From NCBI RefSeq assembly GCF_016735595.1, contig NZ_JAERRB010000005.1:1-64000 (forward strand): DNA of 64,000 nucleotides, given 5' to 3'. This document shows, piece by piece, positions 1 through 64,000 of this stretch. Positions within the stretch are counted from its first letter, which is position 1, and each line of letters starts with the position of its first letter. A model generated the notes under the pieces. It searched no databases. It saw nothing but the letters and a program-made list of their open reading frames with translations, and was not told where the DNA came from. The position numbers and the translations under genes were made by a program. The stretch is from Chryseolinea lacunae (GTDB taxonomy: Bacteria > Bacteroidota > Bacteroidia > Cytophagales > Cyclobacteriaceae).

Positions 1-74
1 GGGCGTGCGAAGGATTCTGCGCGGCCACTCGCGAAGCCCTTGACTTATTTGGAGCGGTGGCTACCTTTGCCTAG
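1..74 (+). CDS. Possible 3' end of a gene entering from the left edge
   Basis: One plus-strand frame is open from the window edge to a TAG at 72-74 and reads as a plausible C-terminus (…EALDLFGAVATFA). Only about 23 codons are visible, so neither the family nor even coding status can be settled. A second frame is also open here, which weakens the call. Bases 75-136, up to the end of the convergent XRE gene, show nothing else. Confidence 0.2.
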   Translation, partial: ACEGFCAATREALDLFGAVATFA

Positions 75-136
75 TAGGAAGGAATCCCTAGCTCAACTGT
101 CAGATCAAGTACTAGCTATTACACCTAAAACGACAA

Positions 137-541
137 TCAAGATGACTTTTTCATATCCAACATCTGCTGCAACAACGCAATCTTCTCATCCTTCTCCTTC
201 AACAAGGCCACATACAATGCCTTATTCTCCTGAAGAACTTCCTCAATCTTATCATTGAAATGACAATTATTGAACGGTCCGTGGTTCTGAGTGGTGTGAT
301 CGTAATTATTCTGAATATTATTAATCACCGCCTCATCACTATAATTCCGAATCACCTCCGGCGAAAAGCCCAGCACCTTGGCGATGCGCCCCAGCGTCAC
401 CTCTTCAATAGTTTCATTCTGCTCAATCTTCGAAACGGCCTGCTGGCTAATGCCCAGCTCTTCGGCCATGGTTTCCTGTTTAATTTCTCTGAGCTCGCGC
501 AGCTTGCAAATGTTGCGGCCAATGTGGGGTGTTGTGGTCAT
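137..541 (-). CDS. XRE-family helix-turn-helix regulator with C-terminal coiled coil
   Basis: A 134-residue DNA-binding protein, probably a transcriptional regulator. Residues 11-64 form a Cro/C1-type helix-turn-helix (KLRELREIKQETMAEELGIS, then the QQAVSKIE recognition helix). Residues 98-130 are rich in Glu, Lys and Leu and look like a coiled coil, probably for oligomerisation. The open frame extends upstream to 820, but that extension has no regulator-like sequence, so I chose the ATG at 541, directly ahead of the HTH domain. Many Bacteroidota carry such short XRE proteins with a C-terminal coiled coil. Target genes cannot be inferred. An AGTATTGAGT-type repeat lies just upstream (564-593). 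Confidence 0.85.
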   Translation of the reverse strand: MTTTPHIGRNICKLRELREIKQETMAEELGISQQAVSKIEQNETIEEVTLGRIAKVLGFSPEVIRNYSDEAVINNIQNNYDHTTQNHGPFNNCHFNDKIEEVLQENKALYVALLKEKDEKIALLQQMLDMKKSS

Positions 542-669
542 AGAAACCAAAGGTAAGGAAAGAAGTCTTGAGTCGTTAGTATTGAGTATTGAGATTTTTT
601 GGTGGTGAGCCGTGTTTTTGGTTGTGGGGGCGCCTATCTTTGAAACAGCACCCCCTATCTGCCACGTTG

Positions 670-1353
670 ATGCGCCACCTTGCCCCCGCCCTGCTCCTTG
701 CCTGCTGCACCCTTGCCTGCAAACCACCCACCCCGCCCACCGAACACGAGGCGGAAAACGACACCATCGCGCAAACAACCGAAACGGGTTCGGCAATCTA
801 TTATGCGCTTCCTCTTGCATTGCTCTACGACACGCTGCCAGTGTCTGAGTTTGTGGCGCTCTTTAAAGAAAAAGAACGACTTGTCTATAACCTCCCCAAA
901 GACACGACCCTGCGTGCTGTCTGGAGTTCGCCAAGCACCTTTCGGGGGCACAACATTGCTGTGAACGATTCGTTAAAAAAAATCATTCCCTTCCACGGCT
1001 ATGCCATGTCTTTCCGCGAAATGAAAGGCGGCACCAAACGCATCACCTTGTCAAACGAGGCAGAGAACATCACCTATGTCTCCGCCATCACCCTCGACCG
1101 GTTCTACACCATTATTGCCTCAGCCATACTAACCAAACAAAGCGGCGACGTTGATGTGGCTCAGGAAGCCGATGGCAAGTTTGTGAACGACTCCACCTAT
1201 CTGCGCACCGATGTGTTTACACAATACGATGCTGAGGGGGATGATCCTCCGGAGAGAAACATCAGCAACGTGAAGGTGATCTTCCATGCCAATGGGCAGA
1301 TTGAAGAGAAGGTGCTTCGGAACTATGTGGAATATGGCCCTTCACCAAAGTAA
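670..1353 (+). CDS. Hypothetical lipoprotein
   Basis: A 227-residue protein. From the ATG at 670 it begins with a short signal peptide and a lipobox-like LAC (MRHLAPALLLACCTLAC), followed by a Pro/Thr/Glu-rich linker, so it is probably a membrane-anchored lipoprotein. The frame extends upstream to 589, but that part would bury the signal peptide, so it is rejected. The body has mixed alpha/beta character and no motif I recognise. It is followed 53 bases later by a second exported protein in the same orientation, so the two may be co-transcribed. The function is unknown. Confidence 0.6.
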   Translation: MRHLAPALLLACCTLACKPPTPPTEHEAENDTIAQTTETGSAIYYALPLALLYDTLPVSEFVALFKEKERLVYNLPKDTTLRAVWSSPSTFRGHNIAVNDSLKKIIPFHGYAMSFREMKGGTKRITLSNEAENITYVSAITLDRFYTIIASAILTKQSGDVDVAQEADGKFVNDSTYLRTDVFTQYDAEGDDPPERNISNVKVIFHANGQIEEKVLRNYVEYGPSPK

Positions 1354-1406
1354 GATGTCAAAACACCACGCACGCCAAAACGTAATCACAATCCATTAAT
1401 CTTTCT

Positions 1407-2153
1407 ATGAAACCCAGCTTGCTCATCACCATCGTCATTCTCATGCTTGTTGGTCGCGGCGCCAAAGCCCAGGACTATTTCAAAGCAGGCGACACGCTCT
1501 ATGTGTGGTCTAACACCAGCCTCAACGTGCGCAGCCAGACCACCGGGGCAGTGGCAGATCAACTGCCCTATGGCACCCAGGTGATTGTGCTGGAGGGTCA
1601 GCAGCCCGCTGCTCCCAAGCAAGAGGTCATTGCCGGTCAGTTGATCGGCAAAGAACAATTTCCGGCGTTTCATCTGGTGGGCAACTACATTCCCATTCGC
1701 TATGGCAACAAGAGTGGCTTTGTGTTTGGCGGCTACCTTTCCAAACTTCCTCCGCGCAAAACCCAACGCCTCAACGGCGCCAATGAGTCGACCAAGGAAT
1801 ATTTTGAACGTAACTTTGGTGTGTTCAAAACCACGCACAGCGAAAAAGAAGGAGATCACGGAAAATACAAAACCGATCGCGTCGTCTATGGCAACGGCGT
1901 GTGCCTCAACTACGGTGGCGATGGCTATGGCGGAAGCGAAATCCTCATCCTCCCCGACCTGTCGCTTGTGCAAGGCTATTTGTTCCTGAACCAGATGCAT
2001 AATTTTGATGCAGCCAAAAAAAATGGCAGAGACCTGTATGTGAACAGTTATAACCAGCAGACACAAACCATTGACATCTCCATGGATTTCGAATTTTTCC
2101 AGTTGCATAAGATCGGCCCCTACCTGATCGTTACGTCGGGTTGGTCAGAGTGA
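1407..2153 (+). CDS. Secreted protein with bacterial SH3-like domain
   Basis: A 248-residue exported protein. Residues 1-21 are a signal peptide ending AKA, with Gln at +1 of the predicted mature protein. Residues 28-65 match the start of a bacterial SH3 (SH3b) domain, with the typical string TSLNVRSQTTGAVADQLPYG. A second strand set (IPIRYGNKSGFVFGGYL, about residues 94-110) resembles the usual SH3b ending. Such domains often bind cell-wall peptides. The C-terminal half is unassigned. The ATG at 1407 is the only sensible start because the signal peptide follows it directly. Confidence 0.65.
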   Translation: MKPSLLITIVILMLVGRGAKAQDYFKAGDTLYVWSNTSLNVRSQTTGAVADQLPYGTQVIVLEGQQPAAPKQEVIAGQLIGKEQFPAFHLVGNYIPIRYGNKSGFVFGGYLSKLPPRKTQRLNGANESTKEYFERNFGVFKTTHSEKEGDHGKYKTDRVVYGNGVCLNYGGDGYGGSEILILPDLSLVQGYLFLNQMHNFDAAKKNGRDLYVNSYNQQTQTIDISMDFEFFQLHKIGPYLIVTSGWSE

Positions 2154-2578
2154 GAACTTGCTCTTAGCCAGCGAAGGCTTCACCCATGCCAGCTCCTAAT
2201 ATCTGCTTGTGGTTTGTTCGCACTTCGTGGCGTGATGTGTCGCTTTCCGTTTGAGCATTTAATAGCATCAGGTGGCTCCTGCCGGAGCCCAATTGCATTC
2301 ATTGCTGGTTTTCTATAGACAGAGGGTTCTTCAGAGCCTAACTGCGTTCGTTACGGGGTTCTGAACACACACATTGCCTTGCCCAACATTCCGACACTCG
2401 AACCAATCAAGTCAACAAGCCACTTTTGCAATGTCGCGCTATTTTCTCAAGCAGGCACATAGGTCTAATTTTGCCATCCAATCAACTTTTACATTTCGTT
2501 TACATCTTTTTACAAGCGATTTACAAAGCCGAGCACAAAGGCTTGTAGGTTTGTTGGAATAGAAACTAAAATGAGAAA
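2154..2578. other. Intergenic region with degenerate palindromic repeats
   Basis: No convincing gene. It holds a GC hairpin at 2274-2289 (GGCTCC-TGCC-GGAGCC) and two imperfect 28-base direct copies at 2285-2312 and 2334-2361, of the type GAGCC-AAYTGCRTTCRTT. The second copy sits inside an imperfect inverted repeat, TTCAGAGCC…GGGGTTCTGAA (2330-2365). These could be decayed REP-like elements. The promoter of the next gene lies near the right end. Confidence 0.4.
2546..2553 (+). promoter_or_regulatory. Bacteroidota -7 element (TAGGTTTG)
   Basis: TAGGTTTG matches the Bacteroidota -7 consensus TAnnTTTG exactly and lies 26 bases before the ATG at 2579. There is no clear TTTG at the expected -33 position, so the promoter may be weak or activator-dependent. 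Confidence 0.4.
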
Positions 2579-3223
2579 ATGATGAAATACACATCTGGTT
2601 TGCTCTTTATACTTATTTTTTATACCTCTTGTAACGAACAAAACGAAACAAGCCTGCAAAAAGATAGTACCGACTCCGGAATTAACTTTTCTGGCGAATG
2701 GAAATCCCAAGAGTCGATAAGTATGGGCGGAAATATTGTTTGCACATATAACGGGGGTGATCGTATGCTCTCTAAAATAATGAAAATAGAACAGCAGGCA
2801 GATTTTCTAACCGTAGAAGTACCGAACCTATCTCCTGGCGCAGCACTGGGTACAAGCCAGGAGAAACTGACATTCGATGGTAAGCAAAGCGAAATTAATC
2901 ATAGCCCGGAAAGAGGAAAGAAGTTTACCGTAGAGCTGTCAGCTGATGGAAAAACTATGACTGTTAACTCGATTGTACACCTGGTGGCTGTCGTTCCTTT
3001 TACTACAAATACTCAGAAGCAACAATTTGTTTACGTAACAGAGGTTTGGAAGCTGAGCGATGATGGTAATACTATTTCTGTTCAGGCCAATGCAAAAGCA
3101 ACCTTATTCGACGAGGAGCGTTCCTGGAAGACCGTGTTCTATAAAGTCGGTACTCAAAAACCTTTTGAGTTTCCAGATCCATCGCCAGAGAAAATCGACA
3201 GGGATTCGCTTATGGTGAAGTAA
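2579..3223 (+). CDS. Hypothetical lipoprotein (lipocalin-like size)
   Basis: A 214-residue protein with a type II signal peptide (LLFILIFYTSC, lipobox Cys at residue 18), so probably an outer- or inner-membrane lipoprotein. The mature part begins with a short Ser/Thr/Gln linker and then GINFSGEWKSQESISMGG, which resembles the first strand of small beta-barrel lipoproteins that open with a G-x-W motif. The rest is strand-rich with several FTVELSADGKTMTV-like repeats of beta character. There is a tandem ATG ATG at 2579 and 2582, and either could be the start. No enzymatic motif is visible and the function is unknown. Confidence 0.65.
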   Translation: MMKYTSGLLFILIFYTSCNEQNETSLQKDSTDSGINFSGEWKSQESISMGGNIVCTYNGGDRMLSKIMKIEQQADFLTVEVPNLSPGAALGTSQEKLTFDGKQSEINHSPERGKKFTVELSADGKTMTVNSIVHLVAVVPFTTNTQKQQFVYVTEVWKLSDDGNTISVQANAKATLFDEERSWKTVFYKVGTQKPFEFPDPSPEKIDRDSLMVK

Positions 3224-3686
3224 TGAGCAACGGACACACACCGGGAAGTATTGCTATGGAAGAACGCCTTGGGAAACCTTCACCACCACAAAAGAAATCG
3301 CTCTTGCCAAAATGGTTGACCAAAGTTATCAATCAGCATGAGTACACTTTTTCATTTCTTCCTCATAGGCCGTAAACAGCAACAAGCGGAAAAAAAGTCA
3401 AGGTGGCTTTGACCTTAAATGCCTCCATGTCTTGTCTTTGCTAATTCAAGCTCATGTTGATCGCAGTTATAACAGGCAGCTTCCTGCGGGGCTATTGCTG
3501 GCGTATGGGTAGCGACACGTCTTCGTTGTACAATACAACCGAAACGACATGCTTCACAACCTGCTGTGGTGTGGCACGCGCTTTCTTCTTCTGAATATTG
3601 CCGTGCCCTCGCGTCTTTGGGTTTGGTTGCTCTGTGCACATGTGTTGTGTGAGGGCAGTGTTTTGTTTCACCAAACCATCAACCCC
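3224..3686. other. Intergenic region, possible 39-codon ORF
   Basis: No recognised gene. A 39-codon plus-strand ORF at 3256-3375 (starting MEERLGKPSPPQKKS) is open but has no visible homology and no promoter. Longer frames on both strands have an unusual Cys/His/Arg-rich composition and look like chance. Part of the region may be decayed coding sequence. Confidence 0.35.
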
Positions 3687-3908
3687 ATGACCATCGACAC
3701 CAAACTTCCCCCGGCCGTCATCGACCTGCTCGAAACCGTGTTCGAACACGACAGTCCCGAAGCCATCCGCAACACCCTCATCGAAATCTACCTCGTCTTC
3801 CTCACCCACGAACATGAACACCTGCCCGTGAACTTCGACGACATGGCCCGCCACGTGAATGCGCTGTCGAATGTATTGAAACTGTCGGCGCAGGAGTTGA
3901 AGGGTTAG
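3687..3908 (+). CDS. Small acidic hypothetical protein
   Basis: A 73-residue, probably cytoplasmic, helical protein. The frame is open from 3549, but the upstream part is hydrophobic and Cys/Trp-rich without looking like a signal peptide. The ATG at 3687 (MTIDTKLPPAVIDLLETVFE) starts a well-behaved amphipathic sequence, so it is preferred. A HEHEHLP motif near residue 44 and a C-terminal helix (LSNVLKLSAQELKG) are visible. I do not recognise a family. It sits alone upstream of the LytTR gene with 175 bases between them. Confidence 0.5.
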   Translation: MTIDTKLPPAVIDLLETVFEHDSPEAIRNTLIEIYLVFLTHEHEHLPVNFDDMARHVNALSNVLKLSAQELKG

Positions 3909-4083
3909 CAGTGAGTATTTCGAAATCATCGAGCTTAAAATTGCTATTCCGGACATATTTTGATAATAATCCGGTTTCCATTATCCCCACTGAAGCGCTT
4001 TTGCAGTGAAAGACGTTTTATTTGCCGCAAGTACTTACCGGCTTAGCATGCAAACTACCCTTGTCTGATTTTACAAATGTTTA

Positions 4084-4431
4084 ATGGATCGAAAAATATT
4101 CATACAAACCCCCATTTCCATTGAATCAATATCGCACGCTGAAATTCTATTTGTGAGTTTTAAGGCAGGTGTAACGTTGATAAAGCTTTTGTCCAATCGG
4201 GTTGTCGTTGCAAAGCGTTCCGTGAAGCAGATTGAGAAAACAATTGACTCCAAATATTTTTATCGCTGTCATGCAAAATATTTGATTAACCTTGCTTGCA
4301 TGGCTAGATATGTTCCCAAACATTCCCTTGTCGTTATGGCCGACGGCACCGAAATCAGGGTTGCTAAGGAAAGAAAATCGAAGTTTAAGAAGTACTTAAT
4401 CGACATAAACCTGGCAGGTTTTGAGGAGTGA
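4084..4431 (+). CDS. Stand-alone LytTR DNA-binding regulator
   Basis: A 115-residue protein made of a single LytTR DNA-binding domain. Hallmarks are HAEILFVSFKAG near residue 18, the strand-turn VKQIEKTID near residue 48, the conserved block F-YRCHAKYLINL (about residues 59-70, matching the family F-R-H-S-Y-L-V-N pattern) and the DGTEI strand near residue 89. There is no receiver domain or membrane anchor, so its activity must be set by abundance or by a partner. Stand-alone LytTR proteins in other phyla often regulate peptide, bacteriocin or competence genes. It converges on the peptide/M48/SpoIIM operon, ending 44 bases from that operon's last gene, and a 21-bp-phased direct repeat upstream of the operon is a candidate target. 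Confidence 0.85.
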   Translation: MDRKIFIQTPISIESISHAEILFVSFKAGVTLIKLLSNRVVVAKRSVKQIEKTIDSKYFYRCHAKYLINLACMARYVPKHSLVVMADGTEIRVAKERKSKFKKYLIDINLAGFEE

Positions 4432-4475
4432 TCTATCAAGAAGTTTGTCAGATAGCAAAGGGGTAAATCTTGCTT

Positions 4476-5039
4476 TCAGGTATTGGCCATGTAGAAGGTG
4501 AACAGTATGGCGAAAATCAGGCCGGTGCTGAGCACTATGTCGATGCTTCGATTCTGATCTGCTTCAATCTTTATCGTCCAGCCAAAGGCAAAGCTTGAGA
4601 TGAAAATAGCGGCAATGTCAAGGGTTCGATTCAATTGATACCACACCGTTGATGTTAATTGCTGTTGGAAATCAAAATCCATGGTTATGCTTTTTGCTTC
4701 GTTCTTTAGAAATATGAACAAGAGACCAATCTTCAATATCTCGTTCGCCACCAGTGCGTAGATGAAGTAGTGACTGGCATGCAAGAAAGTCTTCAGGGGA
4801 AGAGATGACTTTATATATTGCAGAACAAACCAGGGCAAGCCCAGCAGAAACATGATCGTTATAAAAGTAAGTGATACGGTAATGAGCAATGTCATGTAGC
4901 TGCTCACGCGGGCCGAATAAAGAAGTGTTTCGTCAACTACGGACAGCAGTATCTCTACCTTTACGACGCCTGACACAAACAAGACGACACTGTAGCATAG
5001 TATGATTTTGACAAGACCTGATACGGAAATTTCATTCAT
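4476..5039 (-). CDS. Five-helix integral membrane protein of the peptide operon
   Basis: A 187-residue membrane protein with about five hydrophobic segments (near residues 10-30, 46-72, 88-111, 136-157 and 168-185). Family unknown; the arrangement is loosely Yip1-like, but I cannot confirm that. It overlaps the SpoIIM-family gene by four bases (ATGA), so the two are translationally coupled. It is the last gene of an operon running from the glycine-zipper peptide. In known bacteriocin clusters, small multi-helix membrane proteins encoded beside the peptide act in immunity or export, which is the role I would test first here (inference from context). Confidence 0.7.
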   Translation of the reverse strand: MNEISVSGLVKIILCYSVVLFVSGVVKVEILLSVVDETLLYSARVSSYMTLLITVSLTFITIMFLLGLPWFVLQYIKSSLPLKTFLHASHYFIYALVANEILKIGLLFIFLKNEAKSITMDFDFQQQLTSTVWYQLNRTLDIAAIFISSFAFGWTIKIEADQNRSIDIVLSTGLIFAILFTFYMANT

Positions 5040-5596
5040 CGTATGTTCGTTTTTATCATATAATACTCAATAGTGGCAGCGATGACTAGCAAGAGGGTGG
5101 GCAGCAGGGCAAATTTCCAATTTATGAAGACCGCGGGGGGCATGGGGTCTTTCTCTATAAGGTTTTTCCAGAACGAAAAGCCTCGGAAGCCAATCGTGCC
5201 GAAAAGCAAAAAGGCACTGATCTCAAAGATTCCATGAAAGGCAAACAGTTCAACAATACTTTCATCCTGGCATTGACTAAGGGCTCTTATTGTGAGCATG
5301 AGTATGAAACCATTCCAGGTGAAAACTGCTGCTGTTAGAATGCCACCGGTAAGAAATCCTCCGGCAGAGACCAGAATACCTATCAGTAGGTTGTTGGCTA
5401 CGATGCTCAGAAAAACACTTCCGTTGATATGTAGCATACCAAAATCAATACTATCGATTTTGGCATGATGGTTAGGAGGCCTAAGAAAATATGCATGTCT
5501 TTCTGCATCTATAGGATAAGCCATCATCATACCCAGGAGCCAAAATGCAATTCCGACCAGTATGTACCGGCAATCCCTGGCATCAATATACTTCAT
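5036..5596 (-). CDS. SpoIIM-family (DUF95) membrane protein
   Basis: A 186-residue polytopic membrane protein of the stage II sporulation protein M family. Diagnostic positions are the paired Asn in IVANNLLIGILVSAGG (about residues 66-80), then TGGILTA, the Asn-Gly of FTWNGFIL (about 95) and the HGIFEISAF block (residues 121-129), all in the order known from the family. This organism does not look like a spore former. Outside sporulation, SpoIIM/DUF95 proteins are a recurring part of circular-bacteriocin gene clusters, where they act with the precursor, an ATPase and immunity proteins (established knowledge). Its start overlaps the end of the M48 gene by 14 bases and its end overlaps the next gene by four. 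Confidence 0.8.
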   Translation of the reverse strand: MKYIDARDCRYILVGIAFWLLGMMMAYPIDAERHAYFLRPPNHHAKIDSIDFGMLHINGSVFLSIVANNLLIGILVSAGGFLTGGILTAAVFTWNGFILMLTIRALSQCQDESIVELFAFHGIFEISAFLLFGTIGFRGFSFWKNLIEKDPMPPAVFINWKFALLPTLLLVIAATIEYYMIKTNIR

Positions 5597-6479
5597 GAAT
5601 TCTGGCTAGTCTTTTCTTCAATGATGGATAGTTAAGCCCCCCTTTCATCAAGCCTCCTTCAGAAAGAATGTTAAGATTTGTAAGGGCCGTCGCGTAGGCT
5701 GCGCCTGCATGGATAGCGGCAAACTTGTCGGCGGCATACTCTATGCGGCGCTGCACCAGCCCGGGTATTAAGGCCATTAATAAACCATAGAAAACTGCGC
5801 CGTGAAGAAACACGAAAAGCCCTGCATAGGGGGTGGTCTCATAAAGTGGGAATAGATAGTAGGAGGCAACCACGCCGATGGAATACGTGACTACGTTGAT
5901 GCCGTAAAGAACCAGAAGGTGATGACGGACGGTGTGCCCGAGTTCGTGCAGTATCAACCCTTTGATGTCATCTTGGCTTAAACCGTCGAAGAGCGGCCTC
6001 CCCAGAATAATGAGTTTTGAAAAAGGTATCACACCTGTAGCATAGGCATTCACGACTTCTTTATCCAGTAGTCTGATATTTACTTTTATCTTAAACGTTG
6101 TCAATACCCATTGCTCCAAGGCCTTGGTTTCTTCAATATATCGGTAGGTCTCTTTGTAAATGAATAGGCTTAGCATAGGCTGAATAACAAAGCCATAGAT
6201 GGGCGAGGCGGCTGCTACAAGCACAAAAATCATGACAACCGATAATTGCCCGGTGTGCGTTCTATCCAGTAGAACCAAAACATAAAGAAGGGCAGCGAAG
6301 AACAATGAAAATAATATCCACTCAAAAAATGTGTCGCGAAACGAAAATCGGAAGGATGCATTTCCGGGTTGGATACGTTTGCCGTGCACGAATTTAAAAA
6401 AGACCACTAGATAGTCGATCAAAATCCGAATGCCCAGCATTATCGACGGCAGCATTGTTATGAGAAATATTCTATTCAT
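5583..6479 (-). CDS. M48-family membrane metalloprotease
   Basis: A 298-residue zinc protease of the M48 (HtpX/Ste24) type. Membrane segments lie near residues 5-30, 54-72, 80-104, 190-212 and 218-242. The zinc motif HELGH is at residues 178-182, preceded by the usual NAYATG (145-150), and the third ligand is Glu 247 in RRIEYAADKFAA. All catalytic residues are present, so it should be active. M48 enzymes cleave membrane or prenylated proteins at the inner membrane. Here it is encoded 56 bases downstream of the glycine-zipper peptide and overlaps a SpoIIM gene, so maturation of the peptide precursor is a reasonable hypothesis. The operon order is peptide, protease, SpoIIM, five-helix protein. 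Confidence 0.85.
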   Translation of the reverse strand: MNRIFLITMLPSIMLGIRILIDYLVVFFKFVHGKRIQPGNASFRFSFRDTFFEWILFSLFFAALLYVLVLLDRTHTGQLSVVMIFVLVAAASPIYGFVIQPMLSLFIYKETYRYIEETKALEQWVLTTFKIKVNIRLLDKEVVNAYATGVIPFSKLIILGRPLFDGLSQDDIKGLILHELGHTVRHHLLVLYGINVVTYSIGVVASYYLFPLYETTPYAGLFVFLHGAVFYGLLMALIPGLVQRRIEYAADKFAAIHAGAAYATALTNLNILSEGGLMKGGLNYPSLKKRLARIHEVY

Positions 6480-6535
6480 TGCGTCGGCGGAAGCCCGTTA
6501 CAATAGGTGAAGGAACAGGCGCGTATCTGTCGGTT

Positions 6536-6823
6536 TCACAATGCCCCAACACCCGCTCCAACCATGCCGCCAACGACAGCACCCACCGGACCGCCGCCCG
6601 AGCCAATTAGCCCTCCAAGTTTTGCGCCTGCCCACGCACCGGCCAATCCGCCGCCATAGCCAACGGCGCCCGCAACAGCCCACTGAGCGCCCTCGCCTCC
6701 CCCAAGCCTCGACGTAGCATACCATCCGATATTGGCCACCGTGTTGTTGCGATTGATGTTCATGATCGCTAACAAAACCGTTAAGCAAACAATGACTCCA
6801 AGAAATGCTTTGTTCTTCTTCAT
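6536..6823 (-). CDS. Glycine-zipper peptide, bacteriocin-like precursor
   Basis: A 95-residue peptide. Residues 5-22 form one hydrophobic segment that can serve as a signal or anchor (KAFLGVIVCLTVLLAI). Residues 28-40 are polar, and residues 41-95 are about 45 percent Gly with repeated GxxxG and GxxxA spacing (for example LAGAWAGAKLGGLIGSGGG near 60-78). The segment has no acidic residue after Glu 44. This composition matches two-peptide class II bacteriocins and some circular bacteriocins, which insert as glycine-zipper helices. There is no clear double-glycine leader of the PCAT type, although LGGG at 40-43 could be a processing site. It heads the operon with the M48 and SpoIIM genes. The alternative is a glycine-zipper envelope protein of unknown role. 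Confidence 0.65.
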   Translation of the reverse strand: MKKNKAFLGVIVCLTVLLAIMNINRNNTVANIGWYATSRLGGGEGAQWAVAGAVGYGGGLAGAWAGAKLGGLIGSGGGPVGAVVGGMVGAGVGAL

Positions 6824-6863
6824 ATGTGATTGTGTTTTAATGGTGTGGATTTTCTTAACACTT

Positions 6864-6934
6864 TTAAACTACACATATGTCAGACATCTCATTGACGAAA
6901 AACTACAATCCGGACACAAACGACTACAAGCCGG
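6864..6934 (-). promoter_or_regulatory. Candidate LytTR operator and promoter of the peptide operon
   Basis: Two near-identical 12-mers lie in direct orientation, CCGGCTTGTAGT (minus strand, 6934-6923) and CCGGATTGTAGT (6913-6902), with a start-to-start spacing of exactly 21 bases. Paired direct repeats about 21 bases apart are the classic LytTR dimer site. Downstream at 6871-6864 is TAGTTTAA, a poor -7 element. The position 20 bases upstream of it, where -33 should be, lacks TTTG. That is the layout of an activator-dependent promoter. The peptide start codon is at 6823. Binding by the LytTR protein encoded at 4084-4431 is inference. Confidence 0.55.
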
Positions 6935-6962
6935 CGTGTGGCTTTGTGTAATGACATAAAAA

Positions 6963-6992
6963 AAACAGAACCAGATAACTCCGGTTCTGTTT
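6963..6992 (-). terminator. Intrinsic terminator of the DUF4412 gene
   Basis: The stem is ACAGAACC…GGTTCTGT (6965-6972 with 6983-6990). On the minus strand it is followed by a run of eight T residues, right after the end of the gene at 7020. Confidence 0.75.
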
Positions 6993-7019
6993 CTTTTAAA
7001 AACTTGGTGAAGCGCCTTG

Positions 7020-7874
7020 CTAGTACTTCGGCTGGGCCACTTCCTTGTAGCCTGCGGGAATGTCGAACTCTGACGAGGCTATGGATTGTTTTTTGATTTC
7101 GGTCACCAGCATTTCCATGTTGCCCTGGGGCATGGTCATGTCTATCTTGAGGGGCACGCCGTCTATCTGTTCGTAGAAAATGTTTTGTTGTGAGTTGCCC
7201 ATGCGCTGGCGGGCCAGGCTTTTGAAGTCGATGCCTTTAATTTCGGTGGTGGCCCAGATGTTTTGGGTCATGGCGGTCATCTTTTCGTTGGGATCTTTGG
7301 GGGTCACCTTCACAATATATTTGGTGCAGGTGTAGCCCAGCACCTTTGTGGTTTCGGATGTCTTGGTCACTTTCACATCCACCTTTTCCTGCGTTTTGTC
7401 GTCGGTCGATTTGGGCAGTATTGAATAGGTTTTGCCTTCGCGATCGAGGCTGTAGGTAATGTCTTTGTCGCCTTTGTGCAGAATAGACATGTGGGCCATG
7501 AAGCCGCCGTCCATGCTGGTGATGGAGTTTGTGCCCTTCACTTTCATGTTCATGCCTTTGGGTATCATGGCCGAGAGGCCGCCACCGCCCTGTGCGGCTT
7601 TTATCATGTTCATGATCTGCGCTTTCATTTGGGGGTTCGACTCCAGCATGGCTTTAAATTGGGGGTCGTCCATCTTGGCTTCCATCTCCTTCATCTTGGC
7701 CTGGTTGGCGGGGTCTTTCATTTGTTTGTCGGCCGCTTCCATTTGTGCCTTCATTTGCGGATCGGTTACCTCCATTTTCATGGTCCACGCCACGGTGCCT
7801 TCAAAGTCCTGGGCATGAACAAAGGTGATGGCCGTGATGGCAAACAGGAAAAGGAGAATGAGGTTCTTTTTCAT
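7020..7874 (-). CDS. Secreted DUF4412-family protein
   Basis: A 284-residue exported protein. The signal peptide ends FVHA with Gln at +1. A Met/Lys/Gln-rich helical stretch (about residues 35-95, many KMK and QMK repeats) is followed by the DUF4412 core: a strand pair MNMKVKGTNSITSMDGG, YSLDREGKTYSILP, then TKVLGYTCTKYIVKV and a C-terminal DIPAGYKEV typical of the family. DUF4412 proteins are periplasmic or surface proteins of Bacteroidota with no proven activity. The gene stands alone with its own terminator, next to but divergent in role from the peptide island. Confidence 0.75.
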   Translation of the reverse strand: MKKNLILLFLFAITAITFVHAQDFEGTVAWTMKMEVTDPQMKAQMEAADKQMKDPANQAKMKEMEAKMDDPQFKAMLESNPQMKAQIMNMIKAAQGGGGLSAMIPKGMNMKVKGTNSITSMDGGFMAHMSILHKGDKDITYSLDREGKTYSILPKSTDDKTQEKVDVKVTKTSETTKVLGYTCTKYIVKVTPKDPNEKMTAMTQNIWATTEIKGIDFKSLARQRMGNSQQNIFYEQIDGVPLKIDMTMPQGNMEMLVTEIKKQSIASSEFDIPAGYKEVAQPKY

Positions 7875-8139
7875 AGTGAATCGTTAATGGTGGTTAATCG
7901 TGTGTTTAAAAATTGAGGGTTTCACACGTAGGGTCAGAAACCGGGCAACAAGTTAACAAAGAATTGGAAATAGTGTTTTTGCTTTCTTCTTCCTCCATTT
8001 TGTTCTAACTTCCATACACATTCCTACTCATTTCCGATTTTCTAAACCGCTCGCCTTATGAAGTGCTTCTCTGGTGTGCTTTCCCGTCTGCTGCATTCTG
8101 CATCACCGCACGTCATGCGACGATCAAAACCAAACGCTC

Positions 8140-10266
8140 ATGAAAATCTACGACGAAAAGCACCTCAAGAACATTGTTCTGTTGGGTGCGCCCAAGGCCG
8201 GCAAAACCCTGCTGGCCGAAGACATGATTTTTGAAGCCGGCATCATTCACCGGAGGGGTACCATCGAAGGTAAAAACACGGTGTCGGACTTTCACGAAAT
8301 TGAACAGGAGCGCGGCAACTCAGTCTTCGCTTCATCGATGCACACCGAATGGCGTGACTACAAAATAAACATCATAGACACCCCGGGCTTCGACGACTTT
8401 GTGGGCGAAATGATTTCGTCGGTGCGCGTGGCCGACACCTGTGTGATGGTGATCAACGCCCAGCACGGTGTGGAAGTGGGCACCGAACTGATCTGGGACT
8501 ACATAGACCAATTTCAGAAGCCAGTGTTGTTTGCCATCAACCTGGTTGACCACCCCCGCGCAAACTTCGACAACGCCCTGCAATCGCTCCAGGAAAGATT
8601 TGGAAGCGCCGTGGTGCAAATGCAATATCCCGTTAACCAGGGCGAACCCTTCAACGCCATTGTGGACTTGCTGAAGATGGTGATGTATAAATTTCCTCCC
8701 GAAGGCGGCAAACCCGAGAAGCTGCCCATTCCCGCAAACGAAAAAGAAAAAGCCGATCGCCTCCACAACGCGCTGGTAGAAAAAGCCGCCGAGAACGACG
8801 AGCTTCTCATGGAAAAATATTTCGAACACGGCACCCTCGACGAAGACGACATGCGCGAAGGTCTGCGCCTGGGCATGATTCACCACGATGTGTTTCCCGT
8901 GTTTGTTACCTCCGCCAAAAAGAACATGGGCACCGGCCGCATGATGGGCTTCATAGACAACGTGGCCCCCTGCCCCGTTGATGCCAAACCCGAACGCACC
9001 ACCGACGGCAACGAACTGCCCATTGACCAGACAAAACCCACCGTGCTGTTTGTTTTCAAAACACACCTCGAACCCAACCTCGGCAAGCTGTCGTTTTTTA
9101 AAGTGATGTCGGGCGAAGTGACCACGGCATCCGAACTGGTGAACAGCCAGACGGGCGCCGTTGAACGCATTCACCAGCTCTTTATCATGGACGGCAAAAC
9201 ACGCAACCCTGTAGACAAACTGGTGGCCGGCGACATTGGCGCCACGCTGAAACTGAAAGACACATACACCAACCAAACCCTGCACGCCAAAGGCCACGAC
9301 GTCACGCTGCAGCCCATCACCTACCCCGAGCCCCGCATCCGCACCGCCGTGATTGCCCTCAGCAAAAACGACGACGAAAAAATTGGCGAGGTGCTTCACA
9401 AAATCCATCACGAAGACCCCACGCTCATGGTGGCCTACTCCAAAGAAATTAAACAACTCATTGTGTCGGGCCAGGGCGAACTGCACCTGGCGGTGTGCAA
9501 GTGGATGCTCGAAAATGTATACAAGCTTCATGTAGACTTTGAAAGTCCGCGCATCTCCTATCGCGAAACCATTCGCAAGTCGGCCACGTCCACCTATCGT
9601 CACAAAAAACAATCGGGTGGTGCGGGGCAGTTTGCCGAAGTGCACCTGAAGGTGGAACCGCTCATAGACGGCATGCCCGACCCCACGGAGTTTCCCGTGC
9701 GCGGCAAGGAAGTGATTGACCTGGAGTGGGGCGGCAAACTGGTGTTCTACAACTGCATTGTGGGCGGCGTGATAGACGCCCGCTTCATTCCCTCCATTCT
9801 GAAAGGTGTGATGGAGAAAATGGAAGAAGGCCCCATCACCGGATCGTATGTGCGCGACGTGCGCGTGATGGTGTTCGACGGCAAGATGCACCCCGTAGAT
9901 TCTAACGACATCTCGTTCAAGATTGCCGGCATGATGGCCTTCAAAGATGCCTTCCTCAAATCGGAACCCCAGTTGCTGGAACCGATCTTCGACGTGGAGA
10001 TTATGTTGCCCGAAGATGTGATGGGCGAAGTGATGGGCGATTTGCAAACACGTCGCTCGCTCATTATGGGCATGGACAGCAAAGGAAACTACCAGGTCAT
10101 CAAAGCCAAAACACCGCTGGCCGAACTCGATCGCTATTCCACCACGCTGCGCTCGCTGTCGCAAGGCCGCGCACGGTTCACCCAAAACTTTGCCGACTTC
10201 TCGTCGGTGCCTTTCGATCTTCAACAAAAACTATCACGCCAACTCCAGGAAGCCGAAGCGGTGTAA
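8140..10266 (+). CDS. EF-G2-type elongation factor G paralog, probably GTPase-deficient
   Basis: A 708-residue translation factor with the full EF-G domain set. The P-loop GAPKAGKT is at 16-23, a switch I-like HEIEQERGNSV at 52-62, DTPG at 80-83 and NLVD at 134-137, followed by domains II-V (for example YRHKKQSGGAGQFAEVHLKV in domain IV). Three GTPase positions deviate from canonical EF-G: the catalytic His after DTPG is Phe (DTPGFDDF), NKxD is NLVD, and EQERGIT is EQERGNS. The same kind of changes are known in Bacteroides EF-G2, a paralog reported to support translation during carbon limitation without GTP hydrolysis. The ATG at 8140 is chosen because the upstream extension to 8074 is not EF-G-like. 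The gene is monocistronic. Confidence 0.85.
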   Translation: MKIYDEKHLKNIVLLGAPKAGKTLLAEDMIFEAGIIHRRGTIEGKNTVSDFHEIEQERGNSVFASSMHTEWRDYKINIIDTPGFDDFVGEMISSVRVADTCVMVINAQHGVEVGTELIWDYIDQFQKPVLFAINLVDHPRANFDNALQSLQERFGSAVVQMQYPVNQGEPFNAIVDLLKMVMYKFPPEGGKPEKLPIPANEKEKADRLHNALVEKAAENDELLMEKYFEHGTLDEDDMREGLRLGMIHHDVFPVFVTSAKKNMGTGRMMGFIDNVAPCPVDAKPERTTDGNELPIDQTKPTVLFVFKTHLEPNLGKLSFFKVMSGEVTTASELVNSQTGAVERIHQLFIMDGKTRNPVDKLVAGDIGATLKLKDTYTNQTLHAKGHDVTLQPITYPEPRIRTAVIALSKNDDEKIGEVLHKIHHEDPTLMVAYSKEIKQLIVSGQGELHLAVCKWMLENVYKLHVDFESPRISYRETIRKSATSTYRHKKQSGGAGQFAEVHLKVEPLIDGMPDPTEFPVRGKEVIDLEWGGKLVFYNCIVGGVIDARFIPSILKGVMEKMEEGPITGSYVRDVRVMVFDGKMHPVDSNDISFKIAGMMAFKDAFLKSEPQLLEPIFDVEIMLPEDVMGEVMGDLQTRRSLIMGMDSKGNYQVIKAKTPLAELDRYSTTLRSLSQGRARFTQNFADFSSVPFDLQQKLSRQLQEAEAV

Positions 10267-10322
10267 GCGATAAGGGCCGAAACAAAAATTGTGGAACGTG
10301 TTTCCTTCCCGAGTCCGCGCAG

Positions 10323-10583
10323 GTGAAAGTTTATGTTCACTGCGTTTGGTTCAGGCCTGCACGGGCATGTCGTTATTCAAAACAGAAGATAACGCTCCGC
10401 CTAGGGCATTGCCGAAAATGCCTGGACACTACCAAAATCAGCGCGACGCGCGCCCGAAAAGGAAGCGAAAAAACTGGATGCACGCGCTGCAACACCATCA
10501 CCGCAACTCAATTTGCATTGCGGATCTCTACTTTTTTTGACGCTCATGCCGCATTAGTCGAGCAAATGCGCGCATTCATCTAA
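10323..10583 (+). CDS. Doubtful small ORF with two CxxC pairs
   Basis: An 86-codon frame starting with GTG in the 403-base gap between the EF-G2 gene and the glycosyltransferase (10267-10669). It contains CRKC and CTRC about 20 residues apart, separated by a basic Thr/Ser/Arg/Gly-rich loop, which resembles a zinc ribbon. The rest of the frame has no recognisable character and the start is a weak GTG, so this may be chance. Nothing else is visible in this gap apart from the promoter at its right end. Confidence 0.25.
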   Translation: MKVYVHCVWFRPARACRYSKQKITLRLGHCRKCLDTTKISATRARKGSEKTGCTRCNTITATQFALRISTFFDAHAALVEQMRAFI

Positions 10584-10620
10584 TTGTAATCAAAAAATCG
10601 GAAACCAGGATTTGGAAACG

Positions 10621-10651
10621 ATTGTTTAACTAATGACTTTTTTTAGATTTG
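10621..10651 (+). promoter_or_regulatory. Promoter of the polyprenol-mannose synthase gene
   Basis: ATTG (10621-10624) lies 19 bases before TAGATTTG (10644-10651), a perfect TAnnTTTG. The GTG start codon at 10670 leaves a leader of only about 12 bases. Confidence 0.6.
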
Positions 10652-10669
10652 TCAACTTAGGCTATCTCC

Positions 10670-11425
10670 GTGAGCAACGCAATTGTCATCATCCCTACCT
10701 ATAAGGAACGCGACAACATCCGCGCGATCATCGATGCCGTGTTTGCTCTTCCCAAAGAATTTCACATCCTCATTGTAGACGACAACTCTCCCGACGGAAC
10801 GCCCGAGATTGTGGAGCAGATGCAAGCCTACTACAACCAGACCGAACACAAACTTCACATGGTGAAACGCCCCGGCAAACTTGGCCTGGGCACGGCCTAC
10901 ATCACGGGCTTCAAATATGCCATGGACAAGGGCTATGAGTTTATCCTGGAAATGGATGCCGACTTTTCGCACGATCCCAAAGACCTGATCAATCTATACC
11001 TGGCCTGTTCAGAAGGCAAAAGCGATGTGGCCATCGGCTCGCGCTATGCCACGGGTGTGAACGTGGTGAACTGGCCCATTGGCCGGGTGCTCCTGTCATA
11101 TTTTGCCAGCAGCTATGTGCGCCTCATCACCAGCATTCCCATTCGCGACACCACGGCAGGCTTTCTCTGCTATCGCAAAAAAGTGCTGGAAACCATTCCG
11201 CTGGATCAGGTAAAATTTGTTGGCTACGCCTTTCAGATAGAAATGAAATTCCTCGCCTGGAAGTACGGATTCGTACTGGAGGAAGTGCCCATCATCTTCA
11301 CCGACCGCACACGGGGGGAATCGAAGATGTCGGCGGGCATCTTTAAAGAAGCCTTTTTCGGTGTACTTCAAATGACCGTACAAAGTTGGTTTAAGAAGTA
11401 TATTCCGTTAGGTCAATCTTCTTAA
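10670..11425 (+). CDS. Polyprenol-phosphate mannosyltransferase (DPM1-like, GT2)
   Basis: A 251-residue family 2 glycosyltransferase that likely transfers a hexose from a nucleotide sugar to polyprenyl phosphate on the inner face of the cytoplasmic membrane. Visible motifs are IVIIPTYKERDN at the N-terminus, the nucleotide-binding VDDNSPDGT (about 36-44), EMDADFSHDP (about 92-101, the metal-binding DAD) and the acceptor region RDTTAGFLCYRK (about 158-169). No C-terminal membrane helices are present, so it is the short DPM1 type. The start is GTG. The lipid-linked sugar would feed extracytoplasmic glycosylation, for example O-glycosylation of exported Bacteroidota proteins. The sugar identity cannot be read from sequence. 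Confidence 0.85.
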   Translation: MSNAIVIIPTYKERDNIRAIIDAVFALPKEFHILIVDDNSPDGTPEIVEQMQAYYNQTEHKLHMVKRPGKLGLGTAYITGFKYAMDKGYEFILEMDADFSHDPKDLINLYLACSEGKSDVAIGSRYATGVNVVNWPIGRVLLSYFASSYVRLITSIPIRDTTAGFLCYRKKVLETIPLDQVKFVGYAFQIEMKFLAWKYGFVLEEVPIIFTDRTRGESKMSAGIFKEAFFGVLQMTVQSWFKKYIPLGQSS

Positions 11426-11443
11426 ACCAATCTGTATCCTTCG

Positions 11444-12001
11444 CTATTCTTGAAACCCTACAAAAGTTATCGGGCCCACGTGTGATTTCACCAGTTCCAG
11501 ATCGGGTTCGGTGATTTCGACTTCGTAGCCATCTTCCTTGAGCATGTTCAAAATATCCTCGGCGGCTTCGTGCTGTTTGTAGATGTGATAGTCTTCGCGG
11601 GCAAACACGGGATAACGTCCCAGTTTTTGTTCGCGGTCCACAAAGTTAAAGCCACAGAGGTACAACTTACTTGCGCTGTGCTGAATGCGATATAGCGGCA
11701 TCTGAGGATACTGCTGCAACCATTCCACCACTTCTTCACGCGTTCCTTGTATGATTTCCGTCAGCTTATAAATCTTCATCACTTCGCCTTGGTTGGGTTT
11801 GTCCAACATTCTAAGATCGAAGTTGTGAACATAGGCTGACAGGCCTACGCATCCGCACAATACCATCAATGGATTTTGCGCGTCACCATGCAATCGCACA
11901 TCCAGATTCTTCGCATTGAAGAATGCCTGAAGTCTACGATTTCGCTTCTGAATCGTGTTTGTTAGGTCCGGCCTAACTGGATTTTTGAATTTTAATTGCA
12001 T
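11444..12001 (-). CDS. Hypothetical cytoplasmic protein
   Basis: A 185-residue soluble protein with no recognised domain. The N-terminal third is basic (NTIQKRNRRLQAFFNAKN). The central part has alternating strands and helices (MKIYKLTEIIQGTREEVVEW, then LYLCGFNFVDREQ) and the C-terminus is acidic (EVEITEPDLELVKS). A perfect -7 element TATTTTTG lies upstream on the minus strand at 12050-12043, 42 bases before the ATG at 12001, supporting that start and independent transcription. No -33 TTTG is seen. It converges on the glycosyltransferase gene 18 bases away. Function unknown. Confidence 0.55.
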   Translation of the reverse strand: MQLKFKNPVRPDLTNTIQKRNRRLQAFFNAKNLDVRLHGDAQNPLMVLCGCVGLSAYVHNFDLRMLDKPNQGEVMKIYKLTEIIQGTREEVVEWLQQYPQMPLYRIQHSASKLYLCGFNFVDREQKLGRYPVFAREDYHIYKQHEAAEDILNMLKEDGYEVEITEPDLELVKSHVGPITFVGFQE

Positions 12002-12080
12002 AACATTTTAAACGTTACTGATAAGGTGGGCTCCTTATGTAACAAAAATAGAAAAATATTTCAGTTTAATATATTGTTAA

Positions 12081-13310
12081 CTAATCAAAACGGATGGCCT
12101 TAATGGGATTTATGCGGGCAATCACAATGGTAGGGATCAGTAACACGATTGTGACCACTAAAAACGTGAGCAGGTTCAGCATCGCAATCACTTCCCAATG
12201 CCAGGCGATAGGCACGAAACTCATGTAATAATCATGCGCATTTAGCTTAATTATCTTCGTTTGATCCTGCAAAAAGCACAAACCCAGTGCTAATGCATTG
12301 CCCAATAACAGCCCCTTCACCAATAAGTTTATGCCGTTGTATAGAAAAACAAACCGGATGGTGCGGTCGGTGGCCCCCATGGCCTTCAGCATGCCGATCA
12401 TCTGGGTGCGCTCCATCACCAGAATGAGGATTATGGAGATCATGTTCACGCAAACCACCGTTAAAATGATAAAAAGCAGAATATTGACCTGTCGACTAAT
12501 GAGATTGAGCCATTCAAACACCTGCACATATTTGTCGCGGATCAGTTCCACACTAAAATCCAGGTCCATGGCTTCGCTCAGCGCAAAGGCATCGGCCTCC
12601 ACGGCCTCGGGGGCGGTGTCGCGCACAAAAACTTCGAGGCCACCGGCCAGGCTGTCTGACCAGTCGTTCAGTTTCTGAATCATGCGGATGTCGCCCAGAA
12701 TCACCTGGCTGTCGAAATATTCGGAGAGGTTTGTTTCATAGATGCCGCTTACGGTGAGCTTGCGCGAACGGATGGGGTTCTGAAAAAAATGGATCACCAG
12801 GTTGTCGCCCACTTTGGCGTTGAGCTTGCCGGCAATGATCTTGCTGATGATGACCTGGTGGGCATAGCCGGAGTCGGGGAAATCGAAAAACTTGCCGTCC
12901 ACCATGTTGTCGCGAAAGGCGTTCACGTCATAGCTTTTGCCCACGCCCTTCAGCAGCACGCCCAGCACTTCGTCGTCTTTGGTTTTAACGAGGCCGGGTT
13001 TGTGGGCAAACTCCTGCATGTGCACCACGAACGGATATTTTTCCGGATGCACATAGGGCTCCACATGATAGTTCATGGGCCGCTCTTCGGTGGAGTTGCT
13101 CATGGTGAGCCGCGTCACCAGCATGTGGCCGTTAAAGCCATACACTTTGTTCTTCACCGTTTCCTGAAACCCGTGCATCACCAGAAACGAAATGATGCTG
13201 GCGGCAAGACCAATGCCGATGCTGGCGATGGCGATGTTGTGAATGGCCGATGCAAAACCCTGCCGTTGCTCGCGGCTTATTCTTTTGGATATGAAATAGG
13301 AAAGGTTCAC
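12081..13310 (-). CDS. FtsX/LolE-type ABC transporter permease
   Basis: A 409-residue inner-membrane permease. The layout is one N-terminal helix (about 24-46), a large periplasmic MacB-type core domain (about 47-270) and three C-terminal helices (about 273-300, 320-345 and 372-398) that form the FtsX domain. The coupling segment around MERTQMIGMLKAMGATDRTI is typical of lipoprotein-releasing LolC/LolE permeases. It probably works with a LolD-type ATPase encoded elsewhere to release lipoproteins from the inner membrane, consistent with the many lipoproteins in the window. It is divergent from the NamZ gene, with 83 bases between the two starts. Confidence 0.8.
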   Translation of the reverse strand: MNLSYFISKRISREQRQGFASAIHNIAIASIGIGLAASIISFLVMHGFQETVKNKVYGFNGHMLVTRLTMSNSTEERPMNYHVEPYVHPEKYPFVVHMQEFAHKPGLVKTKDDEVLGVLLKGVGKSYDVNAFRDNMVDGKFFDFPDSGYAHQVIISKIIAGKLNAKVGDNLVIHFFQNPIRSRKLTVSGIYETNLSEYFDSQVILGDIRMIQKLNDWSDSLAGGLEVFVRDTAPEAVEADAFALSEAMDLDFSVELIRDKYVQVFEWLNLISRQVNILLFIILTVVCVNMISIILILVMERTQMIGMLKAMGATDRTIRFVFLYNGINLLVKGLLLGNALALGLCFLQDQTKIIKLNAHDYYMSFVPIAWHWEVIAMLNLLTFLVVTIVLLIPTIVIARINPIKAIRFD

Positions 13311-13393
13311 CTGTTATTGCTAACTTTTCAGCCGTTAATGATCCCTGCAAAATAAGACAACCACACACCACAATCAACAGCCCGAATCCGATA

Positions 13394-14593
13394 ATGAAGA
13401 AAGTCATCGCCTTGCTCTTGATCGTTGCACACAGCACGTATTGCAGCAGCCATAAACAAACGCCCGCACAAGCCGCATCGCTCGCCACACCCGTGGCCAC
13501 ACAAACCACGGTGGTGACCGGCGCACAACAGCTCGACGTGCTGGTGCCGAAGCTCGCCGGCAAACGCGTGGCACTGGTCGTGAACTACACCGCCATGGTG
13601 GGCAAAACACACCTGGCCGATACGCTGAAGACACTCGGTGTGAACATCAAAAAAATTATGTCGCCCGAACACGGCTTTCGGGGCAACGCCGCCGCCGGCG
13701 AACATGTGAAAGACGGCGTGGACCCCAAGACGGGACTCGCCGTGGTGTCGCTCTACGGCAACAACCGCAAGCCCACCCCCGAACAACTGGCCGACGTTGA
13801 CGTGGTGGTGTTCGACATCCAGGATGTGGGCATCCGGTTCTTCACCTATGTGGGCACGCTCCACTACCTCATGGAAGCCTGCGCCGAAAACAACAAGAAG
13901 GTGATTGTGCTCGACCGCCCCAACCCCAACGCCTCCTACATAGACGGCCCCGTGCTGTTGATGGAATACAAGTCGTTCATAGGCATGCATCCTGTGCCCA
14001 TTGTGCACGGATTAACCACCGGGGAATATGCTCGGGTCATTAATGGCGAAGGATGGCTGGAAGGTGGCAAGAAATGCGAACTGGAGGTTGTGCCCCTCAA
14101 GCATTGGACACACGCCGACGCCTACTCGCTGCCCGTGAAGCCATCGCCCAACCTGCCCAACGACCAGGCTGTACGCCTTTATCCATCCATCTGCTTTTTC
14201 GAGGGCACGCCCATCAGCCTGGGTCGCGGAACACAAACACCTTTCCAGGTGATTGGCCACCCCGACCTGAAAACCCTCCCTTACCAGTTCACGCCCGTAG
14301 ACATTGCCGGCATGGCCACCGACCCGCCACAGGAAAACAAACTCTGCTATGGCCTTGACCTGCGCAACGTGCCCGTGCCCAAGCGGGTGGACCTGCACTA
14401 CCTCATCGACATGTATAAGCTCTATCCCGACAAGGCAAACTTTTTTGTGAAACACTTCGAACGCTGGTCGGGCACACCGGCGCTGCGTCAACAAATCATA
14501 GACGGCCTTTCCGAAGATCAGATCCGCGCCACCTGGCAAAGCGACCTGGACAAGTATAAACTGATGCGCCAGAAATACGTGCTCTACCCGTAA
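13394..14593 (+). CDS. namZ: NamZ-type exo-beta-N-acetylmuramidase (DUF1343, GH171)
   Basis: A 399-residue exported protein of the DUF1343 family, whose characterised member NamZ of Bacillus subtilis removes N-acetylmuramic acid from the non-reducing end of peptidoglycan fragments. It has an N-terminal signal sequence with a Cys near residue 17 (possibly a lipoprotein, although the lipobox is poor), a Rossmann-like core starting KRVALVVNYTAMVG, and the family blocks SPEHGFRG, VVFDIQDVGIRFFTYV and VLDRPNPN, then SLGRGTQTPFQVIG. The expected length is about 400 residues. It suggests muropeptide recycling or scavenging. It is followed 48 bases later by nth in the same direction. Confidence 0.85.
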   Translation: MKKVIALLLIVAHSTYCSSHKQTPAQAASLATPVATQTTVVTGAQQLDVLVPKLAGKRVALVVNYTAMVGKTHLADTLKTLGVNIKKIMSPEHGFRGNAAAGEHVKDGVDPKTGLAVVSLYGNNRKPTPEQLADVDVVVFDIQDVGIRFFTYVGTLHYLMEACAENNKKVIVLDRPNPNASYIDGPVLLMEYKSFIGMHPVPIVHGLTTGEYARVINGEGWLEGGKKCELEVVPLKHWTHADAYSLPVKPSPNLPNDQAVRLYPSICFFEGTPISLGRGTQTPFQVIGHPDLKTLPYQFTPVDIAGMATDPPQENKLCYGLDLRNVPVPKRVDLHYLIDMYKLYPDKANFFVKHFERWSGTPALRQQIIDGLSEDQIRATWQSDLDKYKLMRQKYVLYP

Positions 14594-14641
14594 AGCATTT
14601 CCACTACCGTTCAACCCCTGGCACACACGCGCGGCATCACC

Positions 14642-15277
14642 ATGACGAAAGCAGAAAAAGTAAACGACATTCTCGGCACACTCGATCACTATTATCCCGA
14701 GCCGCCCATTCCGTTGCATCACAAAGATGCCTACACCTTGCTGGTCTCCGTTTTGCTTTCGGCACAATGCACCGACGAGCGCGTGAACAAAACCACACCC
14801 ACCCTCTTCAAGCAGGCCGACAATCCCTACGACATGGTGAAGCTGAGCGTGGAAGAAATTCGCGAGATCATTAAACCCTGTGGCCTCTCGCCCATGAAGT
14901 CGAAAGGCATACATGGCCTCTCACAAATCCTGATCGACAAATACAACGGCGAGGTGCCCAACACGTTCGAAGGGCTGGAAGAACTTCCGGCCGTGGGCCA
15001 CAAAACGGCATCGGTGGTGATGACGCAATGGTTTGGCGTGCCCGCCTTTCCCGTAGACACACACATCCATCGCCTGGCCTACCGCTGGGGCTTGACAAAC
15101 GGAAAAAGCGTGGAGCAAACCGAGAAAGATCTGAAGCGCCTCATTCCCGAATCGAAATGGAACAAAGCCCACCTCCAGATCATCTACTATGGCCGCGAAT
15201 ATTGCCCCGCCCGCGGCCACCACTGGCAAGAGTGCCCCATCTGCGCGAAATATCTGCGCAAAGACCTTAGAGACTAA
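14642..15277 (+). CDS. nth: Endonuclease III with incomplete Fe-S ligand set
   Basis: A 211-residue DNA glycosylase/AP lyase for oxidised pyrimidines. The helix-hairpin-helix LEELPAVGHKTASVV (about 111-125) includes the catalytic Lys, and the catalytic Asp is in FPVDTHIHR (about 137-145). LLSAQCTDERVN near residue 39 is also typical. The C-terminal 4Fe-4S loop normally has four Cys (C-x6-C-x2-C-x5-C). Here only Cys 188, 198 and 201 are present, with nine residues between the first two and no fourth Cys before the C-terminus. The cluster may therefore be lost, be a 3-Cys form, or use another ligand. The glycosylase residues are intact. Confidence 0.9.
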   Translation: MTKAEKVNDILGTLDHYYPEPPIPLHHKDAYTLLVSVLLSAQCTDERVNKTTPTLFKQADNPYDMVKLSVEEIREIIKPCGLSPMKSKGIHGLSQILIDKYNGEVPNTFEGLEELPAVGHKTASVVMTQWFGVPAFPVDTHIHRLAYRWGLTNGKSVEQTEKDLKRLIPESKWNKAHLQIIYYGREYCPARGHHWQECPICAKYLRKDLRD

Positions 15278-15291
15278 CACCCATCGCGCAT

Positions 15292-15327
15292 AAAAAAAGC
15301 GAGACACAAATCCTTGCATCTCGCTTC
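15292..15327 (-). terminator. Terminator of the siroheme operon
   Basis: Stem AAGCGAGA…TCTCGCTT (15297-15304 with 15319-15326). On the minus strand it is followed by seven T residues, fitting the end of the operon finishing at 15351. It may also stop transcription of nth from the other side. Confidence 0.75.
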
Positions 15328-15350
15328 ATATTTTCACACGCTGGTGCTTC

Positions 15351-15944
15351 TCACTTCACCACCGCGGCATCTTCCAGCCACGTGGTGGTGATGTCGTTCA
15401 ACACTTTCACCTTGTGATTAAAATCCCCTTTAATCTGGTTGCGTATCTTCTGCATGTTATCCAACAACACATTCGTATCGTCGGGGATGGCTTCGTCCAG
15501 GTATTCGCGTATGCGCTTGGCAACCGTGGGCGACTTGCCGTTGGTTGACACTCCGATTTTCAAATTGCCTTTGGTCACTACCGACCCGAGATAAAAATCG
15601 CAGAGGTCGGGTGTGTCGGCCACGTTCACCAGAATTCGTCGTGTGCGGGCCAGCTTCTGAATGGCTTCGTGCAAAATGCGGTTGTCGGTAGCCAGCAACA
15701 CCAGGTCTTTGTCCCACAAATCCCACAACTTGAAATTGCGCTCAAACAACTTCACCTGCGGATGCGCCTTGGCCAGTTCCTTTATAGAATCCTGAATGGT
15801 ACGGGCCACCAGCGTCACCTTTGCCAGGGGACTGTTCTTTAGAATGGCCGATAGTTTTTCAAGTCCTACGTTGCCGCCGCCCACAATCAGGGTGTCGAGC
15901 GACTCCAGTTTCAGGAAAACGGGGAAAAGGTTGTTGCGCTCCAT
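15351..15944 (-). CDS. Precorrin-2 dehydrogenase / sirohydrochlorin ferrochelatase (Met8/CysG-N type)
   Basis: A 197-residue enzyme for the last steps of siroheme synthesis: NAD-dependent oxidation of precorrin-2 and probably iron insertion. The N-terminal Rossmann motif is VGGGNVGLEKL (about 22-32), followed by DLVLLATDNR and VNVADTPDLCDFYLGS (about 111-126), which carries the conserved Asp and substrate-site residues. The segment IGVSTNGKSPTVAKRIREYL is the family signature. It is the third gene of the operon, 14 bases after the SUMT gene. Siroheme is the cofactor of the sulfite reductase encoded first in the operon, so the three genes supply enzyme and cofactor together. Confidence 0.9.
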   Translation of the reverse strand: MERNNLFPVFLKLESLDTLIVGGGNVGLEKLSAILKNSPLAKVTLVARTIQDSIKELAKAHPQVKLFERNFKLWDLWDKDLVLLATDNRILHEAIQKLARTRRILVNVADTPDLCDFYLGSVVTKGNLKIGVSTNGKSPTVAKRIREYLDEAIPDDTNVLLDNMQKIRNQIKGDFNHKVKVLNDITTTWLEDAAVVK

Positions 15945-15958
15945 GGGGATGTTTTATT

Positions 15959-16744
15959 TTATTGATACTGTGTAACTACTTCCTGCGTGAGGTCGGTCAG
16001 TGCACGGGCATGCCGCACCACTTCGCCCACAATCATGATGGCCGGGGAGCCAATGCCCACCGCCGCTACCTTGGCCACTATGTCGTTCACCTTGCCGGTG
16101 ACCATGCTTTGACTTGGCAACGTGCCGTTCTGCACCACGGCCACCGGCGTTTCCGATTTGCCATGCTGTGCAAACAGCTGCATGATGGATTCAATTTTAT
16201 TGAGCCCCATCAAAATCACCACCGTGGCCGACGACTGTGCGGCCAGGGCAATGTCGTTCGACAGGTCGCCCGACTTTGTGGTGCCCGTCACCACCCAAAA
16301 GCTTTCGCTCACGCCGCGCTCCGTCACCGGCACGTTCACGCTTGCTGGCACGGCCAGCGCGCTGCTAATGCCCGGCACCACGGCGGTGGTCACGCCATGC
16401 AGTTCGGCAAAGGCCACTTCTTCGGCACCACGGCCAAACACAAACGGATCGCCGCCTTTCAGCCGCACCACGTGGCCAAAGGCATAGGCATATTCCACAA
16501 TCATTTCGTTGATCTCGTCCTGGCTGTGCGAATGCGCGCCCGCACGTTTCCCTACCGAAAACGCCGGCACCCCCACGGGTATGAGCGACAGAATTTCTTC
16601 CGACACCAGTGCATCAAACAGCACCACGTCGGCAGCCTTCAGCGCCATCAGCCCCTTCAAGGTTAGCAGTTCCGGATCGCCCGGTCCTGCTCCCACCAGC
16701 GTGACGCGTGGTGGTTTGCCAAATGTGAGCACGGTTGGTATCAT
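15959..16744 (-). CDS. cobA: Uroporphyrinogen-III C-methyltransferase
   Basis: A 261-residue SAM-dependent methyltransferase that makes precorrin-2. Signatures are VGAGPGDPELLTLKG (about 17-31, first SAM loop) and VRLKGGDPFVFGRGAEE (about 93-109), then TGTTKSGDLSND and the VILMGLNKIE segment. The length is that of stand-alone SUMT enzymes, with no fused uroporphyrinogen synthase or CysG-N domain. Its ATG overlaps the end of the sulfite reductase gene by four bases, so translation is coupled. It feeds the Met8-type enzyme encoded next. Confidence 0.93.
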   Translation of the reverse strand: MIPTVLTFGKPPRVTLVGAGPGDPELLTLKGLMALKAADVVLFDALVSEEILSLIPVGVPAFSVGKRAGAHSHSQDEINEMIVEYAYAFGHVVRLKGGDPFVFGRGAEEVAFAELHGVTTAVVPGISSALAVPASVNVPVTERGVSESFWVVTGTTKSGDLSNDIALAAQSSATVVILMGLNKIESIMQLFAQHGKSETPVAVVQNGTLPSQSMVTGKVNDIVAKVAAVGIGSPAIMIVGEVVRHARALTDLTQEVVTQYQ

Positions 16745-18879
16745 TTTGCTACAGCGACTTTCACTGTTTCTTTTTCTCCACCATCCGTTTCTTCCGCTCT
16801 GAACGTGGAAACGCTGGCCATAAATTTCGTGGAGTCGGCCAGGAAGGTGCGCGCAAAACTTTCGGAAGGTTCGTTCTTGTTGATGCGCAACACGTGTTCT
16901 TTAAAGTTGCCTTCGAAGGCAAACGCGCCGGTTTCCACAAACAGTTTCTGGAAATCGAGTATGGTCTGAATCTGTGTGCTGGGCTTCACATCGCGACCCA
17001 GCAACAATGCTTTCGCCGTGTTGATGAATGCGCTGTAGCTGTGATAGATCGAGTCGGCATACATGCCCTGATCCAAAGCCTCTTTTGCCCAGCCCAATTT
17101 ATCTTCCGAATCATAGAGCAATGTCGACACGAGGTCGATCATCACCCCCGCGCACTCGCCCACGGCGGTGTGCAGAATGAAGTTGTGGTCTTCGCCCCAG
17201 TCGATATATTCATCGGGCGTTGTGGCCGTGATGTCGCCAAGCGGTTTCAGCAATTGGTAGAAGTGGTTTCTGCCGATGCGTTTAAAGTAGTCGTGATAAT
17301 ATTCGCCGGGCAGACTGTTGGCTTCATAGTCGCCCAACAGATAGCGCAGCGCCACAGGCCCACGCTTGCTGGGGATCTTGATGATTTTGTCGGAGATGAT
17401 GCCATCGCCGCCCTGCAGTTTGCCACCGCCCAACAACACGACCAGCGCGGGCAACACTTTGCCTTGCTTGTCTTTGATGGTGCTGCCGTGCAAACCAATG
17501 CTGGCCAACCCGTGCTGACCGCACGAGTTCGGGCAACCGCTGATTTTGATTTTGATGTCGTTGTTATAGATGAGGTCGGGAAACTCTTCGCGCACCACTT
17601 TTTCGAGCGCCAGCGAAATGCCGGTGCTGCTCGAGATGCCGAGGTTACAGGTGTCGGTGCCGGGGCACGCCGTTACGTCGGCCACGCTGTCGAAGCCGGG
17701 CTCGGCCAATCCCAAACGGTCGAGTGCGAGATAGAGGTGTTTCAGGTTTTCGCCGCGCACAAAGCGGAGCAGGTAGCCCTGGTTGATGGTGACGCGCATT
17801 TCGTCGGCCGCAAACTGATCTACGATGCTGGAGAACGAACGCGCCATGTTTGACGTGAAGTTGCCCAGCGGCACTTTCACATTCACACCAAAGAAGCCTT
17901 CCTGTTTTTGCTCAAACACGTTGGTGTCGTGCCACTGCTCATATTTCTTTTGATCGGTGACTTCGGCAATGCCGCCAGCCAGCTCTTCGGGAATTACCGG
18001 GTCGGGCAACGCCTCTGTGTTGATGGCGTAGCTTTTGTTTTTAATGGCCAGTCGCTCTTCCTGCACCAGCGCCAGCAAGGCTTCGAGCCCGATGTCGTCG
18101 AGCAAAAACTTGAGGCGTGCTTTCATGCGGCGGTTGCGTTCGCCATAGCGATCGAACACGCGCAACACAGCTTCGGTGAAGGGCACAATCTGGTCTTCTT
18201 CCAGGAACTCGTGCGCCACCGGTGCCAGATAGGGGTTGGCGCCCAGGCCACCGGCAATCACCACCTTGAAACCACGCTTGCCGTCCACGATGCGGGGAAT
18301 GAAGCCGAGGTCGTGAATGAAGGTGTAGGCGGTGTCGTCGTCGCTGCTGGAGAAAGCAATTTTGAATTTGCGGCCCATCTCCTGGCAAATCGGGTTGCGC
18401 AAAAAGTATTTAAACATTTCGTTCGCATAGGGCGACACGTCGAAGAGTTCTTTGGGGTCGATGCCCGCGGTGGGCGATGCCGTGATGTTGCGCACGGTGT
18501 TGCCGCAGGCTTCGCGGGTGGTGATTTCGTCTTTCTCCAGTTTGGCCCACAGCTCGGGTGTGCGGTCCAGGCTCACAAAGTGAATCTGGATGTCCTGGCG
18601 TGTGGTGGCGTGCAGGGTGCTGCTGGCATATTCGTCTGAGATGTCGGCGATGCGGCGCATTTGTTTGGTGGTAAGCCGCCCGTAGGGCAGTTTGATGCGG
18701 ATCATTTGCACGCCGGGTTGGCGCTGCCCATAGATGCCGCGTGCCAACCGGAGGCCACGGAATTTTTCACTGTCTATCTTTCCATCGCGGAAGAGCCTGA
18801 TTTTCTTTTCCAGGTCAATGATGTCGCGTGCAACGATGGGGTTGTTCAAGTCTTCTAGTTCTGAGCGAAAGCTTTCCAT
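16741..18879 (-). CDS. Sulfite/nitrite reductase hemoprotein with C-terminal HEPN-like extension
   Basis: A 712-residue siroheme and 4Fe-4S reductase, probably assimilatory sulfite reductase giving sulfide for cysteine synthesis. Two ferredoxin-like half domains and two catalytic repeats are present. The cluster and siroheme Cys pairs are TACPGTDTCNLG (about 402-413) and SGCPNSCGQHG (about 444-454). The N-terminal GIYGQRQPGVQMIRIKLP and STLHATTRQDIQIHFV segments are typical. After the reductase core ends near residue 570, about 140 extra helical residues (AKEALDQGMYADSIYHSYSA) resemble a HEPN domain. A nitrite reductase cannot be excluded on sequence, but the Cys-rich leader peptide upstream argues for sulfur assimilation. 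First gene of the siroheme operon. Confidence 0.85.
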   Translation of the reverse strand: MESFRSELEDLNNPIVARDIIDLEKKIRLFRDGKIDSEKFRGLRLARGIYGQRQPGVQMIRIKLPYGRLTTKQMRRIADISDEYASSTLHATTRQDIQIHFVSLDRTPELWAKLEKDEITTREACGNTVRNITASPTAGIDPKELFDVSPYANEMFKYFLRNPICQEMGRKFKIAFSSSDDDTAYTFIHDLGFIPRIVDGKRGFKVVIAGGLGANPYLAPVAHEFLEEDQIVPFTEAVLRVFDRYGERNRRMKARLKFLLDDIGLEALLALVQEERLAIKNKSYAINTEALPDPVIPEELAGGIAEVTDQKKYEQWHDTNVFEQKQEGFFGVNVKVPLGNFTSNMARSFSSIVDQFAADEMRVTINQGYLLRFVRGENLKHLYLALDRLGLAEPGFDSVADVTACPGTDTCNLGISSSTGISLALEKVVREEFPDLIYNNDIKIKISGCPNSCGQHGLASIGLHGSTIKDKQGKVLPALVVLLGGGKLQGGDGIISDKIIKIPSKRGPVALRYLLGDYEANSLPGEYYHDYFKRIGRNHFYQLLKPLGDITATTPDEYIDWGEDHNFILHTAVGECAGVMIDLVSTLLYDSEDKLGWAKEALDQGMYADSIYHSYSAFINTAKALLLGRDVKPSTQIQTILDFQKLFVETGAFAFEGNFKEHVLRINKNEPSESFARTFLADSTKFMASVSTFRAEETDGGEKETVKVAVAK

Positions 18880-18920
18880 GTTCTGAGCGGTTGTTCGTTT
18901 GGTATGGTGGTTAAATAAAA

Positions 18921-18947
18921 GAGCCTTTCCTGTGGCAGGAAAGGCTC
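18921..18947 (-). terminator. Attenuator terminator in the leader of the sulfite reductase operon
   Basis: A perfect 12-bp stem GAGCCTTTCCTG/CAGGAAAGGCTC with a three-base loop is followed on the minus strand by TTTTATTTAA. It lies between the Cys leader peptide and the sulfite reductase start at 18879, so it must be bypassed for operon expression. Its 5' arm and loop (TCCTGCC, 18940-18934) can instead pair with GGCAGGA (19003-18997) near the end of the leader ORF, giving an antiterminator. Confidence 0.8.
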
Positions 18948-18981
18948 GGTATGTTGTTCTGTTTTCAGTTTCTACTGTGTC

Positions 18982-19077
18982 TTACGTACCGGATGCTCCT
19001 GCCTCTACATGAAAATGTTTACAGCAACACTTCGCTGTATTGATCTTCTTCGGCATAATGGTCATCACATTCTTCAT
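18982..19077 (-). CDS. 31-residue Cys-rich leader peptide (attenuator)
   Basis: A short ORF starts at the ATG at 19077 and ends at the TAA at 18984-18982. The peptide starts MKNVMTIMPKKINTAK, then has three consecutive Cys at residues 17-19 (codons TGT TGC TGT), then KHFHVEAGASGT. It sits directly upstream of a strong terminator and the sulfite reductase operon. The Cys codons lie inside a small hairpin (19020-19025 with 19034-19039). The likely role is ribosome-mediated attenuation: when Cys-tRNA is scarce the ribosome stalls on the Cys run, GGCAGGA stays free and prevents the terminator. Cysteine-rich leader peptides before sulfur genes are known in actinobacteria. I know of no described example here. 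Confidence 0.75.
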   Translation of the reverse strand: MKNVMTIMPKKINTAKCCCKHFHVEAGASGT

Positions 19078-19086
19078 ACGTTCCAA

Positions 19087-19118
19087 CGAAAGTAGGCTAC
19101 GCGCCTCAAATAATCAAA
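19087..19118 (-). promoter_or_regulatory. Promoter of the sulfite reductase operon
   Basis: TTTG (19118-19115) is separated by exactly 20 bases from TACTTTCG (19094-19087), one mismatch from TAnnTTTG. Transcription would start close to 19080, so the leader peptide ORF at 19077 would be translated almost from the 5' end. Confidence 0.5.
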
Positions 19119-19152
19119 TTAAAATCTATTTAAATTGTAGGGTATGTAGGGC

Positions 19153-19590
19153 TTATGGATTAACAGTCGTTCGGGAGGCGTTGCAATCGAATGCTTCAAG
19201 GGAATTCTCCCCTCTCCTTTTCGACCAATGTCTCGCCTGAAACTCCGTCGGGCCTTCTGCCGTCATAAGCATCCCTAACGTGGTCGCGAAACAATTCGTT
19301 TCCGCGTGTGTCAAAAAACAGTTTTCATCGCACCACCGGCGCCGCGGTGTCAGAACTTCACAACAAACAGCGCGGTGGGCGTGCCCCTCCTCCGTCGGGT
19401 CGGTTGTCCGTTGCAAGTCCTCGCCCCACCGCACCTCCCGCCCTTCGCTGTGGGCTTTCCTCTTCCACCCCTCACGCGGTGTCTCCTTCCATAAGCCCTT
19501 CGATGTTAATTTGACACACGCCCCTTTCAACATCAACGCCACCCTGCAACAATCTCCACACGTGTGGCATTCGCATCCTATTCTGTTCAA
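19153..19590 (-). other. Unexplained purine-rich minus-strand stretch with a 145-codon frame
   Basis: The gap 19119-19661 has no recognised gene. The minus strand is strongly purine-rich and holds an open frame of 145 codons with many Cys, Trp and Arg (for example CHTCGDCC and RHWSKRRGENSLEAFDCN). The plus strand is open for over 120 codons in the same place. Open frames on both strands and the odd composition suggest chance or a decayed or repetitive noncoding element rather than a protein gene. Confidence 0.3.
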
Positions 19591-19661
19591 CGCCGGGCAT
19601 GTTTATCTGCGCGCATCAAACCATCCCTTAAACAAAATCGCCCTGCTGAGCCGGAATGAAT

Positions 19662-19682
19662 TTTGAGAAGATATTTCTCAAA
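19662..19682. promoter_or_regulatory. Palindromic operator candidate
   Basis: Perfect inverted repeat TTTGAGAA-GATAT-TTCTCAAA, 17 bases ahead of the start codon of the stress-type flavin-binding gene. The position suits a repressor site or a hairpin in the 5' leader. No regulator is encoded next to it. Confidence 0.45.
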
Positions 19683-19699
19683 CACTAAACACAAACATC

Positions 19700-20221
19700 A
19701 TGAAAAACGAAGCATCGGAAATAAAAAACCTTACCCACGAAGAGGCCATCGACAAGTTTAAAGAACTTGTGAAACATGAATCGACCTGCCTCTTCACAAC
19801 ACAGCTCACGCAGCTTCCCTTAACCACGCGCCCCATGGGCATTCAGAAAGTGTGCGACCAAGGAAACTTCTGGTTTCTCAGCGCCTCCGACAGCGACAAA
19901 AATCAGGAGATCGCCGACGACCCCAGAGTGCAACTCTTCATCAGCAACACCTCGAACTACGAATTCCTGTCTATCTACGGCCATGCCACCATCACCCGCG
20001 ACCCACAAAAGATCGACGAGCTATGGACCGACATCGCCAAAGCATGGTTCCACGAAGGCAAAGACGACCCCCGTGTAACGGTCATTAAAGTGACACCCGA
20101 ACAAGGATTTTATTGGGACACCAAAGATGGAAAGCTGGTGTCGACAATCAAGATTCTCGCATCGGCCGTTTCGGGAAAAACATTTCAGGAAGGTGTGGAA
20201 GGAACTATCACAGTTCGGTAA
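19700..20221 (+). CDS. General-stress-protein-26-type pyridoxamine oxidase-like protein
   Basis: A 173-residue protein of the split-barrel flavin-binding (pyridoxamine 5'-phosphate oxidase-like) family, similar to general stress protein 26. Visible features are the strand CLFTTQL, then LTTRPMGIQKVCDQGNFWFL (about 40-60), SDSDKNQEIADDPRVQLFIS and the GHATITRDPQKIDELW segment, in family order. The length is typical. Members bind FMN or FAD, but the substrate is generally unknown. A perfect palindrome lies just upstream and a terminator just downstream, so it is a single-gene unit, likely stress-responsive (inference). Confidence 0.85.
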   Translation: MKNEASEIKNLTHEEAIDKFKELVKHESTCLFTTQLTQLPLTTRPMGIQKVCDQGNFWFLSASDSDKNQEIADDPRVQLFISNTSNYEFLSIYGHATITRDPQKIDELWTDIAKAWFHEGKDDPRVTVIKVTPEQGFYWDTKDGKLVSTIKILASAVSGKTFQEGVEGTITVR

Positions 20222-20275
20222 GGCTAAATGCGATTCGTCAAACACGGATCAATGTAACGTCATACTCAGGAACCA

Positions 20276-20314
20276 ACGTGTAAGGTCCTTTCGCCAAGAA
20301 AGACCTTACACGTC
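20276..20314 (+). terminator. Hairpin terminator
   Basis: Near-perfect stem ACGTGTAAGGTCcTTTC (20276-20292) with GAAAGACCTTACACGT (20298-20313), following the stress-type gene. The T tract is poor, so it may act for both strands. Confidence 0.6.
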
Positions 20315-20328
20315 TCTTCTACAATTCT

Positions 20329-21182
20329 TCAATCGGCATTGTCGGCCATGGGCAAACGTATTTCGCTACTTCTGTTCTCATTCTTCGATTTTCGAATAAA
20401 GCATTCTGTAAGAAATATTCCTGCCGATAAAACCAGGACTCTCGTAAGCAAGTTAAAAATTGAATTGGATACGTTGTCGTTCTGCGACGTTACGAACAAT
20501 GATTCCACGCCTTGATTCATCCCGAGTATTGAAAGCGTTAGGTTTAAACCCACGTGAATTCCTGTGGGTAGTGCAATGCCCTTAGATCTGATTGCTGCTA
20601 TTCCAAATACAAATGCCCATACTCCAGGTCCCAGTGAAGCGGTGAGGATGCTCCACCCCAGAGATATATGATAAAGAATGAACGCAACCGAAATTATGAG
20701 CTGGGCCGGCCATAGCCCCATGGTCCTTTTCAGTTTTAACAGAGGATATGATCGAAAAGCAATTTCTTCCATAAATGCCGCCGGAAGTATGGCCAAATAC
20801 CAGAACCAAATGCAGGGGTCTCGGGGTTGGGGATTTTTCTGAATGTCAAGTCCGGCCAATAGCACTAACATCAACATGATTAGGGCGATACTGGCCACGC
20901 CTGTTAATAGCCCTGCAATAAACCTGAACAATGTGCCCGGTTCCAAATCAGGTCATAATCTGCGAAAGAACTTCGCTCCGATCTCAAAAAGATCCAGGTA
21001 ACAAACAAAGCCAAAGCTGAACCAAAAACACCAACGGCAAAGCGGTGAACATGCGTTGAGAAGATAGTGCCGGATTGAATCAAGAAAGGGATTAATACGA
21101 TAAGAAACAACGCCCAATAGCCGGCGACTTTTATAATTGGCTTTAGTTTATCAGTTCTGAAATTTGAGACACGATTAAACAT
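20329..21182 (-). pseudogene. CPBP-family intramembrane protease gene broken by a frameshift
   Basis: Two overlapping minus frames together encode one CPBP (CAAX protease/bacteriocin-processing type) membrane protein. The 5' part (21182 to about 20947) has two membrane segments and ends …SFADYDLIW. The continuation starts with EPGTLFRFIAGLLTG in another frame at about 20946, and would follow the Trp directly if one base were added. The 3' part carries the family motifs EEIAFRS (EExxxR), the His of FILYHIS and GIHVGLN. Joined length is about 280 residues, normal for the family. No slippery sequence is visible at the junction, so decay or a single-base sequence error are the likely explanations. 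Confidence 0.7.
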
Positions 21183-21601
21183 TGTTTGATCCTGTTTTTA
21201 ATTGCTGAAAGGATGGGGTATGGAGCATCCCAATGAAACTAAAGTTATCGATTTCTATCAGGCGGGCATAGGCCTGGCACCAACCCTGCCTTTATTCCGC
21301 ATGGAATAAACTTTTCACCATGCGCCCTAAACATCCGGATAAGTTCTCTGTTTCTGCTTCAGCAACCGCTATTAAAACTGGCTCGCCTTTCAAACGTTGC
21401 CAAGGCCAATGCATTTCCTGTGCTTCAGGGATTAAGGGTGTGAGCGTGCTCGATCAGAGATCACACACACGCACACTGTGTAAATAATTCCACACCGTAT
21501 CTCCCACAAAAAACACCGACAAACCCAACGATGCTACCACTGCAATAAAATTTATTGGTATATTGCGGAACTGTAGACGAGCCCAAACCCTACAAAACCT
21601 A
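21183..21601. other. Intergenic region upstream of the giant repeat protein
   Basis: No convincing gene. It includes a 20-base palindrome, TTTATTCC-GCAT-GGAATAAA, at 21291-21310. A 68-codon minus frame (21454-21660) with one hydrophobic stretch overlaps the next gene and is considered chance. Confidence 0.4.
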
Positions 21602-24600
21602 ATGACTTCATCGCTCACTCGCGGCAACGTGATTCGTAATCTGGTTGCCCTTTTTTTCACCTTCTCTTCGGCCCTTTGTTTTTCTCAAACGTTCACAGGC
21701 GCCCCCACCATTTCAACCGCTGGCCCCTATTGTGCCGGTTCTTCCATCACCGTGAACTGGGCCATATCCAGCAATTTCACGGCGGGAAACACGTTCACCG
21801 TCCAGCTGTCGAACGCTGCCGGAACCTTTGGTGCGCCCACTACACTGGGATCGGTGAGCAGCAACAGCGCCACATCACTGGCCGTAACCATCCCCCTGAC
21901 ACAGGCGGCGGGCGCGGGCTATGTGGTGCGCGTCACCAGTTCCAACCCGGCGCTCAACAGCGCGTCGTCTGCGGCGTTCACCATCACGCCACTTGGGCTC
22001 AGTGCGCCCACCGTCGCAGGCTCACCGTTTTGTGCTGGCACTACCTTCAACATCACGAACAATCTGGCAAATGCCTGTAGCTTCGGAGCGGCCAACACCT
22101 TCACCGTGCAGCTGTCCAACGCGGCCGGAACGTTTGGTGCACCTGTTAACATTGGCTCTGTGTCGTCCACAACGGGCGGCAACATCTCCGTGACGCTGCC
22201 TGTGGGCACGGCGGCAGGTGCCGCCTATGCGATCCGTGTGGTCAGCTCCAGCCCGGCCATCACCAGCGCATCATCTTCTGCATTCACCATCACAGCACCC
22301 GCGCTCAGTGCTCCCACCGTGACGGGCTCTCCGTTTTGTGCGGGCACTACCTTCAACATCACCAACAACCTGGCAAACGCCTGCGACTTCGGGGCCAGCA
22401 ACACATTCACGGTTCAGCTGTCGAACGCGGCCGGAACCTTTGGTGCGCCCGTTAACATTGGCTCTGTTTCGTCGGTGACGGGCGGCGCCATTTCCGTGAC
22501 CCTTCCCTTGGGTACCGCGGCGGGTGCGGGCTATGTTGTGCGGGTGGTAAGCTCCAGCCCGGCATTGACCAGTGCCAACAGCGGCGCCTTCACCATCAGT
22601 GCCGTTAGCCTCAGTGCACCTACCGTGACGGGTACGCCATTTTGCGCAGGCACTACCTTTAACATCACAAACAACTTACCCAACGCCTGCGACTTTGGGG
22701 CCGGCAACACGTTCACCGTGCAGCTGTCGAACGCGGCCGGAACCTTTGGTGCGCCCGTTAACATCGGTTCTGTCTCGTCAGTCACAGGCGGTGCCATTTC
22801 CGTGACCCTTCCGTTGGGTACGGCAGCGGGCGCGGGCTATGTTATGCGTGTGGTCAGCTCCAGCCCGGTAGTGACCAGTGCCAACAGCGGCGCCTTCACC
22901 ATCAGTGCGCTTGGCATCAGTGCCCCCACCGTGGCGGGCTCTCCGTTTTGCCAGGGTGCTACGTTCAACATCACAAACAACCTTCCCAACGCGTGTAGCT
23001 TTGGCGCGGGCAACACATTCACGGCGCAACTCTCCGACAACACGGGCAGCTTCACCACGCCCACCACCATCGGGTCTGTGGCGTCGCTCACAGCGGGTGC
23101 CATTTCGGTTACGCTTCCATCGGCTGCACCCGCCGGAGCGGCCTATCGCATTCGGGTGGTCAGCTCAAATCCGGTGGTGACGGGCACCGTGAGCGGTACT
23201 TTCACCATTAACGCACCCGGGCTCAACGCCCCTACCGTAACGGGCACAACCTTTTGTTTGGCCACCAGCTATAACATCACCAACAACCTCAGCAACGCCT
23301 GTGCGTTCGGGGCGGGCAACACCTTTAATGTTGAGCTTTCGGATGGGGCGGGGAGCTTTGCTGCGCCGGTTGTTATCGGCACTTCGGCCTCCACAGCGGG
23401 AGGAACTATTTCCGTTACCATCCCCGGCAACACCACGCCGGGAACAGGTTTCAGAATGCGTGTCACCAGCACCAGCCCTGCGCTCACCAGCGCGATCAAC
23501 GGCGCCAACCTCACGGTGAGTGCCTACGGCATTAATGCGCCTACGTTTATTGGCACAACGTTGTGTCCCAACCAGCCGCTCACGGTGAACTATACCTTGC
23601 TGAATGCCTGCGGGCTTCCCAACACGCCGTCGGCCAACGTGTTCACGGCGCAGTTGTCGAATGCCTTTGGTGCTTTCTCGAGCCCCACGGTGATCGGCAC
23701 AGTTACGTCAAACACCGGGGGTTCCATCGCCACCACCATACCTGTGGGCACCACGCCGGGCAACGGCTACCGCATCCGTGTGGTCAGCTCCAACCCGGGC
23801 ATCGGGCTCATCAGCCCCGACAACGGTGCCAACCTCACCGTCAATGCCATCAACCTCAACGCGCCGACCTTTGGTGCCACTACCTATTGCGCGGGTGCCA
23901 CATTCACGCTGAGCTATACGTTTGTGAGCGGGTGTAATTTCATTGCAGGCAACACGTTTACGGCGCAGCTCTCCGATGCCAGTGGCAGCTTTGCGTCGCC
24001 GGTCACCATCGGCACATCCAACGCCACCGCGCCCGGCAACTTCGCGGTTACCATTCCACCGGCAACGACCTTTGGCACGGGCTATCGCATTCGTGTGGTG
24101 GCGTCTAACCCGGCCGTTACCAGTCTCGACAACGGCGCCGACATCACCATCAATGCCCTGGGCATAAACGCGCCCACCTTCACGGGCACTTCGTTTTGTC
24201 AGGGCCAGGTGTTTAACGTAGCCTATACCATTCAAAGCGCCTGCGCGTTTCCCAACACACCGGCCAACAACATCTTCACGGCGCAATTGTCAGGCCCCAC
24301 GGGCAGCTTCGCTTCACCCACCACGCTTGGCACATTGCAGGCCACGGGTTCGGGCACTATTGTGGCCACGATTCCCGGCGGCACACCGGCGGGCACAGGC
24401 TATCGCATTCGGGTGGTCAGCTCCAACCCGGGCACGGGGGTGCTGGGCGCGAGCAACGGAACAGACATCACCATCAACGCCAGCGCGGGCAATCCGAATG
24501 TGTTCGGAACAACCGCCTGGAATGTGTATGCCTATGCCGGCAATGCTTTTCCCATCACCAACAACACCTATGTGGGAACCTATACCGAAAACAACCTGAG

Positions 24601-27600
24601 CTTTGACTCGCGCAATCGCTGGGGCAACGCCGTTGGTCCAGGCGCAGCCGATGCAACATCGGGTTCCGCTTACGCGGGATGTCCTGTGGGGGCAACAAAC
24701 TATGCCATGAGTTTCAAGCGAACCAACTTCACGTGCGGCTACTACCAGATCGACATCCCCGCCCACGATGATGATATACGCCTGTTCATTAACGGCACGC
24801 AGGTTTTCAGCCACGTGGGCTGCTGCGATGCGCACACCAATGTGTGGACAGGATTTCTGAACAATGCATCTACAGTTGAGTTTCAACTCTTCAACGGCGG
24901 GGGCACCGGCTATTTGCAGGCCAGCTTCAACACCGCGGCCAACCCGTTGACTGTGTCGCCCAACATTGTGCAGTGCTCTGCGCCCATCACACCGGCCACG
25001 CTGTCGGTGAGCGCACCCGTGGCATTGAGCTATGCATGGACACCCACCAACGGCCTCACACCGGCCAGCGGATTGGGTGCCAGCGTGCAGGCCGCACCCG
25101 CCACAACACGCACCTACACCGTGACCGGCACCGACGCCACCACGGGATGCTCCGTAACGGGCAACGTAACCGTGACGGTGTCTAACGCCACGCCTACACT
25201 CACCCTCACCACCGTGCCGGCAACGATATGTTCCGGCGTTGTTACGTCAACCTTGTCTGTCAGCGGCGCCTCCACCTACACCTGGTCGCCTGCCACGGGA
25301 CTCAGTGCCACTACCGGAAATGTGGTCATCGCCAACCCACCCTCCACCACTACCTATACCGTGGTGGGCAACAACGGTTGTGCGGCGCCGGGAGGCAATG
25401 GCACCGCCACCAGCACGGTGACCGTGCAGACCATTCCGGGTTCGCCATCGCCATCGGCTTTTGGAAACGGTGTGTGGAACGTGTTCACGTATAACAGCAC
25501 CAACCTCACCGACTTCTACGGCTACTATTCCGAAAACACGCTGAACTTCAACACGGCAACGCGATGGGCACCCGCCAGCGGTCCCACAATAGCGAATGCA
25601 ACCACGGGCTCGGCCTATTCGGGCTGTACCGTTCCTGCCACGAACTATTCCATGAGCTTCAAGCGAACCAACTTCACATGTGGCTACTATCAGATCGACA
25701 TCCCCTACCAGGACGACTACCTTACCATGCTTATTGACGGCGTGCAGGTGTTTCAACGCAACGCCTTCACCAGCGTGTTGCAGCCCAACGTGTGGACAGG
25801 ATTTCTCGGCCCCACGTCTACGGTAGAATTCCAACTCATCAACTTTAATGGCCCTGGTCAGTTGCAAGTGTCGTTCGCGGCTTCTGCGTCGCGGCCTCAG
25901 TCGCTCAACACCGACATCGTGGTTTGTGCAGGCACGGGTGCCGTGCTCAGTGCCACGTCGGCACTGGCGGGCGCAACCTATTCGTGGGCCGTGAGTCCGG
26001 CCGATCCCACCATCACGTTCACACCGAGCAACACCGGCTCTGCTCCCACCATTCAAACCACGGCCGCCACGCCGGGCGGAGCCTACACCGTCATCAACAC
26101 ACTGACCGACGCCGCCACCACGGGATGTTCGGTGACCCGGAGTTTTACGATGACCGTGAACCCCGTTCCCAACACCACCGTGACACCTACTTCTGGCACC
26201 ATCATCTGCCCCACGGCGGGCATCACCTTAACGGCCAGTGGTGCTGCGAGCTACACGTGGAGTCCTGCGGCGGGCCTTAGCGCCACCACCGGCTTCTCTG
26301 TGGTAGCCACGCCCACCACCACTACGACCTATACGGTGACGGGTTCGAACAACTGCGCTTCCAATGCCGCAACATCAACCATCACCGTTATTCCGCTGGC
26401 CACCGTTTCCACCTTTCCCACGGGCACGTGGAATGTGTATGGCTTCAACTCCACCACCATAGGCACAAGCTATCAGGGCTACTATACCGAGAACGGCAGC
26501 GGTGCCACCGGTTTGGATTTTGATACGCGTACACGCTGGGGCACAGGCCTGGCACCTTCAACAGCAAATGCCACCAACGGAAACGCATGGCTGGGTTGCA
26601 CGATGAACGCCACCACCATAAGCCTCAGCTTCAAACGCACAGGCTTCACCTGCGGCACCTATCAACTGGATGTTCCCGGACACGACGACGACTTCCTGCT
26701 GTTCATTAACGGTGTGCAGGTGGCGCAACACACGGGCGGCTGCTGCGACGTGCACACCAACGTGTGGACCGGCGTGCTGAACGCCAACTCCACCGTGGAG
26801 TGGCAACTGAAGCAGGGCACGGGTGGTTCGTTTCTCCAGGTAGCGTTTACGCTCATTCCTCCCACGGCCGGGACCACGGTGTGGTTAGGCGGCACAAGCA
26901 ACGATTGGTTCTCTGCGGCCAACTGGTGCAACGGTGTGCCCACGGCAACCACCGACGTAATCATTCCGGCAGCAGGTCCGCAAAACATGCCCGTCATCAA
27001 CGCTAGCGGCGCCGTGGTGCGCAACATCACCATCAGCCCCGCCGTTGCGGCCAGCACCTTCACCAACCTGATCCCGGCCGGGATCCTCACCACCAACGCC
27101 TTCAACCTCGATGTGAACGGCAACTGGAACAACGGGGGCTCGTATGTGGCCAACACCGGATCGATAAGCTTTGTGGGCACCGGCGCGGGCAACACCATCA
27201 CCAGCACCAACGCCGAAACCTTCAACAACCTGATCATCAACAAAACCAACGGCATCACCATGACGTCGGGCATACATCAGGTGTCGGGCAACATGACATT
27301 CACCAACGGCATCGTTACCCAAAGCGGCACGCTTCGCATACTGAACGGGGGCACTGTTTCGGGCGCATCCAACAGCAGCTTTGTGAGCGGCAACGTGACC
27401 AAGGTGGGCACAAACGCGTTCACCTTCCCCGTGGGCAAGGGCACGCTCTACAGACCCATCTCCATCTCGTCACCGGCCGTGGCCACCGATGCATTCACCG
27501 CGCAGTATTTCAACACCTCTCCTATCGGCACCTATCCCAATGCCCAACGCGCCTTCACACTCGATCACGTGAGCAACGCGGAGTATTGGATGCTGAACCG

Positions 27601-28366
27601 CACCACCGGAACAAGCACAGTGAACGTGACCCTTAGCTGGGCCAGCAACAGCGGTACCGTGGGCACCGTTCCTTCGTTGCGCGTGGCCGCCTGGAACGGA
27701 TCGCTGTGGGCCGACCAGGGCAACGGCGGCACTACCGGCACATCGGCCGCCGGCACCATCATCAACGCATCACCTTCCACGGTCTATGGCCCCTTCACCC
27801 TGGGCACAGCCGACAACGGCAATCCGCTGCCCGTAGAAATGCTGAGCTTTGATTGCGGCCTCACAGCCGAAGGCGTAGCCGAACTGAAGTGGGTAACTGC
27901 CACCGAAAAAAACAGCGACTACTTTGATGTGGAACGAACCTCCGACGGAAAAACATTCAACACCGTGGGCCAAGTGAAAGCCAGCGGAAACAGCTTCGAT
28001 CAAAAACACTACAGCTACGTGGACATGAGCGCCCGCAACGGAACGTTCTATTATCGCCTGAAGCAAGTTGACTACGACGGAACAGCAACCTATCATTCCT
28101 TGTGCATGGTGAGAACCAACGCCACGAAGGAAGACTTCACCCTCTATCCCAACCCTGCTTTTGGAAACACCAGCGTAAACCTGAACGGCTCTATCTTTGA
28201 ATCGCTCACCGTCATCAACAGCTTCGGACAAACCGTGAACGTTGACTACCATGTTGCGGGAGACAAACTGAATATGTCTACGGAGACGTTGGCTCCGGGG
28301 ATGTATGTGATTGATGCGGTTATTGATCAGCGGGCGGTTAAGTTTAAGTTGGTGGTTGGTAGATAG
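21602..28366 (+). CDS. Giant secreted repeat protein with type IX secretion sorting domain
   Basis: A 2254-residue surface or secreted protein. The signal peptide ends ALCFS with Gln at +1. Residues 30-960 contain nine tandem Ig-like repeats of about 100 residues, each with SAPTVTGSPFCAGTTFNIT, a second Cys (NAC) and an RVVSSSP strand. Three PA14-like modules (near 963-1113, 1280-1430 and 1600-1750) share FKRTNFTCGYYQIDIP and NVWTGFL. They alternate with PKD/Ig-type repeats containing YTWSPATGLSATTG. The segment TVWLGGTSNDWFSAANWCNG (about 1757) begins a further strand-rich region. The C-terminal 75 residues (TLYPNPA … LAPGMYVIDA) are a type A T9SS sorting signal. It is probably an adhesin or matrix protein. 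The ATG at 21602 is chosen for the signal peptide. Confidence 0.85.
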   Translation: MTSSLTRGNVIRNLVALFFTFSSALCFSQTFTGAPTISTAGPYCAGSSITVNWAISSNFTAGNTFTVQLSNAAGTFGAPTTLGSVSSNSATSLAVTIPLTQAAGAGYVVRVTSSNPALNSASSAAFTITPLGLSAPTVAGSPFCAGTTFNITNNLANACSFGAANTFTVQLSNAAGTFGAPVNIGSVSSTTGGNISVTLPVGTAAGAAYAIRVVSSSPAITSASSSAFTITAPALSAPTVTGSPFCAGTTFNITNNLANACDFGASNTFTVQLSNAAGTFGAPVNIGSVSSVTGGAISVTLPLGTAAGAGYVVRVVSSSPALTSANSGAFTISAVSLSAPTVTGTPFCAGTTFNITNNLPNACDFGAGNTFTVQLSNAAGTFGAPVNIGSVSSVTGGAISVTLPLGTAAGAGYVMRVVSSSPVVTSANSGAFTISALGISAPTVAGSPFCQGATFNITNNLPNACSFGAGNTFTAQLSDNTGSFTTPTTIGSVASLTAGAISVTLPSAAPAGAAYRIRVVSSNPVVTGTVSGTFTINAPGLNAPTVTGTTFCLATSYNITNNLSNACAFGAGNTFNVELSDGAGSFAAPVVIGTSASTAGGTISVTIPGNTTPGTGFRMRVTSTSPALTSAINGANLTVSAYGINAPTFIGTTLCPNQPLTVNYTLLNACGLPNTPSANVFTAQLSNAFGAFSSPTVIGTVTSNTGGSIATTIPVGTTPGNGYRIRVVSSNPGIGLISPDNGANLTVNAINLNAPTFGATTYCAGATFTLSYTFVSGCNFIAGNTFTAQLSDASGSFASPVTIGTSNATAPGNFAVTIPPATTFGTGYRIRVVASNPAVTSLDNGADITINALGINAPTFTGTSFCQGQVFNVAYTIQSACAFPNTPANNIFTAQLSGPTGSFASPTTLGTLQATGSGTIVATIPGGTPAGTGYRIRVVSSNPGTGVLGASNGTDITINASAGNPNVFGTTAWNVYAYAGNAFPITNNTYVGTYTENNLSFDSRNRWGNAVGPGAADATSGSAYAGCPVGATNYAMSFKRTNFTCGYYQIDIPAHDDDIRLFINGTQVFSHVGCCDAHTNVWTGFLNNASTVEFQLFNGGGTGYLQASFNTAANPLTVSPNIVQCSAPITPATLSVSAPVALSYAWTPTNGLTPASGLGASVQAAPATTRTYTVTGTDATTGCSVTGNVTVTVSNATPTLTLTTVPATICSGVVTSTLSVSGASTYTWSPATGLSATTGNVVIANPPSTTTYTVVGNNGCAAPGGNGTATSTVTVQTIPGSPSPSAFGNGVWNVFTYNSTNLTDFYGYYSENTLNFNTATRWAPASGPTIANATTGSAYSGCTVPATNYSMSFKRTNFTCGYYQIDIPYQDDYLTMLIDGVQVFQRNAFTSVLQPNVWTGFLGPTSTVEFQLINFNGPGQLQVSFAASASRPQSLNTDIVVCAGTGAVLSATSALAGATYSWAVSPADPTITFTPSNTGSAPTIQTTAATPGGAYTVINTLTDAATTGCSVTRSFTMTVNPVPNTTVTPTSGTIICPTAGITLTASGAASYTWSPAAGLSATTGFSVVATPTTTTTYTVTGSNNCASNAATSTITVIPLATVSTFPTGTWNVYGFNSTTIGTSYQGYYTENGSGATGLDFDTRTRWGTGLAPSTANATNGNAWLGCTMNATTISLSFKRTGFTCGTYQLDVPGHDDDFLLFINGVQVAQHTGGCCDVHTNVWTGVLNANSTVEWQLKQGTGGSFLQVAFTLIPPTAGTTVWLGGTSNDWFSAANWCNGVPTATTDVIIPAAGPQNMPVINASGAVVRNITISPAVAASTFTNLIPAGILTTNAFNLDVNGNWNNGGSYVANTGSISFVGTGAGNTITSTNAETFNNLIINKTNGITMTSGIHQVSGNMTFTNGIVTQSGTLRILNGGTVSGASNSSFVSGNVTKVGTNAFTFPVGKGTLYRPISISSPAVATDAFTAQYFNTSPIGTYPNAQRAFTLDHVSNAEYWMLNRTTGTSTVNVTLSWASNSGTVGTVPSLRVAAWNGSLWADQGNGGTTGTSAAGTIINASPSTVYGPFTLGTADNGNPLPVEMLSFDCGLTAEGVAELKWVTATEKNSDYFDVERTSDGKTFNTVGQVKASGNSFDQKHYSYVDMSARNGTFYYRLKQVDYDGTATYHSLCMVRTNATKEDFTLYPNPAFGNTSVNLNGSIFESLTVINSFGQTVNVDYHVAGDKLNMSTETLAPGMYVIDAVIDQRAVKFKLVVGR
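21680..24480 (+). repeat. Nine tandem ~300-bp repeats within the giant gene
   Basis: Repeat boundaries lie near 21992, 22292, 22592, 22903, 23211, 23524, 23850 and 24160. Copies two to four are exactly in 300-base register and nearly identical in DNA, while later copies diverge. This suggests recent amplification at the 5' end and a locus prone to copy-number change. Confidence 0.85.
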
Positions 28367-28393
28367 GGATTGTTTTCTAAGAATATTTTTCAG

Positions 28394-28427
28394 AATAAAA
28401 AAGGAGGCGTGTGCCTCCTTTTTTATT
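28394..28427 (+). terminator. Strong bidirectional terminator
   Basis: Stem AAAAAAGGAGGC-GTGT-GCCTCCTTTTTT immediately after the giant gene, with a T run on either strand. Confidence 0.9.
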
Positions 28428-28556
28428 CGCGTGCACAAAACTTTACGAATCGTGTCGGCAGATGAACTTGTGAAATTCTACGGTGCTGCAACTTGATAAA
28501 ACTTACGTCGCAGCTTTGTATCAGCCATCGACGCAAGACTAAATTCATCTGATCTC

Positions 28557-28973
28557 TTAGCCATCCTCATTGAGTAAATACTCGTAGCCTTCCCAATCTA
28601 TCAACTTGATTTTGTTGCCCATCCACTGCATGGACTCCGTTCCATCGGGCCTGACAAATATGTCCATTGACGAGAACTGCCACTTTTCATTCCCCGCCAT
28701 GTCAATCCTGGTTATTTGAAGTTCACCATGAACTATGAAATCCTCCTTGAAGCTTGAGTCGAAAAACACGTTTCCAGGTCAAGTTGCACTGGCCACCTCA
28801 CGATTCTCTTTCTCCACTCTTATTCCGTGCTTAGACGTTGCGTATACCCGATCCGAATTTGGTTTTCCGTCGAAGTATTCAACGGCATACGACGTGAAAT
28901 TGTCCGTCGAATTCAAAGTGTACAGTTGATCATCAATGATCTCAATCACATAGTCCTTGTACCTAACTTTCAT
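28557..28973 (-). pseudogene. Hypothetical gene interrupted by one in-frame TGA
   Basis: Two ORFs on the minus strand are in the same frame and separated only by a TGA at 28781-28779: an N-terminal part of 64 codons (start 28973, MKVRYKDYVIEIIDD) and a C-terminal part that continues PGNVFFDSSFKEDFIVHGE and ends near IKLIDWEGYEYLLNEDG. Read through, they form one protein of about 138 residues with the acidic, beta-rich look of small Bacteroidota immunity-type proteins (similarity by eye only). The downstream half has no good start of its own. A nonsense mutation, sequence error or stop readthrough are all possible. No toxin gene lies next to it. Confidence 0.6.
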
Positions 28974-29077
28974 TTTTACAACACTTATCTACCTTCTATC
29001 AAATCATAACTATCAAACAATTGTACTGGCGCGAGTCTCCGACTCGTGCCCATCATCCAGCAAGTCTCCGACTTGCC

Positions 29078-29482
29078 CTACCGATCCTTCAACCGAAACA
29101 TAAACTTCAATCCCGACCACACCTCATCCACCGCGCAAACCTTCACGTCCACTAACCCATTGGCCAACCCGAAGTCGCGAATAATATTCTCATCCAGATC
29201 GGTTGCTACCTTCGATGCTTTCTTCGGCCAGGATATCCATAACATACCGTCTTTCTTCAGGACCTTTTGTGCGCGTAGAAATTCTTTTTCGAATACGGCT
29301 TGCTCTTTCACAAACAGGTGGATGAAATCGAGGGAGCCTGTCAGCTTTGCTTTTAGCATAGCGCCTTCGGGTAGCGGGCCCAGCAGTTGGTCGTAGTTGT
29401 CGGGGGCGCGAAAGGCGTAGAGGGTGGTATTTGCTTTCACACCGAGTTTTTTGATGAGGGGGGTTCCTGAATAGCCGGCCAT
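29078..29482 (-). CDS. DUF3052-family protein
   Basis: A 134-residue soluble protein. Features of DUF3052 are the N-terminal MAGYSGTPLIKKLGVK, the YDQLLGPLPEGA segment (about 30-41) and the central DFIHLFVKEQAVFEKEF followed by DGMLWISWPKKAS (about 79-91). It is probably cytoplasmic, with a fold related to methyltransferase-like Rossmann folds. No catalytic function is established. The short length is normal. It is a single-gene unit. Confidence 0.85.
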   Translation of the reverse strand: MAGYSGTPLIKKLGVKANTTLYAFRAPDNYDQLLGPLPEGAMLKAKLTGSLDFIHLFVKEQAVFEKEFLRAQKVLKKDGMLWISWPKKASKVATDLDENIIRDFGLANGLVDVKVCAVDEVWSGLKFMFRLKDR

Positions 29483-29512
29483 AGTGCAATTCGTTAGCCC
29501 TGCTAAAATGCA

Positions 29513-29540
29513 AAATGCCCCGGCATTTACCGAGGCATTT
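29513..29540. terminator. Hairpin between DUF3052 and LPP20 genes
   Basis: AAATGCC is complementary both to the adjacent GGCATTT and to a second GGCATTT at 29534-29540. It lies just after the end of the LPP20 gene (29567), so it probably terminates that minus-strand unit, although the T tract is short. Confidence 0.5.
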
Positions 29541-29566
29541 CGTGCTTTATGTTTTTGGAAGGACGC

Positions 29567-30136
29567 TTAGTTGTTGCTGCCCATCTTTTCCATTTCCTTT
29601 TCGAAGGTTTCCTTAAACTTCTCGTAGTCGTAGTCGATCTTCAACCGGTCGTCTTTCGAAAGACGTTCGTTGTAGGTAGCGACCAGGTCTTCGGCCGAGA
29701 GTTCGATGGCGATGTAGGTTTTGTAGGTAGCGTTGTCGGTGCGCATCAGTTTTTCGCAGATGGTTTTGATGCCCGTGAGTTTCTGGTCCACGATTTCGCG
29801 GTTCAGTTGTTCGAAACGTTCTTCCACCTGCTCCTTGTTGTTCATCTCGCGCGAGTTGGTGTAGTTGTCGGTCACCGCCTTCACGGTGGTTTGGATGCTG
29901 GCGGCGAGTTCGGCACGGGCGTTGGCAAGCGCTTTCTTTTTGGAGGTTACCTGATCCTGGCTTTCACCGATCGAGTTTGCACGGAAAAATTTGCTCGACG
30001 TAAAAAAGTCAGGGCCGGAACACGGAACGGTTACTTCGGTTTCGCCTTTGGGTGTTTTCTCTTTGCTCTTACAGCCAACCAGAAACACGCCCCCAAGGGC
30101 AACCAGCATCAAGGTAGAATAGGTGATTCGTTTCAT
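29567..30136 (-). CDS. LPP20-like lipoprotein
   Basis: A 189-residue lipoprotein with the signal MKRITYSTLMLVALGGVFLV ending at a lipobox Cys (residue 22, VGC). The mature part has PCSGPDFFTSSKFFRANSIG and then a helix-rich region (SKKKALANARAELAASIQTT) that matches the LPP20 family, including the conserved NARAELA segment. A C-terminal charged helix follows. LPP20 proteins are outer-membrane lipoproteins of unclear function. It lies 140 bases downstream of a second, larger LPP20-type protein on the same strand, and the two probably work as a pair. Confidence 0.75.
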   Translation of the reverse strand: MKRITYSTLMLVALGGVFLVGCKSKEKTPKGETEVTVPCSGPDFFTSSKFFRANSIGESQDQVTSKKKALANARAELAASIQTTVKAVTDNYTNSREMNNKEQVEERFEQLNREIVDQKLTGIKTICEKLMRTDNATYKTYIAIELSAEDLVATYNERLSKDDRLKIDYDYEKFKETFEKEMEKMGSNN

Positions 30137-30276
30137 ATTCTCACGTTTTATTTAGTTTATTAAGTTATACTTTACAATTTAAATACCAAAGTCTTTAACG
30201 ACGCGCTTCATTCTTTCACCGCATCATCACCGCACAAGGCAAAGCCGGCGTTCAGCCCCCCTCCCACATCAAAACA

Positions 30277-31641
30277 TCATTGCAGCACGGTATTCAGCAA
30301 TTCGTTCATGCGTTCCTTTTCCAGTGTTTCCATGGTTTTGTTATAAGCATCCACGCTCGATTTGTCGTAGTCCAGGCCATAGCCTTTGATGCGGTCGAGC
30401 GTGGTGGCATAGATCTCCTTGCCTTCTTTCACGGCCGACACTTTGATCACGCTTGTCAGGTAGGTCACATAGATGCTTCCTGTCACAGATCCTTTTTCCG
30501 AATCGGCACGCACGTCGAACCAGAGGTCGGCGGCTTTCTTGTCTTCGGTAAATTCGAAGCCGTTGTTGGCCAGCAGGTTTTTCAGTTTGTTGGTGATCTG
30601 GAAAACGGCTTTCTGTTGCCCCAGGCTTCGCTCTTCGGCCGTCACGTAAACTATGGGGCGTTGCACTTTCAACTCCACTTGGGCGCGGGGCACGTTCAGG
30701 GTTTTGGCAATGAGGGCATAGATGGGCGAACTGCTCGATCCGCTCAGGGCGTCGATGTCAACTTTCACGCCAACGGTTTGTTCAAGGTCTTTGGAGCCGA
30801 TTTTGGTGAGCAGAATTTTTGCCTGGCCCGCATCGTCGGCTTTGTAGGTGGGATACACATCGCCCGCGCCTTTTTCGAAACCGGCGAATAAAGGAACTCC
30901 GGCGGCAGGTTTGCTGGTATCTTTGTAAGAAGCCTTTGCGCTCACCGTTTGCGTTGACTGATTCACGCGACGGTTCAGTGTGATTTCAGAGGGTGTTACG
31001 CGGATGTTGATCTTGTCGAGTATGTTTTGCAGCGACGCATAAATCTCGTTCACGAGCAGCACTTCTTTGTCGTCTACCGTTACGCGTATGGCTTCGCCCA
31101 GGTATTTCTCCAGGCTCCGAAAGGCTTGAAAATAAAAGCTGACGGCGGGCAGACGGTCGCCGACTTTTTCGGCCTGGCGGGCTTTCTGCAGATAGTCGGT
31201 GGCCAGCAGCACGGCGTTGCGTTTTTGTTCTTCTTTGATCTGGCGGTAGCGGGCAATCGAAAGGCGGTAATACACCCAATAGTTGCCGGTGTCTTCCCAG
31301 GCGTCCACCAGTTCAAACTCTTCGATCTCGTCGGCGGCGGTGGTCTGGATAATCTGTTCGTATTGTTCGGTCAGCTTCTTGTCCAGCTCCAGCTGGCTGA
31401 GCACCGACGTGCTCGACACGTTCACTTTGATTTGCGACACCAGGTCGTCGAGCGCGCTTTTCTTGGCCGATTGGATGTAGTTGTTGCTTCCGTCTTTCAC
31501 GCTATGGCCAATGCCGGTATAAAATCCGTCCTGATAGGGGGTAGTTTTAAGCCACGAGGGCTTTAATGATTCCGGGTCGGGCGGCTGAACCTTGGGGCTG
31601 CAACCGGCAAGGACGATGAGAATCGCAAAGAATCGTTTCAC
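30277..31641 (-). CDS. Large LPP20-domain lipoprotein
   Basis: A 454-residue lipoprotein with signal MKRFFAILIVLAGC (lipobox Cys 14). Residues 28-150 form an LPP20-type domain (YTGIGHSVKDGSNNYIQSAK, then KKSALDDLVSQIKVNVSS, then WVYYRLSIARYRQIKEEQK). A helical linker with a TPR-like look follows (AVSFYFQAFRSLEKYLGEAI), then a beta-sandwich region (PSEITLNRRVNQSTQTVSAK). The C-terminal domain has alternating strands and helices (YVTAEERSLGQQKAVFQITN). The layout is typical of Bacteroidota envelope proteins involved in curli-like or outer-membrane assembly, but no function is proven. Confidence 0.7.
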   Translation of the reverse strand: MKRFFAILIVLAGCSPKVQPPDPESLKPSWLKTTPYQDGFYTGIGHSVKDGSNNYIQSAKKSALDDLVSQIKVNVSSTSVLSQLELDKKLTEQYEQIIQTTAADEIEEFELVDAWEDTGNYWVYYRLSIARYRQIKEEQKRNAVLLATDYLQKARQAEKVGDRLPAVSFYFQAFRSLEKYLGEAIRVTVDDKEVLLVNEIYASLQNILDKINIRVTPSEITLNRRVNQSTQTVSAKASYKDTSKPAAGVPLFAGFEKGAGDVYPTYKADDAGQAKILLTKIGSKDLEQTVGVKVDIDALSGSSSSPIYALIAKTLNVPRAQVELKVQRPIVYVTAEERSLGQQKAVFQITNKLKNLLANNGFEFTEDKKAADLWFDVRADSEKGSVTGSIYVTYLTSVIKVSAVKEGKEIYATTLDRIKGYGLDYDKSSVDAYNKTMETLEKERMNELLNTVLQ

Positions 31642-31786
31642 AAAATAAACTATTAGCGGACTACGTTAACACTTATGGCCACTTCCGTGCCAACTTTGGC
31701 TGGCCGACAAATCTAACGGGATTGGTGCCGCGATAGTGAAGAATGTAACAAAATATTTACCTTTAATAATCAAAGAAACAGGGGCT

Positions 31787-32299
31787 ATGAAAAAGTTGAT
31801 CTTGGGGATACTGGCAACCGGCACGCTATTGTCGGCCTGCCGCGAAAACGAACAAACCGCTGTGTCGGACTTCACGGGCAATGAAACCGTCTATGCCCTG
31901 CAGGCGGGCTCTACCTATAACATCAGTGGCACGGCCACCTTCAAAGAAAAGAAAGACGGCACCGCCTTCATCGAAATGGCCCTCACGGGAACCGAAGGCA
32001 CGGCCCAATTCCCGGTGCACCTTCACCTGGGCAACATCGCATCTCCCGACGCGGCTGTGGCAGCCCAGCTCAACCCGGTGACCGGCACCAACGGCACCAG
32101 CCAAACCACCCTGCTGCAACTGGCCGACGAATCGAAAATAACCTACAAACAATTGCTTGACCTCAACGCCTGCATCAAGGTGCACCTGGCCGCCTCCGGC
32201 CCCGACCGCGACATCATTCTCGCCGCCGGCAACATCGGCAAATCAACCGGCGATGTGTCGTCAGGACGTTTGGGTGTGAGCACGTGCAAGAGTGAGTAG
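31787..32299 (+). CDS. Lipoprotein with CHRD-like domain
   Basis: A 170-residue lipoprotein from the ATG at 31787: MKKLILGILATGTLLSAC gives lipobox Cys 18. The upstream extension to 31736 would hide this signal. The mature part is a single beta-rich domain (YNISGTATFKEKKDGTAFIE, then QFPVHLHLGNIASPDAAVAA) with an HLHLG motif similar to CHRD/allene-type beta-sandwich domains, in which His residues can bind metal. Cys residues near the C-terminus (NACIKVHL, STCKSE) may form a disulfide. No partner gene is adjacent. It is flanked by a terminator. Confidence 0.65.
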   Translation: MKKLILGILATGTLLSACRENEQTAVSDFTGNETVYALQAGSTYNISGTATFKEKKDGTAFIEMALTGTEGTAQFPVHLHLGNIASPDAAVAAQLNPVTGTNGTSQTTLLQLADESKITYKQLLDLNACIKVHLAASGPDRDIILAAGNIGKSTGDVSSGRLGVSTCKSE

Positions 32300-32300
32300 T

Positions 32301-32439
32301 TTTAGTCCTTAGTATTGAGTATTTAGTCCTTAGTATTTTTTAGTACTATTCAACAAAAAAAAAACACCGCCCAAAATGGACGGTGTTTTTTTGTGCTCTG
32401 AATACTAAAGACTCAGGACTAAATACTCAAGACTAAGAA
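32301..32439. repeat. Dispersed AGTATTGAGT/TTTAGTCCTTAGTATT repeats around a terminator
   Basis: TTTAGTCCTTAGTATT occurs twice in tandem with a 21-base period (32301-32316 and 32322-32337). An inverted, slightly diverged copy occupies 32399-32439. A related copy sits at 564-593 (AGTCTTGAGT…AGTATTGAGTATTGAG). The family looks like a short intergenic repeat that flanks gene ends. Confidence 0.55.
32353..32392. terminator. Bidirectional terminator
   Basis: AAAAAACACCGcCC…GGaCGGTGTTTTTTT between the convergent CHRD-like lipoprotein gene and sdhB, with A and T runs on both sides. Confidence 0.8.
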
Positions 32440-33207
32440 CTAGTCTCCTCCCTTCAGTTCGATTTCATACGATGTGGTGATGGCCGAGAAATACTCGCGG
32501 TTCATGCGGGCGATGTTGGTGAGGCTGATGCCTTTGGGACATTCGGCTTCGCAGGCGCCGGTGTTGGTGCAGGCACCAAAATCTTCGGCATCCATTTGTG
32601 CCACCATTTTCTCTACACGCTCTTTGCGTTCGGGTTTGCCTTGGGGCAACAAGGCCAGCTGCGACACCTTGGCGCTCACAAACAACATGGCCGATGCATT
32701 TTTGCAGGCGGCCACGCAGGCACCACAACCAATGCAGGCTGCAGAGTCGAACGCTTCGTCGGCAATCTTTTTCGAGATCGCGATTTCGTTGGCATCAGGC
32801 ACGCCGCCGGTGTTCACCGACACATAGCCACCCGCCTGTTGAATGCGGTCGAAAGCTGTGCGGTCTACCACGAGGTCGCGGATGACGGGGAAGGCTTTCG
32901 CTCTCCACGGTTCAATGACAATGGTCTCTCCATCTTTGAACGAGCGCATGTGCAGCTGACACGTGGTGGTTTGCTGCGGTCCATGCGGACGGCCATTGAT
33001 GTAGAGGCTGCACATGCCACAAATGCCTTCGCGGCAATCGTGATCGAAGGCTACGGACTCTTCGCCTTTGTGAATGAGGTCGTGGTTGAGCACATCCAGC
33101 ATTTCCAGAAACGACATGTCGGTCGACACGTTGTCCAACGCATATGATTTAAAGGAACCTTTAGTATCCTTATTTTTCTGGCGCCAAATCTTCAGGTTAA
33201 TCTTCAT
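32440..33207 (-). CDS. sdhB: Succinate dehydrogenase/fumarate reductase iron-sulfur subunit
   Basis: A 255-residue subunit carrying electrons from the flavoprotein to the quinone site. The 2Fe-2S ligands are in [15 protein letters not shown] (about 62-76) plus the later Cys of TTTCQLH. The 4Fe-4S ligands are in [11 protein letters not shown] (about 157-167) and the 3Fe-4S ligands in [12 protein letters not shown]. The sequence is of the B-type found with a single large cytochrome b subunit. It starts one base after the end of sdhA and closes the sdhCAB operon. Confidence 0.95.
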
Positions 33208-33208
33208 A

Positions 33209-35128
33209 TTACTTATAGCTTCTTTGAGTCAACTTAACATTTTCAAACACCAGGGTTTCCTTGTGCAACACTTCCTGCTGGTTCTCGCCTTTGTATTCCC
33301 ACGCGGCCACATAGGCAAACTCATCGTCTTTGCGCAGTGCTTCACCATCGGGTGTTTGTGATTCTTCGCGGAAGTGACCGCCACACGATTCGGAGCGGTT
33401 CAACGCGTCGTCTACCATCAATTCTCCAAGCTCCATGAAGTCGGCCACACGCATGGCTTTCTCCAGTTCCTGGTTCAACTCTTGCGAGCCGCCCAACACA
33501 TTCACGTCTTTCCAGAAAGCTTCTTTCAGCGCCTGAATCTTTTTCTTGGCGCCTTTCAAACCTTCTTCGTTACGGGCCATGCCGCAGAATTCCCACATGG
33601 TGAGACCAAGCTCGCGGTGGAACTCGTCTACCGTGCGCTTGCCTTTGATGGAGAGGAATTTGTTGATGGTGCCGTTCACCTTGTCAATCGCTTCCTTAAA
33701 CTCAGGACGGTCGGTTGTCACTTTTTCAGGCGACAGTCCGGCCAGGTAGTCACCGAGTGTATAGGGAATCACGAAGTAGCCGTCGGCCAACCCTTGCATC
33801 AGCGCGCTGGCGCCGAGGCGGTTTGCACCGTGGTCGGAGAAGTTGGCTTCGCCCAGGGCATAGAGGCCGGGCACCGTAGTCATGAGGTTGTAGTCCACCC
33901 AAAGTCCGCCCATGGTATAGTGAACTGCGGGGTAGATCATCATCGGCATCTCGTAGGGGTTGTCGCCCGTGATCTGCTGATACATGTCAAAGAGGTTTCC
34001 GTATTTTGCTTCGATCGTTTTCTTACCGTCGCGTTTGATGGCGTCGGAGAAGTCGAGGAATACCGCCAGGCCCGAGCCTACGCCGCGACCTTCGTCGCAC
34101 ATCTGCTTCGCATTGCGCGAGGCCACGTCGCGGGGAACAAGGTTTCCGAACGATGGATATTTTCTTTCGAGGAAGTAGTCTCTGTCGGCTTCCGGAATGT
34201 TGGCAGCATCTTTTGCCTTGAGGCCGGGACGCGCCGTCTTAGGCACCCACACACGACCGTCGTTGCGCAGCGATTCCGACATGAGCGTGAGCTTCGACTG
34301 GTGATCGCCCGACACGGGTATACAGGTAGGGTGAATTTGTGTATAGCAAGGGTTGCCAAACAAGGCGCCTTTCTTATGCGCTCTCCAGGCCGCGGTAACG
34401 TTCGAACCTTTGGCGTTGGTAGAGAGGAAGAATACGTTGCCATAGCCACCGGTGCAAATCAACACGGCGTGGGCCGCGTGCGATTCAATCTTGCCTGTCA
34501 CCAGGTCGCGTGTCACAATGCCGCGCGCTTTGCCGTCTACCAGCACCACGTCCAGCATTTCGGAGCGGGTATACATCGTCACTTTGCCATTGGCAATTTG
34601 GCGGTTCAAGGCCGAGTAGGCACCGAGCAATAACTGTTGTCCGGTTTGTCCGCGGGCATAGAAGGTTCTTGAAACCTGTGCGCCCCCGAATGAACGGTTG
34701 GCCAGCAGTCCGCCATATTCGCGGGCGAAGGGCACGCCCTGTGCCACACACTGGTCGATGATGTTCACGCTCACTTCGGCCAGACGATACACGTTGCCTT
34801 CGCGCGCTCTGTAGTCGCCACCTTTAATGGTGTCGTAGAACAAACGATACACGCTGTCACCGTCGTTCTGATAGTTCTTTGCTGCGTTGATACCGCCCTG
34901 TGCGGCGATGCTGTGTGCACGACGGGGGCTATCCTGGAAGCAGAATGCTTTCACATTATAGCCCAGCTCTCCCAAAGAGGCGGCAGCCGAAGCGCCGGCC
35001 AGGCCTGTGCCCACCACAATCACATCAAACTTGCGCTTGTTGGCCGGGTTCACCAGTTTAAGGTTAAACTTGTGTTTTGTCCATTTCTCGGCCAGCGGTC
35101 CTTCCGGTATTTTCGAATCTAATTTCAT
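33209..35128 (-). CDS. sdhA: Succinate dehydrogenase/fumarate reductase flavoprotein
   Basis: A 639-residue FAD subunit. FAD binding is shown by [21 protein letters not shown] (Rossmann, near residue 36 onward) and the covalent-FAD His of [15 protein letters not shown]. Substrate-site segments are [19 protein letters not shown] and [13 protein letters not shown], and the capping-domain end is typical. Length fits B-type enzymes of Bacteroidota. The ATG at 35128 ([15 protein letters not shown]) is preferred to the upstream start at 35170, which adds a non-conserved basic tail. It is 70 bases downstream of sdhC and one base before sdhB. Confidence 0.95.
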
Positions 35129-35198
35129 CTGTCTGTTTATTTTTTTGATCGGGACACGGGCTGTGTCCATGCTCTAACTTTTTTTGCCTGTCAGAAGT

Positions 35199-35873
35199 TT
35201 AATTCAGGTACATCCAAATGGGAATGATGGCGAATAGTGCCGGCACAATGATGGCGTAGGCCCTTCCCACAAAGCGGATGATGGGGTTATACTTGAGGTG
35301 ATTTAAGCCCAGTGTCTGGAACGCGCTGGCAAAGCCGTGCCACAGGTGAAAGCCTAACGCACACATGCTGAACACATAGAGGGCCACAAAGCCGATGTTC
35401 TGGTAGGCGGCGTCCACCACGGTGTAGAGGTCTTTCACATCTTTTCCATCAACGGTGACAAAAGGCACATTTCCAAACTTCATCTGGAACCAGAATCCCT
35501 GAAGGTGAACGATAAGGAAGATCAGGATAAGTGTTCCCAGAATCCCCATGCTGCGCGACATCCATGCGGAAGAGTTATTGCTGACGGCGTAGCCCACTTC
35601 GCCGCGTGACCGGCGGTTGTGAAGGGTGAGGAGCAATGCCCAGATGGCGTGAATAAGAATGAAGGCGAAATTTCCGATCGAAACGGTCTGAATAAGAGGG
35701 TTGTGCCCCATAAATTGGGCATATACATTAAACGCGTTGCCACCGTCGCTTTTCAGAAGCTGCAGGTTGCCGATTAAGTGAATTACTAAAAACAAGACGA
35801 GAAAGAGGCCGGTAAGGGCCATGATCATTTTTCTGCCAAGCGTACTGGTCAGAAGGCTGGTGAACCAATTCAT
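35199..35873 (-). CDS. sdhC: Succinate dehydrogenase cytochrome b subunit (B-type)
   Basis: A 224-residue membrane anchor with five helices and the heme-ligand His residues expected for a di-heme b-type subunit (for example LFLVIHLIGNLQLL, FILIHAIWALLLTLHNRRSR, LIFLIVHLQGFWFQMKFG and CALGFHLWHGFASAFQTLGL). It anchors SdhAB to the inner membrane and holds the menaquinone site. A strong TTTG-N20-TATTTTTG promoter lies just upstream, so this is the first gene of sdhCAB. Confidence 0.93.
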   Translation of the reverse strand: MNWFTSLLTSTLGRKMIMALTGLFLVLFLVIHLIGNLQLLKSDGGNAFNVYAQFMGHNPLIQTVSIGNFAFILIHAIWALLLTLHNRRSRGEVGYAVSNNSSAWMSRSMGILGTLILIFLIVHLQGFWFQMKFGNVPFVTVDGKDVKDLYTVVDAAYQNIGFVALYVFSMCALGFHLWHGFASAFQTLGLNHLKYNPIIRFVGRAYAIIVPALFAIIPIWMYLN

Positions 35874-35905
35874 AGGATGTAGTTAATCGAGATTTTTGAT
35901 GTGGC

Positions 35906-35937
35906 CAAAAATACTCCCCAATCACTATTCCACCAAA
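35906..35937 (-). promoter_or_regulatory. Promoter of sdhCAB
   Basis: TTTG (35937-35934), a 20-base spacer and TATTTTTG (35913-35906) fit the Bacteroidota sigma-A consensus exactly. The start codon is at 35873, giving a leader of about 27 bases. Confidence 0.75.
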
Positions 35938-35985
35938 GACAACCTTATTTTATAAGTATTCTAAATAGTTAGACGGCACATCGCA

Positions 35986-36093
35986 TCAGAGCAGTTCAAA
36001 TAGCAAAACAATAAGGGCGATCGCCACCACGGCGATCAACAAAAACCACTCTCTACGTAAAAAATTCCAGATACAGGAAAACAAGCGTTTCAT
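35986..36093 (-). CDS. 35-residue single-helix membrane protein
   Basis: A short ORF in the 452-base gap between sdhC and dnaE, starting at 36093. The peptide begins MKRLFSCIWNFLRREWF and continues with one hydrophobic helix (LLIAVVAIALIVLLFELL) before the stop. The basic N-terminus and single helix are typical of small inner-membrane proteins, and similar short KREWFLL-type sequences occur in Bacteroidota (from memory, unchecked). It sits upstream of sdhC in the same direction. The rest of the gap (36094-36325) shows no gene. Confidence 0.6.
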   Translation of the reverse strand: MKRLFSCIWNFLRREWFLLIAVVAIALIVLLFELL

Positions 36094-36325
36094 AGCTTTA
36101 AAAGACATTTCCTGCTATGTGCCAAGAATCAGGCCCTGTTTTATGAACAATTGATTCTCAGGCCATTAGTGGCATCGCCTTCAGCCGCCAATGCAGATTT
36201 AAGAGTCAAAATTGTAAGGATTTCCAGATTCGGGAAGACGATTTACTGCAAATCCGGAACGAAAATGCCAGCATTACAATTGAATTGAAGACGTACATTT
36301 ACGTCACAACCACTTTTTCGGAAAG

Positions 36326-39300
36326 ATGTATTTGATATTTGATACGGAGACCACCGGTCTCCCACGCAATAAGACTGCCCCATTAACTGACCTCGACAAC
36401 TGGCCCCGGCTGGTGCAGCTGGCCTGGCAGCTGCACGACGCCAGCGGCAAGCTCATCTCCCAACAGAATTTCCTCGTCAAACCCGAAGGTTTCGACATTC
36501 CTTATAATGCGGAGCAAATCCACGGCATTTCCACCAAACGCGCCCTCGAAGAAGGACACGACCTCCGCTTTGTGCTCGAAACGTTTGGCAAAGACCTGCT
36601 GGGCACACGCCAGCTGGTGGGCCACAACATCGAGTTCGACATCAACATTATCGGTGCCGAACTCATTCGGCAGAACCTCAGCACCGACACGTTCCTGAAC
36701 CTGGCCAAACTCGACACGGGCATTTCGTCTACCGAGTTCTGCGCGTTCACGGGCGGCATCGGCGGAAGACTCAAGATGCCCACGCTGCTGGAGCTTCACA
36801 AAAAACTCTTCAACCGCGACTTCGGCGACGCGCACGACGCGTCCTATGACGTAGCGGCCACCGCGCGCAGCTTCTTCGGGCTGATCCGCGAAAAAGTGGT
36901 GAAACCCTTCGACGACACAGCCTTCGACACCATTGTGTACGAAGAGCCAAACCTAGACGCTGCCAACTTCGCCAAGCGCGAAAAGAAAAAAACGGCGGGC
37001 TATTCGCTCACGGGCGAAACGGTGGCCCTCACCGACAAGCCCTTTGTGCACCTCCACGCCCACTCGCAGTTCTCGGTGCTGCAAGCCACACCCGATGTGA
37101 AGTCGATGGTGGCCAAAGCGAAGGCGCTGAACATGCCCGCCATTGCCATTACCGACCTGGGCAACATGTATGGTGCCTTCAAGTTTGTGCGCGAAGCCAC
37201 CAACAACCAGATCAAGGCCATTGTGGGCTGCGAGTTCTATGTGGCCGAAGAGCGCCTCAAGCTCAAGTTCACCAAAGACAATCCCGACAAGCGATTCAAC
37301 CAGGTGTTGCTGGCCAAAAACAAAAACGGCTATCACAACCTGGCCAAGCTCAGCTCCTACGGTTTCACGGAGGGGCTATACGGCATCTATCCGCGCATCG
37401 ACAAGGCGTTGATCGAAGCCTACAAGCAAGACCTCATCGCCACAACGGGGTCGCTCTCCAGCGAAGTGCCCTACCTCATTCTGAACGTGGGCGAAAAGCA
37501 GGCCGAAGAAGCCTTCAAATGGTGGCACAACCTTTTTGGTGAAGACTTCTACATCGAGTTGAACCGCCACGGCATTCCGCAGGAAGATCACGTGAACGAA
37601 ACGCTGCTGCGCTTTGCTGAAAAGTATGGCGTGAAATATTTCGCGGCCAACGAAGCCTTCTATCTGCAGAAAGAAGAATCGAATGCCCACGACGTTTTGC
37701 TCTGTATCAAGGAAGGCGAATTCAAGTCGACCCCCATCGGCTATGGCCGTGGCCATCGCTATGGTCTGGCCAACGAAGAATATTATTTTAAGTCGCAGGA
37801 TGAAATGAAATCCATTTTCCGCGACCTCCCCGAGGCCGTTGAAACCATCAGCGAAATTCTCGACAAAATTGAAAGCTACACGCTCGAACGGAATGTGCTC
37901 CTTCCCAAGTTCGACATCCCGTCGACGTTCACGACGGAAGATGAGTATCTCCGTCACCTTACCTACCAGGGGGCTGCGAAACGCTATCCTGAAATCACGC
38001 AGGCCATTCGCGACCGTCTCGACTTTGAGCTTGACACCATTCAGAAAACGGGCTACCCCGGCTACTTCCTCATCGTGCAGGACTTCACGTCGAAGGCGCG
38101 CGAGATTGGTGTGTCGGTGGGGCCGGGCCGGGGTTCGGCGGCGGGTTCGGCGGTTGCCTATTGCATAGGCATCACCAACGTCGATCCCATCAAATACGAT
38201 TTGCTGTTCGAGCGTTTCCTCAACCCCGACCGCGTTTCCCTCCCCGATATTGATATTGACTTCGACGACGAAGGTCGCGACCGCGTGTTGAAGTATGTGA
38301 TCGCCAAATATGGCAAGAACCAGGTGGCACAGATTGTGACCTATGGCACCATGGCCGCCAAGTCGTCTATTCGCGACTGTGCGCGTGTGATGGAGCTGCC
38401 GTTGTCGGACGCCACGTTCCTGGCCAAGATGATTCCGGAAAAACCCGGCACCTCCCTGTCGGATGCGTTCCAGGAAGTGAAAGAACTTTCCGACATCAAA
38501 AAAGGATCGGACCTGAAAGCTCAGGTGCTTCAGCAGGCCATCATCCTCGAAGGCTCTGTGCGCAACACGGGCACCCACGCCTGCGGTGTTATCATCACGC
38601 CCGACGACCTCACCAAGTTTGTGCCGGTGTCGACAGCGCGCGACTCCGACATGCTGGTGACCCAGTTCGACAACAGCGTGGTGGAAAGCGCCGGCATGTT
38701 GAAGATGGACTTCCTGGGCCTCACCACCCTCTCGGTCATCAACACAGCCCTGCGCAACATCAAAAAAGGCCACGGCGTCGAAATCAACATCGACGATGTT
38801 CCCCTCGACGATGTGAAAACCTACCAGCTCTTTCAACGCGGCGACACCACCGGCACATTCCAGTTTGAAAGTGTGGGCATGCAGAAATATCTGCGCCAGC
38901 TGAAGCCCGATAAATTTGAAGATCTCATTGCCATGAACGCCTTGTACCGGCCAGGCCCCATGGAATATATACCCGCCTTCATCAACCGGAAACACGGACG
39001 CGAGCCCATCAAGTATGACCTGGCCGCCATGGAGGAATTTCTCCACGAAACGTATGGCATCACGGTGTATCAGGAGCAGGTGATGTTGCTCTCGCAGAAG
39101 CTCGCGGGCTTTAGCAAGGGCGACGCCGACGTGTTGCGGAAAGCAATGGGTAAGAAGCAGAAGGCCGTGCTCGACAAGATGAAAGGCAAATTCATCGAAG
39201 GCTGTAAAACAAACGGACATGCTCCCGAGATCTGCGAGAAAGTGTGGACCGACTGGGAAGCCTTTGCGCAGTATGCCTTCAACAAATCGCACTCCACGTG

Positions 39301-40516
39301 CTATTCCCTAGTGGCCTATCACACGGCCTATCTCAAAGCAAACTATCCGGCCGAATACATGGCCGCCGTATTGACGCACTCGCAAAGCAACCTCGAGAGT
39401 GTTACGTTCTTCATTGAAGAATGCCGCAACCTCGGTATCAAGGTGCTGGGCCCTCACGTGAACGAATCGGGTGTTTATTTTGCCGTGAACAAAGACGGCG
39501 AGATCCGCTTTGGGCTGGGCGCCATCAAAGGTGCCGGCGACGCCGCGGTGGAAGCCATCATCCAGGAGCGCGAAGCCAACGGGCCGTTTGAGGACATCTT
39601 TGATTTCTCGAAACGACTGAACCAGCGTTCGGTCAACAAAAAAACATACGAGTGTCTTGCCTTGTCCGGAGCGTTCGATTGCTTCACGGGCATTCACCGT
39701 CGCCAATATGTGTTTGCCAAAGACGGCGAAGTGAGTTTGCTGGAGAAGGCCATCAAATATGCAGCACGCACACAACAGGAAGAAGCCAGCGCACAAGCCA
39801 GCCTGTTTGGCGGAAGCTCGGGCATTGTGATGCCAAAGCCCCGCATCGACTTTGTGGAACCGTTCAGCGAAATCGAAAAACTGAACCTCGAAAAAGAAGT
39901 GGTGGGCATCTACATCTCAGGCCATCCGCTCGACAACTTCAAGTTCGAAATGGATGCCTTCTGCAAAACGGCGTGCAACGAACTGAATGAGTTGGAAGCC
40001 ATGCAAGGTCGCGAAGTGAAGCTGGGCGGCATTGTGTCGGGCGTGGAGCATCGCACCACCAAAACGGGCAAGCCCTTTGGCAAGTTCACCCTCGAAGACT
40101 ACACGGGCAACTTCACGTTCACGCTCTTTGGCGAAGACTATCTGAAGCTGAAGAACTTTATGAACGTGGGATGGTTCCTGTTTGTGGAAGGCGCCGTGAT
40201 TAAGAATTCGTGGGGACAGCAAAACCTGGAGTTCAAAATACGCAACATCGACTTGTTGAACGAGTTGGGCATCAAGCGCAGCAAGGGCGTGAAGCTGCGC
40301 ATCAACGCACACGATATCACCAAAGACATGATCGGCATCATCGAAGAGGTGTGTGGCGAATACTCCGGCAACACCCCCCTCTACCTCAAAATTCAAGACC
40401 AGCAGGAAAACATCAACCTGGACCTGTTGTGCCGTAAATTCAGGGTCAATCCCATCAACGACATGGTGCGGCAGATGAAAAAAGCCGGTGAAATCGAGGT
40501 AGAAGTGATGTTTTAG
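36326..40516 (+). CDS. dnaE: DNA polymerase III alpha subunit with fused DnaQ-like exonuclease
   Basis: A 1396-residue replicative polymerase. Residues 1-195 form a DEDDh proofreading exonuclease: DTET at 6-9, HNIEFD at 100-105 and HDASYD at 170-175, with all catalytic residues present. The PHP domain starts at about 240 (VHLHAHSQFSVL), keeping the HxH metal motif. The polymerase palm contains LPDIDIDF near residue 639. The fingers region contains FNKSHSTCYSLVAYHTAYLK. A helix-hairpin-helix region and an OB-fold (about 1230-1310, VKLGGIVSGVEHRTTKTGKP) follow. Most DnaE proteins lack the exonuclease; here proofreading is on the same chain. The start at 36326 directly precedes the exonuclease strand MYLIFDTETTG. 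Confidence 0.95.
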   Translation: MYLIFDTETTGLPRNKTAPLTDLDNWPRLVQLAWQLHDASGKLISQQNFLVKPEGFDIPYNAEQIHGISTKRALEEGHDLRFVLETFGKDLLGTRQLVGHNIEFDINIIGAELIRQNLSTDTFLNLAKLDTGISSTEFCAFTGGIGGRLKMPTLLELHKKLFNRDFGDAHDASYDVAATARSFFGLIREKVVKPFDDTAFDTIVYEEPNLDAANFAKREKKKTAGYSLTGETVALTDKPFVHLHAHSQFSVLQATPDVKSMVAKAKALNMPAIAITDLGNMYGAFKFVREATNNQIKAIVGCEFYVAEERLKLKFTKDNPDKRFNQVLLAKNKNGYHNLAKLSSYGFTEGLYGIYPRIDKALIEAYKQDLIATTGSLSSEVPYLILNVGEKQAEEAFKWWHNLFGEDFYIELNRHGIPQEDHVNETLLRFAEKYGVKYFAANEAFYLQKEESNAHDVLLCIKEGEFKSTPIGYGRGHRYGLANEEYYFKSQDEMKSIFRDLPEAVETISEILDKIESYTLERNVLLPKFDIPSTFTTEDEYLRHLTYQGAAKRYPEITQAIRDRLDFELDTIQKTGYPGYFLIVQDFTSKAREIGVSVGPGRGSAAGSAVAYCIGITNVDPIKYDLLFERFLNPDRVSLPDIDIDFDDEGRDRVLKYVIAKYGKNQVAQIVTYGTMAAKSSIRDCARVMELPLSDATFLAKMIPEKPGTSLSDAFQEVKELSDIKKGSDLKAQVLQQAIILEGSVRNTGTHACGVIITPDDLTKFVPVSTARDSDMLVTQFDNSVVESAGMLKMDFLGLTTLSVINTALRNIKKGHGVEINIDDVPLDDVKTYQLFQRGDTTGTFQFESVGMQKYLRQLKPDKFEDLIAMNALYRPGPMEYIPAFINRKHGREPIKYDLAAMEEFLHETYGITVYQEQVMLLSQKLAGFSKGDADVLRKAMGKKQKAVLDKMKGKFIEGCKTNGHAPEICEKVWTDWEAFAQYAFNKSHSTCYSLVAYHTAYLKANYPAEYMAAVLTHSQSNLESVTFFIEECRNLGIKVLGPHVNESGVYFAVNKDGEIRFGLGAIKGAGDAAVEAIIQEREANGPFEDIFDFSKRLNQRSVNKKTYECLALSGAFDCFTGIHRRQYVFAKDGEVSLLEKAIKYAARTQQEEASAQASLFGGSSGIVMPKPRIDFVEPFSEIEKLNLEKEVVGIYISGHPLDNFKFEMDAFCKTACNELNELEAMQGREVKLGGIVSGVEHRTTKTGKPFGKFTLEDYTGNFTFTLFGEDYLKLKNFMNVGWFLFVEGAVIKNSWGQQNLEFKIRNIDLLNELGIKRSKGVKLRINAHDITKDMIGIIEEVCGEYSGNTPLYLKIQDQQENINLDLLCRKFRVNPINDMVRQMKKAGEIEVEVMF

Positions 40517-40546
40517 GCCAACGCCCAACCTAGGTCAAACAGGCGG

Positions 40547-40578
40547 TTTCGAACTCTGAACTAAAACCTATACCTTTG
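40547..40578 (+). promoter_or_regulatory. Promoter of trxA
   Basis: TTTC (40547-40550), a 20-base spacer and TACCTTTG (40571-40578, perfect -7 element). The thioredoxin start is at 40628. Confidence 0.65.
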
Positions 40579-40627
40579 CGTTGGCTATTTGAAAGCAATA
40601 AAAAAGAACTTTATAACACATACTCAA

Positions 40628-40951
40628 ATGGGAAAAGCAATTGAAATTAACGATGGCAACTTTGATGAGATCATCAATTCAGATAAGCCTGTACTGGTAG
40701 ACTTCTGGGCAGAATGGTGCGGTCCTTGTAAGATGATCGGCCCTGTGGTAGAAGAACTTGCCGGCGACTACGAAGGCAAAGCCGTGATCGGAAAACTGAA
40801 CGTAGACGAAAACCCTAACGTGACCGCACGTTTCGGCGTCCGCAGCATACCGACCCTGTTGGTTTTCAAAGGTGGTCAAATCGTAGACAAGCAGGTGGGT
40901 GCAGTACCCAAGTCTGTTCTGAATCAAAAGCTTGCTGCACAGGTTGTTTAA
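40628..40951 (+). CDS. trxA: Thioredoxin
   Basis: A 107-residue cytoplasmic dithiol reductase with active site WCGPC at residues 30-34 and the cis-Pro loop in RSIPTLLVFKGG. The frame opens at 40589, but the ATG at 40628 gives a standard thioredoxin N-terminus (MGKAIEINDGNFDEII) and lies downstream of a good promoter, so it is preferred. The gene is monocistronic and ends in a strong terminator. Confidence 0.93.
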   Translation: MGKAIEINDGNFDEIINSDKPVLVDFWAEWCGPCKMIGPVVEELAGDYEGKAVIGKLNVDENPNVTARFGVRSIPTLLVFKGGQIVDKQVGAVPKSVLNQKLAAQVV

Positions 40952-40969
40952 TCACAACCGTGTTGCCAC

Positions 40970-41008
40970 ATAAAAAAAGAAGAGGCCCGAAGCCTCTTCT
41001 TTTTTTAT
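40970..41008. terminator. Strong bidirectional terminator
   Basis: AAAAAAAGAAGAGGC-CCGAA-GCCTCTTCTTTTTTT between the convergent trxA and sialate O-acetylesterase genes. Confidence 0.9.
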
Positions 41009-41030
41009 GCAGTTACGTCTTGATCCGTTC

Positions 41031-42422
41031 TCATTCAGCCCAGTTGTCGCTGCGAAAGCTGCTCACCGGCAAACCTTCTTTGCTGAACAGGTTGGGGATG
41101 GACCCGTTGCTCCATCCAAACCTGACGGCTACGGGCTTCTTCACTTCTTTGGCCGACACCACCACGGTGTTGCCGTCGATCACGGCTTTGGCAGGATAGA
41201 ACTTCTTGTCTTCGCCGGCCACCATAAACTCAGTCACTTCTTTACCTTTGGCCATCAGGCCTGTGGGGATGTTGTGAAAGGCGATTCTGAGTTTGCCTTT
41301 CTCTTCCTTTGCTTCTTTGTAGAGCGGGTTCAGATACACGATGCCTTTCTTGCCATAGGTATCGGCCAGGGCCAGGTTGGCCAGGCGTTCGCCCACGGGC
41401 TTTTTATATTTCGGATGAATATCCTTCACATCATCCACCAGGTCCGACACCACCACCATGCCCGACTTGGCAATCTCTAGCATCTTCACTTGCTGTTCGC
41501 GCACCAGTGTGCCGCTCGATCCGCCATAGCCGCTAAAGGGCGCGATCTGCACATAATAGAACGGGAAGTCGTGGAGGAAATGTTTGCGCCACTCGGTCAC
41601 CACGTTTTCCATCAGCAGCTTGTACGTTGACGGTGCCGCGGTGTTGGCTTCGCCCTGATACCACAAGGCTCCGGCAATGCGGAAGGGCAGCATGGGGTTT
41701 ACCATGGAGTTATAGACCACGCCTGGCGACGAAGGGCACCAGGGTTTGTCGTCGATTTGTTTTGCGGCCGAGGCTTTGAGTTCGGGGTTGCCCTCTACTA
41801 TTTCGCGTGGCAGCCAGGTTTCGGCAGGTGTGCCGCCCCAGCTCACGTTGATAAGGCCGATGGGCACGTTGAGGTTGGTGTTCAGTTTCTTTCCGAAGTA
41901 GTAGGCCACGGCGCTAAAGCTTTTCACATTGGCGGCGTTGGCCACCTTCCACGTGCCTTCTCCCCTCACTTGTGGTGTGATGGCAGCCGAGTTGGGAACG
42001 TCGAAGAGGCGGATGTTGGGGTCGTTCACGTTGGCCACATCGGTGCGGCCGTCGGCCGACGCGTCCATGGACCATTCCATGTTCGACTGGCCTGCGCAGA
42101 ACCATACCTCGCCGGTCATCACGTCGCTCAGCGTCACCGTTTCGCCACCGGCGGTCACCGTGATGGTGTGCGGGCCGCCGGCCACGGGGGTGAACAGTGT
42201 GGTGCCCCAGAAGGCCGTGTTGTCTGTTTTCACTTTCACGGTGGTGGTATCCCAGCTCACTTTAATGCTGATGTCTTGCGTGGAATACGACCATCCCCAG
42301 ATGGGCACGGGCGATTGTTGTTGCAGAACCATGTGATCGTCGAAGATGGCGGCCAGTCGCAGCTGGGCCTGCAGGTTGATGACGACGAAGAGGAAGGTGA
42401 ACAGGAGGAGAAGTTTTCGCAT
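41031..42422 (-). CDS. Sialate O-acetylesterase (SGNH/GDSL family)
   Basis: A 463-residue exported esterase. The signal peptide ends INLQA with Gln at +1 (start 42422; the upstream extension to 42479 is rejected because it would precede the signal). The catalytic Ser is in EVWFCAGQSNMEW (about 112) and the Asp-His pair in the DIHPKYKKPVGERLA block (about 357-371). It removes O-acetyl groups from sialic acids or from hemicellulose or pectin side chains. No sialidase or polysaccharide-utilisation genes are adjacent, so the substrate is open. The gene stands alone. Confidence 0.88.
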   Translation of the reverse strand: MRKLLLLFTFLFVVINLQAQLRLAAIFDDHMVLQQQSPVPIWGWSYSTQDISIKVSWDTTTVKVKTDNTAFWGTTLFTPVAGGPHTITVTAGGETVTLSDVMTGEVWFCAGQSNMEWSMDASADGRTDVANVNDPNIRLFDVPNSAAITPQVRGEGTWKVANAANVKSFSAVAYYFGKKLNTNLNVPIGLINVSWGGTPAETWLPREIVEGNPELKASAAKQIDDKPWCPSSPGVVYNSMVNPMLPFRIAGALWYQGEANTAAPSTYKLLMENVVTEWRKHFLHDFPFYYVQIAPFSGYGGSSGTLVREQQVKMLEIAKSGMVVVSDLVDDVKDIHPKYKKPVGERLANLALADTYGKKGIVYLNPLYKEAKEEKGKLRIAFHNIPTGLMAKGKEVTEFMVAGEDKKFYPAKAVIDGNTVVVSAKEVKKPVAVRFGWSNGSIPNLFSKEGLPVSSFRSDNWAE

Positions 42423-42512
42423 GAGTGTGTTCGTGAGGCGTTTGATGATTCCTTCAAAAATACAAAGGTATTGGCACAATCAGAACGGCCGGCTGCGGCA
42501 TCTGGTGTTTGC

Positions 42513-43016
42513 CTACAGAATTTTTTTCAGTCGCTCCACCATTTCCAACACCGCCGGGCACACCTGCGTGTTCTTGTAGGTGAGGTCCATGATCTGCACC
42601 ATCTTCTTGCGATCGGTGTGCGGGTATTCGCGACAGGCTTTGGGCCGGTCTTCATAGACGCTGCAATAGTTCTCGTTGTCGAGAAACGGACAGGGCGACG
42701 ACTGCAACACATAGTCGCGGTCTTCATCCACACGCAGATATTTTTCGATGAAGTCGCCGGGCTTCATGCGCAGCGCTTTGGCTACCCGCTCGATGTCGGT
42801 CTGGTAGAAAATGGGCGATGTGGTTTTGCAGCAGTTGGCGCAGGTGAGGCAATCGATCTCTTCGAACACGGCGTCGTGGGTGTCGTGGAAGACATCATCC
42901 ACTTTGCGGGGGTCCAGCTTCTTCACACGCTGCAGGAATTTTTTGTTCTCCGGCGCCTTGTTTTTTGCCTGCTGATAGAATTTCTCCAAGTTCAAAGCAT
43001 TACCTTCACTGGCCAT
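42513..43016 (-). CDS. YkgJ-family cysteine-cluster protein
   Basis: A 167-residue soluble protein of the YkgJ/Fe-S oxidoreductase family. A cysteine cluster DCLTCANCCKTTSP (about 55-68) and a second set (SSPCPFLDNENYCSVYEDRP, then CREYP) probably bind an iron-sulfur or zinc centre. The ATG at 43016 (MASEGNALNLEKF) is chosen because the frame extension to 43151 overlaps the divergent DUF1624 gene and is not family-like. The two genes are divergent with 49 bases between starts. The reaction is unknown. Confidence 0.8.
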   Translation of the reverse strand: MASEGNALNLEKFYQQAKNKAPENKKFLQRVKKLDPRKVDDVFHDTHDAVFEEIDCLTCANCCKTTSPIFYQTDIERVAKALRMKPGDFIEKYLRVDEDRDYVLQSSPCPFLDNENYCSVYEDRPKACREYPHTDRKKMVQIMDLTYKNTQVCPAVLEMVERLKKIL

Positions 43017-43065
43017 GGTGCAAAGATCGCAAAATCCACATGTCTTCGTAACCCGCTGAAAAATT

Positions 43066-44265
43066 ATGACCACAGCCACCCCCAATGTGCTTGTTGAAAA
43101 ACCCCGCATCTCATCCATCGACATGATGCGCGGCATCGTGATGGTGATCATGGCGCTTGATCACACCCGCGACTATTTCCACATCGACGCGTTCACGTTC
43201 GACCCCACCGACCTGACCAAGACATCGCCCATCCTTTTTTTCACACGGTGGATCACGCACTTCTGCGCGCCCACGTTTGTGTTTCTCTCCGGCCTGTCGG
43301 CGCGCATCAGCCGGCAAAACAAAACCGTGAAAGAACTCAGTCGTTTTTTGCTAACGCGCGGCCTCTGGCTTGTTGTGCTGGAAGTGACGGTGGTGCGCTT
43401 TGGTCTGCTGTTCAATTTCTATTACGACTTCACCATGCTGCAGGTCATCTGGGCCATTGGCGCATCCATGATGGTGCTGTCGGCGCTGGTCTATTTGGGC
43501 GATCGCACGGTGCTCGTTGTTGGTCTTGTTATCGTGTTTGTTCACAACGCGCTTGAGCTCATCAATGTCTCGCCCGAAAGTGCATGGTCGGCGCCGTGGG
43601 CCATGCTGGTTCGCGCGGGATTCTTTCCTGTTGTGCCCGATCATTTCATTGGCGTGCCCTACCCTGTTCTGCCGTGGCTGGGCATCATGCTCACGGGCTA
43701 TGGACTTGGCACATGGTATACCAAAGGGTTTGATGCCACACGAAGACAAACCTTGCTGCTGCGTTGCGGCCTGGGTGCGCTCGCGTTGTTTGTGGTGTTA
43801 CGCTTCATCAACGTCTATGGCGACGCGGCGCCGTGGTCGGTTCAGAAAGATGCCTTGTTCACCTTCATGAGTTTCATCAATTGTTCAAAATATCCGGTGT
43901 CGTTGTTGTTCACGCTTATGATTCTCGGGCAAACGCTGATTATACTTTCGCTTCTGGAGCGTCGGAAATGGAAAGCAGCACCGTTCTTTCTGGTGTATGG
44001 CCGTGTGCCGTTGTTTTATTTTCTCGCACACTTCTATCTCATACACCTTTGCGCCATACTGTATCGCGTGGCCGCGGGCACTCCATTCTCCGAAATAGAT
44101 TTCCATTTCAGTAAAGGCTTTGGGGGCATCGCGGCGGGCACGGGCGTGTCGTTGCCCTGGGTTTATTTTGTGTGGATTAGTGTGGTGCTTGTTCTTTATC
44201 CGGTGTGCGCGTGGTACAATCGCTACAAGAGCACGCATAAAGATTGGTGGCTGAGTTATTTGTAG
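43066..44265 (+). CDS. DUF1624 / HGSNAT-like membrane protein
   Basis: A 399-residue integral membrane protein of the DUF1624 (heparan-alpha-glucosaminide N-acetyltransferase catalytic) type. About ten membrane helices are present. The characteristic N-terminal SSIDMMRGIVMVIMALDHTRD (starting near residue 16, with His of LDH) and HFCAPTFVFLSGLSA match the acyltransferase-3-like superfamily. Such proteins transfer acyl groups across the membrane to sugars. The specific substrate cannot be read. It is monocistronic and converges on a PH-domain membrane protein. Confidence 0.85.
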   Translation: MTTATPNVLVEKPRISSIDMMRGIVMVIMALDHTRDYFHIDAFTFDPTDLTKTSPILFFTRWITHFCAPTFVFLSGLSARISRQNKTVKELSRFLLTRGLWLVVLEVTVVRFGLLFNFYYDFTMLQVIWAIGASMMVLSALVYLGDRTVLVVGLVIVFVHNALELINVSPESAWSAPWAMLVRAGFFPVVPDHFIGVPYPVLPWLGIMLTGYGLGTWYTKGFDATRRQTLLLRCGLGALALFVVLRFINVYGDAAPWSVQKDALFTFMSFINCSKYPVSLLFTLMILGQTLIILSLLERRKWKAAPFFLVYGRVPLFYFLAHFYLIHLCAILYRVAAGTPFSEIDFHFSKGFGGIAAGTGVSLPWVYFVWISVVLVLYPVCAWYNRYKSTHKDWWLSYL

Positions 44266-44315
44266 AACCACCCTGATAAAAGCAACTCTATTTTTTTATC
44301 TGAAGACTACATCGT

Positions 44316-44762
44316 CTAACGCCGAACGATGATACCGGGGTTGTGCTGCCTCACCACAGCGGCAAATTCGTCCAGGTCCTTATCGTCCCACGTTTCCCAG
44401 ACCGGTTGGTCGTCAATCCCGGCCGCAGGATCAAACGCTACATTATACTTCCAGAAGGTGATGCCCATCACTTTCAACATTTCGTTTGTAATTTGAATTC
44501 TTGTGACCATTTGTAATGGCACTTTCCGCTGGCTTAAAACTCCTTTCAGATAGAGAAACTGGTCGTCGTAAAATAAATTGAATGTGTTTCGCATGGCAGC
44601 ATAGATCCAGGCCGCAAGGCAGACACAACCGAAAATAGTCAGACCATATTGCCCGGCGGTGGAAGGTTGTTTGAACTTAACAACATAGATGACCAGGCCC
44701 ACCAGGAGCAGCACCGGCGACGCGAGGGCGTTGAATATGTTGGACCCACTTAACTGCTTCAC
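44316..44762 (-). CDS. Membrane protein with bacterial PH-like domain
   Basis: A 148-residue protein with two N-terminal helices (about 12-29 and 40-58) followed by a small strand-rich domain (LFYDDQFLYLKGVLSQRKVP, then MVTRIQITNEMLKVMG) of the bacterial PH/YdbS type, with a Trp-rich C-terminal tail (VWETWDDKDLDEF). It is probably located at the inner membrane. No function is established. It is convergent with the DUF1624 gene, ending 50 bases from it. Confidence 0.6.
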   Translation of the reverse strand: MKQLSGSNIFNALASPVLLLVGLVIYVVKFKQPSTAGQYGLTIFGCVCLAAWIYAAMRNTFNLFYDDQFLYLKGVLSQRKVPLQMVTRIQITNEMLKVMGITFWKYNVAFDPAAGIDDQPVWETWDDKDLDEFAAVVRQHNPGIIVRR

Positions 44763-44883
44763 GATTTGAATGTATAGAAATTTAATCCACGAGAAAACAG
44801 GGGCACCCAGGCAGGTTTCATCATTCCTTTAACTTCGGCAGGCCGAAAATCCGAACAATTTTACATCCACACGCTAATCTAAT

Positions 44884-44936
44884 AAAACTATTTTCGTTAG
44901 TTTTTACAACTAATTATATTAGTTTTTATATCTTTG
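44884..44936 (+). promoter_or_regulatory. Regulated promoter with two palindromic operators
   Basis: A perfect -7 element TATCTTTG (44929-44936) has no TTTG at -33. Instead the upstream DNA holds two inverted repeats, AAAACTA…TAGTTTT (44885-44904) and AACTAAT…ATTAGTT (44908-44924). TTAGTTTTTA also repeats with a 22-base period (44897 and 44919). The second palindrome overlaps the -33 region, so it is a natural repressor or activator site. Confidence 0.55.
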
Positions 44937-44957
44937 ATCCACCAACCACTAAAGGCT

Positions 44958-45350
44958 ATGAAAACAGTAAGAACATCTATGGGAGTCCGCAAAATTGAAG
45001 ATTGGAACGCCAACCTGATCCCCCTCCAACTCCGTGAAATTTTGCAGGAGCAACGCAAAGCCCTCGTCGAACGCATGCTCGTAGAAAATGGCCTGCAAAT
45101 TTATGCACACGGCCAACTCGGCATAAAACTCACCCCCGAGCAAAACGCAAAGGCCCGCAATGGACTCATCCAACTGATGAACGCCGGCATCGACATCAAC
45201 AATTACCAGACCGTGCTGGAAATGGTGCTAACAAGCGAAAACAGCTACATCGACAGCGCCTACTTCTATCGCGAAATAGACCACAGCATCCACATGTCCC
45301 TCCAAGAGTCCCAACTCAGAATACCACATTTTGTATCCCTCTTTGGCTAA
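44958..45350 (+). CDS. Hypothetical protein under a palindromic promoter
   Basis: A 130-residue soluble protein of unknown family, start ATG at 44958 (the frame opens at 44934, but the leader before the Met is not conserved-looking). The N-terminus MKTVRTSMGVRKIEDWNAN precedes a predominantly helical body (LIPLQLREILQEQRKALVER, then EQNAKARNGLIQLMNAGIDI). No DNA-binding motif can be confirmed, but helical content, size and the palindromes just upstream would suit a small autoregulator (inference). Confidence 0.5.
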   Translation: MKTVRTSMGVRKIEDWNANLIPLQLREILQEQRKALVERMLVENGLQIYAHGQLGIKLTPEQNAKARNGLIQLMNAGIDINNYQTVLEMVLTSENSYIDSAYFYREIDHSIHMSLQESQLRIPHFVSLFG

Positions 45351-45523
45351 CCCCAAAGGCACACAAAATGCCCAGTGAAAGCTCCCCCCATAAAGTCACA
45401 ACCAAACAACATTACCCAGCCCTCACTCCCCAACGACACTCAAATTCACATTCACAATAAAAACACAAAACAACAAACCCAGGCCTCACACCCAAAACAC
45501 ACCCAAGCCCACACCATTTTCCA

Positions 45524-45605
45524 GCATATTGCCATCAGGGCCTAAGCCTGTCTTCGGCCTGGCATTGGCATGTGCGGACAGGGTTAAGCCCTGATGGCAA
45601 TATGC
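45524..45605. repeat. 82-base cruciform element in a 433-base intergenic gap
   Basis: An 18-base arm (45524-45541, GCATATTGCCATCAGGGC) is perfectly inverted at 45588-45605. Between the arms are nested complementary pieces (CCTGTC with GACAGG), so a long branched hairpin can form. Pieces such as GTTAAGC faintly recall integron attC core sites, but the perfect outer stem does not fit that. It is probably a REP/MITE-like element or structured RNA. The rest of 45351-45783 is A/C-rich with no gene. Confidence 0.6.
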
Positions 45606-45783
45606 GGGGCCTAGCGGCCCGGGAGCGGGCTATGAAAAAACGCGAAAACCATTTTCGCACAAACCCTCCTATCCTACCAACATCAACATCACTAACAACA
45701 GACCATAAAGCTCCATTGTCAAGAGATCACCTCCCCCGCAAATACATCAATCAAAAAAATACTGGATTAAAAAAACAGATACC

Positions 45784-46755
45784 TCACGAAACACTCGGCA
45801 CCTGCTGCCCATAATGCACCGTCAACTCCTCCACCAATTCCACAATCGTATCCTTCGCCGATTCCGGAAACTCAAGATCAGCCGAGGCCCCAAACGTAAG
45901 CAACCACCGGCAAAACGATTTCAAATGCGCCGTCAGAAACGTCATGCGCAATTTCGCACCAACACTCTCCTCCGAAACAAATCCATAAAAATATTTTGCA
46001 TGATTCAGATAACGCGCCGCAGAGGCATCGAACTGCACAATCACCTTCTGAAGCTCCTGATTTCCCTGCACCATAGAAGCCAGATATTCCTGAAGGCTGA
46101 TCAAATTACGACCATCAAATTTTATTCCGGGCTGTGACAAATTCTTAATGCGATCCGCGCGAAAATCGCGATAGCCATTGCGCAAGCGACACCACGCAAT
46201 GAGGTGCCACGCGCCGCTATAATACACAAGCCCGATCGGCTCCACATCGCGTTGCGTAGACTCTTCGTTGTAGCTGCTGAAGTATTCAATGCGCACCACG
46301 TCTTTCGCCACCACAGCGCGTTGAATGCCCGTGAGGAAATCGTTGGGAAACTTATGTTCGTCCATGGGATGACGGCGCACTTCAATGTGAGCATGGAGGT
46401 CTTCGAGGTGATCTTTCTCCGTGGCGTTCAGCACCGCCTTGATTTTGAGCAGCGACGATTCAAACGCTTGCCGGATAGAATTGTCGGTCATCTTCTCCAC
46501 CAGCTTTCCGGCCAGCAACATGGCACTGGCTTCGTCTTGTGTGAACATGACCGGGGGAAGATGATAGCCGTCCACAATAAAATAACCTTTGCCGGCTTCC
46601 GAACCAATGGGCACACCGGCTTCCATAAGCGCCTTCACATCGCGGTAGACGGTGCGCAGGCTGATCTCGAACCGGTCGGCAATCTCTTCGGCTTTGACAA
46701 CACGCTTGGATTGCAATTGCACAAGGATGGCGGTGAGGCGGTCGATTCGGTTCAT
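45784..46755 (-). CDS. HTH-WYL transcriptional regulator (YafY type)
   Basis: A 323-residue regulator. The N-terminus has a DeoR-like winged helix (RLTAILVQLQSKRVVKAEEI, then DRFEISLRTVYRDVKALMEA, residues 6-46), and the wing GSEAGKGYFIVDGYHLPPV follows. The middle and C-terminus form a WYL domain (about 140-235, VVRIEYFSSYNEESTQRDVE, then GLVYYSGAWHLIAWCRLRNG) expected to sense a small ligand or nucleic acid. A C-terminal WCX extension follows. Common roles are control of DNA repair, CRISPR or stress genes; no such target is adjacent. It ends next to the gap with the cruciform. Confidence 0.88.
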   Translation of the reverse strand: MNRIDRLTAILVQLQSKRVVKAEEIADRFEISLRTVYRDVKALMEAGVPIGSEAGKGYFIVDGYHLPPVMFTQDEASAMLLAGKLVEKMTDNSIRQAFESSLLKIKAVLNATEKDHLEDLHAHIEVRRHPMDEHKFPNDFLTGIQRAVVAKDVVRIEYFSSYNEESTQRDVEPIGLVYYSGAWHLIAWCRLRNGYRDFRADRIKNLSQPGIKFDGRNLISLQEYLASMVQGNQELQKVIVQFDASAARYLNHAKYFYGFVSEESVGAKLRMTFLTAHLKSFCRWLLTFGASADLEFPESAKDTIVELVEELTVHYGQQVPSVS

Positions 46756-46790
46756 ACCCTAAAGTTACGGCTTCGCGAGAAATTAGTTAT

Positions 46791-46824
46791 AAAAAAAATG
46801 TCCTGCACCTCGCGGCACAGGACA
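46791..46824 (-). terminator. Terminator of the susCD operon
   Basis: Stem GTCCTG…CAGGAC (46800-46805 with 46818-46823), followed on the minus strand by eight T residues, 30 bases after the SusD stop codon. Confidence 0.75.
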
Positions 46825-46853
46825 CTTTCCTTCTTGTGATCCGAACACGGTCT

Positions 46854-48527
46854 CTATTCGGGGCCAACCACCGGTGCGCTGCCCAAGGCGGGGTTGTTGT
46901 ATTCCACCTCGTTCTTTGGCACATCGAAATAGCTCATGTAGTTGTAGTTGATGAATGCTTTCGTGTTCACCACGGTGCTTCCTGTGAAGTTTGAAAGCAC
47001 CACAGCATTGGCACGGCCACCGCCCTTGCTTTTGTCTTCCGTAACACCCCAGCGACGTGCGTCATAGAAGGCCATGCCGCGGAAGGCCAGCCCAACCCTG
47101 CGTTCGCTGCGAAGTTCTTCGAGCGCTTCAGCTTTTGTTACACCGCCAATGGCAGCAAGGCCCGCACCCTGATAGGCACGCACGTTGTCGATGAGCGCTG
47201 TGCCGCCACCAACGTTGCCCGATTGAATGAGCACTTCGGCCTTCATCAATTCGTTTTCTTCAAAGCTGCCAGCCAGGTAGGTATCGTCTGCTCCGGATTC
47301 CTGGGTGTGGGTGTAGGTCACCACGCCATCCATGTTCTTGCCGCCGTCTACCAGGTAATAGCGTGTGCCAAAGCCGATGCCACGGCCGCGTTTGTTCACT
47401 TGGGGTGAAGTGAGCAGTTCGAAATTATTTTCCATGCGCTGGTCGCCGTCGCGATAGTCTTGAATGAGGCGTTCGCTGACGTAGAACGTCTGGCCCGTTT
47501 CGGTGGCCGACAGCGATGCTACAGTGCCGAAGTTGGGATCGATAACGGAGCGGCTAAAGTCTTCGGTGGTCTTCACGATAAACACCGGGTCGTTTTCCTG
47601 AATGCCATCGTTAACAAGATTTCCAACTGCGGTCCAGTCGGCCGACGACATGCTCGCCACGGGTGTGTTCACCAGAATGTTGCGGGCACGCAGCGTGTTG
47701 ATGTTGCGTATCCAGGCATCGGGCGACGGAATGCCGCCTTTGCCCTGCTGGCAATAGCCGGGAATGACGATGCTGAGCACACCTGCATAAACGCCTTCAT
47801 CGCTAACCGCTTCCAGTTCCGTTTGTGCCTTGTCGAAGTTGGCAGCGGCTTCTGCAAGAATGTCGACATGATCTGCGTAGTTGTTGCTGGTGGCGTTAGG
47901 TTCGTCGTTGATGATGCCGGCCACATACATGGAGCCGATGCGCGAATAGGCATAGCCTTTCCACCAATAGCCCCACGCTTTTAGTGTGCGCTTTTTATCT
48001 TCGGCGTTTTCCGTATAGGTGGCGCCGTCCACTTTTTTCAGCAGGATGTTCATGGCGTTGTTCAGGAAATACATCTGCGTCCATTCCATCAGCTGGGTGT
48101 TGGCCGGGCCATAGGCGCGGTCGTTGCGTAGCTTCAGCTCGTAGGGTTGCGAGAGACCAATGGGCATGGGCACGTTGGTGCCGTCGTCTATAGTGATGTC
48201 GGTGGGGTTGTTGGCAAAGCGGAAGCTTTGGTTTCCCCACGGAATGTAGATGATATCGCCCATGGCATCGTGCAGTCCGAAAACTTGTGCGGTGAGGTAG
48301 CCCAGGTTGCGGCCCGCGCGCGGACCAAGCTGGTCGTCGACCGATGCGTAGTAGTTGCCCACGCCGTTGATGTAGGCTCCGCCTTTGGCATAGGCCACGA
48401 GGCCGGCTTCGGTAGACAGTGCGTTCTCCAGTGGTTCATTTTTGTTCACCACCTCGGTGAGCTCGTTCTTGCAGGCTTGCGTCAGCAAAAGCAACCCGAG
48501 GGCTATATAGATTTTTGTGTGTTTCAT
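46854..48527 (-). CDS. SusD/RagB-family glycan-binding lipoprotein
   Basis: A 557-residue outer-membrane lipoprotein with signal MKHTKIYIALGLLLLTQAC (lipobox Cys 19). It has the SusD layout: N-terminal TPR-like helices with the region WGYWWKGYAYSRIGSMYVAG, and a C-terminal segment ALEELRSERRVGLAFRGMAF (about 485-505) that is the classic SusD signature ending in YDARRWG. It covers the SusC barrel as a lid and binds the substrate at the cell surface. It is 20 bases downstream of susC. No glycoside hydrolase is encoded nearby, so the ligand is unknown. Confidence 0.93.
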   Translation of the reverse strand: MKHTKIYIALGLLLLTQACKNELTEVVNKNEPLENALSTEAGLVAYAKGGAYINGVGNYYASVDDQLGPRAGRNLGYLTAQVFGLHDAMGDIIYIPWGNQSFRFANNPTDITIDDGTNVPMPIGLSQPYELKLRNDRAYGPANTQLMEWTQMYFLNNAMNILLKKVDGATYTENAEDKKRTLKAWGYWWKGYAYSRIGSMYVAGIINDEPNATSNNYADHVDILAEAAANFDKAQTELEAVSDEGVYAGVLSIVIPGYCQQGKGGIPSPDAWIRNINTLRARNILVNTPVASMSSADWTAVGNLVNDGIQENDPVFIVKTTEDFSRSVIDPNFGTVASLSATETGQTFYVSERLIQDYRDGDQRMENNFELLTSPQVNKRGRGIGFGTRYYLVDGGKNMDGVVTYTHTQESGADDTYLAGSFEENELMKAEVLIQSGNVGGGTALIDNVRAYQGAGLAAIGGVTKAEALEELRSERRVGLAFRGMAFYDARRWGVTEDKSKGGGRANAVVLSNFTGSTVVNTKAFINYNYMSYFDVPKNEVEYNNPALGSAPVVGPE

Positions 48528-48547
48528 AGCATGCTTGGTTTTTTTAC

Positions 48548-51500
48548 TTAGTTAAAAGAAACATTCAACCCCACCTGGAACGATTTGAAGTTGGGAAACG
48601 ACCAGAAGTCCAGTCCGCGTTGCGTGGCCACCTGAGGCGATGCCGATGTGGTTCCGCCGCCAGATGTGTTCTGGCTGGCTTCGGGGTCCATGCCTGTGTA
48701 GTTGGTGATGGTGGCCAGGTTTCTTCCCGTGAAGATCAGTTGCAGACGCGAGAAACGTTTCATGTCAAAAAACTTCGCGAAGTCGAAGCCCACCGATACG
48801 TTGCGCAGGCGCGCGAACGATGAGTTTTCGAGGAAGTAGTCTTTCGTGCCGTTGCTTTCGGACGCATCGTAGAAGCTTTTGTAGTAGGCTGTGAAGGCTC
48901 CTGTTTCGCCGTTGATGGTTACCGGGTTGTCGTAGTCACCGTGCAGGCCTTCGGAATACATCCACTCTTTGGTTTGGTTATAGGTCTTCGAACCATAAAC
49001 CCAATCAACCTGGAACGAGAAGGTGAGGTAATTTTTGTATGCAAAGTTGTTGATGAATGCCATGTTGAACTTTGGCGTGGTGTTGCCCAGGTAATATTTG
49101 TCGGGCGTGAATTGCACCAGCTTCGAGTTTTTGTCCACTACACGGCCGTTCACCAGTTCATAGTCTGAAGCGTTGGCCGGATCGATGTAGGGGGCGCCGT
49201 TCTTATCTTTTTGATCGACGCTGGTGAGGGCTTTGTAGCCATAGATGGTTCCCACCTGCTCGCCGGCGCGTAGGGTGTACGTGGCGGCGTTAGACCACAC
49301 CAGGGGAATGTCTTTGCCATCGGCCGTGCGGGTGAGCGTCGACTTCTGTGTTCCGAAGTTGGTCACAAAATCCCATTTCAGGTTGTCGCCCGAATACACA
49401 TCCATATCGATGCTGAACTGCACGCCTTTCGACTCCATATCGATGTAGTTGTCCCAGATGGTTTCAGAACCTTGCGACACGGGCAGCGTGCGTTGCCACA
49501 CCACATCGTGGCTGGTGCGGTTCCAGATCGACACGTTGGTAGCGATGTAGTTGAACCACGCGCCGTTCTTCACCGGCGAGATGCCAAAGTCAAAGCCGTA
49601 TTCAAACTCTTTGGTGCGTTCCACCTGTAGGGCCGCGTTGGCAAAGGTGGGATTGCTGTAGATCAGGAAACCGTTGTCGACGGTGCCGGTCTTGAACGAC
49701 GGAATGCGCAGGTAGTGATTGGGCACACCGCCGGCCAGGTCGCGCGAAGCGTCCAGCGTATAGCCAACCGGTTGAATACCGGCTTCGCCATAGGCCGCCC
49801 GGATTTTAAATTCCGGCAGAAACGATGTGATGCCGTCCCAGAAGCCCAGCTTCGACAAACGCAGGTAGGCATCGCCACGGGGGAAGGTGAAGGGCGATTT
49901 TGCGTCGCCATAGGTAGAGCTGTAGTCAGAACGGAAGCCGCCCGAAATGCCCGCCATGTCTTTGTATTCAAAACGCTGATTCACTAGGTAGCCATAGGTG
50001 ATGAAGAGGTCTTCATATTCGCTCGTGCTGTTCGACGACGACTGTGCGCCGTTAATGTCGTCAATGTCTGAGTACGAAGGCAGCCCGGTATAGATCAGGT
50101 ATTGGCGATGAAAGTTGCTCTTGCGCCAATCGAACGCCAGTTGTGTTGTGGACGTGATGGGAAGGTTCAATCCGAAATCTTTCGCGAAGTCGAGCTTCAC
50201 GGTGGCCGTGGCCAGCGAATTGATGTTATAGTTGTTGGTGACCGATTTGTTGAGACCGCCGGCCAGCGATTCGCCGATGAAGCTGTTGTTTGCAACAGAC
50301 GAGCGGTTGCCTTCCTGGTTCTGCGTTTCGCGTGCAAAGTTGTTGACCGAATAGTTGATGCCTACTTTATAGTCAAGCTCCAGGATCTTGTTGGCCGTGT
50401 AGTGCAAGTTCAGCGTAGGGATAATGTCGATGGCCTTGCTCTTGAAGTTTTGATATTGCCAGAAATATTTGGGGTTGGAGTTGTTGGCCCCTGCCCCACC
50501 AAACTGATACGTATAATTTCCGTCGGCATCTTTATAGTCGAGGTCGCCAAACGGATAGGTATACATGGCCGACGACAGCGGTGCGCTGTTCACGTAATAT
50601 GGGTTAACCGAGTTGTCGGTATAAATAAGCTGTGTGATCGACCTGAACTTCAGGTTTTTCAACAGGTCCACACCGATGTTTGACGTGAAGTTGGTGCGGT
50701 CCAGCACGCCCTGCACCACCGACTCCTGCCGCAGCTTCGAGAACGTGAAGGCATAGTCGGCATTCTCTTTTCCACCCGAGAGCGAGAGGCTGTAGTTGGA
50801 CGTGCGCACGCTCTTGAACAGCTGGTCGATGTGGTCGTGATATTGGGTGTTATTTTTATACGGCCTGTTGTTGAGTGCGGCCGGTCCGTTTTCCCAGTTG
50901 GCTTCGCCCCACAGGCCCAGTTCGTCCTGGGTGAGCAGGCCGCCGTTGTTGTCGAGGATGTCGCCATTGGCATCGGTGGTGAACGAGTGATTGTAGGGCT
51001 GATGAAGGTTGCCGATGTTCAACGCCTGATCCACGCTGGTGCGGGCCGAAGCATCGATGTGCATGGGACCTTGCTTTCCTTTCTTCGTGAAAATCTGGAT
51101 CACGCCGTTGGCACCTTGCGCGCCATAGATGGTGGCGGCCGATGCTCCCTGCACCACTTCAATGCGCTCCACGTTGTTCAGGTCAAGGGCATTGAGCGAG
51201 GTGGATCGCATCTCCACACCATCGACCATGATGAGCGGTTGCGTTCCGCCGGAGAGTGTGTTGATGCCGCGCAGCTGAATGCTGACGGGAGCACCCGGGT
51301 TTCCGGAAGAAGACATGATTTGCGCGCCGGCAATTTTACCCACCAGGGCCTGATCGATAGACGCCGTGGGAATGGACGGCAGGCGATCGCCGGACACCGA
51401 CTCGACCGAGATAGCCAGCCGTCGTTTGTCGGTGGCTACGCCAACCCCCGTCACCACCACTTCCGACAGTTGGGTGACATCGGCCGACAGTTGCACATCA

Positions 51501-51775
51501 ATGACGGCGCGGTCGCCCAAAGTCATCTCCTGGGTTTGCAGACCGATGAACGAGAACACCAGTGTTCCGCCGGCATCGGCACTGGGAATGGAAAGCCGGT
51601 AGGCGCCGTCAGAATTGGTGACCGTGCCAAACGACGTTCCTTTCAAAACAACATTTACGCCGGGCAGTGCGGAGCCGTCTTCCAAAGACGAGACCTTGCC
51701 CGACACAACGCGCTCCTGGGCACGCGCACAAAGCGTCGCACCCAACAGGCATGCTAACAGTAGAAATTTTCTCAT
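48548..51775 (-). CDS. SusC/RagA-family TonB-dependent transporter
   Basis: A 1075-residue outer-membrane transporter. The signal peptide ends LCARA with Gln at +1 (start at 51775, not the upstream 51814). A CarboxypepD-type beta-sandwich follows (residues 24-105, VSGKVSSLEDGSALPGVNVV), then a TonB plug with SIDQALVGKIAGAQI and GVQIFTKKG-like strands (VIQIFTKKGKQG), and a 22-strand barrel to a C-terminal FN. With SusD it imports oligosaccharide or peptide ligands, driven by TonB. The pair sits beside a sodium symporter that could carry the product across the inner membrane. Confidence 0.95.
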   Translation of the reverse strand: MRKFLLLACLLGATLCARAQERVVSGKVSSLEDGSALPGVNVVLKGTSFGTVTNSDGAYRLSIPSADAGGTLVFSFIGLQTQEMTLGDRAVIDVQLSADVTQLSEVVVTGVGVATDKRRLAISVESVSGDRLPSIPTASIDQALVGKIAGAQIMSSSGNPGAPVSIQLRGINTLSGGTQPLIMVDGVEMRSTSLNALDLNNVERIEVVQGASAATIYGAQGANGVIQIFTKKGKQGPMHIDASARTSVDQALNIGNLHQPYNHSFTTDANGDILDNNGGLLTQDELGLWGEANWENGPAALNNRPYKNNTQYHDHIDQLFKSVRTSNYSLSLSGGKENADYAFTFSKLRQESVVQGVLDRTNFTSNIGVDLLKNLKFRSITQLIYTDNSVNPYYVNSAPLSSAMYTYPFGDLDYKDADGNYTYQFGGAGANNSNPKYFWQYQNFKSKAIDIIPTLNLHYTANKILELDYKVGINYSVNNFARETQNQEGNRSSVANNSFIGESLAGGLNKSVTNNYNINSLATATVKLDFAKDFGLNLPITSTTQLAFDWRKSNFHRQYLIYTGLPSYSDIDDINGAQSSSNSTSEYEDLFITYGYLVNQRFEYKDMAGISGGFRSDYSSTYGDAKSPFTFPRGDAYLRLSKLGFWDGITSFLPEFKIRAAYGEAGIQPVGYTLDASRDLAGGVPNHYLRIPSFKTGTVDNGFLIYSNPTFANAALQVERTKEFEYGFDFGISPVKNGAWFNYIATNVSIWNRTSHDVVWQRTLPVSQGSETIWDNYIDMESKGVQFSIDMDVYSGDNLKWDFVTNFGTQKSTLTRTADGKDIPLVWSNAATYTLRAGEQVGTIYGYKALTSVDQKDKNGAPYIDPANASDYELVNGRVVDKNSKLVQFTPDKYYLGNTTPKFNMAFINNFAYKNYLTFSFQVDWVYGSKTYNQTKEWMYSEGLHGDYDNPVTINGETGAFTAYYKSFYDASESNGTKDYFLENSSFARLRNVSVGFDFAKFFDMKRFSRLQLIFTGRNLATITNYTGMDPEASQNTSGGGTTSASPQVATQRGLDFWSFPNFKSFQVGLNVSFN

Positions 51776-52126
51776 AGTGTGGTATGTTTTTGTTAATGAA
51801 TTGTTACTTATCAAAGCTTGAGAAATCCGCTCTGAAAAGAATCACACCGGCAAGGGGAAGTATTGCGAAATCCAACTCACCTCCTGCGCGGGAGGCTATG
51901 GGCCGGAAAGGCATTGTTGTGAAGTCTTTTTAGTGCACCGTTACGCGCTCAGTTTATGTGTTCACAGAAGTTTCCATCGATAGCATAAAACACAACGGGC
52001 CGAAAAGTAAAAGCGTCGTGCAGAAGTTTTCTGCACGACGCTTCATATACCGAAACATGAATTCAAAAACGCGACGGTGTGTTTCTTTTTTTCTTACGCG
52101 CCCGCGTTTGCTTCACGAAATTTTCA
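51776..52126. other. Intergenic region between susC and the symporter
   Basis: No gene. It holds the terminator of the symporter gene (52011-52043) and presumably the susCD promoter. No TTTG-N20-TAnnTTTG match was found immediately upstream of susC. Confidence 0.4.
52011..52043 (-). terminator. Terminator of the symporter gene
   Basis: Perfect 15-bp stem AAGCGTCGTGCAGAA/TTCTGCACGACGCTT with a three-base loop, followed on the minus strand by TTTTAC. Confidence 0.85.
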
Positions 52127-53803
52127 CTACCAGAAGATGGTGTAGAGCGCAGCCAATATGCCGCACACAATCACCGCACCCACCGCAAAGCCACCTTTGG
52201 GTTTGAACATCGACGCATCGATTTCCAATCCTTTGGCTTCGGCTTGTCCTTTCTTATCGGCAAGGCTCACCACAATCATGATCGCTGCTACAAACACAAA
52301 CACAAGCCCCATGCGATCGATGAACGGAATTTCGTACAAGCCCGAGTCGTTATTGAGGGCGGCCAGTCCGAAGTTGCTCAGTGCCGAAAGGTCGGTCCAT
52401 TGCGGCAACGCCTTCAACAATACCGAAAGCGGGAACACAATGATGGCCGCAACCAGCGCAGCTTTGGCCGTGGTGCGTTTCCAGAAAAAGCCCAGGATGA
52501 AAATGGCGAAGATGCCCGGCGACACAAAGCCTGTGTATTCCTGAATGAACTGGAAGCCACCCTTCTTGTCGATGCCCATGAATGGAGAAATCACAATGGC
52601 GAGGATCATGGCCACCAGAATGGCAATCTTGCCCACGTATACCAAATGTTTTTCGGAAGCCTCGGCGTTAAAGAATTTCTTATAGATGTCGAGTGTGAAG
52701 ATCGTCGAGATACTGTTTGCCTTGCCGGCCAGCGACGCCACGATGGCCGCGGTGAGGGCCGCGAACGAAAGACCTTTCAAGCCTACAGGAAGCAGGTTGA
52801 GCAGGATGGGATAGGCGCGATCGGGATTCAGTTCACCGTCAGAAAGCATTTCGGTTTGGAACATGCCTTCCTTATGCAGCACATAGGCCGCGATACCGGG
52901 CAACACCACAATCACAGGCATCATCAGTTTCAAGAATGCTGCGAAGAGAATGCCGTTGCGGGCTGTGGGCAGATCGGCGCCCAACGCGCGTTGTGTGATG
53001 TATTGGTTGCATCCCCAATAGTTGAGGTTCACAATCCACATACCGCCTAACAAGATAGACAAGCCCGGCAAGTCGAGGTAGTTTGGATTGCCCTGCTTGA
53101 AGAGCATGTGGAAGTGGTCGTCGGAATGTTCCATCAACAGGTTGAAGCCGTTGAACACACCCGTGGTGTTGAAGTGTTCAGACACGAGGTTCAATGCCAT
53201 GTAGGTTGTGGCGAGACCGCCGAGGATGAGGAAGAACACCTGGATCACATCGGTGTAGCCAATCACCTTCATACCGCCCAGGGTAATCACGATGGCAAAG
53301 ATGGCGAGGCCACCCATACACACCCAGAAGTTGATGCCCGAAATGGCGTTGATGGCCAGCGCACCGAGATAAAGAATAGACGTGAGGTTCACGATAACAT
53401 AGAGCAACAGCCAGAACACGGCCATGATGGTGCTCACCGTGCTGCTATACCGTTGTGTGAGGAATTGCGGCATGGTGTAGATCTTGTTCTTCAGGTAGAT
53501 GGGCATGAAGAAGATGGCCACCACCAGCAGGGTTGCCGCCGCCATCCATTCGTAGGTGGCAATGGCAAGGCCCATTTTGAAGCCGGAGCCCGACTGGCCG
53601 ATGAACTGCTCGGCCGATATGTTGGAGGCAATGAGCGACGCGCCAATAGCCCACCAGGTGAGTGATCCTTCTGCAAGGAAAAAATCCTTGGAGTCCATGG
53701 AAGCTTTTTTCTTGCGATTGTAAACCCAGTACCCGTAGAAGGAAACGATGAGAAAATAGATGAGAAAGACGATGTAGTCTGTCGTTTGTAAGTGCTGCTG
53801 CAT
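52127..53803 (-). CDS. Sodium/solute symporter (SSS family, SGLT-like)
   Basis: A 558-residue inner-membrane transporter with about 14 helices. SGLT-type features are the N-terminal AEGSLTWWAIGASLIASNIS followed by AEQFIGQSGSGFKMG (about 45-76), the central ITLGGMKVIGYTDVIQVFF, NLNYWGCNQYITQRALGA (about 268-285) and LAGKANSISTIFTLDIYKKF near residue 362. These fit sugar or inositol transport with Na+. It is upstream of susC in the same direction with a terminator between, so it is a separate unit, but shared substrate use is plausible (inference). Confidence 0.9.
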   Translation of the reverse strand: MQQHLQTTDYIVFLIYFLIVSFYGYWVYNRKKKASMDSKDFFLAEGSLTWWAIGASLIASNISAEQFIGQSGSGFKMGLAIATYEWMAAATLLVVAIFFMPIYLKNKIYTMPQFLTQRYSSTVSTIMAVFWLLLYVIVNLTSILYLGALAINAISGINFWVCMGGLAIFAIVITLGGMKVIGYTDVIQVFFLILGGLATTYMALNLVSEHFNTTGVFNGFNLLMEHSDDHFHMLFKQGNPNYLDLPGLSILLGGMWIVNLNYWGCNQYITQRALGADLPTARNGILFAAFLKLMMPVIVVLPGIAAYVLHKEGMFQTEMLSDGELNPDRAYPILLNLLPVGLKGLSFAALTAAIVASLAGKANSISTIFTLDIYKKFFNAEASEKHLVYVGKIAILVAMILAIVISPFMGIDKKGGFQFIQEYTGFVSPGIFAIFILGFFWKRTTAKAALVAAIIVFPLSVLLKALPQWTDLSALSNFGLAALNNDSGLYEIPFIDRMGLVFVFVAAIMIVVSLADKKGQAEAKGLEIDASMFKPKGGFAVGAVIVCGILAALYTIFW

Positions 53804-54060
53804 CTGTGTTTAGGGATATTTGTTTAGGCGAATGAATGTTAGGTTTGCCTTCACATGCTCGTCTTCAGGAGCCGGCGTGTTGGCGCTTTTGTGTTTGTGT
53901 GTGCGGGGTCTGGAAAATAAAAGTCAGGTTCTTTTTTGACACTACAAAGGATGCAATCGATTTTTTAGGCATTTATCACAAACTCCCGCCCAGGATTTGA
54001 ATTTCAATAAAATAACCTTCAACTTTTGGAGACCGAAAGGTTCTACCAAAAAAAAGCATT

Positions 54061-54837
54061 ATGGCGAAAGGTTTATTGATTGATATGGACGGCGTGATCT
54101 ACGGTGGCGACCTCATGATTCCCGGGGCCGACACGTTTATTGCCCGCTTACTGAAGGACGGAATTCCCTTCGCATTTATGACCAACAACAGCCAGCGCAC
54201 GCCGCTGGAAGCCGTGCGCAAGCTGAAGCGCCTCGGCATTGAGGTCACCGAAAATCACATCTACACCAGCGCCATGGCCACCGCCAAATTTCTGGCCGGG
54301 CAGGTGCCCAAAGGAACCGCCTATGTGCTGGGCGAGGGTGGCCTCATCAGCAGCCTCCACGACCACGGCATCACGCTGGTTGACACCGAACCCGACTTTG
54401 TGGTACTGGGCGAGGGCCGCAACTTCACCCTCGAAATGGTTCAACGCGCGGTAGACATGATTCTGGCCGGTGCCAAGTTCATCACCACCAACCGCGATCC
54501 CTCTCCCAAAAAGAAAGGCTGGAACAACCTGGGCATCGCCGCCACCACCGCCATGATTGAAGAAGCCACCGGCATCAAAGCCTTTGTGGTGGGCAAACCC
54601 GGCCCCGTGATGATGCGCTCGTCGCGCAAACACATCGGCCTCGAAACCGCCGACACTACCGTGATTGGCGACACCATGGACACCGACATACAAGGCGGCG
54701 TGCAAATGGGCTACCGCACCATTCTGGTGTTGTCGGGAATTTCAAAAAATGAGGAGCTGAAGAAATACGCGTTCAAACCCGACCTGGTGGTGAACTCCGT
54801 GAATGATATAGAGCTACCGTTAGAGTGGTGGAAATAA
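54061..54837 (+). CDS. HAD-IIA family phosphatase (NagD-like)
   Basis: A 258-residue cytoplasmic hydrolase. HAD motif I is IDMDGVIYGGD (about 7-17, nucleophile Asp 8), motif II FMTNNSQRTP (about 38-47, Asn-Ser), motif III Lys in VGKPGPVMM (about 178) and motif IV GDTMDTDIQGG (about 203-213). A C2 cap lies between motifs II and III, as in NagD/NagD-like enzymes, which hydrolyse nucleoside monophosphates or sugar phosphates. The gene is monocistronic with a terminator after it. Confidence 0.92.
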   Translation: MAKGLLIDMDGVIYGGDLMIPGADTFIARLLKDGIPFAFMTNNSQRTPLEAVRKLKRLGIEVTENHIYTSAMATAKFLAGQVPKGTAYVLGEGGLISSLHDHGITLVDTEPDFVVLGEGRNFTLEMVQRAVDMILAGAKFITTNRDPSPKKKGWNNLGIAATTAMIEEATGIKAFVVGKPGPVMMRSSRKHIGLETADTTVIGDTMDTDIQGGVQMGYRTILVLSGISKNEELKKYAFKPDLVVNSVNDIELPLEWWK

Positions 54838-54850
54838 AAAACGTTTGAAA

Positions 54851-54877
54851 GCCCGGCCAGTCCGGGCCTCTTTTTTG
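54851..54877 (+). terminator. Intrinsic terminator
   Basis: Stem GCCCGG-CCAGT-CCGGGC followed by CTCTTTTTT, right after the HAD gene and abutting the end of the convergent binding-protein gene. Confidence 0.85.
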
Positions 54878-55759
54878 TTAGCGGGCAACAACACCCATCA
54901 CCTGCCGCAGCGAGTTGTAGTCGGTGTCTGATGCTTTCACAAAACCTTCGGAGCCGTAGAGTTCGCGGAGAACTTCTTTGCCTTTTTGCTCGGTAGAAAG
55001 TTTCACCAGCGCTACATAAAGCTTGCGGGCCGTGTCGGCGTCGAACGCTTTCGAAAACACGATGGGATCGTTGGGAATGGGATCGGTCTTCACAAGTGTG
55101 ATCACCTTCTTCTCCACATCGGGATATTGATCTTTGATGCGACCCCGCGCATCGTGCAGTTCGCCGTTGGGGCCGGGGGGCGAATAGAACGCAGCGCCAG
55201 CATCTACCTTGCCTTCATAGACCATGCGCACCACTTCGTCGTGTTTTTTGGCGAACACGATCTTCGACGGTGTTATACTGTTTTTGTCCAGTATCTGTTT
55301 GGGATAGAGATAGCCCGACGTGGAAAGTTCGTCGGTGTAGGCCATGGATTTACCTTGAATGTCTTTGATGGTTTTGATGCCCGAACCCGCCCGGCAGATG
55401 ATCTGTCCATAATATACAGATGCGCCATAGCGCAGCGACCGCAGCTTCACGAGGGCGCCGTGTTTCTGATGGGCAAGCACATAGCTCTGGCTGCTCATGA
55501 TGGAGAAGCACGGCTCCGGGTTCCCGAATTTATCGACCAGGTTTTCGTACGACGGCGGCACGCCCAGCTTGATGGTGAGGCCGGTCTCCTTCTCCAGAAA
55601 ATCTTTGATGAAATTTGCGCTCTTGTCCATCGACTCCACCGATACTGACGGGGTGAGATAGAAGTAGATCACTTTTTGCGATTGTCCCACAGAGAGCCTG
55701 GGGGCCAGGGTCAGAACGAGAACGATGCCGAGCAGCACAACTGCTTTCACTTTTTGCAT
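54878..55759 (-). CDS. Orphan PhnD-like periplasmic binding protein
   Basis: A 293-residue exported solute-binding protein. The signal peptide ends LSVG with Gln at +1. The PhnD/phosphate-phosphonate fold is seen in FYLTPSVSVESMDKSANFIK, then LVDKFGNPEPCFSIMSSQSY, then GSGIKTIKDIQGKSMAYTDE (about 129-148) and the VVRMVYEGKVDAGAAFYSPP hinge segment. The usual ABC permease and ATPase genes are absent on both sides, so it may serve a transporter elsewhere or act as a sensor. The ligand is not predictable. Confidence 0.85.
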   Translation of the reverse strand: MQKVKAVVLLGIVLVLTLAPRLSVGQSQKVIYFYLTPSVSVESMDKSANFIKDFLEKETGLTIKLGVPPSYENLVDKFGNPEPCFSIMSSQSYVLAHQKHGALVKLRSLRYGASVYYGQIICRAGSGIKTIKDIQGKSMAYTDELSTSGYLYPKQILDKNSITPSKIVFAKKHDEVVRMVYEGKVDAGAAFYSPPGPNGELHDARGRIKDQYPDVEKKVITLVKTDPIPNDPIVFSKAFDADTARKLYVALVKLSTEQKGKEVLRELYGSEGFVKASDTDYNSLRQVMGVVAR

Positions 55760-56095
55760 GACGGGGGTCTTTTTAAAGTTAACTGATACAATTTTAATAA
55801 CGCTTCTCCAGAATCATCTCACCGGCGGTTGCTTCCCCTCCAAGCATTCACTATTCAACCCAACCCATTGGAAACATCACGGCGATGCATCCCTGAAACC
55901 AGTGTCGTTTTTTAAACGATTACCAATCAAATATAGTAGCTTTTTAGATTGCCGGGCTTCTCAGGTAATGTTCCCGCAGGAATTTACGGCGGATGACGGC
56001 TGGATGTGGCCCTCCGGCCGATATGAGGCTTCGTTGTTTTTGGGGATGTGTAAGAATTTTAGTTTTTTCGAATCTTATTAACACCTGTATCTATC
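55760..56095. other. Intergenic region
   Basis: No gene or clear structural element. It must hold the divergent promoters of the binding-protein and glutaminyl-cyclase genes, but no perfect TAnnTTTG was identified. Confidence 0.35.
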
Positions 56096-56905
56096 ATGAA
56101 GCATCTGTTTATTGTTCTGTTGGCGGCGGCGGTAGTTGTGTTCGCTTCGTGTTCTAAAAAATCTTCCGACACCGAGACGCCGGCCGACACCCTGGCCCTG
56201 TCCTACAGCGTCCTGAAAACCCTTCCCCACGACACGGAGGCCTACACCGAAGGGTTGCTCATTCACCAGGGAAAAGTGCTGGAAAGCACCGGCCTCAACG
56301 GCAAGTCGTGGGTGGCCGAAGTGGACCCCGGCAGCGGCGTGCACACCAAGAAAATCGTGCTCGACAACCAGTATTTTGGCGAAGGCATTGCTGTGCTTCA
56401 CAACAAACTCTACCAGCTCACCTACAAAACCCAGATCGGCTTTATCTACGACGCCACCACCTACAAACAGATCGGCGAATTTAAATACGAACCCGAAGGC
56501 TGGGGCATGACGCACGACAACAAAAACCTGATCATGAGCGTGGGCACCGAAAAACTTTATTACCTCGACACCACTAACCTCAGCGTGGCCCGCACCCTCA
56601 CCGTGACCAACGAAGGCCAGAAACTGAAAAACATAAACGAACTCGAATTTGTGGACGGCTACATATTCGCCAACGTCTACGAAACTTCGTGGATCGTGAA
56701 GATTGACCCCGCCACCGGCAAAGTGGTAGGCCGCGTAGACCTCTCGCCCCTCACCGAAGAAGTGCGCCGCATGTCGCCCAACATCGACTACCTGAACGGC
56801 ATTGCCTACGACCCTAACTCGAAAGCATTTTTGGTGACCGGGAAGAATTGGCCGAAGACGTTTTTGATACGGATTCAAAAGCCTGCGGCGGCGACAGGAG
56901 TCTAG
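56096..56905 (+). CDS. Glutaminyl-peptide cyclotransferase (beta-propeller type)
   Basis: A 269-residue lipoprotein (MKHLFIVLLAAAVVVFASC, lipobox Cys 19) of the glutamine cyclotransferase family. Family blocks are HDTEAYTEGLLIHQGKVLES (about 44-63), WGMTHDNKNLIMSVGTEKLY and the NELEFVDGYIFANVYET segment (about 180-197), then YLNGIAYDPNSKAFLVTGKN near residues 230-250. The enzyme converts N-terminal Gln to pyroglutamate on exported proteins. In Bacteroidota many signal peptidase I substrates start with Gln, and this window shows six candidates. The next lipoprotein gene follows 38 bases later. Confidence 0.88.
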   Translation: MKHLFIVLLAAAVVVFASCSKKSSDTETPADTLALSYSVLKTLPHDTEAYTEGLLIHQGKVLESTGLNGKSWVAEVDPGSGVHTKKIVLDNQYFGEGIAVLHNKLYQLTYKTQIGFIYDATTYKQIGEFKYEPEGWGMTHDNKNLIMSVGTEKLYYLDTTNLSVARTLTVTNEGQKLKNINELEFVDGYIFANVYETSWIVKIDPATGKVVGRVDLSPLTEEVRRMSPNIDYLNGIAYDPNSKAFLVTGKNWPKTFLIRIQKPAAATGV

Positions 56906-56943
56906 GTTGTAAATGGCATTGCTTTTTCGAAACATTAATTTTT

Positions 56944-57387
56944 ATGAGAATCAAAAGAAATGTTTTTATTGTTTCATGGCTTCTCCTATTGGCGCTCTCC
57001 TGCAATCAAATCGAGACTAGCAAGACCCTGAAGCAAGACGATATAGACCGTTTAAAAGGTCTAAAGCTTCTTGATGAAGGGGAAATTGTTATCAAGTTTT
57101 ATAGTGAATTTAGGAAGAACGTTGCCGGTAATTTTTTTACAGACCGACGCATCGCGACCTATTGGATTGACAACCGAAATGCAGAGAAAGACAAAAAAGA
57201 TTTCGCCTACTATAAAGACATTGCCAGAATTGACACAGTCTACAATGCCGGGGTTACTTTTTCTCCATACATGCTTGTCACTAAAACTAATGGCGAGCAC
57301 TTTAAAGTAAGTGTTAATGGAAAGAAGGAAGACATAAGGTCATTTTTTGAAGATGCTCTTCAGGAGTGGAACCACAAGAAGCAATAA
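56944..57387 (+). CDS. Small lipoprotein, function unknown
   Basis: A 147-residue lipoprotein. The start at 56944 gives MRIKRNVFIVSWLLLLALSC with lipobox Cys 20; the frame extension to 56848 overlaps the previous gene in another frame and is rejected. The mature part is mixed alpha/beta (LLDEGEIVIKFYSEFRKNVA, then YWIDNRNAEKDKKDFAYYKD) and resembles a single small PH-like or cystatin-like fold, unassigned. It is AT-richer than its neighbours. Possibly co-transcribed with the glutaminyl cyclase gene. Confidence 0.6.
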   Translation: MRIKRNVFIVSWLLLLALSCNQIETSKTLKQDDIDRLKGLKLLDEGEIVIKFYSEFRKNVAGNFFTDRRIATYWIDNRNAEKDKKDFAYYKDIARIDTVYNAGVTFSPYMLVTKTNGEHFKVSVNGKKEDIRSFFEDALQEWNHKKQ

Positions 57388-57403
57388 AACGCCGATCCAC
57401 CCC

Positions 57404-59338
57404 TCACACCTTCATCCGCTGAATCCTCACCGCATTCAAAATCGCGAGCAACGCCACCCCTACATCGGCAATCACAGCTTCCCATAAGGTGGCCACGCCG
57501 CCAGCGCCGAGCAGCAGCACCAGCACTTTCACCGTGAGGGCCATCGAAATGTTTTGCCACACAATGTGGCGTGTGAGCTTGCCGATTTTTATGGCGGCTA
57601 TAATTTTGGAAGGCTGATCGTTTTGAATAACAATGTCGGCGGTTTCGATGGTGGCGTCGCTGCCCAGGCCACCCATGGCAATGCCTGCATCGGCCAGCGC
57701 CACCACCGGTGCATCGTTCACGCCGTCGCCTACAAACGCGATGTGTTTGCCTTTGTCCTTTAAGGCCTGAACATGCTTCACTTTTTCTTCGGGCAACAGG
57801 TCGCCATAGGCATTGTCTATGCCCAGCGTGCCGGCCACACTTGTCACCACACTTTGTTTGTCGCCCGAAAGCATCACCGTGGCAATGTTCAGCGCATGCA
57901 TCGACGCGATGGCCTGTCGTGCATCGTCTTTAATTTCGTCGGCAATGATGAGGTGGCCTGCATATTTTTCATTCACCGAAACCACCACCACGGTGTCTAC
58001 CACTTCGGTGAGTGCGGCCGGGTAGGCAATGTTATGTTTCGCGAGAAGCTTTACGTTTCCGGCCAACACATTTTTTCCCTCCACAACTCCCGCGAGGCCG
58101 TGACCGGCAATTTCCGACACGTCTTTCACCGCGAGCGTTTTAAACGAATCGCCCGCATGGGCCACCACCGCCTTGGCAATGGGGTGTGTCGACTGATTTT
58201 CTAACGCCGCCACAAGGGCTACAAATTGTTCTTTATCAAAATCGTTTGTCACCACCTCCTGCACGTTAAAGACGCCTTTGGTGAGGGTGCCGGTTTTGTC
58301 CATCACCACGGTGTCGATGCGCGTCACCACATCCAGGTAGTTAGACCCTTTGAAGAGGATGCCGTTGCGCGAGGCCAACCCAATGCCGCCAAAATACCCC
58401 AGCGGAATAGACACCACCAACGCACAAGGACAGCTGATTACCAGGAACACCAGCGCCCGATAGAACCATTCCTGAAACACATAGTCGTGCACAAAAAAGT
58501 AGGGCACCACGCAAACACACAGCGCTAATGCAAACACGATGGGCGTATAGACTTTTGCAAACGTGCTGATGAAAAGTTGTGTTTGCGATTTGCGTGCCGT
58601 GGCACTTTGCACCATGTGGAGTATCTTGCTGAGCTTGCTGTCTTCATAGGGCGCCGTCACTTTTATTTCCACCACCTGGTCCAGATTAATCATACCTGCA
58701 AAAACCAGCTCGCCTTTTGTTTTGGTGTCGGGTCGGCTCTCGCCCGTGAGGGCGGCTGTGTTGAACGAAGCTTTGGTTGATTGCAATTCGCCATCGAGGG
58801 CCACCTTCTCACCGGCCTTCACCACCATGCTCTCACCCGGGTTTACGTCTTTGGGGTCCACCACGGTGGCCACGCCATGGCGTTGCACGGTGACCTCACC
58901 GGGCCGGATGTCGAGCAACGCTTTGATGCTGCGTTTGGCGCTACCCACGGCCGCATCCTGAAACCATTCGCCGATGGAATAGAACACCATCACCGCCACG
59001 CCCTCGCTATAGGCACCGATGGCAAAGGCTCCCACGGTGGCCACAGTCATCAACACAAACTCGTTAAAGAAATCAAGACGCATCGCTTTCCGAAACGCCA
59101 GGGCCACCACGCTGTAGCCCGCCAGGCAATAAGCCATTCCATAGATCGCAAGATCAAGAGGGAATAGGGATTTGATGTTGAAAGCAAATTCCAACGTCAA
59201 CATCACCAGCAAAACAAACGTGGCCAGCAGCAACGCACCATGGGTACGCCACACCGATTCGGGCGCGGTGGTGGCCGGAGCCTTGGTCTTTTCGTTTTGC
59301 TTTACGGTTGCCGTTGTTTCCATTTTTTGTTTATTCAT
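57404..59338 (-). CDS. Heavy-metal P1B-type ATPase (Zn/Cd/Pb exporter type)
   Basis: A 644-residue P-type ATPase without N-terminal metal-binding (HMA) domain. Eight membrane helices are expected. The metal motif SCPCALVVSIPLGYFGG (about 308-324) is of the Zn/Cd/Pb subgroup, the phosphorylation site is MDKTGTLTKG (about 350), the HP motif is in STHPIAKAVV, and the hinge is GDGVNDAPVVALADAGIAMG. The actuator TGES is in AALTGESRPD. It exports divalent metal ions. It diverges from the GntR regulator and MFS gene with 197 bases between starts, and those may respond to related stress (inference). Confidence 0.9.
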   Translation of the reverse strand: MNKQKMETTATVKQNEKTKAPATTAPESVWRTHGALLLATFVLLVMLTLEFAFNIKSLFPLDLAIYGMAYCLAGYSVVALAFRKAMRLDFFNEFVLMTVATVGAFAIGAYSEGVAVMVFYSIGEWFQDAAVGSAKRSIKALLDIRPGEVTVQRHGVATVVDPKDVNPGESMVVKAGEKVALDGELQSTKASFNTAALTGESRPDTKTKGELVFAGMINLDQVVEIKVTAPYEDSKLSKILHMVQSATARKSQTQLFISTFAKVYTPIVFALALCVCVVPYFFVHDYVFQEWFYRALVFLVISCPCALVVSIPLGYFGGIGLASRNGILFKGSNYLDVVTRIDTVVMDKTGTLTKGVFNVQEVVTNDFDKEQFVALVAALENQSTHPIAKAVVAHAGDSFKTLAVKDVSEIAGHGLAGVVEGKNVLAGNVKLLAKHNIAYPAALTEVVDTVVVVSVNEKYAGHLIIADEIKDDARQAIASMHALNIATVMLSGDKQSVVTSVAGTLGIDNAYGDLLPEEKVKHVQALKDKGKHIAFVGDGVNDAPVVALADAGIAMGGLGSDATIETADIVIQNDQPSKIIAAIKIGKLTRHIVWQNISMALTVKVLVLLLGAGGVATLWEAVIADVGVALLAILNAVRIQRMKV

Positions 59339-59471
59339 TGGGCCTTGAAGCTTACAAACGTTAATGCAGTGCTTCCAACGTTTCGGGAAGGTAATATTCT
59401 CGTGTTAAAAATCAGCCTTTCAGAGAAAAAAAATAGGCCAGCCTGTCTGGAGGAAATCTGCGAAACGATCT

Positions 59472-59520
59472 TTTTCGTTCTTGCAGAAAAAACACTACGT
59501 TTGTTCAATCATCAGATGAT
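59472..59520 (+). promoter_or_regulatory. Promoter and operator of the FCD regulator gene
   Basis: A -33-like TTTT (59472-59475), a 20-base spacer and a perfect -7 element TACGTTTG (59496-59503). Immediately downstream, overlapping the expected start of transcription, is the perfect 13-base palindrome ATCATC-A-GATGAT (59508-59520), a natural site for autorepression by the GntR protein encoded next. Confidence 0.65.
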
Positions 59521-59535
59521 ATGATGAATTAAGCC

Positions 59536-60219
59536 ATGAGCCATCTCCTACGAAAATCGCTATCCGACGAAGTCGCCGCACGCCTGCAGGAAAAAATCTC
59601 GTTGGGGCACTACAAAGCCGGAGACAAACTTCCCATCGAGCCCGAACTGATGAAAACGTTTGGTGTGGGCCGATCAACCATTCGTGAGGCCATCAAGGTG
59701 TTGGCCAACGCCGGGTTTCTGAATGTGCGCCAGGGCCTTGGCACGTTTGTGGAAGCCGAAGCCGGCAGTAACGAGCCGTTTGACAAACGACTGAAACGCG
59801 CGCGCATGCAAGAGGTTGACGATGTGCGCGAAGTGCTGGAGCTGAAAATCGCCGCGAAAGCTGCGCTGAACCGAACCGAAAAAGATCTGCGCACCATCGA
59901 AAAACACCTGACACGCCGCAAGAAGGCCGCCACCGAAGGAGACCTCGAAGCCTGCGTGGAAGCCGACGTGCAGTTTCACATCTCCGTCGCCGAAGCCACC
60001 AAGAATCAAATCCTGGCCGACCTCTATCGCGTCATCTCCGTGCACCTGAAAAAAGGATTTATGCGTCTCTATAAAAACACCGACGCGTTCAAGGGAAGCC
60101 AACCCCTGCACGAAAAATTACTAAAGGCCATCGCCGCCCAAAACACCAGCCAGGCCAGCGATGCCGCCGAAAAAATTGTTGTCTATAAATATTCCAACGC
60201 CTCGAAAAGCATCTTGTAA
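59536..60219 (+). CDS. GntR-family regulator with FCD ligand domain (FadR type)
   Basis: A 227-residue repressor or activator. The N-terminal winged helix spans residues 6-72 (SLSDEVAARLQEKISLGHYK, then GVGRSTIREAIKVLANAGFL, with RQGLGTFV as the wing). The all-helical FCD effector domain spans about 90-220 (DDVREVLELKIAAKAALNRT, then VEADVQFHISVAEATKNQIL, which holds the metal-binding D/H residues). FCD domains usually bind organic acids or sugar acids. It forms an operon with the MFS gene 17 bases downstream, so the efflux pump is its likely target. Confidence 0.9.
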   Translation: MSHLLRKSLSDEVAARLQEKISLGHYKAGDKLPIEPELMKTFGVGRSTIREAIKVLANAGFLNVRQGLGTFVEAEAGSNEPFDKRLKRARMQEVDDVREVLELKIAAKAALNRTEKDLRTIEKHLTRRKKAATEGDLEACVEADVQFHISVAEATKNQILADLYRVISVHLKKGFMRLYKNTDAFKGSQPLHEKLLKAIAAQNTSQASDAAEKIVVYKYSNASKSIL

Positions 60220-60236
60220 TCACACACATCATTCAC

Positions 60237-61463
60237 ATGAAAACAACGTCCGAAATATCACTGGAAGCCGAACCCATAAGTGTGCAAAAAACGGTGTTCC
60301 CCATCCTGTTCACCATCAGCTTCACCCACTTGCTAAACGACATGATGCAGTCGGTTATTCCGGCCGTCTATCCTTTACTCAAAGATCAATTCAAATTGTC
60401 GTTCACGGAAATAGGGTTGATCACACTAACGTTCCAACTCACCGCTTCCCTCCTGCAACCTTTTGTGGGATTTTATACCGACAAGAAACCCTTGCCGTTT
60501 TCACTGGCCATTGGCATGAGCTTCACGCTGGCGGGACTTCTCCTGCTTTCGGTGGCGGGCAGTTTTAGTGTGTTGCTGGTGTCGGTGGCGCTGGTGGGCA
60601 TGGGCTCGTCTGTGTTTCATCCCGAATCTTCGCGCGTGGCGCAGCTGGCATCGGGTGGAAAGAAGGGGCTGGCACAATCCATCTTTCAGGTGGGTGGCAA
60701 CGCCGGCAGTGCACTGGGTCCGCTGCTGGCGGCGCTCATCGTTATGCCCTATGGCATGCGCAGTGTGAGCTGGATTTCTGTGGCGGCCTTGCTGGGCATC
60801 TTTCTGCTTTGGCAGATCGGTAAATGGTATGCCAATCATTTACACTTAAAGAAAAGCAAAGTGGCTTCTCACCACGAGGGCCGTCCAAATTTATCCAAGG
60901 GAAAAATCATAGCGGCCATCGGCATTCTGTTGCTGCTCATCTTCTCCAAATATTTCTACATGGCCAACATGACAAGCTACTTCACCTTCTTCCTCATCGA
61001 TAAATTTCACATCACACCACAGCAATCGCAGCTCTACCTGTTTGCGTTCCTAGCCGCCGTGGCGGTGGGCACCATTCTGGGCGGTCCCTTGGGCGATCGC
61101 TTTGGCCGAAAAGTAATTATCTGGTTCTCCATTCTCGGTGTGGCACCTTTCACACTGATGTTGCCCTATGCAAATTTGTTCTGGACCATTGTGCTCGCCG
61201 TCATCGTGGGGATGATCATCGCCTCGGCGTTCTCGGCCATTCTGGTCTATGCCACCGACCTGGTGCCGGGCAAAGTGGGCACTATTGCCGGATTGTTTTT
61301 TGGTCTTGCCTTTGGCATGGGGGGCCTCGGCTCGGCCGTGCTGGGAAATCTGGCCGATCACACCAGTATAAGCTTTGTGTTCAGAGTATGTGCTTTCCTC
61401 CCGCTTCTCGGCATTGTTACGGGGCTGTTACCCGATGTGGAGTCGCGTCATAAAAAATCCTGA
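60237..61463 (+). CDS. MFS efflux transporter, fosmidomycin-resistance type
   Basis: A 408-residue, 12-helix major facilitator transporter of the Fsr subgroup. N-terminal FTISFTHLLNDMMQSVIPAV (about 24-43) with the HLLND motif, GFYTDKKP in loop 2-3, the SVFHPESSRVAQLASGGKKG segment (about 123-142, the Fsr hallmark) and GGPLGDRFGRK in loop 8-9 are all visible. Fsr-type pumps export fosmidomycin-like or other small organic compounds. It is co-transcribed with the preceding FCD regulator, which probably senses a related ligand. A strong terminator follows. Confidence 0.9.
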   Translation: MKTTSEISLEAEPISVQKTVFPILFTISFTHLLNDMMQSVIPAVYPLLKDQFKLSFTEIGLITLTFQLTASLLQPFVGFYTDKKPLPFSLAIGMSFTLAGLLLLSVAGSFSVLLVSVALVGMGSSVFHPESSRVAQLASGGKKGLAQSIFQVGGNAGSALGPLLAALIVMPYGMRSVSWISVAALLGIFLLWQIGKWYANHLHLKKSKVASHHEGRPNLSKGKIIAAIGILLLLIFSKYFYMANMTSYFTFFLIDKFHITPQQSQLYLFAFLAAVAVGTILGGPLGDRFGRKVIIWFSILGVAPFTLMLPYANLFWTIVLAVIVGMIIASAFSAILVYATDLVPGKVGTIAGLFFGLAFGMGGLGSAVLGNLADHTSISFVFRVCAFLPLLGIVTGLLPDVESRHKKS

Positions 61464-61478
61464 TCGCTTCAAAAAAAG

Positions 61479-61520
61479 TAAACGGCGTAAACTCAATATG
61501 ATTTGAGTTTACGCCGTTTT
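61479..61520 (+). terminator. Strong terminator
   Basis: Stem AACGGCGTAAACTCAA…TTGAGTTTACGCCGTT (61481-61496 with 61503-61518), with T residues downstream and A residues upstream, so active in both directions. Confidence 0.9.
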
Positions 61521-61533
61521 GTTTTTCTATCTA

Positions 61534-61632
61534 TCAAGACACCCGTTTCATCTGAATGCGTGCGAGGCTGCCGGCGTGAGTGTTGGACGTTGCAATCAAT
61601 ACATCTCCTTTCTGCATATAGCCATTGAACAT
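61534..61632 (-). pseudogene. Possible C-terminal gene remnant
   Basis: A minus-strand frame ends at a TGA at 61536-61534 and reads MFNGYMQKGDVLIATSN, then THAGSLARIQMKRVS. It looks like the end of a real protein, but it is cut off by a stop just upstream. It ends beside the bidirectional terminator, which fits a formerly complete gene on this strand. The family is not recognised. Confidence 0.3.
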
Positions 61633-61707
61633 CCGCTGGTCTGCACGCAACTTTGTGTTCCATCTCTTTTTCAGAAGTCAAAGTCGTTCACTTTAACACA
61701 TAACCCT

Positions 61708-62325
61708 ATGGCAACCTATCCTCACGAAAACACTGCGCTGGTTCTGGTCGATCCCTTCAATGATTTTCTTTCGGAGGGCGGAAAATTATATTCCTACACC
61801 CGAGAGACTGTGGAAGGTGTTGGGCTGGTAAAAAATTTGAAACGTCTTTTAACCGCGGCACGGCAACAGAAAATACAGGTGGTGTATGCACCCCACCACA
61901 ACACTGTGAAGTCAGACTACCAGCACTGGCGATTCATGACACCCTCACACATCGGCAGTCAGAAAACCATGTTGTTTGAAAAGAATAGCTGGGGCGCCGA
62001 ATTTCACCCGGAGCTTGTGGCGCACGAAGGCGACCTCATTGCACAAAATCACTGGACGGGTAGCGGCTTTGCCAACACCGACCTGGACTTCCTCCTGCGA
62101 AAACATGGCATCGACCACGTGGTGCTGGCAGGCATGCGCGCAAACACCTGTATCGATTCCACCGCGCGCTTTGCCGTTGAGCTGGGCTATCACGTCACGC
62201 TCATCAAAGACGGCGTGGCGGCGTTCAATTGGGAAGAGATCAAAGCGACGGTCGAAACAAATTTCCCAAACTACGGTCACGCGGTTTTGTCGACCGAAGA
62301 ATTTGTCAACGCCATAACGCTGTAA
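61708..62325 (+). CDS. Isochorismatase-like cysteine hydrolase
   Basis: A 205-residue hydrolase. The catalytic Asp is in ALVLVDPFNDF (about 9-19), and the nucleophilic Cys is in AGMRANTCIDSTARFA (about 141-156). The third position, usually Lys, is replaced by His in the AQNHWTGSGFANTDLDF block (about 112-128), as seen in one subfamily of these enzymes. The start at 61708 (MATYPHENTALVLVD) is the first that fits the family; the frame extension to 61519 is rejected. Substrates of the family are amides or isochorismate-like vinyl ethers. The next gene starts three bases after its stop, suggesting a joint function. Confidence 0.85.
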   Translation: MATYPHENTALVLVDPFNDFLSEGGKLYSYTRETVEGVGLVKNLKRLLTAARQQKIQVVYAPHHNTVKSDYQHWRFMTPSHIGSQKTMLFEKNSWGAEFHPELVAHEGDLIAQNHWTGSGFANTDLDFLLRKHGIDHVVLAGMRANTCIDSTARFAVELGYHVTLIKDGVAAFNWEEIKATVETNFPNYGHAVLSTEEFVNAITL

Positions 62326-62328
62326 GCC

Positions 62329-62859
62329 ATGCAAGAAATCACCAGTCAATCCGTGACGGCGCTCGTTCATGCGCCGTTCGAAAAAATAAACCTGACCGAA
62401 TGGTTGTTCACGTTGAGAGACCACGAATATCAGGCCTGCTCCGCAGCACACCTCGGTTGTGGCACGTCCGTCTCGCCCGAAGGCAAACGCATGTCGCTGA
62501 ATGTGGAACTGATTGGCGGCACCCTGCTTGTGCAACATTATGTGGAAGACATCTCGCTGTCCGATCATTGCCGCGTCAACTCCATCTCCGATTCCATTTC
62601 GGCAGCCGGAAACACAACCTTGGGGATCACGTGGGAACTAAAGATCAGAAAGGTTAATGACGACTCCTGCGAGTTGACAAATCGTGTGGTTGTGAATTTC
62701 ACAGACGCATTTCTCACACTGCTTCAACACGCCAACATCACCGACCTGGAACCGGTGAAACTCCGGATGGCCGAAAACGTGAAGGCTCACAACCACGAAG
62801 AAACACCACGCTTCGCTTCCGACATAGAGAAAAAAGCATTGGCCGGTGTGTGGAGTTGA
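62329..62859 (+). CDS. Hypothetical partner of the cysteine hydrolase
   Basis: A 176-residue soluble protein without signal peptide, starting three bases after the hydrolase stop, so probably translated together. The sequence is strand-rich (MSLNVELIGGTLLVQHYVED, then TTLGITWELKIRKVNDDSCE) with a helix near the C-terminus, a layout that suits an SRPBCC/START-like ligand-binding fold, but I do not recognise the family with certainty. A role in binding or processing the hydrolase substrate is a context-based guess. Confidence 0.55.
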   Translation: MQEITSQSVTALVHAPFEKINLTEWLFTLRDHEYQACSAAHLGCGTSVSPEGKRMSLNVELIGGTLLVQHYVEDISLSDHCRVNSISDSISAAGNTTLGITWELKIRKVNDDSCELTNRVVVNFTDAFLTLLQHANITDLEPVKLRMAENVKAHNHEETPRFASDIEKKALAGVWS

Positions 62860-62883
62860 TGTGGCGGCCCGGCACGCAGGTCG

Positions 62884-64000
62884 TTAAGATTTTTTGAAGA
62901 TGGTTTCTTTTTCGATGCCCAGCTTTTTGATTCTGGAATTGAGGGTCGACGAGTTCATGCCCAGCATTTCGGCGGCACCGCCTTTGCCAAAAATTTTGCC
63001 TTCCGATTTTCGCAGCACGGCAATGATGTGATCGCGCTCGTTCTCAAGCATGGTTTTCACCTGCTGTTTGTCGCCACCCGACGTCGGGTTCATTCCGGGG
63101 AGGAATACTTCCCTGATCTTTTTTCCCTCGGTGAGCAGAATGGAACGCTCCATGGTGTGGGCCAGCTCACGCACATTTCCGGGCCACGCATAGTTTATGA
63201 GTTCGGTGGTGAGGTCGTGCGCCAGCGGCTCGATAAGCTTGCCGTTCTTTGCCGAATAATATTCAATGAAGTGTTGCACCAGCAGGGGAATATCTTCGCG
63301 TCGTTCACGCAAGGGTGGCAACAGGAGCGGAAACACGTTGAGCCGGTAATAGAAGTCCATCCTGAACCGGCCTTCGGCGACCTCGCGTTCCAGGTTTCGG
63401 TTGGTGGCGGCCACGATGCGCACATCCACTTTAATGGTATCGGTGCTGCCGATGCGGTCTATTTCTTTCTCCTGCAACACGCGCAACAATTTCACCTGCA
63501 CTTCCAGGGGTATTTCGCCAATTTCGTCCAGGAAAATTGTTCCGCCGTGGGCTTGTTCAAATTTGCCGATGCGTCGTTCGGTGGCGCCGGTAAACGAGCC
63601 CTTCTCATGGCCAAACAGCACCGACTCCACCAGGTTGGCGGGCAACGCAGCGCAGTTCACTTTAATCAACGGCTTCGCCCGGCGCGGCGACAGTTCGTGT
63701 ATGCATTCGGCGATGCGCTCCTTGCCGGTGCCGCTTTCGCCCAACACCAGCACAGATGTGTCGGTGGGTGCCACAATGCGCAGGTTGTTCAACACCGTCT
63801 GGAGCCTGGGGCTTTTGCCGATGATGCCATAAAAGTTTCCGGGCCGTGGTATTCCTTCGCTGGGTTCGGTTGGGCGCAACGGGTTTTCGGTGTTGCGCAT
63901 CATGGCTTCAAGGCTGTGCTGGTGGAGATACCACGCAATTTCCAACATCACCAGCACATCGGTTTCCCGAAAGGGTTTCACCAGAAATCCATAGGGCCGC
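62884..64000 (-). CDS. Sigma-54-dependent response regulator (NtrC type), partial
   Basis: The visible part is the C-terminal two thirds. At the window edge the frame reads RPYGFLVKPFRE, the typical end of a receiver domain with the conserved Lys-Pro, so the real start lies beyond base 64000 and the GTG at 63981 is not a start. The AAA+ core has Walker A GESGTGKE, the sigma-54 contact loop GSFTGA, Walker B IFLDEIGEI and the R-finger region YYRLNVFPLLLPPLRERRED. A Fis-type HTH ends the protein (GGAAEMLGMNSSTLNSRIKK). It would activate sigma-54 promoters after phosphorylation by a sensor kinase encoded outside the window. Confidence 0.92.
   Translation of the reverse strand, partial: RPYGFLVKPFRETDVLVMLEIAWYLHQHSLEAMMRNTENPLRPTEPSEGIPRPGNFYGIIGKSPRLQTVLNNLRIVAPTDTSVLVLGESGTGKERIAECIHELSPRRAKPLIKVNCAALPANLVESVLFGHEKGSFTGATERRIGKFEQAHGGTIFLDEIGEIPLEVQVKLLRVLQEKEIDRIGSTDTIKVDVRIVAATNRNLEREVAEGRFRMDFYYRLNVFPLLLPPLRERREDIPLLVQHFIEYYSAKNGKLIEPLAHDLTTELINYAWPGNVRELAHTMERSILLTEGKKIREVFLPGMNPTSGGDKQQVKTMLENERDHIIAVLRKSEGKIFGKGGAAEMLGMNSSTLNSRIKKLGIEKETIFKKS

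Follow-up and report, generated by a model that had tools for sequence, protein, structure and literature searches.

The sir operon and its neighbourhood

The window considered here is the whole stretch of DNA that was analysed, that is, 64,000 nucleotides of a Chryseolinea lacunae contig (NZ_JAERRB010000005.1, positions 1 to 64,000). On its minus strand lies what is predicted to be a sulfite reductase–siroheme operon, consisting of the following genes.

16741..18879, minus strand: sir, nitrite/sulfite reductase haemoprotein, first gene of the putatively regulated operon (PF01077 and PF03460)
15959..16744, minus strand: uroporphyrinogen-III C-methyltransferase, siroheme synthesis (TIGR01469, above cut-off)
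15351..15944, minus strand: siroheme synthase N-terminal domain protein (TIGR01470, above cut-off)

Against the NCBIfam equivalogs this sir scores below every cut-off, with the best scores seen with the ferredoxin-nitrite reductase and NirA models. The identity assigned to it is a prediction which rests on PF01077 and PF03460, on the accompanying siroheme genes, and on the CysH/CysD-family genes found near the sir genes of relatives. It is because those genes adjoin sir in relatives that sulfite, rather than nitrite, is taken to be the substrate. By eye, that is, sir has a PF01507 (CysH/CysD family) gene at a distance of at most 2.5 kb in 31 of the 45 family genomes that possess sir among 60 searched, the own genome not being one of the 31; 13 of those 31 sir genes, again by eye, carry the leader described below. 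No leader was seen upstream of cysD or cysH in the C. lacunae genome itself, and a candidate cysD/cysH leader in two relatives, an MCCIKMF ORF, was set aside, since we take it to be antisense to an upstream gene. By sir, Chryseolinea serpens (83%) is the closest relative with a name.

Among upstream genes, the nearest to have a family match (19700-20221) is divergently oriented and encodes a pyridoxamine-oxidase-like protein. A mechanically called same-strand ORF also is present upstream of the leader (19590-19153). Pfam gives it no match at E<=1, and a counterpart is lacking in 14 relatives, the best tblastn match being of 14 residues with an E of 0.65. With this ORF unmatched and the nearest matched gene divergent, there thus is no upstream gene known which the terminator described below might serve. 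Elsewhere in the window, at 21563-28366 on the plus strand, is a 2267-codon ORF with repeated domains and a C-terminal end which by eye resembles a secretion sorting domain.

The leader ORF and its alternative folds

Upstream of sir are found, in order of transcription, the following features.

19115..19118, minus strand: predicted promoter -33 element, TTTG (consensus match)
19087..19094, minus strand: predicted promoter -7 element, TACTTTCG (consensus match)
18982..19077, minus strand: leader ORF, 31 codons plus stop (sequence; related leaders in relatives)
19020..19039, minus strand: small hairpin holding the Cys codons (predicted fold)
19021..19029, minus strand: three Cys codons, TGT TGC TGT, residues 17-19, putative sensing codons (sequence and 11-sequence alignment)
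18997..19003, minus strand: antiterminator 5' arm, block 1, GGCAGGA (sequence, fold, alignment)
18987..18991, minus strand: antiterminator 5' arm, block 2, CGGTA, overlapping the ORF end (fold)
18947..18951, minus strand: partner of block 2, TACCG, its last base being the first base of the terminator (fold)
18934..18940, minus strand: partner of block 1, TCCTGCC, the top of the terminator 5' arm plus loop (sequence, fold)
18921..18947, minus strand: intrinsic terminator, 12 bp with a loop of 3 (fold; 97.7% of cells paired in 11 sequences)
18913..18920, minus strand: U-tract, TTTTATTT (sequence)

The leader ORF encodes the peptide MKNVMTIMPKKINTAKCCCKHFHVEAGASGT, with 12 codons following the Cys run. 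The predicted promoter consists of TTTG, a 20-nt spacer, and TACTTTCG, with the -7 element ending 9 nt before the leader ATG. This assignment depends on a promoter consensus which we take to be the applicable one. At least 9 of 10 positions of that consensus are matched in 29 of the 66 leaders tested, i.e., those having 95 nt upstream and a near terminator, versus in 3.3% of shuffles.

The terminator reads GAGCCTTTCCTG-CCA-CAGGAAAGGCTC and then TTTTATTT, and this perfect hairpin with its U-tract is found 41 nt before the sir ATG. As a whole, the 19077-18900 region folds at -45.3 kcal/mol (z -3.9), with none of 200 shuffles as good. If the 3' arm of the terminator is withheld, that is, if only 19008-18934 is folded, then what is predicted instead is the antiterminator, which joins GGCAGGA with TCCTGCC and CGGTA with TACCG at -18.9 kcal/mol (z -2.9), 1 of 200 shuffles doing as well. 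Once the 3' arm is included, it is the terminator which wins in the full fold, at -25.2 versus -18.9, and for that reason the switch must be kinetic, i.e., co-transcriptional.

The initial annotation had proposed a 31-codon ORF with Cys at residues 17-19 as well as a perfect 12-bp terminator followed by the sulfite reductase start, and both are as described (19077-18982 on the minus strand, and 18947-18921 with the sir ATG at 18879). The GGCAGGA/TCCTGCC complementarity which it noted also is found, as part of an antiterminator that, with CGGTA/TACCG added, is longer than was claimed. The Cys run was said in addition to lie within its own small hairpin, and one is indeed predicted (19039-19020), though for this Cys-codon part the fold is not better than expected by chance (z only -1.4).

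Rfam covariance models, applied to 10000-22000 at E<=1, gave no match to the leader, their single match being elsewhere and below its cut-off. A search of the own genome for TGYTGYTGY was uninformative (2082 matches versus 2081 in the control).

A probable cysteine attenuator

Attenuators of the trp, his, and leu types, as found in Proteobacteria, combine regulatory codons, alternative hairpins, and an intrinsic terminator. The window displays the same architecture, differing in amino acid and in lineage. We consider it very probable, with function inferred from sequence, that the leader acts by ribosome-mediated transcription attenuation, sensing charged tRNA-Cys and controlling the sulfite reductase–siroheme operon.

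Under this proposal, RNA polymerase would start just upstream of the leader ORF, with a ribosome following. Given ample cysteine, that ribosome would pass the three Cys codons and reach the stop codon, there covering block 2 and crowding block 1 of the arm (18987-19003). With the arm blocked, the terminator (18947-18921) would form and transcription would end. When cysteine instead is short, the ribosome would wait at codons 17-19, its edge approximately 5 nt before the arm; the arm, being free, then could pair with the 5' half of the terminator once that has been made, and polymerase would read into sir. Here the ribosome is assumed to cover 26 nt with the codon in the middle, as in the accessible portion of PMC13236596. 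When centred on the stop codon, such a footprint covers block 2 and ends 1 nt short of block 1.

What can be read from the sequence are the ORF, the predicted terminator, two pairings which exclude one another, how these elements are spaced, and the fact that they are conserved together. Leader translation, stalling, readthrough, and the response to cysteine are inferred. Criteria for an attenuator which are met include a short leader ORF with a codon run for the pathway end product, an intrinsic terminator between leader and first gene, and, between the stall codons and the stop, an antiterminator which excludes the terminator, this last being singly significant in only 41 of 82 loci.

Conservation among close relatives

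The sir upstream region of the window was aligned with those of 10 relatives, chosen for having the leader. Other close relatives were left out, as L008/L037 and L010 lack a leader, the terminator of L007/L039 is weak, and L038 has CWHC. Throughout these 11 sequences at least two consecutive Cys codons, the CAGGA of block 1, the partner of CAGGA, and the terminator persist together. Block 1 is present as GCAGGA in 10 of the 11 and as CAGGA in all 11, its partner being TCCTG in 10 and TTCTG in one. The core antiterminator helix has 97% of cells paired, with block 2 less conserved (61%). As pairs hardly vary among such close sequences, this is conservation, with covariation there uninformative.

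Occurrence across the family

Of 148 family genomes searched, 108 possess sir, and all 108 upstream regions were taken. A leader was defined as an ATG-initiated ORF of 10-60 codons with Cys-Cys, found at most 450 nt upstream of sir. Such ORFs are seen in 58 of 108 regions, versus 10/108 on the antisense strand, 3/105 in the next 450 nt, and 63/1080 shuffles, with ORFs possessing three Cys more distinctive still (40/108 versus 1/108, 1/105, and 4/1080, respectively). Elsewhere, three-Cys ORFs are found in 9 of 70 named genomes obtained by similarity, 6 of 29 from the order, and 1 of 29 from the phylum, with none antisense in any of these sets. The equivalent two-Cys counts, sense versus antisense, are 21 versus 8, 10 versus 6, and 3 versus 4. 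Outside of the family, two Cys alone thus say little. (Two of 72 named genomes were dropped for short upstream regions, and the next-450-nt control lost 3 of 108 family and 1 of 70 named loci.)

Terminators, i.e., hairpins of -10 kcal/mol or better in the last 140 nt before sir, are found in 53 of the 58 leader loci versus 10 of the 50 others (Fisher p 1.5e-14), with 17/58 and 8/50, respectively, as the opposite-strand control. The search which had been suggested, for CC or CCC ORFs followed by terminators ahead of sulfur genes, thereby was carried out for sir. Loci mostly have both elements or neither (53 both, 40 neither, 5 with leader only, and 10 with terminator only, of 108). Separate conservation of Cys run and terminator, which the initial annotation had named as grounds for refutation, is mostly not what is seen across the family, nor is it seen within the 11 aligned sequences.

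Leader carriers by name include Chryseolinea, Ohtaekwangia, Chitinophaga, and Adhaeribacter. No convincing leader was found in the sir upstream regions of Spirosoma, Runella, Larkinella, or Flectobacillus. Some likely leaders are missed by the Cys-Cys rule, e.g., those with CWHC (L038) or CGFC (L046), and 50 of the 108 sir genes are without a leader by that rule, many of these by eye residing within cys operons.

Sir leaders of the Spirosomaceae type (L064, L073, L075, L078, L096, L097) have no Cys ORF but do display a short hairpin which resembles a terminator and ends in T-rich sequence, possibly representing another sensor. By eye, a CTACAAAATCTATAGG-like motif recurs in Chitinophaga (L046, L052, L053, L054) a short way past the predicted promoter, with a TCTATAGA-like counterpart upstream of sir in Spirosomaceae (L064, L073, L075). 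This motif perhaps is an operator for a sulfur regulator.

Antiterminator covariation and the leader as peptide

Complementarity between the segment following the Cys codons and the terminator 5' arm was scored against mononucleotide shuffles in 82 loci, these being 87 less 5 without terminator, with exact duplicates removed and near-identical pairs kept (e.g., L007/L039, L027/L028, L136/L137). In some loci it was the farther of two ORFs that was scored (L027, L028, L139, L251, L256, L260, L275, L276). Complementarity is significant at p<=0.05 in 41 loci, including 24 at p<=0.01, and is not significant in the other 41.

Considered collectively, the arms nonetheless pair better with their own terminators than with those of other loci. 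That is, across the 72 of 82 loci retained for permutation (loci being dropped if the terminator overlapped the leader or was too distant from it), mean pairing energy is -13.47 with true partners versus -10.22 (sd 0.32) with permuted ones, the lowest of 2000 permutations being -11.57. The true terminator arm ranks within the best 5% in 17 of these 72 loci and within the best 10% in 25. Arms vary by clade, i.e., GCAGGA, GGGAAAGGC, ATCAGCAGG, or TATCCG, and as they differ between clades yet match their own partners, there is covariation between clades.

Among the 25 best-10% loci, the median distance from the last Cys codon to the start of the arm is 11 nt (8 nt or more in 20, under 8 nt in 5), and in none of the 25 does the arm start beyond the position immediately following the stop codon. 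These predicted positions are largely what the stall model needs.

In one clade of 14 sequences (L011-L013, L017-L022, L024, L026, L136, L137, L146) the peptide R-(C/R)-(A/E)-C-W-(F/Y)-W-C-C is kept as the R, A, C, and F codons vary synonymously. Synonymous change under a kept peptide implies that the leader in that clade is selected as protein, beyond Cys. The aromatic residues remain unexplained, and a contribution by the nascent chain is possible in this W-F-W clade.

Further predicted targets

A five-Cys pattern was sought in 16 genomes that were hand-picked, mostly for Cys-rich sir leaders. Among the matches listed, 30 loci plus 37 further stretches were inspected, with 22 of the latter constituting all remaining listed places of six genomes (known sir leaders excepted) and 15 hand-picked from G030, G075, and G139. 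Most of the matches inspected are in other reading frames or lack an ATG. At least 15 distinct leader-like ORFs were found, 12 of the 15 preceding sulfur-assimilation genes or a ferredoxin. Six precede sir, three precede metY, one precedes an O-succinylhomoserine sulfhydrylase gene followed by sir, and one, with terminator, precedes a CysM-like cysteine synthase; three others precede, one each, a YfhL-type ferredoxin, an NhaC-family antiporter, and a RimK-like ATP-grasp protein, and the last is located at a contig end.

The cysteine synthase was then sought in 98 genomes, giving 13 loci, 11 with a Cys-run leader (the seed locus included; no shuffle or antisense control). A terminator is found behind the leader in all 11 and in 12 of the 13 overall. 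Cysteine synthase is, by this prediction, a second target of the terminator-type Cys leader design, one unrelated to sir. The own genome has no relative of this leader-bearing cysteine synthase at E<=1e-60.

A SAM-I/poly-Cys composite

Of 98 genomes searched, 78 were found to possess metY, and 30 of the loci were taken. All 30 have a SAM-I aptamer (RF00162) above the gathering score, and in 27, the own genome's included, the first ORF within 60 nt after the aptamer has Cys-Cys. In 24 of those 27 the ATG is 6-10 nt past the aptamer, most often 9. The aptamer is roughly 670-710 nt before metY in L360, L365, and L367. Within 450 nt of metY, Cys-Cys ORFs are seen in 25 of 30 loci in the sense direction, versus 2 antisense and 4 further upstream. 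The own metY leader ends ...RMCCCCAARCC (L358; L411, G000:C24:385892-387593).

These leaders differ from those of sir in where the run is placed, with a median of 1 codon following it in 25 measured metY leaders versus 11 in 73 terminator-type leaders. A terminator is found in 7 of 30 metY loci; in the other 23, none reaching -10 kcal/mol is present in the final 200 nt. The metY leaders mostly would fit, that is, the mycobacterial poly-Cys pattern of run near stop and no terminator. As a separate observation, a structured-looking block, TAGCC...CTGCC...GTGACAGG...GGTTACGGCTA, follows the poly-Cys ORF, with changes, in five close metY sequences.

The combination extends beyond metY. An ORF with CC or CxC is found in 15 of 32 SAM-I loci taken, these being part of all SAM-I matches, and none of those with a metH-like gene (as read from N-terminal sequence, with one confirmed) has such an ORF. 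SAM-I is present as well in 9/15 and 13/20 selected sulfur loci, and an aptamer plus two stacked Cys leaders precede sir in L256, L260, L275, and L276, and likewise in L287.

A second SAM-I aptamer of the own genome (L416, G000:C6:19126) is followed by an ORF ending Cys-Cys-Cys and then by a PhyH-family dioxygenase gene, which may be an unexpected sulfur-linked target. The own genome's third SAM-I, before homocysteine methyltransferase, has no poly-Cys leader. In genome G027, SAM-I plus a six- or seven-Cys ORF precedes the NhaC-family antiporter and RimK-like ATP-grasp genes (L298 and L333), an arrangement by which the two genes may be linked with sulfur or cysteine.

It may be, then, that Cytophagales and relatives possess a cis-RNA cysteine regulon of two modules, the first a Cys leader of the terminator type, as with sir and cysteine synthase, and the second a SAM-I aptamer approximately 9 nt before a poly-Cys ORF, as with metY and others. 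In the latter, SAM would gate translation of the Cys-sensing ORF, with one leader integrating two metabolites. For this regulon we judge the case to be evenly balanced.

Alternative readings

The folds, the enrichment of leaders, the link between leader and terminator, the permutation result, the arm positions in the 25 best loci, the recurrence of the design with cysteine synthase, the gene neighbours of 12 of the 15 five-Cys ORFs, and the 13 leader-bearing sir genes near a CysH/CysD-family gene are the points which, as predictions, would favour attenuation. Against it are the 41 of 82 loci without significant antiterminator, the 50 of 108 sir genes without leader, the leaderless cysD and cysH of the own genome, two-Cys ORFs which in the phylum sample do not exceed the antisense count (3 versus 4 of 29), the greater stability of the terminator in the full fold, and the stop-centred footprint which ends 1 nt short of block 1. 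So too, in 5 of the 25 best loci, is an arm less than 8 nt past the last Cys codon, which places it beneath the stalled ribosome. A different cause of stalling would leave the RNA switch downstream the same: arrest of the ribosome might be due to the nascent leader peptide and not to a lack of charged tRNA-Cys, the trigger being a small molecule such as sulfide or cysteine, or else a metal to which the Cys run binds. Selection on non-Cys residues in the R-(C/R)-(A/E)-C-W-(F/Y)-W-C-C clade is consistent with such arrest. The window leader, however, is without W-F-W, and only the Cys run is common across clades, with its length (2-7) and spacing varying; since these vary, codon counting provides a better fit than does a binding site, and we view peptide arrest as improbable. 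A reading of the Cys run as a metal-binding motif likewise was rejected, as Cys spacing varies.

Still less probable is that control is exerted at the level of translation, with the leader governing initiation at sir and the hairpin a by-product. Poly-Cys ORFs of Mycobacterium smegmatis are reported as translation attenuators, at least in the accessible text of PMC13236596, and a similar role here would be in keeping with that precedent. In actinobacteria, though, the Cys run is near the stop and no terminators are described, so far as the available part of PMC1262725 extends, whereas the window has 12 codons after its run and a perfect terminator 41 nt before the sir ATG, a terminator that is tied to the leader across the family. 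Least credible, to the point of being very nearly dismissed, is an ordinary terminator of an upstream transcript accompanied by a chance Cys-rich ORF. Two-Cys short ORFs do occur in about 6% of shuffled upstream regions, and there is the mechanically called ORF at 19590-19153 to supply such a transcript. That ORF is unmatched and unconserved, however, and the nearest matched gene is divergent, so a terminator of an upstream gene was rejected; furthermore, Cys runs, arm, and terminator are conserved together, both in the 11 sequences and family-wide. Attenuation by charged tRNA-Cys sensing thus remains the reading that we prefer.

Relation to known systems

The closest printed match found is uORFC-8-2 of Rhodobacterales, a Cys-codon uORF plus terminator before cysS (Brewer et al. 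2021, PMC8632094). As described in the available portion of that article, it resembles the window in its tandem Cys codons (usually codons 14-15) within the first stem, its terminator with U run, and the mechanism proposed. It differs in preceding a cysteinyl-tRNA synthetase gene and in belonging to another class, versus three Cys, sir, and Bacteroidota for the window.

With the mycobacterial poly-Cys ORFs the window shares a poly-Cys short ORF before a sulfur/cysteine operon. The leaderless ones of mycobacterial cys operons reportedly are cysteine-responsive, going by the title of work by Canestrari et al. from 2020. They are cited as such, with translation attenuation in M. smegmatis, in passages of PMC13236596 and PMC9094748. 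Poly-Cys ORFs were predicted as well before actinobacterial cys operons, without terminators and with the run near the stop (Seliverstov et al. 2005, PMC1262725, in part). Going by those passages, the mycobacterial and actinobacterial ORFs have their run near the stop and no conserved terminator, whereas in the window the run is followed by 12 codons and the terminator is paired with an antiterminator. The mycobacterial precedent invoked by the initial annotation consequently stands as to poly-Cys ORFs before sulfur genes and not as to mechanism, which is reported, in the accessible text of PMC13236596, as translation attenuation versus the terminator type of the window.

Within Bacteroidota, leader-peptide attenuation has been suggested before amino-acid operons of Flavobacterium psychrophilum (PMC9723704) and sORFs reminiscent of leader peptides are described for Bacteroides thetaiotaomicron (PMC7366714), with no cysteine leader, unlike the window, named in the main-text passages concerned, supplements excluded. 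From the available main text of an attenuator survey (PMC2965389), words that start with Bacteroid, Flavobact, or Cytophag are absent. A published Cys leader from Bacteroidota was not found in the open-licence literature, without supplements, and to that extent the earlier statement that no example has been described still applies. The aptamer is common to the SAM-I riboswitch (RF00162) and the metY leaders, which add a poly-Cys ORF; no description of that pairing was found in the literature searched. The kind of mechanism thus is known, with lineage, target, and SAM-I composite looking new as far as searched.

Significance

To our knowledge, how cysteine is sensed for sulfate assimilation in Bacteroidota has not been described. 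The attenuator would provide a concrete mechanism for that sensing. Translation initiation in Bacteroidota is unusual, and the finding suggests that classic coupled transcription-translation attenuation is common in the phylum. If true, the SAM-I–poly-Cys composite would represent two-input RNA logic that is undescribed in the literature searched, and it could assign roles to unnamed genes, such as that for the NhaC-family transporter in L298.
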